Shown here piece after piece: positions 1-44,574 of a stretch of DNA of 44,574 nt. How positions within the stretch are numbered: the stretch's first letter is position 1; every line of letters starts with the position of its first letter. Both the position numbers and the translations under genes were made by a program. The notes under the pieces are model-generated. The model did no database searches and was not told the origin of the DNA. It worked only from the letters and a program-made list of their open reading frames with translations. The DNA lies in IMG/VR virus record IMGVR_UViG_3300022602_000174, positions 1 through 44,574 of that record; one strand, given 5' to 3'. The stretch comes from a virus.

Positions 1-251
1 AATTCGTTGGCTGTTGTTGGATAGTCTAATGTGACTTCCCAAACATTAACGTTGCGATTTCTGATTTTAGGAAAGTCTAGAGGAAATGATTGTACTGGAG
101 TTTGACCTGTTTTTTTGAAGTCGGCTACGCCGTATCGATCTAATAGTCCTTGTAGTTTAGTCTCATCCTCTGTAGTGACATCACCTGCTACCTTTACTCG
201 AAAGGTATAGGTTTTCTTGGATTCGGTAAGGTATTCTTTAAGTGATTTCAT
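1..251 (-). CDS. Partial gene: possible internal head protein with capsid-targeting N-terminus
   Basis: Only the first 83 codons lie in the window; the gene runs off the left edge. The protein begins MKSLKEYLTES and continues with a mixed charged sequence that I do not recognise. The N-terminus has the layout of the T4 capsid-targeting sequence of internal proteins (MKTYQEFIAE): M-K, a Glu, an aromatic residue, then a small/hydrophobic-x-Glu site. Leu-Thr-Glu at residues 8-10 fits the (L/I)-x-E consensus of the T4 prohead protease gp21. This suggests, by inference, a protein packaged in the prohead and trimmed at maturation. It is the last gene of the gp4-gp16 run and starts 7 nt after the gp16 stop. 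There is no Shine-Dalgarno sequence, but a GATAAATA late-promoter motif lies 7 nt before the ATG. It could instead be another prohead core or unrelated structural protein. Confidence 0.6.
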   Translation of the reverse strand, partial: MKSLKEYLTESKKTYTFRVKVAGDVTTEDETKLQGLLDRYGVADFKKTGQTPVQSFPLDFPKIRNRNVNVWEVTLDYPTTANE

Positions 252-257
252 AGTAAT

Positions 258-740
258 TTATTTATCCATCTTTTTCAGTTTCTCAAGGAGGCTATTACGG
301 TCTGTAATTAGATATCCTTCTGCTTCTATAGCCTCTGGATCTTGATTTCCTTGTTTTTTATCAATACCATACTTCTTAATCTGTAGGTCAATCATCTTGA
401 GTTTTTTATCTATTTTGTTAGATTTGGCAGTGATAGCGGCATTCATCATTTGTGCGGCAACTTCAAACATACGAGCACCATAACGTGCTTCTACGTTCAT
501 TCCTAGATCCATTAGGTCGTTATAGGCTTGTTCTGCTTTGTTGGCAAGATTATCTAACTCTGCATCACTTACATCACCTAAACCTTTAACTCTAGGCAGT
601 GCGGCGGCAATTTTATCAAACTGTTCTAGTTTATCTTCTAGACTAACCACTGTTTGTTCAGTAGATTCAACAATAGGCTCAATAATAGGTTCTGCTTCTG
701 TGGGAGCCACATTAAAAAGTTCTTCAAGTTTTTTTGTCAT
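258..740 (-). CDS. 16: Small terminase subunit, gp16-like
   Basis: 160 residues, close to T4 gp16 (164). The small terminase recognises the DNA concatemer and stimulates the large ATPase/nuclease gp17 at the prohead portal. The N-terminal 50 residues are acidic. The middle, about residues 60-125, is predicted helical and contains DLMDLGMNVEAR followed by a lysine-rich stretch with KIDKKLKMIDLQIKK, which I recognise from small terminases of T4-like marine phages. The helical core would be the ring-forming coiled coil. The gene lies between gp4 and the capsid-targeted-type gene, 8 nt after the gp4 stop, with only a weak TAAAG ribosome site. The large subunit gp17 is not in this window, so the usual 16-17 adjacency of T4 is broken here. 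The call rests on remembered family resemblance and length. Confidence 0.7.
   Translation of the reverse strand: MTKKLEELFNVAPTEAEPIIEPIVESTEQTVVSLEDKLEQFDKIAAALPRVKGLGDVSDAELDNLANKAEQAYNDLMDLGMNVEARYGARMFEVAAQMMNAAITAKSNKIDKKLKMIDLQIKKYGIDKKQGNQDPEAIEAEGYLITDRNSLLEKLKKMDK
259..266 (-). promoter_or_regulatory. Candidate T4-type late promoter, 7 nt before ATG
   Basis: Read on the minus strand this is GATAAATA, one base from the T4 late -10 consensus TATAAATA. It overlaps the end of gp16. The last A is separated from the ATG at 251 by AATTACT. If initiation follows T4 rules (motif at -13 to -6), the transcript would start about 2 nt before the ATG. Confidence 0.5.
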
Positions 741-748
741 ATCTTTAC

Positions 749-1186
749 TTATCGTTTTGACCCGGTATGGAACAAATCTTGTTCACTTACTACTCTAAAA
801 CGTAATCCCATTCTTTTACACCATGCTTGAGCCGCTTGCCATTTAGCCATATTTTTTACATACTGGGCTTGGTTGTAAGGATTTTTTCCTACTGATTCTA
901 GCATGGCTTGATTTTTAGGTTTAATCTCTATTAGTTCAGCATGTTTTTTCATATTCTTGTCAACATACACAATTAAAAAATCAGGCACATAGACAGTATT
1001 TTTTCCAGTCAACGGATCTTGATAAGGTATTTTAACACTTTCACTTGCCCATTGTTGTACTGACGGGTTATTATCACAAAACATCATGAAAGTTAATTCC
1101 CAACTTGATCTGTATGTAGGAGTTTTACCGCCTACATATTTTTCAGGGAACTTGGGCTGAAATTGGCCTCGTGCTGTTGCTCTCAT
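749..1186 (-). CDS. 4: Head completion protein gp4 (TnsA-like nuclease fold)
   Basis: 145 residues; T4 gp4 is 150. In T4, gp4 is added to the DNA-filled head before tail joining, and the family has a TnsA/PD-(D/E)XK-like nuclease fold. The motif residues are visible in order: Glu30 in RSSWEL, Asp69 in VPDFL, and the E-x-K pair in ELIEIKPK (about residues 86-93). All the catalytic positions of the fold therefore look intact. The N-terminus (RGQFQPKFPEKYVGG) and the Trp/Gln-rich region near residues 110-125 also fit the family. The ATG overlaps the TGA stop of the preceding 122-codon gene (ATGA), so translation is probably coupled. The next gene downstream is the small terminase. Confidence 0.85.
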   Translation of the reverse strand: MRATARGQFQPKFPEKYVGGKTPTYRSSWELTFMMFCDNNPSVQQWASESVKIPYQDPLTGKNTVYVPDFLIVYVDKNMKKHAELIEIKPKNQAMLESVGKNPYNQAQYVKNMAKWQAAQAWCKRMGLRFRVVSEQDLFHTGSKR

Positions 1187-1551
1187 GGTAATATATTACG
1201 TTTAACAGTATCAACTGGAATTACAGTTTGAATGACACCTAATGTGCTAGATTTGTATCTATTATTATTTAGAATCTCTGCAACTAGCGCACTCAACTCT
1301 GCCTGATTTAATCCTCGAACTGTTTCTACAATTGCCATTGCATTGTAGCCGTCTTTTTTTGCTTGGGCCAAAATGGCGATAGCAATATTTTCTGCAGAGT
1401 CTTCGCTAAATCCTCTTGTTTCTAAAAACCCTCGCATTGCTATAAGGGTATTATTATCAAGTTGGGTTGGTCTTGAATAAAAATTATTAAAAGTCTGAAG
1501 TGTTTTATCACTTGACGATGTTGGTTTTTGAATTGGAATATTTGTGTACAT
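1183..1551 (-). CDS. Small conserved structural-type protein of T4-like marine phages
   Basis: 122 residues, function not known to me. The body, about residues 20-105, is predicted helical. It contains FNNFYSRPTQLDNNTLIAM, then a helix rich in Ala/Ile and a segment ending in ILNNNRYKSSTLG. I associate this pattern with small structural proteins of T4-like cyanophages and relatives, but cannot name a T4 counterpart. It begins 2 nt after the stop of the tube-fold gene and its TGA overlaps the gp4 ATG. It is therefore part of one tightly packed transcript with gp4 and gp16. No separate ribosome site stands out. A role in head completion or tail assembly is inferred only from position. Confidence 0.6.
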   Translation of the reverse strand: MYTNIPIQKPTSSSDKTLQTFNNFYSRPTQLDNNTLIAMRGFLETRGFSEDSAENIAIAILAQAKKDGYNAMAIVETVRGLNQAELSALVAEILNNNRYKSSTLGVIQTVIPVDTVKRNILP

Positions 1552-1553
1552 GT

Positions 1554-3275
1554 TTAGGCAAAATCTGTATAGTCAGAAGAATCACTGCCACTATCGGCAT
1601 ATTGTGTTTCGTTCGAATCTTGATTATCTTGGTCTTCTATTGAACTTATTTCTGTATCTGGTTCACCATCTTCTGGAGGAAGATCAGGAGGATCAGTTGC
1701 TTCTACTTCATCTTCTGATTGGGCATTATCATCAAGTTGTTTCTGAACCAAGTATGTGTTTTGTGCATCGGCTACCGCGGCTTCTGCCGCTCCTATTTGG
1801 TCAGCAAGAGACTCGGGACTTGTGTATCCTGACGAATCCATCTTACCCATTATAGAATCAATTTCTGCTTGATCCCCGGCTGCTTTTGCGGCCGCTAGTT
1901 CTGCATCATATTGTTGTTGAGCCAGTTCTGCATCTGCTTTTTGTTTTTGTAAGGCATCAAGTTTAGCCTGTTGCTCTGCAACGTATGCCTGAGCATCGGC
2001 TAATGATCCTGTACCACTGCCACCTAATAAACTTCTTGTTGTTGCACCACCGGCAGTAACATTATTAAGCAATCTGTTTACTCCGCCGGAACCGGCATTT
2101 GTGTTTCCATTAGTAGAAGAATTACCGCCTAAGAAATTGCTAAACACCTTACCTAATCCTCCTGCAGATCCTGCAACAACATTAGACAAATTAGAAGTTA
2201 TTCCCGGTATACCGCTTGTACTAAGTCCCTTACCAGATGCTAGATTTCCTAATAAACCACCAGCAATACTATATGCTTCTGCTCCTAAACTTGCTTTACT
2301 AACATTTTTTAGATTATTGGCCAAATTTACAACACCTCTGGCTAACTGTAACGGGTTCAAACTTTTTGCACTCAACGGGTCATCTGTTGAGCCACCTAAC
2401 GGATACGCAAACTCTGCTCCGCCATTTTGGCCTCCCATTAATTCAGTAACACCTGCTACAATACCCCCAGGACCTAAAATACTGTTATTTCCGCTACCAA
2501 GAATACTAAGTGGACTAGGTTCTTGATCATAATGTATTGTAGCAAAACCTGCAGGGTTGTTTCCTTTATCTACACGACCAGTAGCATACTGAACCATTTC
2601 GTATGCGACTGTCATTTTATTTTCTAGTAATTTACTTTCTGCCTGATTCATTGTATCGTGAGCCCAATCTGTTATGATAGGATTAATAATACTGAATGCT
2701 GTAAACTGTGCTCTATTAAGTTGAAATATTTCTATACTATCAAAAAATGGTGCTGGAGTTTTAATTCCATTGTTTAGACCATAACTAAATGCATCAGTTG
2801 GTTCTGCCACTGAGTACGGTGTGTCCATATATTTTGAAGGCGGTAACGGTCTGTTTAATTGTGTATTATCTATGTCATCTGCAAAATAATATCTATAATA
2901 TGCTTCCCATAATGCAGTTGATGTATTATTATGGTCATCATGAAATGTCATCGAAATCGGTTGATATTCTATTTTACTTTGAACATACGCTTTTCTGTTG
3001 TATTGATTTAATACTTCTGTAGCCATTCTAAATTTAGGAAGTTCAGTTTGTTTAACTAACATTCCTATAGTCCGGCCATTGGTATTAACAAATTGCTCTA
3101 CCAATGGAACTTTCCTTGCATTTTGACTAATATTGATTACAACATAGTATAAGAATCCAATCTTAGGAACATACTTGTAATAGTCGTCTAGATACAATCT
3201 AGAGGCGTGAGCGTAACTCTTTAATTGATAAGGAGAATTAAAAACTTGTCCGAGAAAATTGTCAAATATACCCAT
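1554..3275 (-). CDS. Tube-fold (gp19/gp54-like) tail or baseplate protein with coiled coil and acidic tail
   Basis: 573 residues. Residues 25-135 resemble the tail-tube fold: an N-terminal strand region (KIGFLYYVVINI), a MLVKQTELPKFRM segment like the tube-protein loop after the first strands, and SKIEYQPISMTFHDD matching the conserved strand pair of gp19 relatives. Residues 215-255 (YATGRVDKGNNPAGFATIHYD) close the domain. The remainder is unusual: a Gly/Asn/Ser-rich linker (about 255-420), an Ala/Gln/Lys coiled coil (about 423-485) and a strongly acidic tail (about 512-573). T4 has one non-tube protein of this fold, the tube initiator gp54 (about 320 residues), so a baseplate or tube-terminus adaptor role is plausible but unproven. 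The gene starts right after a terminator and a CTAAATA motif, with no Shine-Dalgarno sequence. Confidence 0.6.
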   Translation of the reverse strand: MGIFDNFLGQVFNSPYQLKSYAHASRLYLDDYYKYVPKIGFLYYVVINISQNARKVPLVEQFVNTNGRTIGMLVKQTELPKFRMATEVLNQYNRKAYVQSKIEYQPISMTFHDDHNNTSTALWEAYYRYYFADDIDNTQLNRPLPPSKYMDTPYSVAEPTDAFSYGLNNGIKTPAPFFDSIEIFQLNRAQFTAFSIINPIITDWAHDTMNQAESKLLENKMTVAYEMVQYATGRVDKGNNPAGFATIHYDQEPSPLSILGSGNNSILGPGGIVAGVTELMGGQNGGAEFAYPLGGSTDDPLSAKSLNPLQLARGVVNLANNLKNVSKASLGAEAYSIAGGLLGNLASGKGLSTSGIPGITSNLSNVVAGSAGGLGKVFSNFLGGNSSTNGNTNAGSGGVNRLLNNVTAGGATTRSLLGGSGTGSLADAQAYVAEQQAKLDALQKQKADAELAQQQYDAELAAAKAAGDQAEIDSIMGKMDSSGYTSPESLADQIGAAEAAVADAQNTYLVQKQLDDNAQSEDEVEATDPPDLPPEDGEPDTEISSIEDQDNQDSNETQYADSGSDSSDYTDFA

Positions 3276-3280
3276 ACGAA

Positions 3281-3287
3281 TATTTAG
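3281..3287 (-). promoter_or_regulatory. Candidate late promoter CTAAATA(TT), 5 nt before ATG
   Basis: The minus strand reads CTAAATATTCGTATG, ending in the start codon at 3275. It lies just downstream of the terminator at 3294-3320, where a new transcript must begin. The same string, apart from one base, precedes gp13. With T4 late-promoter geometry the first transcribed base would be the A of the ATG. Confidence 0.55.
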
Positions 3288-3293
3288 TCGTAA

Positions 3294-3320
3294 AAAAAGG
3301 CCTGGATTACAGGCCTTTTT
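3294..3320. terminator. Bidirectional intrinsic terminator after gp19
   Basis: AAAAAGGCCTG at 3294-3304 and CAGGCCTTTTT at 3310-3320 form a perfect 11-bp stem around the 5-base loop GATTA. On the minus strand the stem ends in a run of seven T (through 3292), the form of a rho-independent terminator for the gp18-gp19 transcript. It begins 13 nt after the gp19 stop. Confidence 0.9.
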
Positions 3321-3333
3321 ACGAAGTTATATA

Positions 3334-3987
3334 TTAACCTCCAGTGCCACTTGAACCAGTTGCACTGTCTTGAGCAATACTTCTTCCGACATTTGCTCCT
3401 AATCCTACAGGGTTGCCACTCTTATCTACTTGGATTGCATTATCAAATTCAATTGTTAATGCAATTTCCATCGGTGTGCTTTCAGCGTATGCTAATTCAT
3501 TGTAGTTAACTGTTTGTAGGTAACAACCAACACATTCCCATGTTTCTAAAACTCCAGCATCAAATGCACCGTTGCCACCGTCTAACATTTCAATTCTTGT
3601 TAAGAATTTATAATCAGCGCCAGCATAAGCACTTGCTTGTTCGAAGAAATCAAATTGTTTCTGTAATTGTTCGCCAACTACTTTTGTAACATTACCGCCG
3701 ACATCATCTCTAACTGAAATTGCTAGCGATTGCCATGTTGGTTTACCAGCGTATTTAATTTGACTGTTGTACACATGGATAATTTGGTTTTCAAACTGAA
3801 CCTGTGGACGAGCCGCAGTAACTACTTGCTTTGTTAATTCGGTAACAGGTTTAGTAATTCCAAAATTTTCTAATGTTACTCTAAAACGATATTTTAATTT
3901 TGGCATCAACAAACCTTGAACGGTTGATGATTGTCCGCCACCCGCTCCCGGTACTGTATATCTGCTTAAACTTGATAGTGCCGCCAT
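3334..3987 (-). CDS. 19: Tail tube protein gp19
   Basis: 217 residues (T4 gp19 is 163). Polymerises inside the sheath into the tail tube through which DNA passes. Visible features are the Gly/Ser N-terminus, the strand LKYRFRVTLENFG (about residues 31-43), the FENQIIHVYNSQIKYAGKP loop and SLAISVRDDVGG, equivalent to the conserved strand turn of tube proteins. The C-terminal strands carry LETWECVGCYLQTVNY and PMEIALTIEFDNAIQ, the latter typical of gp19 (EVTLALDYW in T4). It follows gp18 directly and has a strong ribosome site, AAGGAG 7 nt before the ATG (3995-4000). Transcription ends at the hairpin just downstream. High translation is expected, since tube subunits are needed in large number. 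Confidence 0.9.
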   Translation of the reverse strand: MAALSSLSRYTVPGAGGGQSSTVQGLLMPKLKYRFRVTLENFGITKPVTELTKQVVTAARPQVQFENQIIHVYNSQIKYAGKPTWQSLAISVRDDVGGNVTKVVGEQLQKQFDFFEQASAYAGADYKFLTRIEMLDGGNGAFDAGVLETWECVGCYLQTVNYNELAYAESTPMEIALTIEFDNAIQVDKSGNPVGLGANVGRSIAQDSATGSSGTGG

Positions 3988-4010
3988 TTTATTACTCCTT
4001 GTCCTTTATA

Positions 4011-7000
4011 TTATAGTCCTGCCTTGATTGCGCCTGTGTTCTTTATACGCAATGGGATGTAGATAAATTCCACTGCCTTAATTGGCTCAATAGCGATATC
4101 CAACCAAAGTTCAGAACGATCGATTCTCGTTGGAGTGTTATTGCTTTCATCACAGACAACTGCGAAGTCGTTCAATGCTCTTTTGTTTACTAATTCTAGT
4201 AAGAAACTCTGTGCCGCACCTTTGATCTCGTTACGTGTAACTGTATCATTAGGTTCAAACAAGAATGGTTTCGCAAGAATTGCTAATTGTCGACGCATGT
4301 AACATACTAAACGTGCTACATTAATTCTGTCTAATGCACTAGCATTTCTAGCACGAGTGTACTGGCCGAAGTTAACAATTCCTGCACCCGATAAAGTTGC
4401 AATAGGATTAATCTTAACACCTGCTAATACATCTCTTAAACTGTTTGGTAGAGTAGTGCTCTTGAATTCGCCGTCTAGGATGTAACCAACTGCTGTAGCA
4501 TTGTCAACACCACCGCGTCTTGTTCCTGCTGGAGCAAACCATTCGTAACTCTTTTGATCGCTTACTGCAATTGTACGTAGCATCATATGACTTGGAGGAA
4601 CAACAATGTAGTTGCCTGTGTTGTCATTTGTGTAACCACTTGGGTAGAACATAGCCATGTACTCGTCATAACTTACGGCACCTGTGTCGTTATTGTCAAA
4701 TGCACCGTTAGTGTTGTTACCCCAAGCCGCTAAATCAGTACCTGTTGGTTGTAAGCGGAATGGTGTGTCACCGACTACGAACGCAGTCTGTCCACGATCA
4801 ACGTTAAATGCAATCATATTTTCAATTGCTTCAGGATAACCTGGGCAAGCAATTAAGTTGAATATAACAGAGTCTGTATCACGGATTGCTTGGTTAGTGT
4901 CTATTTGTGCTTTCATACCAGCAACAACAAATCCTCGTTGTGCATGGCGTCCAAATGCTCCACTGCCGTCTGCATTATTAGGACTTACAGAAATCCAACG
5001 ATCTGCATTATATGTCAATCCGCCGTTAGCACCGTTCATAACTTCGTTACCATAACGTGTATTTTCGCCATTATTAGAATTAATGTTGATGTAACTTGTT
5101 ACATACTTCTTAACATTAAAACCAGAACGACGTAGATTCCATAGTCTCATACCTTTTGGATATAGTGCAGGATCTGGTGCATCTGGGTCTAGATAGTTAC
5201 TGCTTAGTAGATCAACAATTGATGCTGGATCTACGTCAGTTCCCATTGTACCCCAACGTGCATCAGCAAATAACCAACCAGTCGGAGTTGTTTGATCTGT
5301 AGGATCTTGTGCTACCCAGTCAAGGTTAGAGCCGTCCCACACATAAATGTTTTGACCGTAACTATCGACGTCTGATGTATCAATCCAAATATCGCCATTT
5401 ACTAATGGAGTACCGTCACTTTGTGTAGTTGGTTCTACTGCGGCTACTAATGGCCCCATTGGATCTGATGTTGGGAATGCTGTTGAATCTTTATATCCAA
5501 CCCATGTTGTACCATTATTGTATAATACATCAACTTCGTCAACTACTGAACTATACCACAATGTACCATTTGCTGGATTTGTGTATGGAATTTCGGAAGT
5601 TGGCTCGTATACCAATGGTTTCCATGTACTTGCGTAGTATTGATATCCGTCATTTTCGTACTCACCGGCGGAATAGAAGTTTTGTGTTCCACTCTCAGTT
5701 CCGTCAGTTGCACGAGACCACGGAGTTAACTGCAAATAAGATGCTAACGGAGTATGAGTGCCATCTAAGAATTTAATTTCGCCACCTGCTGAGTGCTGAA
5801 TTGTTAAACTTGTTGCGTTTCCGCTAGAATCATATGATGCCGCACTTGCTGAAACATAAGTTAATCCTGCATTGTTAATATGAGAAATAACTGTGTCCAT
5901 TGTATCGCCATTGCTTAAACTAATTGTTACACCAGAACTATAATTTGCAACACCACCTGTTAATGTGCCTAGTCCTTCAATAATGTTAAATTGTGAAGAA
6001 GTAGTTACAGTTAAACTTGTTACAGTTGATGTAACCTGTGTTGGACCGGTTGTTGTTCTGCGGAAAATGTCAAATTCTGCGTATTGTGTATTATCTGATG
6101 CAGTACTCCATGCACCTGTACCTTTGTCATAATTTACTTCAACATAAATTGATCCTGTTGCAGGACTAGCAATTGTGTTAATAGCAGTTTGTCCGTCTGG
6201 ATAAACTGGAGCACTTACACTTGTAAATGCGGCAGTAGCGGCACTATAAACTTTAACTGCCCAGTTAGCACCTGAATTAGGAACTGTTGTTTTAACATAA
6301 ACAGAACCTGTTGGGTTTGTGCTGAAATCTGGATATTTAGTGTGTGGCCCTTGGAATAGTGCAGGAGCCGCATTTGATCCTGCTGTAAATCCCATTGCAA
6401 GAATCATAGCGTTGCCGCCAGTACCAGTGCCTTGAATATTAATACCACCATCTGGTGTTGTACCATTAGATTTTGCAGAACCATCAGCATAAATTTCTAG
6501 GTAACCACTTAAATTAACCTTGGCATTAAAACCGTGATTGTAACCAACTGAGTTAATTGAACTTGCTAACGCAATAAAAGTAGTTCCACTTAATGTAATA
6601 GTCTGACCATTGATAACAAATGTCTGACCATTGTAAGCAGTCATGTCTTGATTGGCCTTGGTACTTGTAACTACTGGCCATGAACTTTGCCATGCACTAG
6701 ATTTCCATGTAGAAGATGCACTAAAATTGCTTTCAACGTTGCTACCAATTTGTACCCAATTACCGTCTTTATTTTTATACCAGTAATGCACTTCTGTTGT
6801 TAGTGCAACAACAGCATAAGAACCGTTAGTACCAAAACTTGCCTTTGGTGTAAAGTTATCAGAAGTGGCAGTTGCTAAATTTGTATTGTCGATTACTAAA
6901 GGAACTTTGTTTGTAAATGCCTTGTTAGTATTGCTCCATTCAAAAATACCCCATTTAGTATTTGAAGTATCTAACCAGTATGTTCCATCTACTGGATCAC

Positions 7001-7382
7001 CTTCTGGTCTAGAAGATAGAGGCAATAATGAACCTAAATCTAAGTCAGCGCGGACAACATAGGCTCTTGAACTAACACCTAGTAAACTATATGCGGCTTG
7101 TAATCCGTATTCGTTTAATTCTCCACCGTTGATTGGATTGCCACTTGAATCTGTGTAGAATAATGGAGTTCCAAATGTATCTGTTAAATCACGTTGGCTA
7201 GTGATTAGATAAACTTTACCTGCATTTGTTGGAATAGTACCTTGAGCGGTACCGGTTCCGCTTGCATTTTCCTTATTGCTCTTACTCGCTACGAAGATCA
7301 TAGGAGTTGTTGACGGAGCCGCTGGTAGGTAAAAACTCTCGTCTATAACTGATATCTGTACGCCTGGTGAATTTAAAGCCAT
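4011..7382 (-). CDS. 18: Tail sheath protein gp18, greatly enlarged
   Basis: 1,123 residues against 659 in T4. It forms the contractile sheath around the gp19 tube. The conserved ends are clear: residues 1-115 (SPGVQISVIDESFY, then FGTPLFYTD and YGLQAAYSLLG), and about 735-1123 with NLIACPGYPEAIENMIAFN, SYEWFAPAGTRRGG, INPIATLSGAGIVNFGQYT and the closing strands up to IKNTGAIKAGL. Between them about 600 residues are inserted. They hold several small Trp/Gly modules (residues 129-155, 601-632, 660-692; weaker ones near 355-385 and 405-425). They also hold two beta segments with a hook-type IN pattern (245-335 and 464-550). The insertion probably projects outward, as the variable domains of T4 gp18 do. 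A CTAAATA promoter lies 32 nt upstream, with TGGGAG 6 nt before the ATG. Confidence 0.93.
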   Translation of the reverse strand: MALNSPGVQISVIDESFYLPAAPSTTPMIFVASKSNKENASGTGTAQGTIPTNAGKVYLITSQRDLTDTFGTPLFYTDSSGNPINGGELNEYGLQAAYSLLGVSSRAYVVRADLDLGSLLPLSSRPEGDPVDGTYWLDTSNTKWGIFEWSNTNKAFTNKVPLVIDNTNLATATSDNFTPKASFGTNGSYAVVALTTEVHYWYKNKDGNWVQIGSNVESNFSASSTWKSSAWQSSWPVVTSTKANQDMTAYNGQTFVINGQTITLSGTTFIALASSINSVGYNHGFNAKVNLSGYLEIYADGSAKSNGTTPDGGINIQGTGTGGNAMILAMGFTAGSNAAPALFQGPHTKYPDFSTNPTGSVYVKTTVPNSGANWAVKVYSAATAAFTSVSAPVYPDGQTAINTIASPATGSIYVEVNYDKGTGAWSTASDNTQYAEFDIFRRTTTGPTQVTSTVTSLTVTTSSQFNIIEGLGTLTGGVANYSSGVTISLSNGDTMDTVISHINNAGLTYVSASAASYDSSGNATSLTIQHSAGGEIKFLDGTHTPLASYLQLTPWSRATDGTESGTQNFYSAGEYENDGYQYYASTWKPLVYEPTSEIPYTNPANGTLWYSSVVDEVDVLYNNGTTWVGYKDSTAFPTSDPMGPLVAAVEPTTQSDGTPLVNGDIWIDTSDVDSYGQNIYVWDGSNLDWVAQDPTDQTTPTGWLFADARWGTMGTDVDPASIVDLLSSNYLDPDAPDPALYPKGMRLWNLRRSGFNVKKYVTSYININSNNGENTRYGNEVMNGANGGLTYNADRWISVSPNNADGSGAFGRHAQRGFVVAGMKAQIDTNQAIRDTDSVIFNLIACPGYPEAIENMIAFNVDRGQTAFVVGDTPFRLQPTGTDLAAWGNNTNGAFDNNDTGAVSYDEYMAMFYPSGYTNDNTGNYIVVPPSHMMLRTIAVSDQKSYEWFAPAGTRRGGVDNATAVGYILDGEFKSTTLPNSLRDVLAGVKINPIATLSGAGIVNFGQYTRARNASALDRINVARLVCYMRRQLAILAKPFLFEPNDTVTRNEIKGAAQSFLLELVNKRALNDFAVVCDESNNTPTRIDRSELWLDIAIEPIKAVEFIYIPLRIKNTGAIKAGL

Positions 7383-7414
7383 TTCAATCTCCCATATAAT
7401 GGTTTTCTTGCTAA

Positions 7415-7421
7415 TATTTAG
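7415..7421 (-). promoter_or_regulatory. Candidate late promoter CTAAATA(TT) for gp18
   Basis: The minus strand reads CTAAATATTAGC, the same nine-base core as before gp13 and the tube-fold gene. Here it is followed by a leader of roughly 27 nt that includes TGGGAG. The gp18-gp19 unit would thus be expressed from a promoter with a conventional 5' leader. Confidence 0.55.
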
Positions 7422-7444
7422 CGGATATGATTGAAAAACACCGG

Positions 7445-7452
7445 CTTAAATA
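7445..7452 (+). promoter_or_regulatory. Weak late-like motif before the HNH-like gene
   Basis: CTTAAATA on the plus strand, 31 nt before the ATG at 7484. It lacks the expected base before TAAATA, so it is a weak match. The only ribosome-site-like sequence for the downstream gene is AAAGGGCGG, just before the ATG. Confidence 0.3.
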
Positions 7453-7483
7453 CCTATGAAAAGGGCACCAAAAAGGGCGGTAT

Positions 7484-7819
7484 ATGCGTAATACTTGTAA
7501 AAAATGTCAGCAAAGACCAGTTGCAGTTAACTATCAGAAGAACGGTCGTACTTACTATAGATCAATGTGTGACCATTGTTCGAGAGGATATCTAACTGAC
7601 CAACCGCAGTGGACAAAGTTAGGATACAAGAAAAAAAATTCTTGCGATAAATGTGGATTCAAATCACCACATAAAGAAATTTTTAAAATATTTCATGTTG
7701 ACGGAAATTTATCCAATGCTAATCCTGCCAATCTAAAGACGATATGTTCTAACTGTTCTATAGTGATTCAAAAAGAAGGGGGTCGGTGGCGTCAGGGCGA
7801 TCTCCGACCAGATTTTTAA
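7484..7819 (+). CDS. Small HNH-like zinc-finger protein, possibly inactive nuclease
   Basis: 111 basic residues. Two zinc-binding pairs form an N-terminal ribbon (Cys5/Cys8 with Cys29/Cys32) and a second set (Cys54/Cys57 with Cys88/Cys91) frames an HNH-type treble clef. In it HVDGN (71-75), Asn83 and Leu84 match the usual H-x-D-G-N...N-L pattern. Two usual ligands are missing: the position before His71 is Phe70, and the residue after Cys91 is Ser, not His. It may therefore bind nucleic acid without efficient cleavage. I recall similar proteins ending in GDLxPD in T4-like marine phages, so this is a resident small gene rather than a fresh homing endonuclease. It is alone on the plus strand between gp18 and the kinase, and its last 62 nt overlap the kinase 3' end antisense. 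Confidence 0.7.
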   Translation: MRNTCKKCQQRPVAVNYQKNGRTYYRSMCDHCSRGYLTDQPQWTKLGYKKKNSCDKCGFKSPHKEIFKIFHVDGNLSNANPANLKTICSNCSIVIQKEGGRWRQGDLRPDF

Positions 7820-8429
7820 CATGATGAAATAGTTCGTCAATTGTTCCATCATTAGATAGTACATAATCAAATTTAGTTCCAACCCATGCTGTTTCTGAAG
7901 CATGAATTCCTAATTTCTTAAGGCGCTCAGTGCTTAACATCCAACTCATATTACCCTTACCTTCGTTAGCATTTACAGCATCTTTATACCATTCTGGTTC
8001 TGGTCCACGCTTTACACGAATAACGATTCCACCGGCATCTTTGATTGATTTAATTTCATTAGGAAAACGACAATCACTGATAACAATATCGTCTGTACTG
8101 TTACGTAGTTTGTTTTCTAATGCGGCAATCCACATATCATCGTGAAACCCGTTACGGCATACTTCTGTGCCCCAGTATTGTAAGACCCAGCGGGGGGTAA
8201 GGTCGGGCATACCTAAACGTTCTGACCACCACGGATCTACCTGTTCACGCCATTCACGGGCTTGTTTAGTACGTCCTTCTAACATGGTTCTGTCCCAACC
8301 GAATACCATACTAACCGCATCTTTAAGACTGTTAGCAAATGATTCGCGTCTAAAACCGTGAAAGTTAGTAAGATAATCAGCAATAGTATCTTTGCCAGAA
8401 CCGATAAATCCGCATACACCTATAATCAT
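7758..8429 (-). CDS. 1: Deoxynucleoside monophosphate kinase (T4 gp1-like)
   Basis: 223 residues from the chosen start; T4 gp1 is 241. It phosphorylates dNMPs to dNDPs to feed phage DNA synthesis in the cytoplasm. The P-loop is at the very N-terminus: MIIGVCGFIGSGKDT, with Gly7, Gly10, Gly12, Lys13 and Asp14. Further family features are the FANSLKDAV segment, a substrate-binding region RTKQAREWREQVDPWW and DIVISDCRFPNEI (strand, Asp, Arg). The start at 8429 is preferred over an in-frame ATG at 8450 because GGAG lies 5 nt before it (8435-8438) and the fold begins there. It sits 29 nt after the gp13 stop, probably on the same transcript, and is a metabolic gene inside a structural region. The 3' end overlaps the opposing HNH-like gene. 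Confidence 0.88.
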   Translation of the reverse strand: MIIGVCGFIGSGKDTIADYLTNFHGFRRESFANSLKDAVSMVFGWDRTMLEGRTKQAREWREQVDPWWSERLGMPDLTPRWVLQYWGTEVCRNGFHDDMWIAALENKLRNSTDDIVISDCRFPNEIKSIKDAGGIVIRVKRGPEPEWYKDAVNANEGKGNMSWMLSTERLKKLGIHASETAWVGTKFDYVLSNDGTIDELFHHVKNLVGDRPDATDPLLFESL

Positions 8430-8458
8430 AGTATCTCCAGTAGATACCATAGTGTATA

Positions 8459-9217
8459 TTATCCTATAACAAAAGTCAACGGCTGTTGGTTATCTTTATT
8501 GTTAATTAGGTCTTGCTCTAATATTTCCATTTCGGCTTTGCCCTCACTCTTGAGTGCGGCTCCGTTTAATTGTGTACCGCCCTGAGGACTAGCAATAGTA
8601 GCAAACTTTTCTCGAGCTTCGCCTAAGATAATCTTTGCTCGTGCTGTTGCGTAGTCTCTAATCCAAATACCTGCCCATGTATCCTGGAACAGAATAAAAT
8701 CTGGTTTATAATTGTACATCCAAAGAAGGACATTTTCTTCACCGCGTGGACGTTGTGTAATTCTTAACTTTTTAGTAACTGAATTCCAATCAAAGTTAAT
8801 AAACGATCCGAACATTTTACCAACTAAATTTTGGTATTGTGAGAACATCATATAGGTTGCTAACCCGCCCATATTAGAACTACTTAACAAATATGTGTTA
8901 GAGTAGGCTAGGTTGAATGGTTCAAAAAGTGTACCTCCATCACCCCCACCCGATCTTGAACCAATACTACGTCGGAAAATCTGTCTAACCTGCATAACTT
9001 CCGGTGCTAACTGGTACTCGTTAACATCTGTTTGTAGGGTTAGGTACCCAAAACTTTCTTCTACAGAGTTTTGACTACGTTGTCTGTACTTGCGTAATGC
9101 GATGTCTATAGCCAGATCATAGTGTTTAGGATCTAACTCAACATCAATCATACCATCACCTAGGGAGGTTTTGATATAATCAACAACTTTTTGTTTTTCT
9201 GATTCAGTTTCGTTCAT
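8459..9217 (-). CDS. 13: Neck protein gp13 (head completion)
   Basis: 252 residues (T4 gp13 is 309). In T4, gp13 and gp14 form the neck that closes the filled head and accepts the tail. Visible are an N-terminal helix pair (KQKVVDYIKTSLGDG, YDLAIDIALRKYRQR), a beta middle (FGYLTLQTDVNEYQLAPEV and KKLRITQRPRGEENVLLWMY) and a C-terminal helical part, WIRDYATARAKIILGEAREK, with a closing acidic helix (KAEMEILEQDLI). This arrangement is shared with cyanophage gp13. A longer frame exists to 9313, but it would overlap gp14 head to head. The ATG at 9217 follows CTAAATA by 5 nt and is preferred. There is no Shine-Dalgarno sequence. gp14 starts 28 nt away on the other strand. Confidence 0.78.
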   Translation of the reverse strand: MNETESEKQKVVDYIKTSLGDGMIDVELDPKHYDLAIDIALRKYRQRSQNSVEESFGYLTLQTDVNEYQLAPEVMQVRQIFRRSIGSRSGGGDGGTLFEPFNLAYSNTYLLSSSNMGGLATYMMFSQYQNLVGKMFGSFINFDWNSVTKKLRITQRPRGEENVLLWMYNYKPDFILFQDTWAGIWIRDYATARAKIILGEAREKFATIASPQGGTQLNGAALKSEGKAEMEILEQDLINNKDNQQPLTFVIG

Positions 9218-9222
9218 ACCAA

Positions 9223-9229
9223 TATTTAG
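9223..9229 (-). promoter_or_regulatory. Candidate late promoter CTAAATA(TT) for gp13
   Basis: The minus strand reads CTAAATATTGGTATG, ending in the gp13 start codon. It differs by one base from the string before the tube-fold gene (3281-3287). One base separates it from the plus-strand motif at 9231-9238, giving a very compact divergent pair. Confidence 0.55.
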
Positions 9230-9230
9230 C

Positions 9231-9238
9231 CATAAATA
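9231..9238 (+). promoter_or_regulatory. Candidate T4-type late promoter CATAAATA for gp14
   Basis: CATAAATA is one base from the T4 late consensus, followed by TACTACT and the gp14 ATG at 9246. No Shine-Dalgarno sequence fits between motif and start. It is divergent from, and almost touching, the gp13 motif. Confidence 0.55.
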
Positions 9239-9245
9239 TACTACT

Positions 9246-10478
9246 ATGCCAAGACTATCTATGTATCGTCCTGAAAAGGGCAATGATTTTCGCTTTTTAG
9301 ATCGTGTAATCAACGAAGAATTTCAAGTGGGTGGAGTGGATGTTTACATTCACAAATATACTGGACCTGTGGATCCTTCTACAGGCGATGCTACCCCATC
9401 AACTCCGAATGCAAGTTCTGCAGGAGTCTTAGGAATCCAAGATGTACTTTTCATGGAAAACAGAGATAGGAATTATGATCCTAATGTGTACATAACTCGC
9501 GGCATTTACACCATGCAGGATATAGATTTTAATCTAATGCAGTTTGGATTTTTCTTAAACAACGACAATGTAATGATCACATTTCACCTTCGTAATACTG
9601 TAGATACATTAGGACGCAAACTAATGGTAGGAGATGTGTTAGAGTTGCCTCACTTAAAAGACGAGTACGGACTAACAGATACTATGATGGCTTTGAGAAA
9701 GTTTTATGTTGTATCAGAAATATCTCGAGCCGCAACGGGATATAGCCAAACTTGGTATCCTCATCTTCTTCGTGCTAAATGCGAGCCAATGGTTAATGCT
9801 CAAGAATTTGCACAGATACTTAATCAAGAAGTATCTGCAGATCCTAATGCTGGAATTCCAACTGGCGTTCCGGCCGGTACTACATTGGCAGATATATTTT
9901 CAATGTATAATCAAAACATTGCTATCAATACTCAAAACATTGCACAGGCAGAGCTTGATGCTCCAGAAAGTGGATACGATACTAATCAATTCTACGTTCT
10001 ACCAGTCCGCGATGATCATTCTTTAGATTTACAAGATGCTAGTGACGAGGAAAGAGACGCTAGTGAAGATGATCATACTGTAGATGCTAGTTCTGTGTTC
10101 GTAAATCCCGACAAAACTGTTTATGTAGGATACTTAACAGGTGACGGAATACCTCCAAATGGTGCACCGTATTCATCTGGAGTTGATTTTCCTTCTAATC
10201 CTTATAAAGGTGCCTTCTGTTTGAGAATAGATTATATGCCTAACAGACTGTTTAAGTTTGATGGAAAGAACTGGGTGTTCCAAGAGACTAATGTTCGCAT
10301 GACGATGACCAATAAACCTGCAGACAGTAAACCTGCAAATAATAACATCACAAGACAAACAGAAGTAACAGGGTTTATTAATAACAATACAACATCAACA
10401 ATCAATGGTAAAGTTATACCTGAACGTCAATCATTAAGTAAGGCGTTAAAAACTAACAAACCAAAGGCAGATAATTAA
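9246..10478 (+). CDS. 14: Neck protein gp14, with C-terminal extension
   Basis: 410 residues; T4 gp14 is 256. It joins gp13 in the neck between head and tail. The N-terminal 190 residues match gp14 of T4-like cyanophages: MPRLSMYRPEKGNDF, a FQVGGVDVYIHKYTGP strand pair (26-41) and YDPNVYITRGIYTMQD (77-92). TFHLRNTVDTLGRKLMVGDV (112-131) and the TWYPHLLRAKCEPM region follow. Residues 235-410 are extra. This part is acidic (DASDEERDASEDD) and carries a small module with FPSNPYKGAF (315-324) and FKFDGKNWVFQ (336-346), which resembles the N-terminus of the 1,939-residue fibre. The gene is on the plus strand with gp15, opposite to gp13. The gp15 ATG follows one base after its stop. No Shine-Dalgarno sequence. 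Confidence 0.85.
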   Translation: MPRLSMYRPEKGNDFRFLDRVINEEFQVGGVDVYIHKYTGPVDPSTGDATPSTPNASSAGVLGIQDVLFMENRDRNYDPNVYITRGIYTMQDIDFNLMQFGFFLNNDNVMITFHLRNTVDTLGRKLMVGDVLELPHLKDEYGLTDTMMALRKFYVVSEISRAATGYSQTWYPHLLRAKCEPMVNAQEFAQILNQEVSADPNAGIPTGVPAGTTLADIFSMYNQNIAINTQNIAQAELDAPESGYDTNQFYVLPVRDDHSLDLQDASDEERDASEDDHTVDASSVFVNPDKTVYVGYLTGDGIPPNGAPYSSGVDFPSNPYKGAFCLRIDYMPNRLFKFDGKNWVFQETNVRMTMTNKPADSKPANNNITRQTEVTGFINNNTTSTINGKVIPERQSLSKALKTNKPKADN

Positions 10479-10479
10479 A

Positions 10480-11937
10480 ATGGAATTTTTCTACGACGGC
10501 CAGATACGCCGATACCTGACACAGTTTATGCGACTAATGAGTAATTTTAGTTACATGAACAATCAAAACGTGCCTGTACAGATTCCTGTTCGGTATGGAG
10601 ATATGAGTCGACAAGTTGCAAATGTGTTAACACAGAACAGTGAAAACATAATGAACTCTGCTCCGTTCATTGCTTGCTACATCAAGAGTTTAGACTTGTC
10701 TAGAGAACGACTACAAGATCCTTCGTTTGTTAGCAAAATGAATATCAGAGAACGCCAGTGGGAATATGTGGATGAAAATCCTGACAGTCCTACATACGGT
10801 GAAACAATACAAGACTATGCTAATACACAAGGTGAAAACTATACCATTGAAAGATTGATGCCAACTCCGTACACTATCCAGTTTACAGCAGATATATGGA
10901 GTACTAACACTGAACAAAAACTTCAAATTCTTGAACAAATTTTAGTATTGTTTAGACCAGCAATGGAAATACAGACTACTAGTAACTATATCGATTGGAC
11001 TAGTTTAAGTTATGTTGAACTATCTAGCATAAACTGGTCTAGCAGAACTGTAGGCCAAGGTTCTGTCGGTGAAATTGATATTGCTACATTATCTTTTAAT
11101 TGTCCTATCTGGATTACAACTCCTGCAAAAGTTAAGAAATTAGGAATTATTACTAAAATTATTGCAAATATCTATACTGAGCCGACAGGAACAATCGGCA
11201 ACGGTGAACTAGTATTTGCTAATCCTAATGCTCAGGTTGTAGTGACTCCTGGTGAGTATAGTGTATTAATAACTGACGGAACAGCGAGATTAATGCGTGC
11301 CGGTGAGAACACTAGTAATAATGCACTTGAAGAAACACAAGTTAAAAATGATATTAAAATTCAATGGAATAGATTACTTGACATGTATCCAGGTAAGTTT
11401 AGATCTGGACTAAGTTATGCCGCTTTTACTAGACCAGATGGTAAAGAAGTTATAGCATACCTGACAATAAATCCGTTATCAGAAGACGAAGCAGAATTAT
11501 TAAACTTAACATACGACGGCGAAACATTACTTAATACTGACTTATATGATTTAGAACATAACTATTCTCGAGGAACTGTAAATGCTATCATTAATCCTCA
11601 AACATTTAATCCTGGATTAACTCCTGATACAGATACTCGTTATCTAATCTTAGAAGATATCAATACTGATCCTAAAGTATTGGTTGATTCTGCCCCCACG
11701 GCATGGTTGAAATATGGCCAGCGAAGTGCAAGTAATGTTCGCTTAGTTGCACATGCTAATGATATTATACAATGGAATGGGTCGCAATGGAATGTTATAT
11801 TCGATACCACTGTCGAACAACCTGTTACATACATAACTAATTCATATACAAATACACAATACAAATGGGACGGAGCTGAGTGGAGTAAATCAGTAGACGG
11901 TGTGTATCATCCAGGAGAATGGCGTTTGGTATTATGA
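10480..11937 (+). CDS. 15: Tail completion and sheath stabiliser gp15, with C-terminal extension
   Basis: 485 residues (T4 gp15 is 272). gp15 caps the head-proximal end of the tail and binds the neck. The N-terminal half is diagnostic: MEFFYDGQIRRYLTQFMRL, PVRYGDMSRQVANVL, the segment FIACYIKSLDLSRERLQDPS, YTIERLMPTPYTIQFTADIW and WITTPAKVKKLGIITKIIA (ending near residue 230). Beyond that, about 250 extra residues include two Trp modules, DIIQWNGSQWNVIFD (about 427-441) and QYKWDGAEWSKS (about 460-471), of the type also seen in gp14 and gp18. The gene follows gp14 by one base. Its TGA stop overlaps the ATG of the Nudix gene, so the three genes probably form one transcript. Confidence 0.88.
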   Translation: MEFFYDGQIRRYLTQFMRLMSNFSYMNNQNVPVQIPVRYGDMSRQVANVLTQNSENIMNSAPFIACYIKSLDLSRERLQDPSFVSKMNIRERQWEYVDENPDSPTYGETIQDYANTQGENYTIERLMPTPYTIQFTADIWSTNTEQKLQILEQILVLFRPAMEIQTTSNYIDWTSLSYVELSSINWSSRTVGQGSVGEIDIATLSFNCPIWITTPAKVKKLGIITKIIANIYTEPTGTIGNGELVFANPNAQVVVTPGEYSVLITDGTARLMRAGENTSNNALEETQVKNDIKIQWNRLLDMYPGKFRSGLSYAAFTRPDGKEVIAYLTINPLSEDEAELLNLTYDGETLLNTDLYDLEHNYSRGTVNAIINPQTFNPGLTPDTDTRYLILEDINTDPKVLVDSAPTAWLKYGQRSASNVRLVAHANDIIQWNGSQWNVIFDTTVEQPVTYITNSYTNTQYKWDGAEWSKSVDGVYHPGEWRLVL

Positions 11938-12362
11938 TAGATATAGTATGTAGCGGCGGATTTTTTGTAGCAAAAGACACAAGAAGATTTTTATTTTTAC
12001 TTCGCAATCAAGGTCGTACAGCAGGCTCTTGGGGTATTGTTGGCGGCAAAAAAGAACCACTAGATACTACTCCTTATCAAGCATTAGAACGCGAAATAAG
12101 AGAAGAAGTAGGCAAGACGCCTACAATTAAAAAAGTTATTCCACTTGAACTATTCACAAGTGAAGACCAACATTTCTTTTATAACACTTATGTACTGTTA
12201 GTAGATAAAGAATTTATACCTACTCTAAATGAAGAGCATGTAGGATATGCGTGGTGTGACTATGGGCAATGGCCCAAGCCGTTACATCAAGGTGTAAAGC
12301 GTAGTCTATCTAATAAGACTAATAAAACTAAAATTGAATTGCTTTTAGAAATGCTGTCCTGA
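11934..12362 (+). CDS. Nudix hydrolase (MutT-like)
   Basis: 142 residues from the start used here. Nudix enzymes hydrolyse nucleoside diphosphate derivatives such as damaged dNTPs, capped RNA or ADP-ribose; the substrate cannot be told from sequence. The Nudix box runs from GIVGGKKEP (about residues 33-41) to REIREEVG (about 54-61). The core RE-x2-EE-x-G is intact, while the spacing between the first Gly and RE is one residue longer than usual and the first Glu is Asp-like. The ATGA overlap with the gp15 stop supports the start at 11934. An in-frame ATG at 11919 is possible, but its ribosome site would be too close. The gene ends exactly where the opposing 110-residue gene ends; no terminator is visible. 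Confidence 0.85.
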   Translation: MIDIVCSGGFFVAKDTRRFLFLLRNQGRTAGSWGIVGGKKEPLDTTPYQALEREIREEVGKTPTIKKVIPLELFTSEDQHFFYNTYVLLVDKEFIPTLNEEHVGYAWCDYGQWPKPLHQGVKRSLSNKTNKTKIELLLEMLS

Positions 12363-12695
12363 TTACCAGGGGCGAGGTAAATTTGCAACAGTTGGTTGAA
12401 TCTGCTGTGCTATTTGATTTGTTAAAATCTGTTTGAGTTCTGCTACTGTATCATCACCGAGTGCAGAAGTTACCATCTGTTCTACAGCAGGTTGTGTAAG
12501 TTGATTAAACGGAATGAAAGTAAGAGGATTGGGCTCTCCTAATCCTACATTACCAAAATATTGTGCACCATGTCCATCTTGATCTGTTACCGATAAGATA
12601 TATTCTACATTGTAAACAACATTAGTTAAGTCATTTAATGCAGGATGAGCAAGGAATCTTCCAAATTCCCATGTATAGGTTAAAACAGCATCCAT
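12363..12695 (-). CDS. Small fibre-neighbour protein, paralogue 1 of 3
   Basis: 110 residues, function unknown. It starts with LTYTWEF, has a strand NVVYNVEYILSV, then PNPLTFIPFNQLTQPAVEQM, and ends in QPTVANLPRPW. The same order (TYTW near the start, a VV-V-W strand, a D/N-P-x-x-F-(I/V)-P-(Y/F) turn followed by a helix) is found in the genes at 12699 and 13321. The three are therefore diverged tandem copies of one small, probably mostly beta, domain. I recall a family of unknown function of this pattern, often ending in a PW motif, beside tail fibre genes of marine phages. A virion or fibre-assembly role is inferred from position. GAGG lies 8 nt before the ATG. Confidence 0.65.
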   Translation of the reverse strand: MDAVLTYTWEFGRFLAHPALNDLTNVVYNVEYILSVTDQDGHGAQYFGNVGLGEPNPLTFIPFNQLTQPAVEQMVTSALGDDTVAELKQILTNQIAQQIQPTVANLPRPW

Positions 12696-12698
12696 TGA

Positions 12699-13022
12699 TT
12701 AAGCCTCAGGTATGCCACCAGACGGATCTGATGTAAAGTGGCGTGTATATGTATTTGGAATTAATGAACGTTCTACCGCCGGAACATTTACCCAAACTTT
12801 AACCCAATCAATTAACTGTTCTTTGGTTACTGTTTCGTATGGAACAAATGTATCGGGATCTATATTGTTGATATTAAGATCTTGAACACCATTCATCGAT
12901 TTTGTGGTTGTACCGTCATCTGCTGTACAAGTCCAAACAACACGGCTAACAACATTAGTGTTAGTATTATATTCAGAAATTACATCAATCGATTGAATGT
13001 CCCATGTGTAAGTAATAGCCAT
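12699..13022 (-). CDS. Small fibre-neighbour protein, paralogue 2 of 3
   Basis: 107 residues, function unknown. It is the cleanest copy of the repeated pattern: MAITYTWDI at the start, NVVSRVVWTCTADDG (about residues 23-37), then IDPDTFVPYETVTKEQLIDW (about 54-73). It lacks the Pro-Trp ending of its neighbours. It lies 3 nt before the 110-residue paralogue, which it probably co-translates with. Upstream is a GGGGA ribosome-like site 7 nt before the ATG and an AATAAATA late-promoter motif at 13044-13051. No signal peptide or membrane segment is visible. Confidence 0.65.
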   Translation of the reverse strand: MAITYTWDIQSIDVISEYNTNTNVVSRVVWTCTADDGTTTKSMNGVQDLNINNIDPDTFVPYETVTKEQLIDWVKVWVNVPAVERSLIPNTYTRHFTSDPSGGIPEA

Positions 13023-13043
13023 TATTATTCCCCGTTAGTACAT

Positions 13044-13051
13044 TATTTATT
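13044..13051 (-). promoter_or_regulatory. Candidate late promoter AATAAATA before the 107-residue gene
   Basis: AATAAATA on the minus strand overlaps the last codons of the 74-residue gene. It leaves a leader of about 15 nt with GGGGA before the ATG at 13022. Confidence 0.4.
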
Positions 13052-13271
13052 TTGTATTAACATTAATACCGTCGGGTCGAGTAGTGATCGGCGGTTGTTG
13101 TGCCGCTTGAAGTTGTTGGGATGCCTGCATTCTAACTTTTTCTACCACTGGTGCAGAAGTTTCGTATGGTAATTTTACTAATCCCATAATGATAACATTA
13201 ACTTCATCGATTGATAAATTTGTTAAATCAAGAGTAGGTTGTTCTTGTCCGTTTGGTTGTGTTGGTTGCAT
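13047..13271 (-). CDS. Small helical protein beside fibre genes
   Basis: 74 residues. A Pro/Gln-rich start is followed by one helical hairpin (about residues 15-58): DLTNLSIDEVNVIIMGLVKL, a conserved-looking LPYETSAPVVEKV turn, and a Gln/Ala-rich end. I have seen small proteins of this pattern (x-L-x-x-x-E-V-N-x-I-x-x-x-L-x-K-L-P) next to tail fibre genes in other phages, but know no function. It sits between paralogue 2 and paralogue 3 of the small beta family. It has both a perfect late promoter TATAAATA and AGGAG 6 nt before the ATG, so it is probably well expressed late. A chaperone or minor virion role is speculation. Confidence 0.65.
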   Translation of the reverse strand: MQPTQPNGQEQPTLDLTNLSIDEVNVIIMGLVKLPYETSAPVVEKVRMQASQQLQAAQQPPITTRPDGINVNTK

Positions 13272-13290
13272 AATAATCTCCTAGTTGGTT

Positions 13291-13298
13291 TATTTATA
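13291..13298 (-). promoter_or_regulatory. Perfect T4 late promoter motif TATAAATA
   Basis: An exact match to the T4 late -10 consensus on the minus strand, in the 49-nt gap between the 138- and 74-residue genes. The predicted start would be near 13285. That leaves a leader of about 14 nt that contains AGGAG. Confidence 0.7.
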
Positions 13299-13320
13299 TA
13301 GGTATATAATGATGGAAAAA

Positions 13321-13737
13321 TTATGATATAACAACGTGCGTAGAAGTGTTCCAAGGTACTGCTTGTGCTTTAACTGTACTAGGCATATTTTGCAATCTTG
13401 AACCTAGGGCAATTACAACATCATTAAATCCAGGATCGTTTTGAGCCCATGCTAACCCCATATCTTCGGTTATATTGTCATACGGGATAAAATTATCTGG
13501 GTCAAATACTCCTGGATAAGTTGTTTTGTTTCCAGTTAAACTATCTGTCTGAATAATGTCACCTAACTGAAACGGTAGGGTGCCGCCTGAGTTAACACGA
13601 TTACCTGTAGAATCTTCTGCTACTAATTTCCAATGAACGTGTGAAATAACGTCTGTCCATGTTCCGTGGTTAACAGTATTAACTTGTGTAACACTAAGTG
13701 TGTATGTAGCAGTTGTGGTTGTAAACACATATGGCAT
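13321..13737 (-). CDS. Small fibre-neighbour protein, paralogue 3 of 3 (longest)
   Basis: 138 residues, function unknown. The core pattern of the small beta family is present but expanded: ATYTLSVTQV near the start, WTDVISHVHWKLVAEDSTG (about residues 27-45), and FDPDNFIPYDNITEDMGLAW (about 77-96). It ends in VPWNTSTHVVIS, close to the Pro-Trp ending of paralogue 1. An extra loop with two Gly/Thr-rich turns separates the strand from the FIPY turn. The start codon overlaps the stop of the collagen-like fibre gene (TAATG), so it is probably translationally coupled to the fibre. This is the best hint that the family works with that fibre. Confidence 0.65.
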   Translation of the reverse strand: MPYVFTTTTATYTLSVTQVNTVNHGTWTDVISHVHWKLVAEDSTGNRVNSGGTLPFQLGDIIQTDSLTGNKTTYPGVFDPDNFIPYDNITEDMGLAWAQNDPGFNDVVIALGSRLQNMPSTVKAQAVPWNTSTHVVIS

Positions 13738-14087
13738 TATTTTTTACCTTTTAAATCTTCAATTTCTTTCTTTAACAATTCTATCTGTTCTTTTTGTGCC
13801 ATGATTAATTCATGAACATCTTTAAATGATTCAATAAACAATCCAGAGAAGTTACCATAACTTACTCCATACTCGTCTTTATCTTTGTTGTATGTAACAA
13901 CTTCAGGAACGATTGGTTTAACTTCCTGAGCAATTACACCTAGATATTGTTGATCTGGATCCCAATTATTTTCATAATCATTATCAATTGGGTTTTCTAT
14001 ACGTTTGTAGTAAACACCTCTAAGTTGTAAAACTTTATTTAATGCGTTATCAACTGTGATAATATCTTTCTTTTTTCTACGATCAGA
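13737..14087 (-). other. Peptidase S74 intramolecular chaperone domain
   Basis: Codes for the last 116 residues of the collagen-like fibre. The Ser-Asp-x-x-Lys block at its start matches the self-cleavage site of S74 domains, where cleavage occurs just before the Ser. The hydrophobic VIAQEVxxxxPEVV core and the C-terminal [15 protein letters not shown] coiled coil are both present, so the domain looks intact. Confidence 0.85.
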
Positions 14088-17000
14088 ATAAGCATAAACT
14101 TCAGATGTAGCATATAGTGTACCAGATACATAATGACTACCATTAGTATATCCTCGATAACTTGAACTTGTTCCAGATCCTCCAATACCTAAAGATTGAT
14201 TGCCTCTACTCCAATAAAAATGCCATCCGGTAGACGTATCATAATCTCCACCATTGCCGCTAGTATCAAACATGGCACCTATTGTATTACTAGCACTTAG
14301 ATAATTGATACCTGTATAACTATTTCTATATCCTTGTAGGTCAAATCCACCATATGTATAATCATAGTTTGGATACCAATAAGGAACACCGCCATATGAA
14401 CTAACAGAGAATCCTGGCCAATATAATCCATAGTTACCATTAAATGCTAGCCATGTGTTAACTTGATAATAACTGTTACCCGCTTGGCTTAATACACGTG
14501 AACCCGAGTCATATAATGCTCCAGCATACAAACTTTGATTACCATTAGTACCAGTACCAACAATAACTGAACTTTGTGCAGTTGCTTGTAATGTTAATGA
14601 ACCAGACGCAGAACTAACATCAGTAAATTTACCTATTGATCCTAAAATACCGTATGTACTACCACCATTAGAATAGAAGTTAGTTGCCCAAGAGTTAGCA
14701 GATAATATATCTGCGTTACCAGAACCAGCACTATTCAAGACTGTTAGTCTACTGCTTGTATCTATACTTAATTGTACAGCATAGGTTGTGGCCCATTGCA
14801 ATGCTAATCTTGGAGCAATAGATCCTGTGCTACCATTTAAACTATATTCGCGTAATTTTAGTGAAGCATACTGATAACTTGTATTGCTTGTGTTACTTGC
14901 TAATGCCCAATCACCTGCGGTATAGTTAGCAATGTAACCAGGACCGTTAGTTAACTGGTTTAAGTTAGTTAAGTTACCGCTATCCCAAACTGTGTAACCA
15001 CTGCGCTGTAATACTGCATTAAAGTAAAAGTAAGGTCTATCAGTATAGATATGTGCATAACTTGTGTTAGCAGGACCAATTGTAATATAACCGTTTGATG
15101 TTGAGTTTGTGATACCCCATGTGTTAGCAGTACCTGCTACCCATGTACCCGCATTTGAACTTTGATCAAATCTAATACCATAACCTGCGGTTGAATTAAC
15201 GTGGAAGTTGGTATCACCACGTGCTGAATATAAATTCATGCCACTACCATTACCTGTAGCAAATGATCCACCACAAGTCCATGTTGTGTTAGTATATCCA
15301 GAAGGAACACTTCCAGCAGTTGTACTAGAAATTACAGTGGCATTACGTGCATCTTCTAAACTATAATAGAATGTGGCAGGAGTAGCACCTAGATATGGTA
15401 TATATACTTCTAAGTATTGAGGATCGTAGGTAGTTTTTGTAAGTACACGAACCTGAGTAACCGCATTATTTGCATAACTTGATCCTGCTACCTGTGTAAA
15501 AGTTATACCAGCAACATCGTTAAATGCACCAGCAACAATAAATTCTTGAGTACTATGTGGTCCACTGCTTGTACCGTCTTGTATCAATACACGAGCATAA
15601 AATTGTGCGCCACCTAAATTGGCAATACGATACCAACCTACAGAACTAGTAACAATAGTGCTATTTTGTGTACCTTGATAGTTTGTAGGAATGGTTATAT
15701 AAGTTGTACTTCCGCCTGTAATTGAACTTGCAGATAAATTGTATGTATTATAAAACTCACCAGTGGATGCAGAATAACTGCTTGTTATACCTGTAAATGC
15801 TTTACCATTACCGTAAATATTGAACTGATAAGTAGTGCCATCATAAACCGTAAAGGCTTTACTAGCACCTGTTGCAACCTTAATTAATTGACCGTTATCA
15901 TTACCTGACTTATCAATGTATAAACCATAGTAACCGCTTGCACTCTGGTCTACAATCATCACTGTAGCATTTGTACTACCAACTGTGTAAGGGTTAGTTA
16001 GATAGTAGAATATGTTTCCACCACCAGTTGTACCACCTCCAATTATACCTTTGTTTGATGTAATAGTACCAGCAGGAGCAGTGACTGCACCACCAAATTG
16101 TGCGGCATTGTTTGTAAGATCGATCTGTAAAGGCCAGTAACTGTTATATTGAGTTAATGTTAAACTATTATTAGTTTGTGACGCTTCGATATAAAATTTA
16201 TTGCCTGAAGACACTAAAGCGGCAGTATAACCACCAGTTGGTTCTAAGTATAAAGTAGGAGCGGCATTATTAATAACAATATTGCCACTAAATGTCGGAT
16301 TTGATCCAGTAACATATCCAGGACCATTAGTCAACTGGCTTAGGTTAGTTAAGTTTACACTACCCCAAACGTTACCTGCTACTAGCGTGTTTAAAACTCC
16401 GCTAGCATTTAAACTCATTAATAATGAATTAACAGATCCGTTGATTTGACGCCACTTAAATGTACCGCCGTTATCAAAGAATAATGTACCATCTTGCGCT
16501 ACAGAAGTTGTAATACCGTCTGCTGATGTAATATCGCCACGGAACATAATACCGTGATAGTTATCGTAGGAACCAATTCTGCCTGATCCTGCACTGTTCC
16601 AGTTATTCAGATAAACAGTAGTGTTAGTTCCGCCGAATTGCGAGTTACCAGAAACATCAAGATAATAACCGGGAGATTTTTGATTAATACCTACGTACCC
16701 ATTAATTGGGTCAATAGTCATACGTTCTATCGGTATATCATTACCTGATCCGCTAGTACCTGTACCTGGTTTAGTAGCAAAAACTAGATAATCACGCTCA
16801 GAACCAGAAAAGTCGTAACTTCTAGTACCAATCCATGCCTGAGGTGCCGCATTATAACTGGTATTATCGCTGTTTAATGTACCACCTGAGTAGTTAAGTA
16901 AATGGTTAAATGCAATACCACCGTAATAACTGTTAGCAGTTGTTGATCTAGTCTGTGCAGGACCAACTTGCATTGCGTAAGTACCTGTGTTTACCGTTGA

Positions 17001-20000
17001 TGATCCAGTACCACCAGACATCATCATATGACTGCCGTTACGGAAATCAATTGGTGCTGTGTAATAAGCGGTAACAAAACTTAAATTATTGCTTAGTTGA
17101 CTTAAGTTTGTAAGATTATAATTATTCCAGGCTCTAGCCGCTGTAACTGGACCAGTTTCAATTGTAGGTAATGATGTTACAAAACTAATACCCCAGTTAT
17201 TAATCCAAGAAGCAAAAGCGTAATTACTATAACCTGCATAAAATTCTGTAACAAATACCTGAGGGTAATTCCATACAGTAGAAGTTTCGCCAATTGTAAT
17301 ACAGTTATTTGTACCATCATTACCCCAGCGAATGTTAATATCGCCACCGCCATGAGTACTTTGAGTAGCAAATACGTTTAACCAACCACCTGCCGCAAGA
17401 TTATATCCACCTACTTCTATTGACCTACTTGTACCTGCGGTTGTTCCGTTGTACTCATAGATCTTAATAACCATGTACATCATCGTACTAGTTCGATATT
17501 GTGGCAATTTAATCTTGATAGCACCAGTTACAGTTGGGCTAGTGGTTGCATAAGCACCTCCACCTGGGAAGTTTTCACGAAGACCTGCAGAGTTTTCACC
17601 AACACCGCCACTGGTATCTAATATGTTTAAGAATGATACTGATGTTCCGCTACTTACATAAGAAGTACCTGTATTTTGTAATTGACTCAAACTAGTTAAG
17701 TTACCAGAGTGATAAATCTGGTAACCACCATAGTAAGGTTGATAACCAAATGTAAATCTACCTGTTGTAGCACTAACATCAAATGCCGCATCTGGGCGAG
17801 CGGCAATACTGCCTGTAAATCCGTTTTTCAGTAATGCAAACGAGTCAGCGTATGTTGGGGTGTTCAACTTACCAATAAACCAAGCAGTCGTACTACCAGT
17901 TGTTAAAGGGAATACAACACCAGCATAACTGTTACTGACGTTAGGATTAATTCTTAAACCTTCAGTGAATGTTGTTGCTGTACTAGAAGCAAGGTTTGTA
18001 TTAATTGTTAATCCAGGATTACCAGCAGTAAGACCTGCTATTGTACTGCCCGAAGGTTGGAATGTTCCGTAATTAGTAATTGTACCGCCGCTACCGGACC
18101 AACTTGTACCATTGCCTAAGTATATTGTACCATTCTGTCCTTGAATAGTACCGGGATTATTAGCACCCGAACTATCTTGGTTACCAATTAAGAATGTCTG
18201 TACACCGGTGCTATTTGTTAAGCGTAGATAATTTGTAATCTGTGCCGCACCAGCAACATCTAATGGATATGTAGGAGTTGAATTAGAATTAACTTTAACG
18301 TAACCACCGCCGCCTGCAAGAAGAACGTTACCAGGGTTATACTGATTAAGAGATACTACCGCAGTACTACTCGACGAATCGATTACAATATCACCTTGCC
18401 CATAACCTTTGATGTTAGCAGTTCCAGCCGCACGATCTAATTGTAGATAATCACTACGTAAATCAGTTAAATCATATATTGCGGCAGATGCCAAATACCA
18501 GTTAACAGGTGCTCCTGAACTTGGAGTTGGACTACCGCTCAAAGAATAAAAGTGAGTCGTGCTAAATGTGCCGGTACTTCCAGCAATAACAGCATAACTA
18601 TATTCTTCCCATTTACCTGTACCTACGTTATTTGTTAACCAATATCCAGTACCATCACTTCCTGTCGGATTACCACCAAAGTTTAATGTATATCCTGTAG
18701 GAATATAAGCACGGAATACACTGACTAAAATAGCATTTGCACGAGATTGTACACCATAATAGAAACCACCAAAGTTAGGACTTGCTGTATTAGCAGTATG
18801 TTTGATGTTTAATATATAACCTGATGTAGTTGGCGCTGTATTAATAGGATAAGAAGTGCTTGTAGTAAGAACTCTTGTTATTGTTACGGAACCAGATGCA
18901 AGATTATCATACACCTGAATACCATTTGTTGTGCTAACAAAAGTTTCATCAGGGAAGTTGATATTTTTACGACCGTGTCTTGCTGATGCAAAACTGATAG
19001 TAGGAGCGCCTGCGTAACCTGCATCACCTGAAGTATACCAGTTTAATTTGTTATTAAACTTTAATCCACCGGCAGTATTTCCAATGTTGACGTTTGTACC
19101 ATCATATGTAAATCCACTTGAACCAGCAAAACTGTTACCGCTGTCTTTGTAAATTACCTGATTAGCGGCACCTGCACCAATACCAGATCCTTGTTGTCCA
19201 GTAGCACCAATTTCGCCCATTGGACCAAATGCTACGTTGGTTAACGATGTGTTTGTTTCAAAAAATGATGAATCAAAATATAATGGCGTAGATATTGAAC
19301 GTGCTGTGGTTCTTAATAAGGTACCATTTTGCCAGTATCTAACATTGCCACCATCGTATGTAATAGAAAGTACATCATTAATTGTATATCCGCCGGCAGT
19401 ATAAACTGATGCGCCACTTTCGTAAATTACAATAGATCCTGCATCAAAATAAATTGCGTAATCAATACTAGAATATGATGCATCTGTTGCAGGGTCTGAA
19501 TTGAGACCAAACATAACACGATTAGCAGTAGAAGCAGATGATGCTGAAGCATACACACCTCTAACATATCCTTGTAAAGAATAAACTTGTCCGTCCCAAG
19601 TGTTAGTGTTTCCCGAACTCTTTGTGAATGTACTGTTATTAGTTGTAGAAACACCACCGGTCATTACAGGCGTCCATTCATATGTTCCTGCAATACCCGT
19701 AGCGCCTGTGGCACCTGTAGCACCAGTTGCTCCACCAACACCGCTTGGTCCTGTGGCTCCTGTGGCTCCGCCTAAACCTGTAGCACCAGTTGCCCCTGTA
19801 GCACCAGTATAACCAGTTGCTCCTGTAACTCCGTTAACACCACTTGATCCTGCACTTCCTGTAGCTCCTTGTGGTCCAGTAGCGCCAGTAGCACCAGCAT
19901 TTCCTGTTGGACCAGTAGCACCTGTAGCACCTGTTGAACCAACAGTACCTTGTGTACCTGCCGCACCAGTGGCACCTTGATATCCACTTGCACCAGTAGC

Positions 20001-20717
20001 ACCAATATTGCCTGTTACTGAAAAATACCAGTTAGCATACGGACCAGAGCCGCTTGTGCCACTTATACTGTCTACATTAACAGTAATGTTTAACCCACTT
20101 ATATTAGAAATAACACCTTCTAAATAATTTGTAGGAATAACAGGGTAAATTACACGGACACGCTGACCAACTACATAAGCATTTGCAACATTAACTGTCC
20201 AAGTTAAACTTCCTGTTTGCAATAAATTACTTGAAACGGAAGTTACATAATACCCTAAACCTGTAGCACCAGTAGCACCTGCACTACCTGCCGAACCAGC
20301 GGCACCAGTTGCACCTGTAGCACCTATAGGTCCCGTACTTCCTGTAGCACCAGTTGCACCTGTAGCACCTTGTGGGCCTGTTGCACCTGTAGCACCTTGA
20401 TATCCACTTGTACCACTCTGTCCTGTAGCACCAGTCGAACCATATTGTCCCGTAGCACCTGTTGCACCAGTCGATCCCGCAGGGCCTGTACTTCCTGTGG
20501 CACCAGTAGCACCTTGTGGACCAGTAGCACCAGTAGCACCTTGTGGACCAGTAGCACCACTAGTTGAAGGTATAAAACTTAAAACACCTGTACCATCTGT
20601 GGACATAACATATCCACTGGATCCAGCATTTTGTGGTAAGGTTAAAGTAACCGTACCTGTTGTAGGCGATTTAAGTGTTATTTGACCTTGTTGACTGGTA
20701 TCTAAATTGATTGACAT
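13737..20717 (-). CDS. Collagen-like tail fibre with C-terminal S74 chaperone
   Basis: 2,326 residues, a probable trimeric receptor-binding fibre. Residues 1-53 form a short beta N-terminus of the type that attaches fibres to the virion ([20 protein letters not shown]). Two Gly-X-Y collagen-like stretches follow (54-155 and 237-344), separated by a folded island of about 80 residues. The long middle is beta-rich, with four copies of an [19 protein letters not shown] motif common in phage fibres. The last 116 residues, starting SDRRKKKDI at Ser2211, are a peptidase S74 intramolecular chaperone. They include [17 protein letters not shown] and a terminal coiled coil, and in relatives this domain trimerises the fibre and cuts itself off. 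Downstream, the 138-residue gene is coupled by overlap. A late-promoter motif at 20739 precedes it; the ribosome site is weak. Confidence 0.9.
19686..20009 (-). repeat. Collagen-like Gly-X-Y repeat, second block
   Basis: Codes for residues 237-344 of the fibre: about 36 Gly-X-Y triplets dominated by GAT and GPQ. At DNA level it is a degenerate 9-base repeat of the GGTGCTACA type. Confidence 0.9.
20253..20558 (-). repeat. Collagen-like Gly-X-Y repeat, first block
   Basis: Codes for residues 54-155: about 34 Gly-X-Y triplets of the same GAT/GPQ/GST type as the second block. A non-collagen island of about 80 residues lies between the two blocks. Confidence 0.9.
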
Positions 20718-20738
20718 ATTCTACGACTTATAATCCAA

Positions 20739-20746
20739 TATTTATT
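20739..20746 (-). promoter_or_regulatory. Candidate late promoter AATAAATA before the collagen-like fibre
   Basis: AATAAATA on the minus strand, in the 42-nt gap between the 1,939-residue gene and the collagen-like fibre. The predicted leader is about 15 nt with only a weak GTAGAA ribosome-like sequence. Confidence 0.45.
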
Positions 20747-20759
20747 CTAACAAAATTCA

Positions 20760-23700
20760 TCAGTTTGTAACCTCGCTTGTTTGAACATTTGCAACAAACC
20801 TTATAGTGTTTGCGCCGTCACCCTTACCTTGAACGATTAAACCGCCGTTTGATGAATCGGCTATAACCTGACAATCCCAAGACGCAACACTTGCCCAAAT
20901 TTTTGTCTTATTAACAACACGAAGTATTGTAGTTCCAGCACCATTATAACGGCTAATTACACCGTCAAATTGCCAAGCACCTTCATCTGAACTTGTTACT
21001 GACCTTGCACTTACTAACATAGTAAACGCATACGTTGAATTATCAGGCATTATCAGTTGATTAACTGTTACAGGACTGCTATTATCTGTAGTTAAACTAG
21101 TAAATGCAGATCCAGTAATCGATCTTCTCAACACATATATACCTGCTTGTGCATCTCCTAGTGTAGCAAATGATCCGTTTGCAAATATTTTAGAACCAAC
21201 AACACCTCTAGTTGAAGCACCGCTACCTACGGTTACATCGTTACCATTGATAAATGTATTTCCAGCAATGCCAACGCCGCCACTAACAACTAATGCTCCA
21301 TTAGATGATCCAGTAGATATAGTAGTTGCCTGTATATGGGTATCACCGCCGATGTATGTGTTTCCACTGATACCGGCACCACCGGCTACAACTAGTGCGC
21401 CCGAACCCGTATCTAAACTTTCTGTCTTACTCTTAGCAAACAAGTTACCTGACAAATCTATAGATACTGCTATTGTACCAGTTGTTGGTGTACCTCTGCT
21501 GGTTATTGTAGCATTTGTTGAGAAGTTCAATCCACCGGATGAAAATACTGTGTTATAACTAGCACCTGCTGTCCATAATCCAACACCTTGTCCGAGATTG
21601 TTTGTTGTAATTTGTAATACTTGAGTACCACTAACGCCTTCATTGTAAATGCCGCCAGTTGTAGGCAAGTAAATTGTAGCGTTTGATCCAGCAATTACAG
21701 CACTAGTCGCAGTCAATGCACCACTAATAAACACATTACCGCCAATACCTGCGCCACCTGTAACTACTAATGCACCTGTTAATGAACTAATTGAATTATT
21801 TGAGTTCTGTGTAACTATTCTACCAGCGAAATAAGCATCACTACCAACACCTAAACCACCAACTACTTGCAATGCTCCGCTTGTTGGAGATATAGCATTA
21901 GTCGAGTTAAGAATTGTTATTATTTGATGAGTTGAACTTCCTCTGCTTGTAATGCTATCAAATGTAGAAGTATTCCAAATTGTAATAACACCAGACGATG
22001 TGCTAACTGCTGTGTCAGTACCTGCGACAATATTAGCAACATAACCTCCACCACCTCCACCACCACCGCCGGTAAGAACATTCTGTCCGTTAACGGTTAA
22101 GTTACCTGCTACATTGACATTACCGCCGACACCAACTCCTCCTGCAACAATCAGGTCTCCGGTAAATGTACTCGTAGATTGTGTTCCGCCGACTAGGGTT
22201 AACCCACCAAATTTTGCAAGTCCAAATGTTCCTGTGTTGGCAAAACTTGGAGTGTATGTTTCTGTGCCACCAGGGTAAACATTAGTCTTATAGACCAATA
22301 CCTGTGTAGCATTATCCATACCTAAGAAGGAATGGTTATCATATGTTGTATCTGCGGTAGAAGTTGTACTGTAATGTAAAATCAATCCACGATCATACCC
22401 GTCATTAACTGATAATGCTGTATTTCCAACAGCACCGCCTAGTTCTATAACAGGATCAACAATATAAGTCTGTGTTGAATTTACAAATGTCTGAGTACCA
22501 AATACCTGTAAGTTCCCATAAATGGCTGTATTGCCGCCAACAACTAAATTTTTGCTAATGCCAACACCGCCGCTAACAATCAAAGTTGCGTATGTGCTAG
22601 AAGTAGCATCTTGACCATTATTAAGCGTGATAATTTTATCACTGATAGCACCACGTGAAGTGACACTTTCTAATGTGCTGTTGTCCCAAACAGTAATATT
22701 TCCGGTTGATGTACTAACAACTGTATCAGTGCCGGCTGTTATACTTAATACACCAGTATTGTTGATGCTAAATGTAGCAGTTGTCCCTGTTGAACTTATA
22801 ATCGTTACATTAGTTCCTGTACCAGCAGTCGGTAACACAGTAGTAACAACTCGTTGACCTCTGTCATATACGCCTTGTCCTGAATAAATTGAACCGTTAA
22901 CACCTAATCCGCCGGCAATAGTTACGGCACCGGTTAGTGGAGATGTAGCAGCCACAATGCTTGCAAATGTCGCTGTACCGTTTACAATTAATGTTCCGGT
23001 GTTTAATATAGCACCAGTTACAATAGCAGACGATGTTTCTGTTCCACCAATAAACACAGACCCGCCAATACCAACTCCACCAATTACAGTTAATGCACCT
23101 GTAGTTGTTGATGTAGCAGTTATATATGACCAAATGCCAATAGCATTAGTTGTAGTACTACCATTGTCTGTTACATTTTGTAAAGTAGCAATGCTTGTGA
23201 TGTTTACTTGCCCAACACCACTCGTAGGACTAATAGAAATGCCAGTACCTGTGGTGATTTTTGTTACACCGTAACTACCGATTGACGAAGTTGTTAATAC
23301 TTGTGCCCCATTAGAATAAATGTTTGCACCATATATACTACCAAAGACATTCAATTGTCCAGAAGGTAACAAATCCATCAATATTGTTGATGTTGTTCCA
23401 GTCTGATATTGTCTCCAATCAAACGATATTCCGGAACCAATATTTAAATTTACAAAGTTTACTTCATTAGTTAACCCGCTGAGATTTGTATTAAATCCTG
23501 CAAGAGAGTTTACTACTAGTCCGCCATTAATAAATCCACCACTACCTACATTTAAAGCACCGCCAATACCAACACCACCAGCAACAATTAGTGCACCTGA
23601 ACTTGTTCCAGTTGAAATTGTAGAAGTATTAATTGATATGATGTTTGTTGTTGAGTTTCCTCTGCTAGAAACTGACTGCAATGTAGAAGTATCAGATACA

Positions 23701-26579
23701 ACAACGATACCAGTTGTGGTGTTTACACTAATATCAGTGCCGGCTTGAACTTGAGTAACAACATATAGTACAGCCGTTTCTTGAGTAATTACTCTAGAAT
23801 TATGATCGTATACAGCACCTGCGTAAATGTTTCCACTAACTCCCAGCCCGCCGTTAACAATAACAGAACCTGTATTAACTGCTGTACTTTCAACATTAGC
23901 ATTGAAGTATACAGTTGAACTTGTGGCATTGCCTCGACCAGTTACAGTTGCTAAAGTAGAAGTATTCCATACTGTAACAACACCGGTATTTGTGTTTACT
24001 ACTGTGTCAGTACCTGCATATAATGCCGTTAAACCTTGCTGTCCTAATGTACCTTGAGTAATAACAGGGCTACCATTAGAATATATATTCTGCGCATAGA
24101 TGTTACCTTGTATACCGGCACCACCTGTGACTACTAATGCACCCGTTGTAGTACTATAGGCTTGAGCAGTGCTGTAGATATAGGTAGTAGCAGTTGTTAA
24201 TTGTAATCTAGGAGTATTGTCAATCAATAATGATGTAATACTACCAGTAGTTAATAATTTAAATCTAGAAATTAAACTACCATCTTGGAAATTTAAAACA
24301 AATGCAGGATGATAAGATGGTGCACCAGTTGATGTGTTTGTATCAGTAATTGTGATTGTAGGGTAATTGCCAGTTAACGAAAGATCTGCACCGGCAAAAA
24401 TATTTCCAAATAGATTTAAATCGCCACCTGCTCCAATTCCTCCGCCTACAACGAGTGCACCTGATGTTGTACTAATTGAAGTGGTAGTATTGACTAAAGT
24501 TAATCCGCCAAATTTAGCACTTCCATAATCACCTAAGTTTATGAATCCATTTGTACCTGCTAAGAAAGGAACACCTGGTAACACATTTGTCTTAAACAAC
24601 AGCGTCTGGGTAGCATTGTCCATACCGAAAAACGCATTGTTTGTATAAGATATGTTAGATGTTGCAGTAGTGCTATAATGGAAAACCAACCCTCTATCAA
24701 ATCCATCGTTGGCCAGTATTGAAGTTCCGTCTTTTCCGCCGCCAAGTTCTATAATAGGATCAGTTACATAAGAAATAGTTGAATCAATATATGTTGCTGT
24801 TCCAAATACTTGTAAATTTCCAAATATTGCCGCACTGCCACCTACATTTAAATTACCACCAATACCGACACCGCCTGCAACTGTTAGTGCACCTTGTGTA
24901 TACGTGTTACTTTGTAAAGTATTATTAAGTGTAATGACTTGATTTGTATAACTTCCACGCTGTGTAATACTATCAAGTGTACTAGTATTCCATACAATTA
25001 CATCACCTGTTGATGTGCTTACTGCGGTATCAGTGCCTGCTCTTAACGAAGTCACTCCAAACGATCCTAGACTTGCCTGAGTAATAACTCGACTACCTTG
25101 ATCGTATATAGCATAACCATATAAATTGCCGCCAATACCAACACCACCGGCAACTACTAGAGCACCAGTTGTTGTAGAAATTGATACCGCAGTACTTAAA
25201 ACTGTAGTTGTATTTCCTATCAAGTTTACATTGAAGCCGTTTGATCCAATCTGTACTAAAGCATTTGGATTAATATTAACAACACCGTACCCGCCGTTTC
25301 CGATAAACATACTGTTATCGCCACCGAGTATTAAATTACCACTTGGCAATAACGAAATATATGCACTGTTGTTTCCAGCAAATAAATTACTTGAGTATAA
25401 CGTACCACCAATGCCTACACCACCTGCTACTGTTAATGCACCAGAAGATGTACTAGTAGATGTTAGTGTACTATAAACATTTGATTGAGGCAGTTGTAGT
25501 ACATTATTAAATGTAGTAATTGTTAACCCGCCGATATCAATAGTACTTGAACTAATGTATAGTGTGCCCCATCGTCGAGTCGGAGATCCTAAATTATAAT
25601 ATCCGCCAGATTGTGGCAGAATATTCCCCATAGTAGATGTACTATTAACATTCAAATTATAAGAAGTTAATAAACTGGCTGTTACAGTAGTAGCATTTAC
25701 AGTAACTGCATTTACTGAAGCAACTGCTGTTACAGTATTCGCATTTATAGTTCCGCCAACGTAAACATCTTGTCCAATACCAACACCGCCAGCAACTACA
25801 ATAGCACCTGAATTTGTACTTGTAGAATTTACATTATCGGTTGATGTGAAAATTGCATTAACAATAAATGTATTAACTGCTAAATCTCTTACATAGCCGG
25901 TACCGGCAATAATATTTCCAATAGATGCTGTGTTATTAACATATAAATTACCGCCAACGCCTATACCACCTGCAACTTGTAATGCACCTGAACTTGTACT
26001 ATTTGATTGCGTTATGTTAGAAATTAGTATTGTGTTAGTAGTCGAATTACCTCTGTCAGTTACTGTTTGTAATGTACTAGTATTCCATATAGTTACAGCA
26101 CCTGTACTTGAACTAATTGCTGTATCAGTTCCAGCAGTTAAACTTGTAACTCCGTAATTTCCTAGTGTTTGTAGTGTAACAACACGGCTGCCTTGATCAA
26201 ATAATGAAGAAGCATACAATGCTCCTTGAATTCCAACACCGCCGACTACAGTTAATGCACCAGTTGTAGTGCTTGTTGAAGTAGCCGTTCCTAAAATGCT
26301 TACAACATTAGTAATTGTGAGATTATGATCTCCGTAGATATCACCACCAACATATAAATCTTCACCAATGCCAGCGCCCCCATATACAATTAGACCGCCG
26401 CTGTTTGTACTTGTAGAATTAGTAGATGTAGTAACAATTACTCGATTGGCCGTTAACGGATCAAAACTTGTAATGCCGCTTTGAATCTGCCAACCATTTC
26501 CGTTCCATATCCAGGTACGGTTACCGATTGTATAGGTTTGACCTACATATGGATTTGAGGGAAAGTTTAAATTAGCCAT
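20760..26579 (-). CDS. Large repetitive fibre-type protein (19 Gly-rich repeats)
   Basis: 1,939 residues. The N-terminus holds a small Trp module (FPSNPYVGQTYTI, then TWIWNGNGWQIQ; residues 6-33) resembling one in gp14. The body has about 19 copies of a 25-30 residue repeat of the form STSTTTGALTVAGGVGIGG followed by a strand such as NLYVGG. About seven copies of a second unit, GSRVIT...AGTDTAVSTSTG...VWNTSTL, alternate with it. Two copies of a roughly 110-residue domain with VDPVIELGG and YDRGLxxHYST are inserted. A nine-Gly run occurs near residue 1500. The last 140 residues (from about GDAQAGIYVLRR to TSEVTN) are a different beta domain that I know from the ends of other phage tail proteins. 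Likely a trimeric beta fibre; the receptor is unknown. Only 4 nt separate a TTAAATA from its ATG, and there is no clear ribosome site. Confidence 0.8.
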   Translation of the reverse strand: MANLNFPSNPYVGQTYTIGNRTWIWNGNGWQIQSGITSFDPLTANRVIVTTSTNSTSTNSGGLIVYGGAGIGEDLYVGGDIYGDHNLTITNVVSILGTATSTSTTTGALTVVGGVGIQGALYASSLFDQGSRVVTLQTLGNYGVTSLTAGTDTAISSSTGAVTIWNTSTLQTVTDRGNSTTNTILISNITQSNSTSSGALQVAGGIGVGGNLYVNNTASIGNIIAGTGYVRDLAVNTFIVNAIFTSTDNVNSTSTNSGAIVVAGGVGIGQDVYVGGTINANTVTAVASVNAVTVNATTVTASLLTSYNLNVNSTSTMGNILPQSGGYYNLGSPTRRWGTLYISSSTIDIGGLTITTFNNVLQLPQSNVYSTLTSTSTSSGALTVAGGVGIGGTLYSSNLFAGNNSAYISLLPSGNLILGGDNSMFIGNGGYGVVNINPNALVQIGSNGFNVNLIGNTTTVLSTAVSISTTTGALVVAGGVGIGGNLYGYAIYDQGSRVITQASLGSFGVTSLRAGTDTAVSTSTGDVIVWNTSTLDSITQRGSYTNQVITLNNTLQSNTYTQGALTVAGGVGIGGNLNVGGSAAIFGNLQVFGTATYIDSTISYVTDPIIELGGGKDGTSILANDGFDRGLVFHYSTTATSNISYTNNAFFGMDNATQTLLFKTNVLPGVPFLAGTNGFINLGDYGSAKFGGLTLVNTTTSISTTSGALVVGGGIGAGGDLNLFGNIFAGADLSLTGNYPTITITDTNTSTGAPSYHPAFVLNFQDGSLISRFKLLTTGSITSLLIDNTPRLQLTTATTYIYSTAQAYSTTTGALVVTGGAGIQGNIYAQNIYSNGSPVITQGTLGQQGLTALYAGTDTVVNTNTGVVTVWNTSTLATVTGRGNATSSTVYFNANVESTAVNTGSVIVNGGLGVSGNIYAGAVYDHNSRVITQETAVLYVVTQVQAGTDISVNTTTGIVVVSDTSTLQSVSSRGNSTTNIISINTSTISTGTSSGALIVAGGVGIGGALNVGSGGFINGGLVVNSLAGFNTNLSGLTNEVNFVNLNIGSGISFDWRQYQTGTTSTILMDLLPSGQLNVFGSIYGANIYSNGAQVLTTSSIGSYGVTKITTGTGISISPTSGVGQVNITSIATLQNVTDNGSTTTNAIGIWSYITATSTTTGALTVIGGVGIGGSVFIGGTETSSAIVTGAILNTGTLIVNGTATFASIVAATSPLTGAVTIAGGLGVNGSIYSGQGVYDRGQRVVTTVLPTAGTGTNVTIISSTGTTATFSINNTGVLSITAGTDTVVSTSTGNITVWDNSTLESVTSRGAISDKIITLNNGQDATSSTYATLIVSGGVGISKNLVVGGNTAIYGNLQVFGTQTFVNSTQTYIVDPVIELGGAVGNTALSVNDGYDRGLILHYSTTSTADTTYDNHSFLGMDNATQVLVYKTNVYPGGTETYTPSFANTGTFGLAKFGGLTLVGGTQSTSTFTGDLIVAGGVGVGGNVNVAGNLTVNGQNVLTGGGGGGGGGYVANIVAGTDTAVSTSSGVITIWNTSTFDSITSRGSSTHQIITILNSTNAISPTSGALQVVGGLGVGSDAYFAGRIVTQNSNNSISSLTGALVVTGGAGIGGNVFISGALTATSAVIAGSNATIYLPTTGGIYNEGVSGTQVLQITTNNLGQGVGLWTAGASYNTVFSSGGLNFSTNATITSRGTPTTGTIAVSIDLSGNLFAKSKTESLDTGSGALVVAGGAGISGNTYIGGDTHIQATTISTGSSNGALVVSGGVGIAGNTFINGNDVTVGSGASTRGVVGSKIFANGSFATLGDAQAGIYVLRRSITGSAFTSLTTDNSSPVTVNQLIMPDNSTYAFTMLVSARSVTSSDEGAWQFDGVISRYNGAGTTILRVVNKTKIWASVASWDCQVIADSSNGGLIVQGKGDGANTIRFVANVQTSEVTN

Positions 26580-26590
26580 ATCTTATTTAA

Positions 26591-29530
26591 TTACACACCT
26601 GTAAATTGTATCCAGTAAAAATTAGTTCCATCTTGAATCCATTGATACTCTACACCAATGCTTGGATCGATCCAAAAATCTCCTATGTTATTTGTAGCGG
26701 TTGTTGGAGGAGTTGTAGATACAGTAACTTTTATATTTGCTAATGGTTGTCCTTGAGCACTATAAACATTCCCGCCTACATGTAGATCTCCAGCAATACC
26801 TACACCACCACCTACAACAATTGCACCTGTATTAGTGCTTGTTGATGCCGTTATATTTGTAACGTCAAGAGCACCAGTAAAAGTTAATGCTCCATTAACT
26901 TGTAATCCGCTTTCAATGATTGTTAAAGGACCTGATGGATTAATTCTTAGATTGCCAGAAACAGTACCAATAGAATTTGATGCAAATAGCAACGATCCTA
27001 CCTGAATACTTGTTGGTTGTAAAATAGCGGCGTTAATACCATCGCTAATTGTTAAACTTGAAACAGGGCCTAATTTAAAGTTAGCAGTACCGAAGTCAAC
27101 ATTACCAGTACGCTGATTAATACGGAATTGATCCCCAACACGGAAATCTCCTAACTGATCTACAGTTTGATAATAAATCTGTGCGCCATTTAATTTTGTA
27201 ATTTCTTGTGATTGAATTGCAAGATTAGGATCGTCAGTTAAATCTTTACCGCTTCCTACATAACTCATATTAAAGGCAATTAATTTTAAATCAACACCTG
27301 CACCATCACCATAAACACCATAATTACCAAACACAGCCGCACTACCAATACAGCGTAGTTCGGCACCAAACTGATGATAGTCTGCTAAAATAATTTGTTT
27401 TGCTGATGCTATCTGAGGTGCGGTATATGTTCCTGTTGTTGAATATACAATCTGTGTTCCTAATCCGTCATCAGTAAACACTATGCTTCCGTCGGATCCA
27501 TCGCAATGTAATAACAATACTGTCGATAAATCACTTGAAAATGCTTGAGATGGAGGAGTAAATGGTGCAGTATATCGATATGTTGTGCTTACACGAACTT
27601 CATCCATATAACCACTCATACTTAAACTTGCTGTTTGACTTTCTCCGCCAATTGTTAGAGGATCTCCGTTAGTAACATTATATGTAGACGAAGTAACAAC
27701 TTCTAAATTTCCATCTAAGAAAATTCTAATATTATTATTAGGGTCCCTGCTCATTGCAACATGATGCCATGTGCCAGTAGATACAGCATTTGTGCCTGTA
27801 AAAATTGTAAGTCCGTGTTGACCTGTTAATTTATTGTTGGCATCAATGTATAAACCTAATGTGGTTAACGGTATTGAACCTTTATTGAATAGTTGTTGTA
27901 CTCTATTGTAGTCTGTTAGATAAATTTCTGATTCAAGAGTGTAAGCACCTACATCAAACTGTAAATCAGTACTGCTGATAACTTCTAATAAGTCGCCAGG
28001 AACTTGAAATAGTGCAGAACCTGTTCCAAATTTTCTTTCATATGAACTAACGTGAGTTGTACCATAAACGTTTACAACTTTGCCAGTACGATTGTTTGCT
28101 TGCTCAAACCCTGCGGCATTGCCTCTAATATAGATGTAACTTCCTGATACTTCATCAATTAATCCACTTGCCGCAACTGTACCAGTTGAACTAATATAAT
28201 AAAGAGTCTGTCCTGCGGCAAATGTACCTGTAGTATTTGCTAAAGAAATTCTTACACGACCTTGACCACCCCAACCTTGTTGACCGGCATAGGCATAGAT
28301 TGCTTTGTCAGCAAAATATGTAAATCCATTTAATAATTCACATCGTGTGCCATTGGTTAAAACAATAGCGTTGGCATTTGGAGTAATAAATGTTGCTTCG
28401 TTGAATAAAATTGCTGGCTCAATACTTGCTGTAGTGATATATTGTCCATCAAAGAAGCCACCACCACCTGCGTCTGCACTGTTATAACCGTATCTGTCGC
28501 TATCCGTTATAACACTACCTCTTGTTAAAACGGTAAAACGTTCAACATAAGGAGAGCGTAAGTAAGAAGTCATACCTGGATCAAATGCTAACGCATAACC
28601 AGGTTTGTAAAAATTACCTACAGTAAAATCACTAATTGTTGTTCCGCCATTTAATAAAAATGCAGTTTGTGTGTTAGTAGCAGTAGTAGGTTGAACAAAT
28701 ACTTCACGTAATCCTGCTCCTCGAATACTAACACCTTCTCCTATAATTAATGGAAAGTCTTCAGTATAAGTTCCTGGCATTAGATAAATTGTATCGCCCG
28801 ATACGGCAACACTCAACGCATGTTTAAGTGTTTTAAACGGATCTATTTCTCTATGACCTGTATAAGTATCATCGCCAATTTGGGGATCTACATACCATGT
28901 ATTTTTATTGTAATGTAAAAGATCAATACCTTGTACTGTAGCAGTATTTAGAACAACTAAATTTTGAAAAGTTGCAGTATTTAAAACTCCAACATTTTCT
29001 GCATATAAATTTGCCCAGTAACTTGTTGTAGATCCTATGCTAAATCTATTATTATATTTTGGAATTAAATCTGAATTAATTTCAGATTCAATTGTTAAAG
29101 AATCTGTGCTGGTGTTATTACCTAATACAATATTACCATTGGCTGTAATATTACCTTGAGCAGTAATACTACCTTGTACATTTAAATCTCCACCAATTCC
29201 CACTCCACCTGTAACAACAAGAGCGCCATTAGTTGATGTTGTTGAGCTTGTTATATTATCAACATATATATTTCCACCTACACCAATACCGCCGCGAACT
29301 CGCAAAGCACCTGTTGTGCTACTTGTACTTAATGTAAGTGGGAGAATATCTACAGCATCAAATGCTGTAATTGTACCAGTAAATGCTGATCGACCACCGA
29401 TATTAACATCTGCTGTAATACCGACACCGCCATAGACAACTGCGGCACCCGAAATTGTACTGGTTGATGTCGCAGTTAGATGGTTAAGAACCGTTAGGCC
29501 GTTCTTAACGACGAAGTTACTTTGTGCCAT
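26591..29530 (-). CDS. Fibre-type protein with beta-helix and LamG-like domains
   Basis: 979 residues. The N-terminus FVVKNGLTV is shared with the 1,095-residue neighbour. Three GALxVxGGVGIGG repeats follow (28-120) and a fourth lies near the C-terminus. Residues 210-480 look like a right-handed beta-helix of the pectin-lyase type: WYVDPQIGDD, PFKTLKHALSVAVSGDTIYL, PGTY and IRGAGLREVFVQP. A laminin-G-like domain (about 500-675) is inserted: YTLESEIYLTD, TGTWHHVAMSRD, IRIFLDGNLE and YMDEVRVS. The helix-like sequence then resumes (FGAELRCIG, YGVYGDGAGVDLK) and runs into DQLGDFRVGDQFRINQRTG. The end has a Trp module (GDFWIDPSIGVEYQW). Such domains bind or cleave glycans, so host-surface binding is likely. 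A late-promoter motif at 29575 overlaps the upstream gene's stop. Confidence 0.8.
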   Translation of the reverse strand: MAQSNFVVKNGLTVLNHLTATSTSTISGAAVVYGGVGITADVNIGGRSAFTGTITAFDAVDILPLTLSTSSTTGALRVRGGIGVGGNIYVDNITSSTTSTNGALVVTGGVGIGGDLNVQGSITAQGNITANGNIVLGNNTSTDSLTIESEINSDLIPKYNNRFSIGSTTSYWANLYAENVGVLNTATFQNLVVLNTATVQGIDLLHYNKNTWYVDPQIGDDTYTGHREIDPFKTLKHALSVAVSGDTIYLMPGTYTEDFPLIIGEGVSIRGAGLREVFVQPTTATNTQTAFLLNGGTTISDFTVGNFYKPGYALAFDPGMTSYLRSPYVERFTVLTRGSVITDSDRYGYNSADAGGGGFFDGQYITTASIEPAILFNEATFITPNANAIVLTNGTRCELLNGFTYFADKAIYAYAGQQGWGGQGRVRISLANTTGTFAAGQTLYYISSTGTVAASGLIDEVSGSYIYIRGNAAGFEQANNRTGKVVNVYGTTHVSSYERKFGTGSALFQVPGDLLEVISSTDLQFDVGAYTLESEIYLTDYNRVQQLFNKGSIPLTTLGLYIDANNKLTGQHGLTIFTGTNAVSTGTWHHVAMSRDPNNNIRIFLDGNLEVVTSSTYNVTNGDPLTIGGESQTASLSMSGYMDEVRVSTTYRYTAPFTPPSQAFSSDLSTVLLLHCDGSDGSIVFTDDGLGTQIVYSTTGTYTAPQIASAKQIILADYHQFGAELRCIGSAAVFGNYGVYGDGAGVDLKLIAFNMSYVGSGKDLTDDPNLAIQSQEITKLNGAQIYYQTVDQLGDFRVGDQFRINQRTGNVDFGTANFKLGPVSSLTISDGINAAILQPTSIQVGSLLFASNSIGTVSGNLRINPSGPLTIIESGLQVNGALTFTGALDVTNITASTSTNTGAIVVGGGVGIAGDLHVGGNVYSAQGQPLANIKVTVSTTPPTTATNNIGDFWIDPSIGVEYQWIQDGTNFYWIQFTGV

Positions 29531-29574
29531 TCAGATTCACTCTCCTCTTTCCGGCTGGATTAAATTGTATTTGG

Positions 29575-29582
29575 TATTTATG
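29575..29582 (-). promoter_or_regulatory. Candidate late promoter CATAAATA
   Basis: CATAAATA on the minus strand overlaps the stop codon (TAA, 29578-29580) of the 1,095-residue gene. It gives a leader of about 38 nt containing GAGGAG before the 979-residue gene. Confidence 0.45.
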
Positions 29583-32500
29583 ACGATGTAATTGCTGTTC
29601 GTAACACTTGGACACTCATGTTTGTTGGAACATAGTTAGGAGTGAATACTAGATTAATTAAACCACCATTGTAAACAGCATCAATATTTCCTAAATTGCC
29701 TGGTTGATTTGATATCAAACCGTATTCTGATATGTAAGCACCGTTAGTCTGTGCACTACCGTCATACGCAACCATAATTTCGGAAACTTGGAATAAATTA
29801 GGAACATAACCAGCATCAATAATCTGTACAAGATATTTTGCCGTTCTAAAAGCACCTGCGTTCCATGTATCTATTGTAATCTGACTATTTGAAGCAATAC
29901 CAACAGTACTTGTAGATGCAATTTGATTGTTTACAATCTGAACTGTAACACCTTTAACAGTAGCGCCTGAAGTAATACTTCCGCCTGCGCCAATTCCGCC
30001 ACCGACTACAAGAGCGCCTGAATTTGTTGTACCGTTGTTAACATAACTTGAACCAATTTTAACCTGACCATTATTAACTAACAATGCCCATTGATTTGCC
30101 GCTTGAGCACCACCAACAATAGTCGGTGCATCTTCAATGAATAGTGTAGCAATATCTTTCCAAGTTGGATTCAAACTACCAACTAGATTTGGTTTGTTAA
30201 TGCTGTGAATTACCGCTGTACCTGCGTTTAACCCAACTGAAGTTAAATCTGTATATGTACTAGTTGATAATTGTAAGCCAGGGCCATTTACGGTCCATTT
30301 GTTAGCCTGTATATCACCGACTCTATTGACACTTCCGCCTACATATAGTCCGCCACCAATACCAACTCCACCCCAGACTTCTAATGATCCAGATCCAGTC
30401 GTACTATTAACGGTAGTTGTTGATACAATATGTGTATTTCCACCAATCCATGTATCTAACCCAATTCCAACACCGCCGGCAACTGTTAAGTCACCAAATG
30501 CTGTACCAGTAGACTGTGAACCACTGTTAACACTTGCGGTGTTAATATTAATTCTTGTGGCATTAATTGTTTGAGCAACACCTAGTCCGCCTGCAATTGT
30601 AACAGCACCAAGACTTCTTGACGAACTGTCTTGAGTACCGTAGACAGTTAAATTATTGTCAACTGATAAATCAGTACCAATTCTTGCGCTTTGGCCTAAG
30701 TCTAATATACCAGCAATGAATACATCTTGAGCAATTCCAACACCGCCGTCGACTGTAAATGCACCGCCGGAGCTTGTAAATGCGTTTGTGGTGTTTACAA
30801 ATGTTACTTGGCCGCCAACATTTAAGTTACCGCCAATACCAGCACCACCTTGTACAACTAAAGCACCACTATAAGTATTGCTTGATTGCTGATTACTCCA
30901 AACATAAGCAGTTCCTGTGGTTACAAAAGTACCACCCATGTTTAAGTTACCGCCTAATCCTAAACCTCCGTCAATAACAACGGCACCTGTTGTTGTACTA
31001 GTTGACTGTGTTAAGTTAGTAAAGTGGAAACTTAATGTAAAGACTCCGCCAATTGTTCCGTTGACTGTTCCTGTTGTAAGAACTTGAGAACCATTAACAT
31101 AGGCGGCCTGTTCTGCGTAAATGTATTTTGCGCCTAACCCACCATTTGGAATATAAACAGTATTGCCTGTTGTAGTTGTTAGATTGTAATTATAACCTAA
31201 GAATGTAGTATCTGTACTAAAATAACTTGTTGCACCAACACTAATACCACCGTTGACTTGTAGTGCACCTGTGCCTAATGCACTAGAAGGTGTACTATCG
31301 TGTAGTATTAAAGAACCTGCTTCTAATGTTGACCAAGATCCAGTAGTAAACAGTTTGGTTACATCTACTTGTCCTAGTGCATCTGGTAATATACCATTCT
31401 TTAAAAAGAAATGTTGGCTAGTGTGATCAATTCCAACAATTGCTCTATAATCTGTTAAAGTATTAACAGAATTTTGATAGTGAATTAATAGGCCCTTGTC
31501 ATAAACATCGGGTACCTGCAACATTGATCCATCAATACCGCCACCGATTTCGATAACCGGATCAACAATATAAGTATTTGTACTATCAACAACAACTTGC
31601 TTACCAGTACCTAATAGTAATAAGTCACCACGAATAACAGTATTGCCGTTAACTGTAAGTTCTTTTCCAATATTAACACCGCCAGCAACAATCAAAGCAT
31701 TTGATGCTGTAGTACCAGTTGAACTGATTGTGGATCCAATAATTAAGTTTTGGCCAATGCCGACACCACCTGTAACAACCAAAGGTGCTACACTAGAAGA
31801 TTGAGCAACTGAGGGGTCTGCTACAACAATGTCTTGAGCCCATAACGTATTACCAATACCAACGCCGCCGTTAACAATTAATGCCCCAGACTGTGTGTTT
31901 GAAGCATCTACGTTTGCATTGAATAAAACTTGTCCGCCAAAATAACCAGTTCCGCTAACACCTAAGCCACCACCGTTGGTAACTTGTAGACTGTTTCCGA
32001 TATAATTTGTTAGATTGAATGTTCCAGATGTAAAGAATCCGTTTTGAGCATATAAATCTTGACCGACACCTAAACCACCTTGTAAGGTTAGGGCACCAGT
32101 ACTTGTACTAGTAGCATTAACAGTACCTAAGAAGGTACCAGTTGTCATACCTACAATACGACCACCGACATAAATGTTGCCTGTAATACCAGCACCACCG
32201 CCATTTCTTAATTGTAAGGCACCAGTACTTGTACTAATTGCTTGTGTAGCAGTTAATAAAATTAACTCATTAGGAAATTGTTGTTGTCCATTATTAGCAG
32301 TAGCACGAGTTAAGATTTCACTGTTATTAATGTTATAGGTGCCGTAAAAATTACCGCCGCCATTACCGTAAATTCCATTGTTAAACCCAATACCGCCCTG
32401 AACTTGAAGAGCTTCGTTGGCAAAAGTTGTTGTACTACCTCTTGTTTCACCGATGTAAACTGTACCTGATGTAATGTAGATAGAATATGGATTTATAATC

Positions 32501-32865
32501 GAAACGTTAGTACTTGCTGTACTTGGAGGACCATAAACATAAATGCTTGCCGCATTTGTAATAGTAACGTTTGTATTTGTTGCGTCAATCTGTGGTTGAC
32601 CAAAATAGTTAACAATTTCCCAAGGTACAATGCCAGTGCTTGATACATCGGTGTAGATATTGTCACTTAAACGTAGAGCGGCACCGCCTGAAAATACAGA
32701 ATCACTAATTGGTCCAGTACGGCTAATCCATCCGCCAATGTTTGCATTACCACCAATCCCTGCTCCGCCGGCTACTTGTAAAGCACCTGAATATGTATTA
32801 GACGAGACTGCTGTTCCTTCAACTGTCAAGCCTTGTTTAACTACGAAATCTTTATTCAGTGCCAT
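29578..32865 (-). CDS. Repetitive fibre-type protein (16 Gly-rich repeats)
   Basis: 1,095 residues. Starts FVVKQGLTV like the 979-residue gene, then carries about 16 copies of the GALxVxGGVGIGG repeat, often followed by NLYVGG-like strands. A single copy of the VDPVIELGG-type domain (TYIVDPVIEIGGGIDGS, then YDKGLLIHYQ) lies near residues 410-520. The last 105 residues have a domain shared with the end of the 600-residue gene (RTAKYLVQI, EIMVAYD, EYGLI, closing strands with VLRTAIT). It is flanked on both sides by genes with the same repeat, so these are tandem duplicates or recombining partners. AAGGAA lies 6 nt before the ATG. Likely a long beta fibre; the target is unknown. Confidence 0.78.
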   Translation of the reverse strand: MALNKDFVVKQGLTVEGTAVSSNTYSGALQVAGGAGIGGNANIGGWISRTGPISDSVFSGGAALRLSDNIYTDVSSTGIVPWEIVNYFGQPQIDATNTNVTITNAASIYVYGPPSTASTNVSIINPYSIYITSGTVYIGETRGSTTTFANEALQVQGGIGFNNGIYGNGGGNFYGTYNINNSEILTRATANNGQQQFPNELILLTATQAISTSTGALQLRNGGGAGITGNIYVGGRIVGMTTGTFLGTVNATSTSTGALTLQGGLGVGQDLYAQNGFFTSGTFNLTNYIGNSLQVTNGGGLGVSGTGYFGGQVLFNANVDASNTQSGALIVNGGVGIGNTLWAQDIVVADPSVAQSSSVAPLVVTGGVGIGQNLIIGSTISSTGTTASNALIVAGGVNIGKELTVNGNTVIRGDLLLLGTGKQVVVDSTNTYIVDPVIEIGGGIDGSMLQVPDVYDKGLLIHYQNSVNTLTDYRAIVGIDHTSQHFFLKNGILPDALGQVDVTKLFTTGSWSTLEAGSLILHDSTPSSALGTGALQVNGGISVGATSYFSTDTTFLGYNYNLTTTTGNTVYIPNGGLGAKYIYAEQAAYVNGSQVLTTGTVNGTIGGVFTLSFHFTNLTQSTSTTTGAVVIDGGLGLGGNLNMGGTFVTTGTAYVWSNQQSSNTYSGALVVQGGAGIGGNLNVGGQVTFVNTTNAFTSSGGAFTVDGGVGIAQDVFIAGILDLGQSARIGTDLSVDNNLTVYGTQDSSSRSLGAVTIAGGLGVAQTINATRININTASVNSGSQSTGTAFGDLTVAGGVGIGLDTWIGGNTHIVSTTTVNSTTGSGSLEVWGGVGIGGGLYVGGSVNRVGDIQANKWTVNGPGLQLSTSTYTDLTSVGLNAGTAVIHSINKPNLVGSLNPTWKDIATLFIEDAPTIVGGAQAANQWALLVNNGQVKIGSSYVNNGTTNSGALVVGGGIGAGGSITSGATVKGVTVQIVNNQIASTSTVGIASNSQITIDTWNAGAFRTAKYLVQIIDAGYVPNLFQVSEIMVAYDGSAQTNGAYISEYGLISNQPGNLGNIDAVYNGGLINLVFTPNYVPTNMSVQVLRTAITSS

Positions 32866-32890
32866 TTCTTATTCCTTGTAATACATATGA

Positions 32891-34693
32891 TTAAACTGTT
32901 ATACTTGTTCTAGCGACTTTCATCGTTTTGTTGCTAGGAGTGTACGCCGAGAATAATAACCTTATTAACCCATTGCCTCCAACATTATAGTCCACATTAA
33001 ACACACCCTTTTCACCAGCAGTTGCGATAATACCGTACTCTGATTTGTAAACATTACCTACGTTGTCATACAATACCACGATTTCCCTCACTTCGAAACT
33101 TGCTGTTGGTCCTGTCCCGTCAGTTATCTGAACGAGACTCTTTGTAGTCCTATAAGTCAGTGCTGGCCAACTGTCAACCACTGTAGTACTTGTGTTATTT
33201 ATGCTGGTGGCACGTGTAAACAGTTGAGCATCTTTAAATTGGATACTACCATTAACTTGGAGTTTATCTATACCGTTATCTGTTTGTTGTCCAACAAGCA
33301 AATTACCAGTAGTTTTTACAATTGCTAATCGATAAGTTGAATTTTTGTCGTCATACAGCGTTAGACTACCTTCTCGCAGACTAGTACCGCCTTGTCCAGC
33401 GGCATTATTTCCGCCTACATTCCATGTATAACTCTGTCCGTTTGTAGCGGTATTGCGCATACGGAAATAAACACTGTCAACAACGTTAGGACTTTCAAGA
33501 GTTAAACTCTTTCCTATATAAACATCACCGCCTATACCAACACCACCTAACACTTTTAAAGCACCGGTATAGGTATTAAATGCACCTTCTATATTAGCAA
33601 CATAAAATGGGTCTGTAATCTGCCCACCGTTCCAAATAGGATTGTTTAATGGAACACCGTCAGAATAAAATGCTCGAGCATATACGGCACCATTAACACC
33701 AACACCCCCTGCTACCAGCATAGCCGCACTAAATGTTGATGTAGCGCTTGTAGCATTTGTTACTTGTGTAACACCAGCAATTGTTGTAGTTGTAGAAAAT
33801 ACAGCAAATCCGCCGGCAGTAATATTTCCTCCTGCATTGATGTCTCCACCAATACCAACACCGCCTGCTATTATTAATGCCCCTGTTGTTGTGCTTGTAC
33901 TGGTATCAGTACCAGTAATAGACATTTTCTTAACTTGGAATGTGCCCGATGAATATAAGTCTGTAAAATAACCTACATTAGGAGTAATTGTTCCTATAGG
34001 ACTATCATCTATTAACTTCTTTGTTACTGATTGGTTAGGTACATTATCACCTACAATCTGATACCAATTAACAGGATCAACATTTAAAGTGTTTTGGGCT
34101 TCAAAGTCGGTATAAAAATAACGACCAGCATAGGCAGTTCCTGAACTAACATTAACGATAGCACCTGCCATTTTATCTGCTGTATTATCATCAGTAGTTC
34201 TCGACCATGTGCCGTTATAACCTACACCTAAATATGTAATATAGTAGATACCGTTTTCAGCAGGGTTATCCTGAGCACGAACTAGAATACGATCTAGATA
34301 TGATGCTTGATAATCACTAACAATTGTAGGTGCTCCACCTACCAGAACAATATTAGCAGTGGTAGCAGCCTTAACTGGTCCTTTAAACGCAGTATTTGCC
34401 TGTAGATCAGGAATGTATGTTGGCCCTATAATATAGTTGCCACCAGTTCCGTTTGCTGTAATAACATTGTTCCCATCAGGAATAATAGTTTCCATATAGG
34501 AACTAGTATTACTAAATGTAAAATTAAATTTGCCAAGTGTAGTAGCGTAACTTGTTTGGCTATTAAATGTTATAATTGTATAGCCAGTAGAAGTAGTAGG
34601 GCTGTTACCTAATGCCGCCTGTGCTTGTTTTAATGTAATAAACCCTGATTTTGAACTAGGATTTTTAACTGATCCGCTTAATAAACCAGCCAT
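32891..34693 (-). CDS. Fibre-type protein with three Gly-rich repeats
   Basis: 600 residues from the ATG at 34693, which has GGAGGAG 6 nt upstream. A TTG 15 nt earlier is in frame but falls in that ribosome site. The N-terminus (MAGLLSGSVKNPSSKSGFIT) differs from its neighbours. Residues about 110-195 form a module with RILVRAQDNPAENGIYYI and WSRTTDDNTADKMAGAIVNV, a pattern I know from other phage fibre proteins. Three GALxVxGGVGIGG repeats lie between about 285 and 440. The last 105 residues match the C-terminal domain of the 1,095-residue protein (YRTTKSLVQITDG, EIVVLYD, SEYGII). Its ATG is one base after the stop of the giant upstream gene, so the two are probably co-translated. Confidence 0.78.
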   Translation of the reverse strand: MAGLLSGSVKNPSSKSGFITLKQAQAALGNSPTTSTGYTIITFNSQTSYATTLGKFNFTFSNTSSYMETIIPDGNNVITANGTGGNYIIGPTYIPDLQANTAFKGPVKAATTANIVLVGGAPTIVSDYQASYLDRILVRAQDNPAENGIYYITYLGVGYNGTWSRTTDDNTADKMAGAIVNVSSGTAYAGRYFYTDFEAQNTLNVDPVNWYQIVGDNVPNQSVTKKLIDDSPIGTITPNVGYFTDLYSSGTFQVKKMSITGTDTSTSTTTGALIIAGGVGIGGDINAGGNITAGGFAVFSTTTTIAGVTQVTNATSATSTFSAAMLVAGGVGVNGAVYARAFYSDGVPLNNPIWNGGQITDPFYVANIEGAFNTYTGALKVLGGVGIGGDVYIGKSLTLESPNVVDSVYFRMRNTATNGQSYTWNVGGNNAAGQGGTSLREGSLTLYDDKNSTYRLAIVKTTGNLLVGQQTDNGIDKLQVNGSIQFKDAQLFTRATSINNTSTTVVDSWPALTYRTTKSLVQITDGTGPTASFEVREIVVLYDNVGNVYKSEYGIIATAGEKGVFNVDYNVGGNGLIRLLFSAYTPSNKTMKVARTSITV

Positions 34694-34694
34694 C

Positions 34695-37600
34695 TTATGC
34701 TCCTCCAATCACTAATACGAACGGAGTCATTTCAGCATACAACGATTTTTGGAATGTACGACCCGATAGTACACCAGTTGCCTGACTAATTACCAGTGTT
34801 GGTCCAATACGGAAGTCACCGTTTTGGTCAGTTGATGTAAAGAATACCTTACCGTTATTCAATTGAATTGTTTCCTTAGATTGCACTGGGTCAGCCTTAC
34901 CAACCTGCGGTAAAGCACCATATTGTGTACCTGCCCCCACATACTCAAACAAATAGCCTGAAGCGGAAATGTAACTTTGTTGGTAGAAGTTAACAGATGC
35001 CCCGTCAATAAACAAGGTTGGATCTGTAACGTTCTGCTCAAGAGTAACAATATGATACTGTCCTTTTCTATAATAATATCCCTCACCTGTATTTACAGAT
35101 TTATAATTTCCTCCATTTACGGTGTCAAATATAACCGCATCTACAATAGATCCCATGTCTCGATAACACTTGATCTTGTCGTAGTTAGCCTGTCCTGTAT
35201 AAGTCCAATCAATGTAAGCAGTGAGTTCTGCTTTGATAAACTCTCTGTTGGCTTCTAAGATATTGTAAGTGTTAATTACATTTGTATTTGTACTTTCTGT
35301 GTAAACAATAGGTGTTCCGTCAGGAGCAACACTAGGACCATTAACAATGATGTTGGTAATTGTGTCAATGCTTGTTTGTATTGTAGCAACTTCAGCAGAT
35401 GTACCTACAGGCATATCAGTTACTTGTTTAACTTTAATTTGATAAGTTGTAGTAACAGGTTGTCCTGTAATAATGTTAGGAACAATCTCTCTTAGATAAT
35501 TATAAGCCGCAGTAGTTTGAGGTATCTCATCAGGAATAGCAGTTACATCGCCAAATCCATAGTAATAAACTCCTGCTTGTACACTTTGACGATTACCTGT
35601 ATGTGTCAAATCAAATCCAACACAATCGATAATAAATCCAACATCACGCAAGCAATATGTGTGATCAAAGTTCCATCCTGGATTATCATTAGTAATTCTT
35701 GCTACTACTTCATTCTTAATAAAGTCTTTGTTAGTCTCAAGAATACTATAAGCATTGAGTGTATCTGCATCAGTAGTTGTAGCACCGTTAGGTACAATTA
35801 TATCGGTTACTCCTGCTGTACCATTTTCAATAATATTAAGTACAACATCCATATTGCTGGCCAGTGTCGCAGCCGCTGTTGCAATTCCTGGGTACGGAGT
35901 TGTAACTTGTGTTCCTGTAGAATAGCGAGGACCACTTGTATCAGATAACAATATCTGTTGTGCTAAAGACTTAACATAAGAAATAGCCGCAGTAGTTGTT
36001 GTTAACTCACCTGGAATAATAGCCGATGTATCAGATGCCTGATTCCAATATTGCAATCCAGCAAATGTAGACTGACTATTACCTCCAAACAATAAATCTT
36101 GTGCTACGGCATCAACAATAAGTCCTGTATCTCGTTGGCATTTTGTTTGATTGTAACTAAACCCTGGATATACACTACTAATATAGCCAGTCATTTCAGC
36201 CTCAAAATAACTTCTGTTAAGTTCTAGTAGTTGTACAGCATTAATTACATTAGTTAAAGTAGATGCTGTAGTTCCAATTGAAGTTTTAGCAGGAGCCGCA
36301 TTTGGTCCGTATGTAATAATGTTTGTTATTATATCAAGATTAGATTGAACAATAGTTGCCTCTACACTTGTACCTACACTACCAGTGTTAAACACTTGCG
36401 GATGTGCTATTTGATAACCTGAATTTACGGCAATACCTTCAATAACATTAGGAATAATACTTCTTAAGTATGTGTAAGCCGCTAGTGTTTGAGTAGACTC
36501 TCCCGGAATAGCAGTAGATGTGCTGTTATATCCATAATAGTAAGCACCGCTTTGTACTGCTTGTCTATTTCCGCCATACAATATGTCAACGCAGACGCTA
36601 TCAACCATATAACCTACATCTCGAGCACATGTATCTCTATTGTAAGTAAATGTAGAAGTTGTTTGATTAATATACCCAATAACTTCTGCTTGAATAAATG
36701 TACGGTTAGCATGGATCAAATTTGCTGCCTTAACTACATTTGGATTTGTACTTGTTGTTAAACTTATTGGTGTTTTATCAGCAACAATATCAGGTCCAAA
36801 ATTAATAATTTCTGTAGCCAAATCAATCTTAGATTGTGCAAGAGTGACTTCAGAAATAGTTCCTGTAGAAGCACTAATAGTTTGAGTATATGTATTTTGA
36901 TAAGTCACTGGCATTACCTGACCTTGAACAATGTATGGTAACATTGTCTTGATATAGTCATATGCTAATGTTGTCTTAACTTGTTCGCCGGGAATAGCAC
37001 TTGCAGTATCAGAGTAACCGTAATAATATACACCTGATTGAACTGCTTGTCTATTTCCTCCGTATAACAAATCAACTGATACGCTATCTAACATGTAACC
37101 AACGTCTCGATAACATGTGTCTTGGCTATAAACATATCCTGTACTTGAAGTTATGTGATTTACATAAGCAACTGCTTCAGTTTGAATATATTGTTTATTT
37201 GCCTGTATCATTCCGTAAGCATTTTTAGTCGAAACATTTGTGCTTGATGTTAGTCCATTAGGAACAATAATATCAGTAACTCCTACGGTGCCGCTGTTTA
37301 ATATGTTTGTAATGATATTAAAATCAGCCGCTATTGCTGAAGCATCCGACGGTGATCCAACTGGCAGTGCAGTAACTTGACTTACAGTATTTTGATATCG
37401 TGTTCCTGTTGTAATACCTTGAATAACTTTTTGCACCAATGAACTTACATATTTGATTGCATTAGTTGTTGTAGTAATTTCACTACCGATAGCACCTGTA
37501 TAATCTCCTTGGTTCCAATATTGCAAACCTGCAAATGTCATTTGACTTGAAGTATTAAACAACATATCTTGAACAATAGCATCAACAATCAGTCCTGTAT

Positions 37601-40600
37601 CACGAGAACATTTGTCTTGATCATATGTATAACCCGGATTGGCTGCATAATCGACATACGCAACCGCCTCTTGCTGTAGATATGCTCTATTAGCCTGTAA
37701 TATGTTAAAGGCATAAATTTTACCTGAATCAGTACTAGCCGTCATACTGTTAGGCTCAATTAAATCAGTTATACCATTAGTACCGGTTGCTAAGATATCA
37801 AGAATAACATCAAAGTCAGCAGCCACTGCGGCTACAGTTGCTGTAATGCCTGTTGGTAAGAATAATGATTGTGTAAGTGTATTAGTTGGGCTAACGGTAA
37901 TTGGATTACTTTGTACAACATCTTGTATAACTTCTTTTAGATATCTAAATGCGTTGGTAGTTGTTGTAATTTCGTCACCAATCTTACCAGTATACCCATC
38001 TTGGTTCCAGTATTGTAATCCACTAAATGCGCTCTGAGTTGTACCGCCGTGTAAGATATCCATAGCAATGCTATCAACAATTAATCCGGTATCACGTGCA
38101 CACTTAGTTTTGTCGTACTTGAATTTAGTATTAAATGTATTATCAACATAAGCAGTTACTTCAGCAGTAATAAATGCTCTATTAGCATTTAACAATGTCG
38201 CCGCATATTGAGTAGAAGTAGTGTTACTCATTGACAATGGTATTGGAGTTCCATCTTGTGCTACACTCGGACCAACATCAATAATATTAGTAATCATGTC
38301 AACATGTTTTGTTACATAGTCAACATCGTATTGTTGTCCAACAAGATAAACATAATTTACATAGTTAACAACTTCTTCTTGTATAAAGTTTCTGTTGGCT
38401 TCTAAAATCTTGGTAGCATTTAAAACTGTTGCTGTGCTAGTAGCAGTTAAACCAATTGACGTTGCTGTATTGGCTATAGTTGGTCCGTTATTAATAATAT
38501 TAACAATTAAATCAACCATACTCTGTACCTGATTGGCTTCAAATACTGTTGCCGCAGTTAATGTTGTAACTTGAGTAGCAGTATTATTTGGAGAAGGAGT
38601 AACTGGTTGGTTCTGAACAATTTGAGGAACAATAGTTCTCAAGTGTTCATAAGCCGCAATTGTCTGAGCACTTTGATAAGGAATAGCAGTTGATGTATCA
38701 TATGAATAATAGTAGACACCACTTTGTATTGCCTGTCTATTACCGCCGTATAATATATCAAAACTTACACTGTCGACCATAAATCCTACATCACGGTAGC
38801 ACTTGTTAGTATCAAAAGTAAATCCACCTGTTGCAATACTACTGACATAACTTAGTGTTTGTTGTTGTAAGTATGTTTTATTGGCTTGTAAAATATTGTA
38901 TGCGTGTGTAGCATCTGTTGAAAGGGCAGTTAACCCATTAGGAACAATTAAATCTGTTACTCCAGAAGTTCCACTGTTTAATATGTTAAGAATATATTGG
39001 AAATCATTCTTAACAGCATATAGTTGAGTATATGTTGCAGTTGTTAAGTTAGTAACTTGCGATGCAGTAGTCACAAAACGTTGTACTGTACCTGTACTGT
39101 TAACAACAATCTGCTGAGCAAGGTTGCTTAGATATTGGATAGCCGCAGTAGTTGTAGTAATTTCTCCTGGGATAGCGCCAACATAACCTGATTGATTCCA
39201 ATATTGTATACCAGCAAAGTTACTTTGTGTATAACCGTTAACAGGGAATTTTAAATCAATTGCAAAACTATCAACTAGTATGCCTGTATCTCTAAAACAC
39301 TTATCGGAGTTATATGTGTAACTTAAATTTGTTACTTGTGGCACTAATGTTTGTTGAGGAGAAGTTACAGTTTGACCTAATATGATAGGTTGAACAATTT
39401 GTTTGATATAGTTATAAGCCGCAGTTGTCTGTGGAATTTCGTTAGGAATTACAGTAGCGGTTGTGTAATAGTAATAATACACACCACTTTGTATTGCCTG
39501 ACGGTTACCACCATACAATGTATCAAAACTAATACTATCTAACATAAATCCAACATCGCGGAAGCATTTATTTTGATCATAAGTGAATCCTGTATACTTA
39601 CTATCAATGTAAGCAATAACTTCATTTTGAATAAATGTTCTGTTTGCTAACAACAAATTAAATGCGTTAGTGACATTTGGATTAGAATTAGGCGTTAACC
39701 CAATTGGTGTTGGAGGACTTGCAACTACAGGACCATTATTGATAATGTTTGTAATTGTAGAAACATATCTGTTAGCCGATGCAACTTCGTTTATAGATGC
39801 AGGCAATAGATATGTAACCTGTGTAGCCGTATTGCCTGGACTCTTTTGAACAGTGTTGCCTAACAATATTGTAGAAACAACTTGTGATAAATGATTGTAT
39901 GCATCATTCACTTGAGGTAGTTCGTACGTAATGACAGTTGAAGTGTTTATATAACTGTAGTAGTAAACACCACTTTGTACAGCCTGTCTATTTCCTCCGT
40001 GCACCAAATCAAAACTAACAGAATCAATCATGTAACCTAAATCACGTGCGCATGTATCTCTGTTATACACAAATGTTGAACTTGAAATATGATTAATATA
40101 GGCAAGAGTCTCTTCAATCATGTATTCTCTATTTGCCTGTAGAATAGCATAAGCATTATTTGTGCTTGTGGTATTTGTTAATTGGCCATTAGGAATAATA
40201 GTATCAGTGATGCCAGCAGTACCATTTTGTAAAATATTAATAATAACACCAAAATCAGCACCAACAGCCGATGCATCTAATGTAGTTGCAGGTGTAAGGC
40301 TGACATTTTGAGTTGTAGTATTTTGATAACGTGTGCCTGTATTATTAACAACAACTTGTTGAGCCAACGAACTTAGATAAATTACCGCAGAAGTAGTTGT
40401 GTTTAATTCTCCAGGAATAATTCCATTAGTTGAAGTTGATTGATTCCAATATTGTATGCCGGCAAATGTTGATTGACTATTTCCTGTGCTTGGATACATC
40501 ATGTCAAATGCAATTGCGTCTACAATCAATCCAGTATCTCTAAAACAGTTATCTTGATTATAAGAGAAGTTGGAAGTAGAATTTACATAAGCAACAATTT

Positions 40601-43600
40601 CTCTCTGTAAAAATTCTCTGTTATCTTGTATAGCATCATAGGCCGCTATAATATCAGCATTTGTACTAGACGTTAATGAGTTAGGAATAATAGCATCAGT
40701 AACACCTGCAATACCATTTTGTAAAATATCGATGATAACTTGAAAATCAGCCTTAATAGAATTTACAGTAGCAGTAGATACAGTGTATGTACTAGTAATT
40801 TGGAATGGTTGAGCATTGTATTGAGTATTAACATACGCAACAGTTTCTGCCGCAATAAAATCTCTGTTAGCATGTACAATTGCCGCCGCATGTAACATGC
40901 TAGCAGTTGTAGTTATTGTCATTCCAATTGGTGATTTAACTGTAGACGTTGTTTGCCCATTAGTAATAATATTAGTAATGGTTGTGATAGAATGTTGTAA
41001 CTTAGTAGCGTCAGCGATAGTACCCGGTGTTAAATTTGTAACTTGTAAAACATCTTGTTGATAGGTACCAGTTGTTACACCTGTAACAATCCATGGTAAC
41101 AAATTACTAATGTGTGCGTAAGCACCTAATGTTTGATCACGCTCACCAGGAATTACTGTATTAGTTGTTGTAAAGTTATAATAATAAACACCACTTTGCA
41201 CGGCCTGTTTATTACCGCCATATAATACATCAAATGCAATGCTATCAACTACAAATCCAATGTCTCTTGAACAACTTGTAGTACTGTATGTAAATCCTGT
41301 ACCTGAACTAATAAAGTTAGTATAGGCAACACCTTCTGCCTGAATGTATGCTCTATTTGCTCTAATAATATTGTAAGCATTTACAGCATCTGTCGATGTG
41401 CTTGCTGTAATACCATTTGGTATAATAAGGTCAGTTACACCTGCTGTGCCACTTGTTAGTATGTTTAAAAATACATTAAAATCTGCGGCTACAGTAGCAG
41501 ATGTAGAAGCCGCAGGTAATGACACATTCTGTGTTGCAGAAGTTTGATAACGTGTACCTGTACTATTAATGACCAATTGCTGAACTAGACTGCTAACGTA
41601 TTTGAATGCGTTAGTAGTTGTAGTTTCTTCTCCAGGAATAATAGAACTTGTACTTGTACTTTGTGCCCAATATTGTAATCCAGCAAATGTTGACTGGCTT
41701 GATGTGCTGAATAATAAATCTTGTACAATAGAGTCGACAATCAACCCAGTATCGCGTAAGCATTTTGTAGAGTCGTAAGTGAATCCAGAAAAGTATCTTA
41801 TACCTGTTGTTACGTTTGTCAATACTTCACCTACTAGTTCTTGTAGATGAATAACTGCGTTAGTTGTTGTTGTTAATTCACTACCAATAGCACCAACATA
41901 ACCTTGTTGATTCCAGTACTGAATTCCAGCAAATGTTGATTGGCTTGATGTGTTGAATAATAAATCTTGCGCTAAAGCATCAACAATCAGTCCTGTATCG
42001 CGTGAGCATTTAACATCATCATAAACAAATTGACTTGGCCAAATGCTATCAACAAATCCAACAGTTTCTGCTTGAATAAAGTTTCTGTTTTTTTCTAACA
42101 AACGTCTAGCACTATTTTTTGCTTCTGATACATTGACATATTGAGAAGGACGAATAACGTCTGGACCAGTGCCTGACCCATTTTGAATAATGTCTGCAAT
42201 GATATTAAATTTTTCTGCAACAATATCTGATGCATCAGCACCATTTTGGAAAGTAGGATCAATGCTTTGAGTAACAGCCGTTTGATAAGTTGTTGTAATT
42301 TGTTGATTAGCAATAATTTGTAGTGCTATATCCCTAGCATGAAGTATGGCTTGGCTAGTTGTAGTAATTTCTCCTGTTGGAAGAACAACAGTGATATTGC
42401 TTACTGTTGAGCCTAACGTAGTGTCGACAACACTCGACAGAACGTTATAATAAGCATTACCGCAGAAATATAAGTTCAAATAATTGTTGTTATTTGGATC
42501 ACCCCCACCATTTAGAATAGGATTATCAAGAGTGATACTTCTATAGTTCACATCGGCAACTCGCGTTCCAGTTGATACATATAATTGTCCTGCTTCTGGA
42601 CCTTCATTTCCGTATATATCTTTAATATAAAGAGTGTGTCCAATAGCAACATCAGTTATATCGATGTTATCAATTGTGTAACTACCTGTACTAACTGTTC
42701 CAGTGTTAGAACTAGCAACTAAGTATCCTGGATAGCCTTCTGAGTTAACATAAGGAACACGGTCACCATTATAGTCTAAGTAAGTATCGGGAGGAACAAC
42801 TTCCATAACTTGACCAATGTGCGGTCTGTTTATACTGTCAGGAATGAATACTTCCATCTGTTGAGAATTTGGCCAATATCCGATAGGATAGTATTCGCTG
42901 TTAGGTATGTTAGATGGGTATGGTGGATTCCAAACAATACCAGCAAAACTTAATTGTCCAATACCTTTGGCAACTAAACATTGGTCACCGAAGTTAGCAT
43001 TTGAGTTTGTAATAGAAGCAATACCGCCGTTCTCAACTAAGACCGCAGTAGAGCAGAACAATGTAAAGATAGACACTAACTGTGCATATCCATTGTTAAT
43101 AATATGAATTCCAATACCGCCTTGGCTCAACTGTGTAAACGCATCAAACACAAATGATTGAATAGGAGATTTTAATGATGGAGCATTTCCGTCAACTAAT
43201 GCACCCCCACCGCCACCTTTAGGATCTAGTCTACGGTCGGCATTTGTGCTTGTTGACCAGTAAGCAGGAATTTGATCATCTAAGAACGGATAAACACTGG
43301 TGCTACCGAAATATACAGTAGCATTATCACTAGCCGCAATGGTAGGATTATTTAGAGTAACAGCATAGCACCCTGTTGATATTTCAGTAACTGCCGTAAC
43401 TTGACTTGCTGTATTGATAAAATCAGGACTTAGACCGCTCGGTACAATTAGAGTATAGATATCATTTACTGTCGCAGGTGCTGCCGTTGGGCCACCGTCG
43501 ATAATTGTTGTAATTATTCCAAAATCAGTTGTAAGTCGAGTATCAACTACAGCCCCGTTTGGTTTTGTAGGATCTATAACTTGTGATACTGTAGATTGAT

Positions 43601-44574
43601 AGGTGCTTGTAATCGGTGTATTAGCAACGACTTTTGATGCTAGTGACGCGAGGTAATTAATAGCGCCGATAGTTTCAGTTGCTTCTCCAACAATTAAACT
43701 ATTTGTACCAGACCAATAACTTAGTCCTGCAATAATACTACGTTTATTGCCGCCAAAACGTACATCTCTTGATACCGCATCTATAATCAATCCTACATCT
43801 CTAAAACATAAGGGTTGATTATATACAAAATAATTGTTGCCAATGTAAGCAATAACTTCTGCTTGAATAAATGCTCTATTGGCTTCAAGTAGTGTTACGG
43901 CATTAACAATATAAGGATTGCCGCTTGGATTTAATGGTAACGGAGTTAGAGGTTGTGCAACATCAGGACCATTATTAATAATATTAGTAATGGTAGAAAG
44001 AATTGTTTGAGCCTGAACACCTTGTGATGTTTGTCCACCAACTAAATTGGTAATTTGTGTAACTATAGTTTGTTGAGGAGTAATTGTCTGTCCAGTGATA
44101 ATAGACGGAAGGATACTGCTGATATAATTGTAAGCCGCGGTTACTTGAGGAATTTCGTTAGGTACTACTGTGGCAGTTGTATATCCATAGTAGGCTACTC
44201 CACTCTGTATTGCTTGTCGATTACCGCCATATAGTAAGTCAATACTTACACTATCAATCATATATCCTAAATCTCTGTAACACTTTGCTTCGTCAAATTG
44301 GAAGAGAGGAGGATACTTGCTGTTAATATAAGCAATAACTTCAGATTGAATAAACGATCTGTTAGACTCCAATAGTTTAGCGGCTTGATATGAATATGTA
44401 TCAGTACTTGAAGTTAAACTAATGGGAGTATTATCAGCCGCAACACCTGGACCATTCTTTATAATGTTTGTGATTGTGTTAATATAAGAATAAATGTCTG
44501 CTGACTCTGTAAAAGTAGCGGTAAATGCAGAGAATACTTGTGTAACAGTATTTTGATAAGGAGTAACTGCTACG
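34695..44574 (-). CDS. Giant modular fibre-type protein, 5' end outside the window
   Basis: At least 3,292 residues; the frame is open to the right edge, so the true start lies beyond 44574. It contains about 17 copies of a module centred on C-x-R-D-x-G-x-x-x-D, each about 163 residues when complete. A typical unit reads ANRxFIQxEVIAYI, YDxxKCxRDxG, GGNRQAxQSGVYYY, then a linker with TQVT and ITNIINNGP. Between units 2 and 3 sits a predicted beta-helix region (about 42420-43300) with GGGGGALVDG, GIGIHIINNGYAQLVSI and TNSNANFGDQCLVAKG. The C-terminal 90 residues have STDQNGDFRIGPTLVISQ and SGRTFQKSLYAEMTPF, a terminus I associate with T4-like marine phage fibres. No enzyme motif is visible; a long adhesin or whisker-like fibre is inferred. 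Confidence 0.8.
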   Translation of the reverse strand, partial: VAVTPYQNTVTQVFSAFTATFTESADIYSYINTITNIIKNGPGVAADNTPISLTSSTDTYSYQAAKLLESNRSFIQSEVIAYINSKYPPLFQFDEAKCYRDLGYMIDSVSIDLLYGGNRQAIQSGVAYYGYTTATVVPNEIPQVTAAYNYISSILPSIITGQTITPQQTIVTQITNLVGGQTSQGVQAQTILSTITNIINNGPDVAQPLTPLPLNPSGNPYIVNAVTLLEANRAFIQAEVIAYIGNNYFVYNQPLCFRDVGLIIDAVSRDVRFGGNKRSIIAGLSYWSGTNSLIVGEATETIGAINYLASLASKVVANTPITSTYQSTVSQVIDPTKPNGAVVDTRLTTDFGIITTIIDGGPTAAPATVNDIYTLIVPSGLSPDFINTASQVTAVTEISTGCYAVTLNNPTIAASDNATVYFGSTSVYPFLDDQIPAYWSTSTNADRRLDPKGGGGGALVDGNAPSLKSPIQSFVFDAFTQLSQGGIGIHIINNGYAQLVSIFTLFCSTAVLVENGGIASITNSNANFGDQCLVAKGIGQLSFAGIVWNPPYPSNIPNSEYYPIGYWPNSQQMEVFIPDSINRPHIGQVMEVVPPDTYLDYNGDRVPYVNSEGYPGYLVASSNTGTVSTGSYTIDNIDITDVAIGHTLYIKDIYGNEGPEAGQLYVSTGTRVADVNYRSITLDNPILNGGGDPNNNNYLNLYFCGNAYYNVLSSVVDTTLGSTVSNITVVLPTGEITTTSQAILHARDIALQIIANQQITTTYQTAVTQSIDPTFQNGADASDIVAEKFNIIADIIQNGSGTGPDVIRPSQYVNVSEAKNSARRLLEKNRNFIQAETVGFVDSIWPSQFVYDDVKCSRDTGLIVDALAQDLLFNTSSQSTFAGIQYWNQQGYVGAIGSELTTTTNAVIHLQELVGEVLTNVTTGIRYFSGFTYDSTKCLRDTGLIVDSIVQDLLFSTSSQSTFAGLQYWAQSTSTSSIIPGEETTTTNAFKYVSSLVQQLVINSTGTRYQTSATQNVSLPAASTSATVAADFNVFLNILTSGTAGVTDLIIPNGITASTSTDAVNAYNIIRANRAYIQAEGVAYTNFISSGTGFTYSTTSCSRDIGFVVDSIAFDVLYGGNKQAVQSGVYYYNFTTTNTVIPGERDQTLGAYAHISNLLPWIVTGVTTGTYQQDVLQVTNLTPGTIADATKLQHSITTITNIITNGQTTSTVKSPIGMTITTTASMLHAAAIVHANRDFIAAETVAYVNTQYNAQPFQITSTYTVSTATVNSIKADFQVIIDILQNGIAGVTDAIIPNSLTSSTNADIIAAYDAIQDNREFLQREIVAYVNSTSNFSYNQDNCFRDTGLIVDAIAFDMMYPSTGNSQSTFAGIQYWNQSTSTNGIIPGELNTTTSAVIYLSSLAQQVVVNNTGTRYQNTTTQNVSLTPATTLDASAVGADFGVIINILQNGTAGITDTIIPNGQLTNTTSTNNAYAILQANREYMIEETLAYINHISSSTFVYNRDTCARDLGYMIDSVSFDLVHGGNRQAVQSGVYYYSYINTSTVITYELPQVNDAYNHLSQVVSTILLGNTVQKSPGNTATQVTYLLPASINEVASANRYVSTITNIINNGPVVASPPTPIGLTPNSNPNVTNAFNLLLANRTFIQNEVIAYIDSKYTGFTYDQNKCFRDVGFMLDSISFDTLYGGNRQAIQSGVYYYYYTTATVIPNEIPQTTAAYNYIKQIVQPIILGQTVTSPQQTLVPQVTNLSYTYNSDKCFRDTGILVDSFAIDLKFPVNGYTQSNFAGIQYWNQSGYVGAIPGEITTTTAAIQYLSNLAQQIVVNSTGTVQRFVTTASQVTNLTTATYTQLYAVKNDFQYILNILNSGTSGVTDLIVPNGLTALSTDATHAYNILQANKTYLQQQTLSYVSSIATGGFTFDTNKCYRDVGFMVDSVSFDILYGGNRQAIQSGVYYYSYDTSTAIPYQSAQTIAAYEHLRTIVPQIVQNQPVTPSPNNTATQVTTLTAATVFEANQVQSMVDLIVNIINNGPTIANTATSIGLTATSTATVLNATKILEANRNFIQEEVVNYVNYVYLVGQQYDVDYVTKHVDMITNIIDVGPSVAQDGTPIPLSMSNTTSTQYAATLLNANRAFITAEVTAYVDNTFNTKFKYDKTKCARDTGLIVDSIAMDILHGGTTQSAFSGLQYWNQDGYTGKIGDEITTTTNAFRYLKEVIQDVVQSNPITVSPTNTLTQSLFLPTGITATVAAVAADFDVILDILATGTNGITDLIEPNSMTASTDSGKIYAFNILQANRAYLQQEAVAYVDYAANPGYTYDQDKCSRDTGLIVDAIVQDMLFNTSSQMTFAGLQYWNQGDYTGAIGSEITTTTNAIKYVSSLVQKVIQGITTGTRYQNTVSQVTALPVGSPSDASAIAADFNIITNILNSGTVGVTDIIVPNGLTSSTNVSTKNAYGMIQANKQYIQTEAVAYVNHITSSTGYVYSQDTCYRDVGYMLDSVSVDLLYGGNRQAVQSGVYYYGYSDTASAIPGEQVKTTLAYDYIKTMLPYIVQGQVMPVTYQNTYTQTISASTGTISEVTLAQSKIDLATEIINFGPDIVADKTPISLTTSTNPNVVKAANLIHANRTFIQAEVIGYINQTTSTFTYNRDTCARDVGYMVDSVCVDILYGGNRQAVQSGAYYYGYNSTSTAIPGESTQTLAAYTYLRSIIPNVIEGIAVNSGYQIAHPQVFNTGSVGTSVEATIVQSNLDIITNIITYGPNAAPAKTSIGTTASTLTNVINAVQLLELNRSYFEAEMTGYISSVYPGFSYNQTKCQRDTGLIVDAVAQDLLFGGNSQSTFAGLQYWNQASDTSAIIPGELTTTTAAISYVKSLAQQILLSDTSGPRYSTGTQVTTPYPGIATAAATLASNMDVVLNIIENGTAGVTDIIVPNGATTTDADTLNAYSILETNKDFIKNEVVARITNDNPGWNFDHTYCLRDVGFIIDCVGFDLTHTGNRQSVQAGVYYYGFGDVTAIPDEIPQTTAAYNYLREIVPNIITGQPVTTTYQIKVKQVTDMPVGTSAEVATIQTSIDTITNIIVNGPSVAPDGTPIVYTESTNTNVINTYNILEANREFIKAELTAYIDWTYTGQANYDKIKCYRDMGSIVDAVIFDTVNGGNYKSVNTGEGYYYRKGQYHIVTLEQNVTDPTLFIDGASVNFYQQSYISASGYLFEYVGAGTQYGALPQVGKADPVQSKETIQLNNGKVFFTSTDQNGDFRIGPTLVISQATGVLSGRTFQKSLYAEMTPFVLVIGGA
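35140..44574 (-). repeat. Array of about 17 modules, ~489-nt period, two subtypes
   Basis: The C-x-R-D-x-G landmark recurs at about 44275, 43800, 42000, 41755, 41270, 40540, 40050, 39560, 39290, 38795, 38095, 37605, 37110, 36620, 36135, 35650 and 35160. Most gaps are 477-502 nt. Exceptions are close to half (245, 266) or one and a half (698, 730) periods, plus one 1.8-kb gap holding the beta-helix. The partial sequence at the window edge is the second half of another unit. Confidence 0.85.

Follow-up and report, generated by a model that had tools for sequence, protein, structure and literature searches.

In the textbook case of phage T4, late mRNAs begin with a leader that contains a ribosome site, and lambda cI provides a familiar case of an mRNA that has no leader at all. 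The T4 late motif, TATAAATA, occupies positions -13 to -6, and a CTAAATA form of it is known from the Aeromonas phage Aeh1 (PMC1524935). Leaderless mRNAs are also known in mycobacteria (PMC4633059), and E. coli ribosomes bind a 5'-terminal AUG, according to work cited in PMC5312081. Relatives of the phage analyzed here have the core motif, late virion genes and gp55 in common with the T4 late promoters (gp55/gp33/gp45; PMC1524935, PMC2988020); however, T4, Aeh1, Syn9 and the other phages that we tested place the motif 12-35 nt from the ATG and have leaders, whereas here a subset of genes has it at 4-8 nt. The arrangement predicted from these sequences resembles that of known leaderless mRNAs in its leader-free distance from promoter to ATG, its use of AUG and its lack of a Shine-Dalgarno site. 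Unlike them, it would involve a phage late-sigma promoter in front of dozens of gene families, many of them structural, in genomes that also contain a leadered class. It would combine two known parts, a T4-type late promoter and a leaderless mRNA, and a search of open-access papers returned none that describes late mRNAs without leaders for T4-like or jumbo phages.

Proximal motifs in the window

The stretch that we analyzed (the window) is a 44.6-kb fragment from an uncultivated T4-superfamily jumbo phage with a 38% GC genome. Writing d for the number of nucleotides between TAAATA and the ATG, we call motifs at d = 4-8 proximal and those at d = 15-35 distal; G001 to G005 are five long relatives. 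Five window genes have TAAATA 4-7 nt upstream of the ATG and no Shine-Dalgarno site. The original prediction had named four of them, with starts at 251, 3275 and 9217 on the minus strand and at 9246 on the plus strand, and all four sites were found just as it described, with AGGA, GGAG and GAGG absent from each; it had overlooked the fifth, at 26579 on the minus strand. The prediction concerned only a subset of genes; gene 13271 (minus strand) instead has a distal motif and an AGGAG site. The features are as follows:

3..251, minus strand: virion structural protein gene (phrog_14802), predicted near-leaderless; extends past the window edge
259..266, minus strand: late-promoter-like GATAAATA, 7 nt before the ATG at 251 (GATAAATA-AATTACT-ATG, d = 7 counted from TAAATA); shares sequence with the 3' end of the upstream gene 258-740
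1554..3275, minus strand: tail-tube-like structural gene, predicted leaderless; orthologues in G001 and G003 are likewise proximal behind a terminator
3281..3288, minus strand: late-promoter-like ACTAAATA, 5 nt before the ATG at 3275 (CTAAATATTCGT-ATG, d = 5)
3292..3320, minus strand: intrinsic terminator AAAAAGGCCTGTAATCCAGGCCTTTTTTT, T-run ending 16 nt before the ATG at 3275; fold -21.6 kcal/mol, z -4.8
8459..9217, minus strand: neck protein gene (gp13, head-tail adaptor Ad2), predicted leaderless
9223..9230, minus strand: late-promoter-like GCTAAATA, 5 nt before the ATG at 9217 (CTAAATATTGGT-ATG, d = 5)
9231..9238, plus strand: late-promoter-like CATAAATA, 7 nt before the ATG at 9246 (CATAAATATACTACT-ATG, d = 7)
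9246..10478, plus strand: virion structural gene (phrog_11591), predicted leader of 0-3 nt; gp14-like by its position beside gp13
13291..13298, minus strand: ordinary distal late promoter TATAAATA, for contrast; d = 19, then AGGAG before the ATG at 13271
20760..26579, minus strand: 1939-aa gene behind the fifth proximal motif
26584..26591, minus strand: fifth proximal motif ATTAAATA, tentative, 4 nt before the ATG at 26579 (TTAAATAAGAT-ATG, d = 4)

With the chance rate taken as the frequency of the motif 36-73 nt upstream of starts in relatives, and with 21 genes and five positions considered, 0.13 sites would be expected in the window, so that four or more have P = 1e-5 and five or more P = 3e-7. 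Single sites could nevertheless be chance, namely 26579 and perhaps 251, where the last codons of the preceding gene (..Asp-Lys-stop) extend into the motif and the site is therefore weaker if taken alone. The arrangement at 251 is also present in L381-L383, and the orthologous gene is proximal in G003 and distal in G001 and G002. A two-strand tally of TATAAATA in the window gave one occurrence against seven expected and is uninformative.

The spacings are conserved at the divergent 9217/9246 pair, whose common intergenic region spans only 28 bp (9218-9245). They are kept in about 70 relatives at 57-95% identity: among scorable IMG/VR relatives the orthologue of 9246 has its motif at 7 nt in 70 of 75 cases and at 8 nt in the other 5 of 75, gp13 has its motif at 5 nt in 69 of 72 IMG/VR relatives, and the two divergent ATGs stand 26-40 bp apart, mostly 28. 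In the 3275 family, a TTTTTTTACG(A/G)CTAAATATT block remains immediately downstream of a terminator-like stretch in relatives with as little as 43% protein identity. Taken together, the proximal genes of G001-G004 and the window form 65 families, 30 of which are present in at least two genomes; the class of a family is often kept across genomes, or changes to distal with a leader.

Spacing in relatives and in control phages

Genes were called by one crude rule in every genome, controls included (the longest ATG ORF of at least 60 codons). On this basis TAAATA lies at d = 4-8 in 93 of the 1,177 genes of the five long relatives, with a sharp mode at d = 5. The excess recurs in each genome: 35 of 365 genes in G001 (328 kb; 3.2 expected, P = 1e-24), 24 of 408 in G002 (344 kb; 1.4 expected, P = 3e-21), 22 of 245 in G003 (2.1 expected, P = 1e-16), 7 of 80 in G004 (0.5 expected, P = 1e-6) and 5 of 79 in G005 (0.3 expected, P = 9e-6). 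The original prediction had looked to relatives for a peak at a spacing of 5-7 nt, and such a peak is present, strong, bimodal and lineage-specific. A separate distal class occupies d = 15-35 and has Shine-Dalgarno sites, while d = 9-14 stays at background; such a bimodal spacing would be expected if a gene has either no leader or one that can accommodate a Shine-Dalgarno site. When the 15 hexamers made of the letters of TAAATA were ranked by their counts at d = 4-8, TAAATA itself came first (94), and the runners-up, ATAAAT (48) and AAATAT (34), are one-base shifts of it.

Shine-Dalgarno 4-mers precede 0-9% of proximal genes versus 55-78% of distal genes, a difference that we down-weight as independent proof because the motif itself fills that zone; genes of G001-G004 without a nearby motif have one in just 35-43% of cases. 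The flanks of the core are alike in the two classes, with A favored before TAAATA. T4 late promoters are without -35 conservation; here the information is at most about 0.3 bit across the 12 bases upstream of the core, a profile that stops short of the -35 region. Proximal genes include those for neck, tail tube, terminase, head and fiber proteins as well as several without known function, and their start codons (ATG:GTG:TTG = 95:4:1) have GTG and TTG at background level.

None of seven control phages exceeds expectation at d = 4-8 (T4, Aeh1, Syn9 and phiM12, 0 each; PA5oct, 1; Atu_ph07, 2; Phosso, 1), and all seven have the distal class; SCTP-2 and RaK2, judged by raw pattern counts only, also lack a clear excess. 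The 9246 protein has its closest cultured relatives in three of the controls, Atu_ph07, Phosso and PA5oct (32-37% identity), and aligns from residue 1 with the proteins annotated there. Their orthologues have a late motif roughly 20-30 nt upstream of the homologous start codon, which is preceded by AGGAG, GAGG or AGGGAG. As the 9246 start matches these annotated, Shine-Dalgarno-bearing starts, the start codon is almost certainly right. The three jumbo phages have the late motif in common with the window, though theirs is distal and leadered only; in effect, the window lineage would have the same promoter minus its leader.

Homologues of the gp55-type late sigma factor are present in G001-G005; the window, as a fragment, is not expected to show gp55. 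On a gp55 tree, the phages with proximal motifs do not form one group, and well-supported branches force at least two changes.

Leader length, transcription start and competing readings

Several features of the loci bear on where transcription would begin. Among 88 proximal genes, 10 have an intrinsic terminator a short distance upstream, compared with 11 among the 1,009 remaining genes (p = 1e-6); in the clear cases the T-run ends 10-15 nt before the proximal ATG. A further third of proximal genes have a divergent neighbor upstream, so that longer leaders are unlikely at many loci. Overlap with the upstream gene occurs in 6% of proximal versus 44% of motif-less genes. The base at -1 is a pyrimidine in 79 of the 88 proximal genes, whereas the figure for other genes is 47% (p = 1e-15); at d = 5 it is one in 42 of 42, with T in 88%. 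Bacterial transcription starts prefer a pyrimidine at -1 and a purine at +1, and T|ATG therefore looks like an initiator. If the T4 geometry is assumed for the diverged gp55, d = 5 would place +1 on the A of the ATG; a strict +1 would fall inside the codon at d = 4 sites, so some slack in the choice of start is needed. Sites at d = 7 keep T(-4) A(-3) C(-2) T(-1), that is TACT-ATG, and a 3-nt leader (ACU-AUG) is as likely there as none.

Early-type promoters of the same phages are placed close to ATGs in a similar way, which extends the earlier reading. In G001-G003, TTGACA-N16-18-TATAAT promoters show a separate peak near the ATG, with the mode at d = 6 and 18 sites at d = 5-8, compared with 0-1 in each of the seven control phages. 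The sigma70 -10 hexamer ends at -7, and d = 6 would therefore again place +1 on the ATG. The one-base shift in spacing between the sigma70-type sites (6) and the late motif (5; p = 5e-5) is what the two geometries (-12 to -7 and -13 to -6) predict.

We consider it very probable that in these phages gp55-type late promoters are fused to the start codons of a subset of late genes and yield leaderless or near-leaderless mRNAs. The original prediction of leaderless late mRNAs gains support from the position of terminators, the pyrimidine at -1, the sigma70 mode and the leadered starts of orthologues, each of which might have turned out otherwise. Host RNA polymerase carrying the phage's late sigma factor would bind the motif placed directly against the start codon, and gp55-dependent initiation at CTAAATATTCGTATG would begin at the A of the ATG for d = 5 and 0-3 nt upstream for other spacings. 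The resulting leaderless or near-leaderless mRNAs would encode neck, tail tube, terminase, capsid and fiber proteins, and ribosomes would engage their 5'-terminal AUG without Shine-Dalgarno pairing; for the remaining late genes the same motif would lie 15-35 nt upstream and leave a leader that holds a Shine-Dalgarno site. We infer the exact 5' ends at proximal genes from geometry and terminators, and the use of gp55 at proximal sites from the motif and the presence of a gp55 gene; leaderless translation in the host is a prediction as well. Such a fusion would couple the choice of transcription start to that of translation start and alter the effect of promoter mutations, and promoter searches that expect a leader are predicted to overlook it.

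One competing reading is chance: TAAATA is common in A/T-rich intergenic DNA, the core has only 6 bases and the genome has 38% GC, but same-gene rates yield 10-20 times fewer sites, the peak is absent from seven other phages that include T4 and the A/T-richer PA5oct, and orthologous sites are conserved. Chance or base composition is thus ruled out for the class by the same-gene background, the anagram hexamers and the seven controls, and we give it practically no weight. It is highly improbable, too, that the ATGs are misassigned and translation begins further downstream, at a codon that has a Shine-Dalgarno site: starts were chosen here by ORF, but the 9246 start coincides with the annotated PA5oct, Atu_ph07 and Phosso starts, which have Shine-Dalgarno sites before the same codon, and the deposited starts of the pelagiphage HTVC008M agree. 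Alternatively, the motif might be no promoter and act in translation, as an A/U-rich enhancer in front of the AUG of ordinary leadered mRNAs. A/T-rich starts without Shine-Dalgarno sites are frequent in phages, and most genes of G001-G004 without a nearby motif also lack a Shine-Dalgarno 4-mer. We nonetheless find this reading distinctly unlikely, as the same core also occurs 15-35 nt upstream of Shine-Dalgarno genes, at 3275 and around ten more genes the distance from the end of a terminator to the ATG is 10-16 nt, divergent pairs are too closely spaced to accommodate a leader, and true sigma70 promoters are placed likewise at a different spacing that matches their geometry.

Short real leaders of 3-6 nt, with initiation 2-3 nt upstream of the ATG, would be a sub-case of promoter fusion, possible for part of the sites even if we lean against it. 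The conserved T|ACT-ATG at d = 7 offers a second pyrimidine-purine start, and the choice of start can shift by a few bases; at the commonest spacing, d = 5, the well-placed initiator is instead T|ATG, with its pyrimidine in 42 of 42. The two outcomes would differ little in function, because neither leaves room for a Shine-Dalgarno site. A broader version of promoter fusion, a genome-wide leaderless program in which sigma70 (d = 6) and late (d = 5) promoters are both fused and the phage adapts the host ribosome to them, for instance through a phage bS21 and by not carrying IF3, appears rather unlikely. As an explanation bS21 was rejected, since leadered relatives carry it too and it does not separate the groups. 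Initiation factor IF3 is encoded by Atu_ph07, Phosso and RaK2, and its absence fits such a program, but the basis is those three phages.

Hosts and pelagimyophages

A further question that promoter fusion would pose is which hosts are good enough at translating leaderless mRNA for a phage to depend on it for virion genes. The 9246 protein has no relative among 84,980 GTDB species genomes, and the genomes returned by a bS21 query were mostly Planctomycetota, with two Albidovulum MAGs and one Pelagibacteraceae contig, which does not indicate a host. Sigma70 promoters show no excess near ATGs in 41 SAR11-family genomes, a comparison of low power.

The pelagimyophages HTVC008M, Mosig and Melnitz are the second group with proximal motifs; they resemble the window in promoter-ATG spacing, although they are Kyanoviridae and are separated from its lineage in the gp55 tree. 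In each of them the gene for the end protector (gp2) belongs to the proximal class. Melnitz has no significant genome-wide excess at d = 4-8 (3 observed, 2.1 expected), and Mosig has six proximal genes, a weaker signal (P = 0.03). Late-promoter prediction has been unsuccessful in pelagimyophages (PMC7029224), and a start-fused layout may be the cause. In the cultivated pelagiphage HTVC008M, 13 of 171 genes have the motif at d = 4-8 (P = 8e-8), ten of them at d = 5, and its proximal motifs match deposited starts (e.g., 18943 plus, 18916 minus and 19456 plus). Its proximal genes encode the DNA end protector, head closure, tail tube cap, tape measure and baseplate proteins, and as HTVC008M grows on a cultivated Pelagibacter host, the claim is directly testable.

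Promoter motifs close to start codons

G001-G003, three long uncultivated relatives of the window phage, hold complete promoters of the sigma70 type (TTGAC..TATAAT) whose ends lie 5-8 nt upstream of ATGs, with a mode of 6; early-type genes of these phages look leaderless as well. Examples from the relatives' sequences are as follows.

Proximal sigma70-type promoters (TTGAC..TATAAT near the ATG)
L191:8521, plus strand
L190:15906, plus strand
L251:12035, plus strand

The variant core TAA(C/G/T)TA likewise peaks 5 nt before the ATG in G002 (sequences L187-L204; 6 genes versus 0.3 expected per position), suggesting that the late motif of this phage may be looser.

IF3, bS21 and the proximal late motif

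The proximal class of late motif, TAAATA 4-8 nt before the ATG, was not seen in the IF3-bearing jumbo phages Atu_ph07, Phosso and RaK2, and the IF3 gene is absent from phages showing that class (G001, G002 and the cultivated pelagiphage HTVC008M). We treat this opposite distribution as just a lead, because the IF3 phages number only three. bS21 is common to both groups.

Other genes in the window

Small and large window proteins
7484-7819, plus strand: 111-aa ORF containing paired cysteines (CxxC motifs)
12363-13022 and 13321-13737, minus strand: three small proteins (110, 107 and 138 aa) close together
13737-20717, minus strand: fibre-like protein, 2326 aa, judged by eye
34695-44573, minus strand: open frame spanning 3,292 codons or more and continuing past the window end

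The 111-aa ORF, which overlaps the dNMP kinase gene's end in antisense orientation, possibly encodes an HNH-type nuclease; a Pfam search with it returned no match. The giant product of the 34695-44573 frame is probably a virion protein. By eye, each of the three small proteins resembles a diverged copy of the others. In the fibre-like protein, also judged by eye, the Gly-Ala-Thr repeats are long and collagen-like, and the C-terminus looks similar to a tail fibre chaperone (peptidase-type) domain.

Follow-up and report, generated by a model that had tools for sequence, protein, structure and literature searches.

The giant tail-fibre-like protein encoded at one end of this virus record carries a repeat array that most probably grew by recursive insertion (a reading to which we assign a probability of roughly 0.78), its half-units and its W- and Y-type units pairing as nested brackets, in a manner resembling a stem-loop made of protein. 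As far as sequence can tell, the nesting is shown by halves that match in type, by complementary breakpoints, by equal numbers of opened and closed halves, and by bracket partners that covary. Whole W-Y blocks of two units would enter either the A2-B1 loop inside an existing unit, or the junction at which a W unit meets its Y partner. Such inserts would be whole and balanced in W and Y, and the interrupted parts would stay paired, an A half with a B half of the same type and a W unit with a Y unit.

The window, i.e., the whole stretch analysed, is a virus record of 44,574 bases. The fibre ORF lies on its minus strand in a cluster of T4-like myovirus structural genes, which code for a tail sheath, a sheath stabiliser resembling gp15, two tail-tube-like proteins, and baseplate wedge components. 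It is matched by the profiles of PHROG 4527 (E=9e-167, 18 stretches across the repeat region), PHROG 5342 (E=4e-128, 15 stretches across the same region), and PHROG 701 (E=2e-73), so that both profile matches and gene location place it in the T4-like cyanophage tail-fibre / virion structural family (PHROG 4527/5342). This family is already known, only under the names 'tail fiber' or 'virion structural protein'. The fibre is nearest to cyanophage tail-fibre families, and the sheath protein of the window to those of jumbo T4-like phages of Agrobacterium and Pseudomonas. A place in the virion and host contact as a fibre are putative, and the repeat array would serve the tail as an extended fibre or as the arm of a spike. 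Searches of PDB by sequence and fold with the fibre repeats returned no relative and no structure at E <= 0.001, the significant BFVD matches were other cyanophage or uncultured phage fibres only, and known Pfam domains gave sub-cutoff matches only (Phage_antitermQ, 18.7 bits vs a cut-off of 26). The features of the ORF are as follows, A and B being the first and second halves of a unit, w and y their types, and units being named by the Cys of their CxRD motif:

34695..44573 (-): fibre ORF, 3,292 aa, 5' end cut by the end of the window; T4-like tail-fibre / virion structural protein family
43450..44573 (-): N-terminal repeat part, aa 1-375, with an orphan By at the cut end, a Y unit (Cys 98), and a divergent unit of a third class (Cys 256)
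42340..43448 (-): domain of about 370 aa without A/B repeats, aa 376-745, which breaks the array
41794..42038 (-): lone Aw half, aa 846-927, read as the first part of a split W unit, the outer W of the first WWYY block
40816..41792 (-): inserted W-Y block 1, aa 928-1253, units Cys 938 (W) and Cys 1101 (Y)
40579..40814 (-): orphan Bw half, aa 1254-1332, read as the second part of the split W unit from type match and length complementarity
39598..40577 (-): inner W-Y pair, aa 1333-1659, units Cys 1343 (W) and Cys 1508 (Y), code Y-H
39331..39596 (-): lone Ay half, aa 1660-1748, read as the first part of a split Y unit; bracket partner W at Cys 856, code F-Y
38353..39329 (-): inserted W-Y block 2, aa 1749-2074, units Cys 1759 (W) and Cys 1925 (Y)
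38134..38351 (-): orphan By half, aa 2075-2147, read as the second part of the split Y unit
36172..38132 (-): WWYY block, aa 2148-2801, units Cys 2158 (W), 2322 (W), 2487 (Y), and 2649 (Y), read as W(WY)Y; inner W-Y modelled with AF2
35200..36170 (-): last W-Y pair, aa 2802-3125, units Cys 2812 (W) and Cys 2974 (Y)
34990..35198 (-): terminal A half, aa 3126-3195, Cys 3136
34699..34988 (-): conserved single-copy C-terminal domain, aa 3196-3292, PHROG 3442

After the interrupting domain, the array can thus be read as W856(W1343 Y1508)Y1670, each host with an inserted W-Y, followed by W2158(W2322 Y2487)Y2649, by W2812-Y2974, and by the terminal A half. The split units are Aw(856) [W938 Y1101] Bw(1254) and Ay(1670) [W1759 Y1925] By(2078). 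The interrupting domain has no Pfam match; many relatives carry a counterpart, seen as a gap of 280-530 aa in the array, and both this domain and the N-terminal part of relatives give the impression of a beta-helix. In four other loci (L104, L100, L316, and L317), the whole A/B array is flanked on either side by a part of one beta-rich domain, perhaps a beta-helix, that has G-x-D-x-NDG and SITNS-x-x-NFG motifs and that no Pfam model recognises; there, the array itself may be a large insertion in that domain.

Other large proteins are encoded nearby on the minus strand. Directly 3' of the fibre (29578-34708), two proteins of 1,095 and 605 aa carry many short copies of 'GALxVxGGxGIGxxxxxGG' and have only weak PHROG matches. 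A 979-aa baseplate-wedge-like protein (26591-29530) contains a laminin-G-like lectin domain, and a 2,326-aa tail-fibre-like protein (13737-20717) combines collagen-like repeats with a C-terminal Peptidase_S74 intramolecular chaperone. The two tail-tube-like genes are adjacent (1554-3275 and 3334-3987), one being enlarged to 573 aa.

The unit structure given in the preliminary description holds. The ORF has exactly 17 CxRD motifs, and each unit comprises about 163 residues, divided into A and B halves that are either Y or W in type. Because the window fibre is short by about 770 N-terminal residues relative to its nearest full-length relative (L053, 4,062 aa), these 17 copies are a lower bound. 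Cys-to-Cys spacing is about 162-165 aa, with the exceptions already noted in that description: 82 and 89 aa, where a B half is missing, and 242 and 233 aa, where an extra B half without CxRD is present. The second unit is of a divergent third class and is followed by the non-repeat domain. The pairing of Y with Y and W with W, first remarked in the window, is perfect in every complete unit from Cys 938 on and extends well beyond it. Profiles for Ay, Aw, By, and Bw were built from the window and run on 51 fibres found via the C-terminal domain, and later on about 300 loci. Separate trees of A and B halves, the check that had been proposed, share one deep split in 353/355 non-redundant units from relatives (Fisher p ~1e-98, kinship among units being ignored). 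After confidence filtering, contiguous A-B pairs number 593 YY, 484 WW, and 2 YW. This linkage is specific to the A-B unit, since the border between a B half and the next A half allows all four combinations, each of them common (163 WY, 153 YY, 152 YW, and 56 WW). Within types, A and B distances are also correlated (Mantel r 0.67 for Y and 0.57 for W), and units are therefore inherited as wholes. Apparent mismatches obtained with the first profiles (18 WY and 3 YW) mostly disappeared with profiles rebuilt from relatives, and correspond to the third divergent class or to distant arrays. The two halves are not copies of each other, hhalign giving edge overlap only.

A contact between the A and B halves had also been proposed, and structure prediction and coevolution both agree with it. 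The AF2 model of a W+Y pair of the window (aa 2282-2679, 114 aligned segments) reaches a pLDDT of 94.0 and a pTM of 0.85, with four long helices per unit and one strand per unit just after the QYW or YYY motif, two in all; strands do not stand alone, and those of W and Y are therefore likely paired with each other. Coevolution within the unit indicates antiparallel A2-B1 and A2-B2 helix pairs and, towards the next unit, a B2-A1' contact. A-A' couplings from W to the following unit (33-201, 39-209, and 43-215) are not among the top of the Y set, and W-Y is thus probably a two-unit module.

One level of brackets appears to join W units to Y units. W runs are almost always of 1 or 2 units, followed by Y, with a run length of at least 3 seen once vs 9.7 expected. 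W was read as opening and Y as closing a bracket, couplings were trained on 162 isolated W-Y pairs, and 30 WWYY blocks kept out of training served as the test. In these blocks, the outer partners W1-Y2 coevolve (mean z 0.80-1.03, t 4.2-5.8), as do the inner partners W2-Y1 (t 5.2-7.7), while the controls from the same fibres, W1-Y1 and W2-Y2, are at or below zero. The strongest coupled positions are, in both units, the residue that follows DLL towards the end of helix A1, and they obey a simple code: F in the W unit goes with Y in the Y unit, and Y in the W unit with H in the Y unit (F-Y or Y-H). Non-adjacent bracket pairs follow this code in 25/43 cases, vs a permuted mean of 13.1 and a maximum of 22 in 5,000 shuffles, and vs 29% when the W unit is matched with other Y units further right along its fibre. 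The remaining 18/43 distant pairs do not carry the code, W2158-Y2649 of the window (H-Y) being one of them; in the window, the code is kept in 5/7 bracket pairs, the adjacent W2812-Y2974 (F-H) also departing from it. Joint states of the WWYY blocks are FYHY (9) and YFYH (4), both compatible with nesting only, FFYY (3), YYHH (2), and others; the states compatible with crossing only (FYYH and YFHY) were found in none of these blocks, vs 13 for the nested-only states. On trees, FY/YH double switches number at least 15 in adjacent and at least 4 in non-adjacent pairs, and the code is therefore not a single inherited state. As related fibres have common ancestors, independent events are in general fewer than the counts of pairs and blocks.

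It is unlikely that these signals come from a plain linear solenoid, in which W-Y blocks were duplicated in register and W1-Y2 covariation merely reflects subtypes inherited at equivalent positions. Common descent of the C-terminal WWYY and similar blocks, contacts of B2 with the A1 of the next unit, and the gain or loss of two-unit blocks between relatives would all fit such a history, but the absence of signal in the W1-Y1 and W2-Y2 controls of the same fibres and the independent double switches in non-adjacent pairs (at least four) would not, and split units would be left unexplained. Indeed, the arrays differ from a linear tandem-repeat solenoid, where units are contiguous and contact only their neighbours, in both their split units and their W1-Y2 coevolution. 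Rather improbable, too, is that bracket partners touch between the chains of a multimer, such as an antiparallel dimer, instead of within one chain. Many phage fibres are multimers, coevolution is blind to the difference between intra- and inter-chain contacts, and the WWYY result would look alike in both cases; however, an antiparallel dimer has a single symmetry centre, in contrast to these arrays, where every W-Y block has its own and branching of the form W(WY)(WY)Y is seen, and a single W+Y chain is already predicted at a pLDDT of 94.

The other level of brackets lies within units. When fibres are written as strings of halves, most lone A halves are answered further along, beyond whole units, by an orphan B of matching type. 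The two kinds of spacing anomaly, a half missing and a half too many, evidently stem from a single unit whose two parts have been separated by an inserted block of W and Y, Aw(WY)Bw or Ay(WY)By. All 48/48 confidently matched lone-A/orphan-B pairs agree in type (33 YY and 15 WW; 19 non-redundant), their inserts comprise 4, 8, or 12 halves, and the W count equals the Y count in every insert read among relatives. Nesting reaches different depths: AwBw AyBy at depth 0 (L141-144), AwBw Ay(AwBw AyBy)By at depth 1 (L100, L128-131, L135-137, and L139), depth 2 in two contigs from different samples (L132 and L133), and depth 3 in L138, which reads AwBw Ay AwBw Ay AwBw Ay AwBw Ay By By By By, four opening Ay being matched by four closing By. 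The repeat copies of L138 are only 44-74% identical to one another, and its nesting is hence not an artefact of assembly or slippage. The reverse block order is inserted in L104, Aw(AyBy AwBw)Bw. Split points vary (75+87, 82+82, 89+71, and 92+79 aa), yet host lengths less the 27-aa linker sum to 131-151 aa, vs a normal median of 136 (5-95%: 114-143). Host parts that sum to about one unit despite differing split points argue against independent deletions, and together with the 48/48 type match they correspond to recursive insertion proper, i.e., a module of the same family within a loop of a host whose parts make one complete unit. Lone A halves are left unmatched in L031, L094, the L046/48/49/224 group, and L107 (at a contig end), and orphan B halves in L025, L052, L081, and L092; some further anomalies pair only with a degenerate half.

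Couplings within units support, short of proof, the view that split halves still pack together. Learned on contiguous units, they give the true partner a mean z of 1.25-1.27 in held-out units; on split pairs, scored against other B or other A halves, the mean z is 0.71 and 1.18 for Y, and 0.07 and 1.20 for W. Nested pairing scores higher than swapped pairing in 13/15 Y and 4/4 W cases with the top 100 couplings, and in 9/15 Y and 4/4 W cases with the top 20; several L100-type cases are near zero. A second AF2 model, built on the Y-type and not the W-type split unit of the window with its insert, reaches a pLDDT of 87.9 and a pTM of 0.70, the lone A and orphan B being its less certain parts. 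The only strands predicted are those of the inserted W and Y units; the absence of any from the lone A would fit a bracket partner, W at Cys 856, outside the modelled construct.

The preliminary description had instead proposed a combinatorial array, reshuffled at half-unit borders by the independent gain and loss of half-units. Such recombination in a linear array is very improbable: spacing anomalies do sit at half-unit borders, copy number does differ among relatives, and a few lone or orphan halves are partnerless, but the 48 confident pairs are of one type and enclose whole units, their breakpoints are complementary, L138 opens and closes exactly as many Ay as By, and the nearest relatives are collinear. 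Rather than being gained or lost on its own, each matched lone A shares its type with an orphan B further along and belongs to one unit with it, whole W-Y blocks being nested between the two. The variation in copy number and order expected among relatives was found (about 2 to 20 CxRD), except that the two closest relatives, L002 and L003, keep the order of the window, anomalies included, at 70-96% identity. Nor is there a sign of recent reshuffling in the window, whose units include no recent duplicates (best true nucleotide match 77%, overlapping windows aside). The array is thus not a rapidly shuffling one, with near-identical repeats and an order that differs between close relatives.

Further arrangements of the family are seen among relatives. 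Several of them (L002/L029 and L003/L027, on one contig each, and L057) have another, shorter fibre gene with repeats of this family next to the large one; in L029 and L027, it encodes about 2,200 aa with the N-terminus MAIGRITGPLL... In L077, L081, L084, L088, and L094, two ORFs share the repeats of the family, one with an array of Y units only and the other with an array of WWYY or WWYW type; in L081, the two ORFs are in one frame with only a stop codon between them. A distant branch (L101, L112, L115, L122, and L147) has very long arrays of Y-like A halves, with B halves that are poorly recognised.

With recursive insertion, the W-Y block would be a closed two-unit hairpin whose ends are able to lie together. 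Each insertion would extend or branch the rod while older partners keep their contacts, which would account for the matched types and covarying residues. The chain would run out through one set of repeats and back through their partners, so as to form an alpha-helical rod, shaped like a hairpin and in some cases branched, that is carried on a tail-fibre backbone, and nesting would lengthen or branch the fibre with earlier folds unbroken.

Recursive insertion within one domain family has a precedent in the SI3 of the cyanobacterial RNA polymerase beta' subunit, where hybrid-motif (SBHM/HABAS) domains are inserted in an A1-B1-C-B2-A2 order, with six levels reported (PMC13114784). As in SI3, members of one family are inserted into one another over several levels, but SI3 is an unrelated protein and fold, with its domains in one conserved enzyme, whereas the phage arrays have two-unit alpha blocks, two type-matched kinds of brackets, many fibres of differing depth, and covarying partners. 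An SBHM fold can be set aside for the phage repeats, which are almost all-alpha in the AF2 models and do not belong to that domain family. Alpha-solenoids and other structured tandem repeat proteins share the repeated helical units and neighbour contacts; unlike them, the phage arrays have split hosts and distant units that pair. The likeness to RNA secondary structure, with its nested pairing and compensatory changes at partner positions, is one of analogy only, the partners here being protein repeats and not nucleotides. Among isolates, Synechococcus phages S-H9-1 (QPB08097.1) and DSL-LC03 (WJZ47903.1) encode the same CxRD repeat family (by profile and tblastn) in a giant ORF among tail and structural genes; in these fibres, the module profiles give few Y-like halves, no W type, and no nesting. 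The identity of the window fibre to isolates is below 60%, mostly about 24-34% over the repeats. A search of an open-access library brought up no account of phage fibres with bracket-like repeat arrays, nor of repeat partners that covary without being adjacent, and this phage version of recursive same-family insertion, with its covarying bracket pairs, appears to be new.

Repeat proteins are usually thought to grow by tandem duplication; here, dozens of uncultured phages would instead have used recursive self-insertion, to depths of 0 to 3, and covariation would let repeat partners be read like base pairs. We see an even chance that these fibres are, in a general sense, stem-loop trees of protein, with a context-free bracket grammar, a readable two-residue code, and a length and branching that evolve by W-Y hairpins inserted anywhere, existing pairs being undisturbed. 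Such fibres would offer a natural series for the study of how discontinuous domains fold, a simple design rule for extendable or branched rods, and a route to understanding the giant 'virion structural protein' fibres of aquatic T4-like phages.
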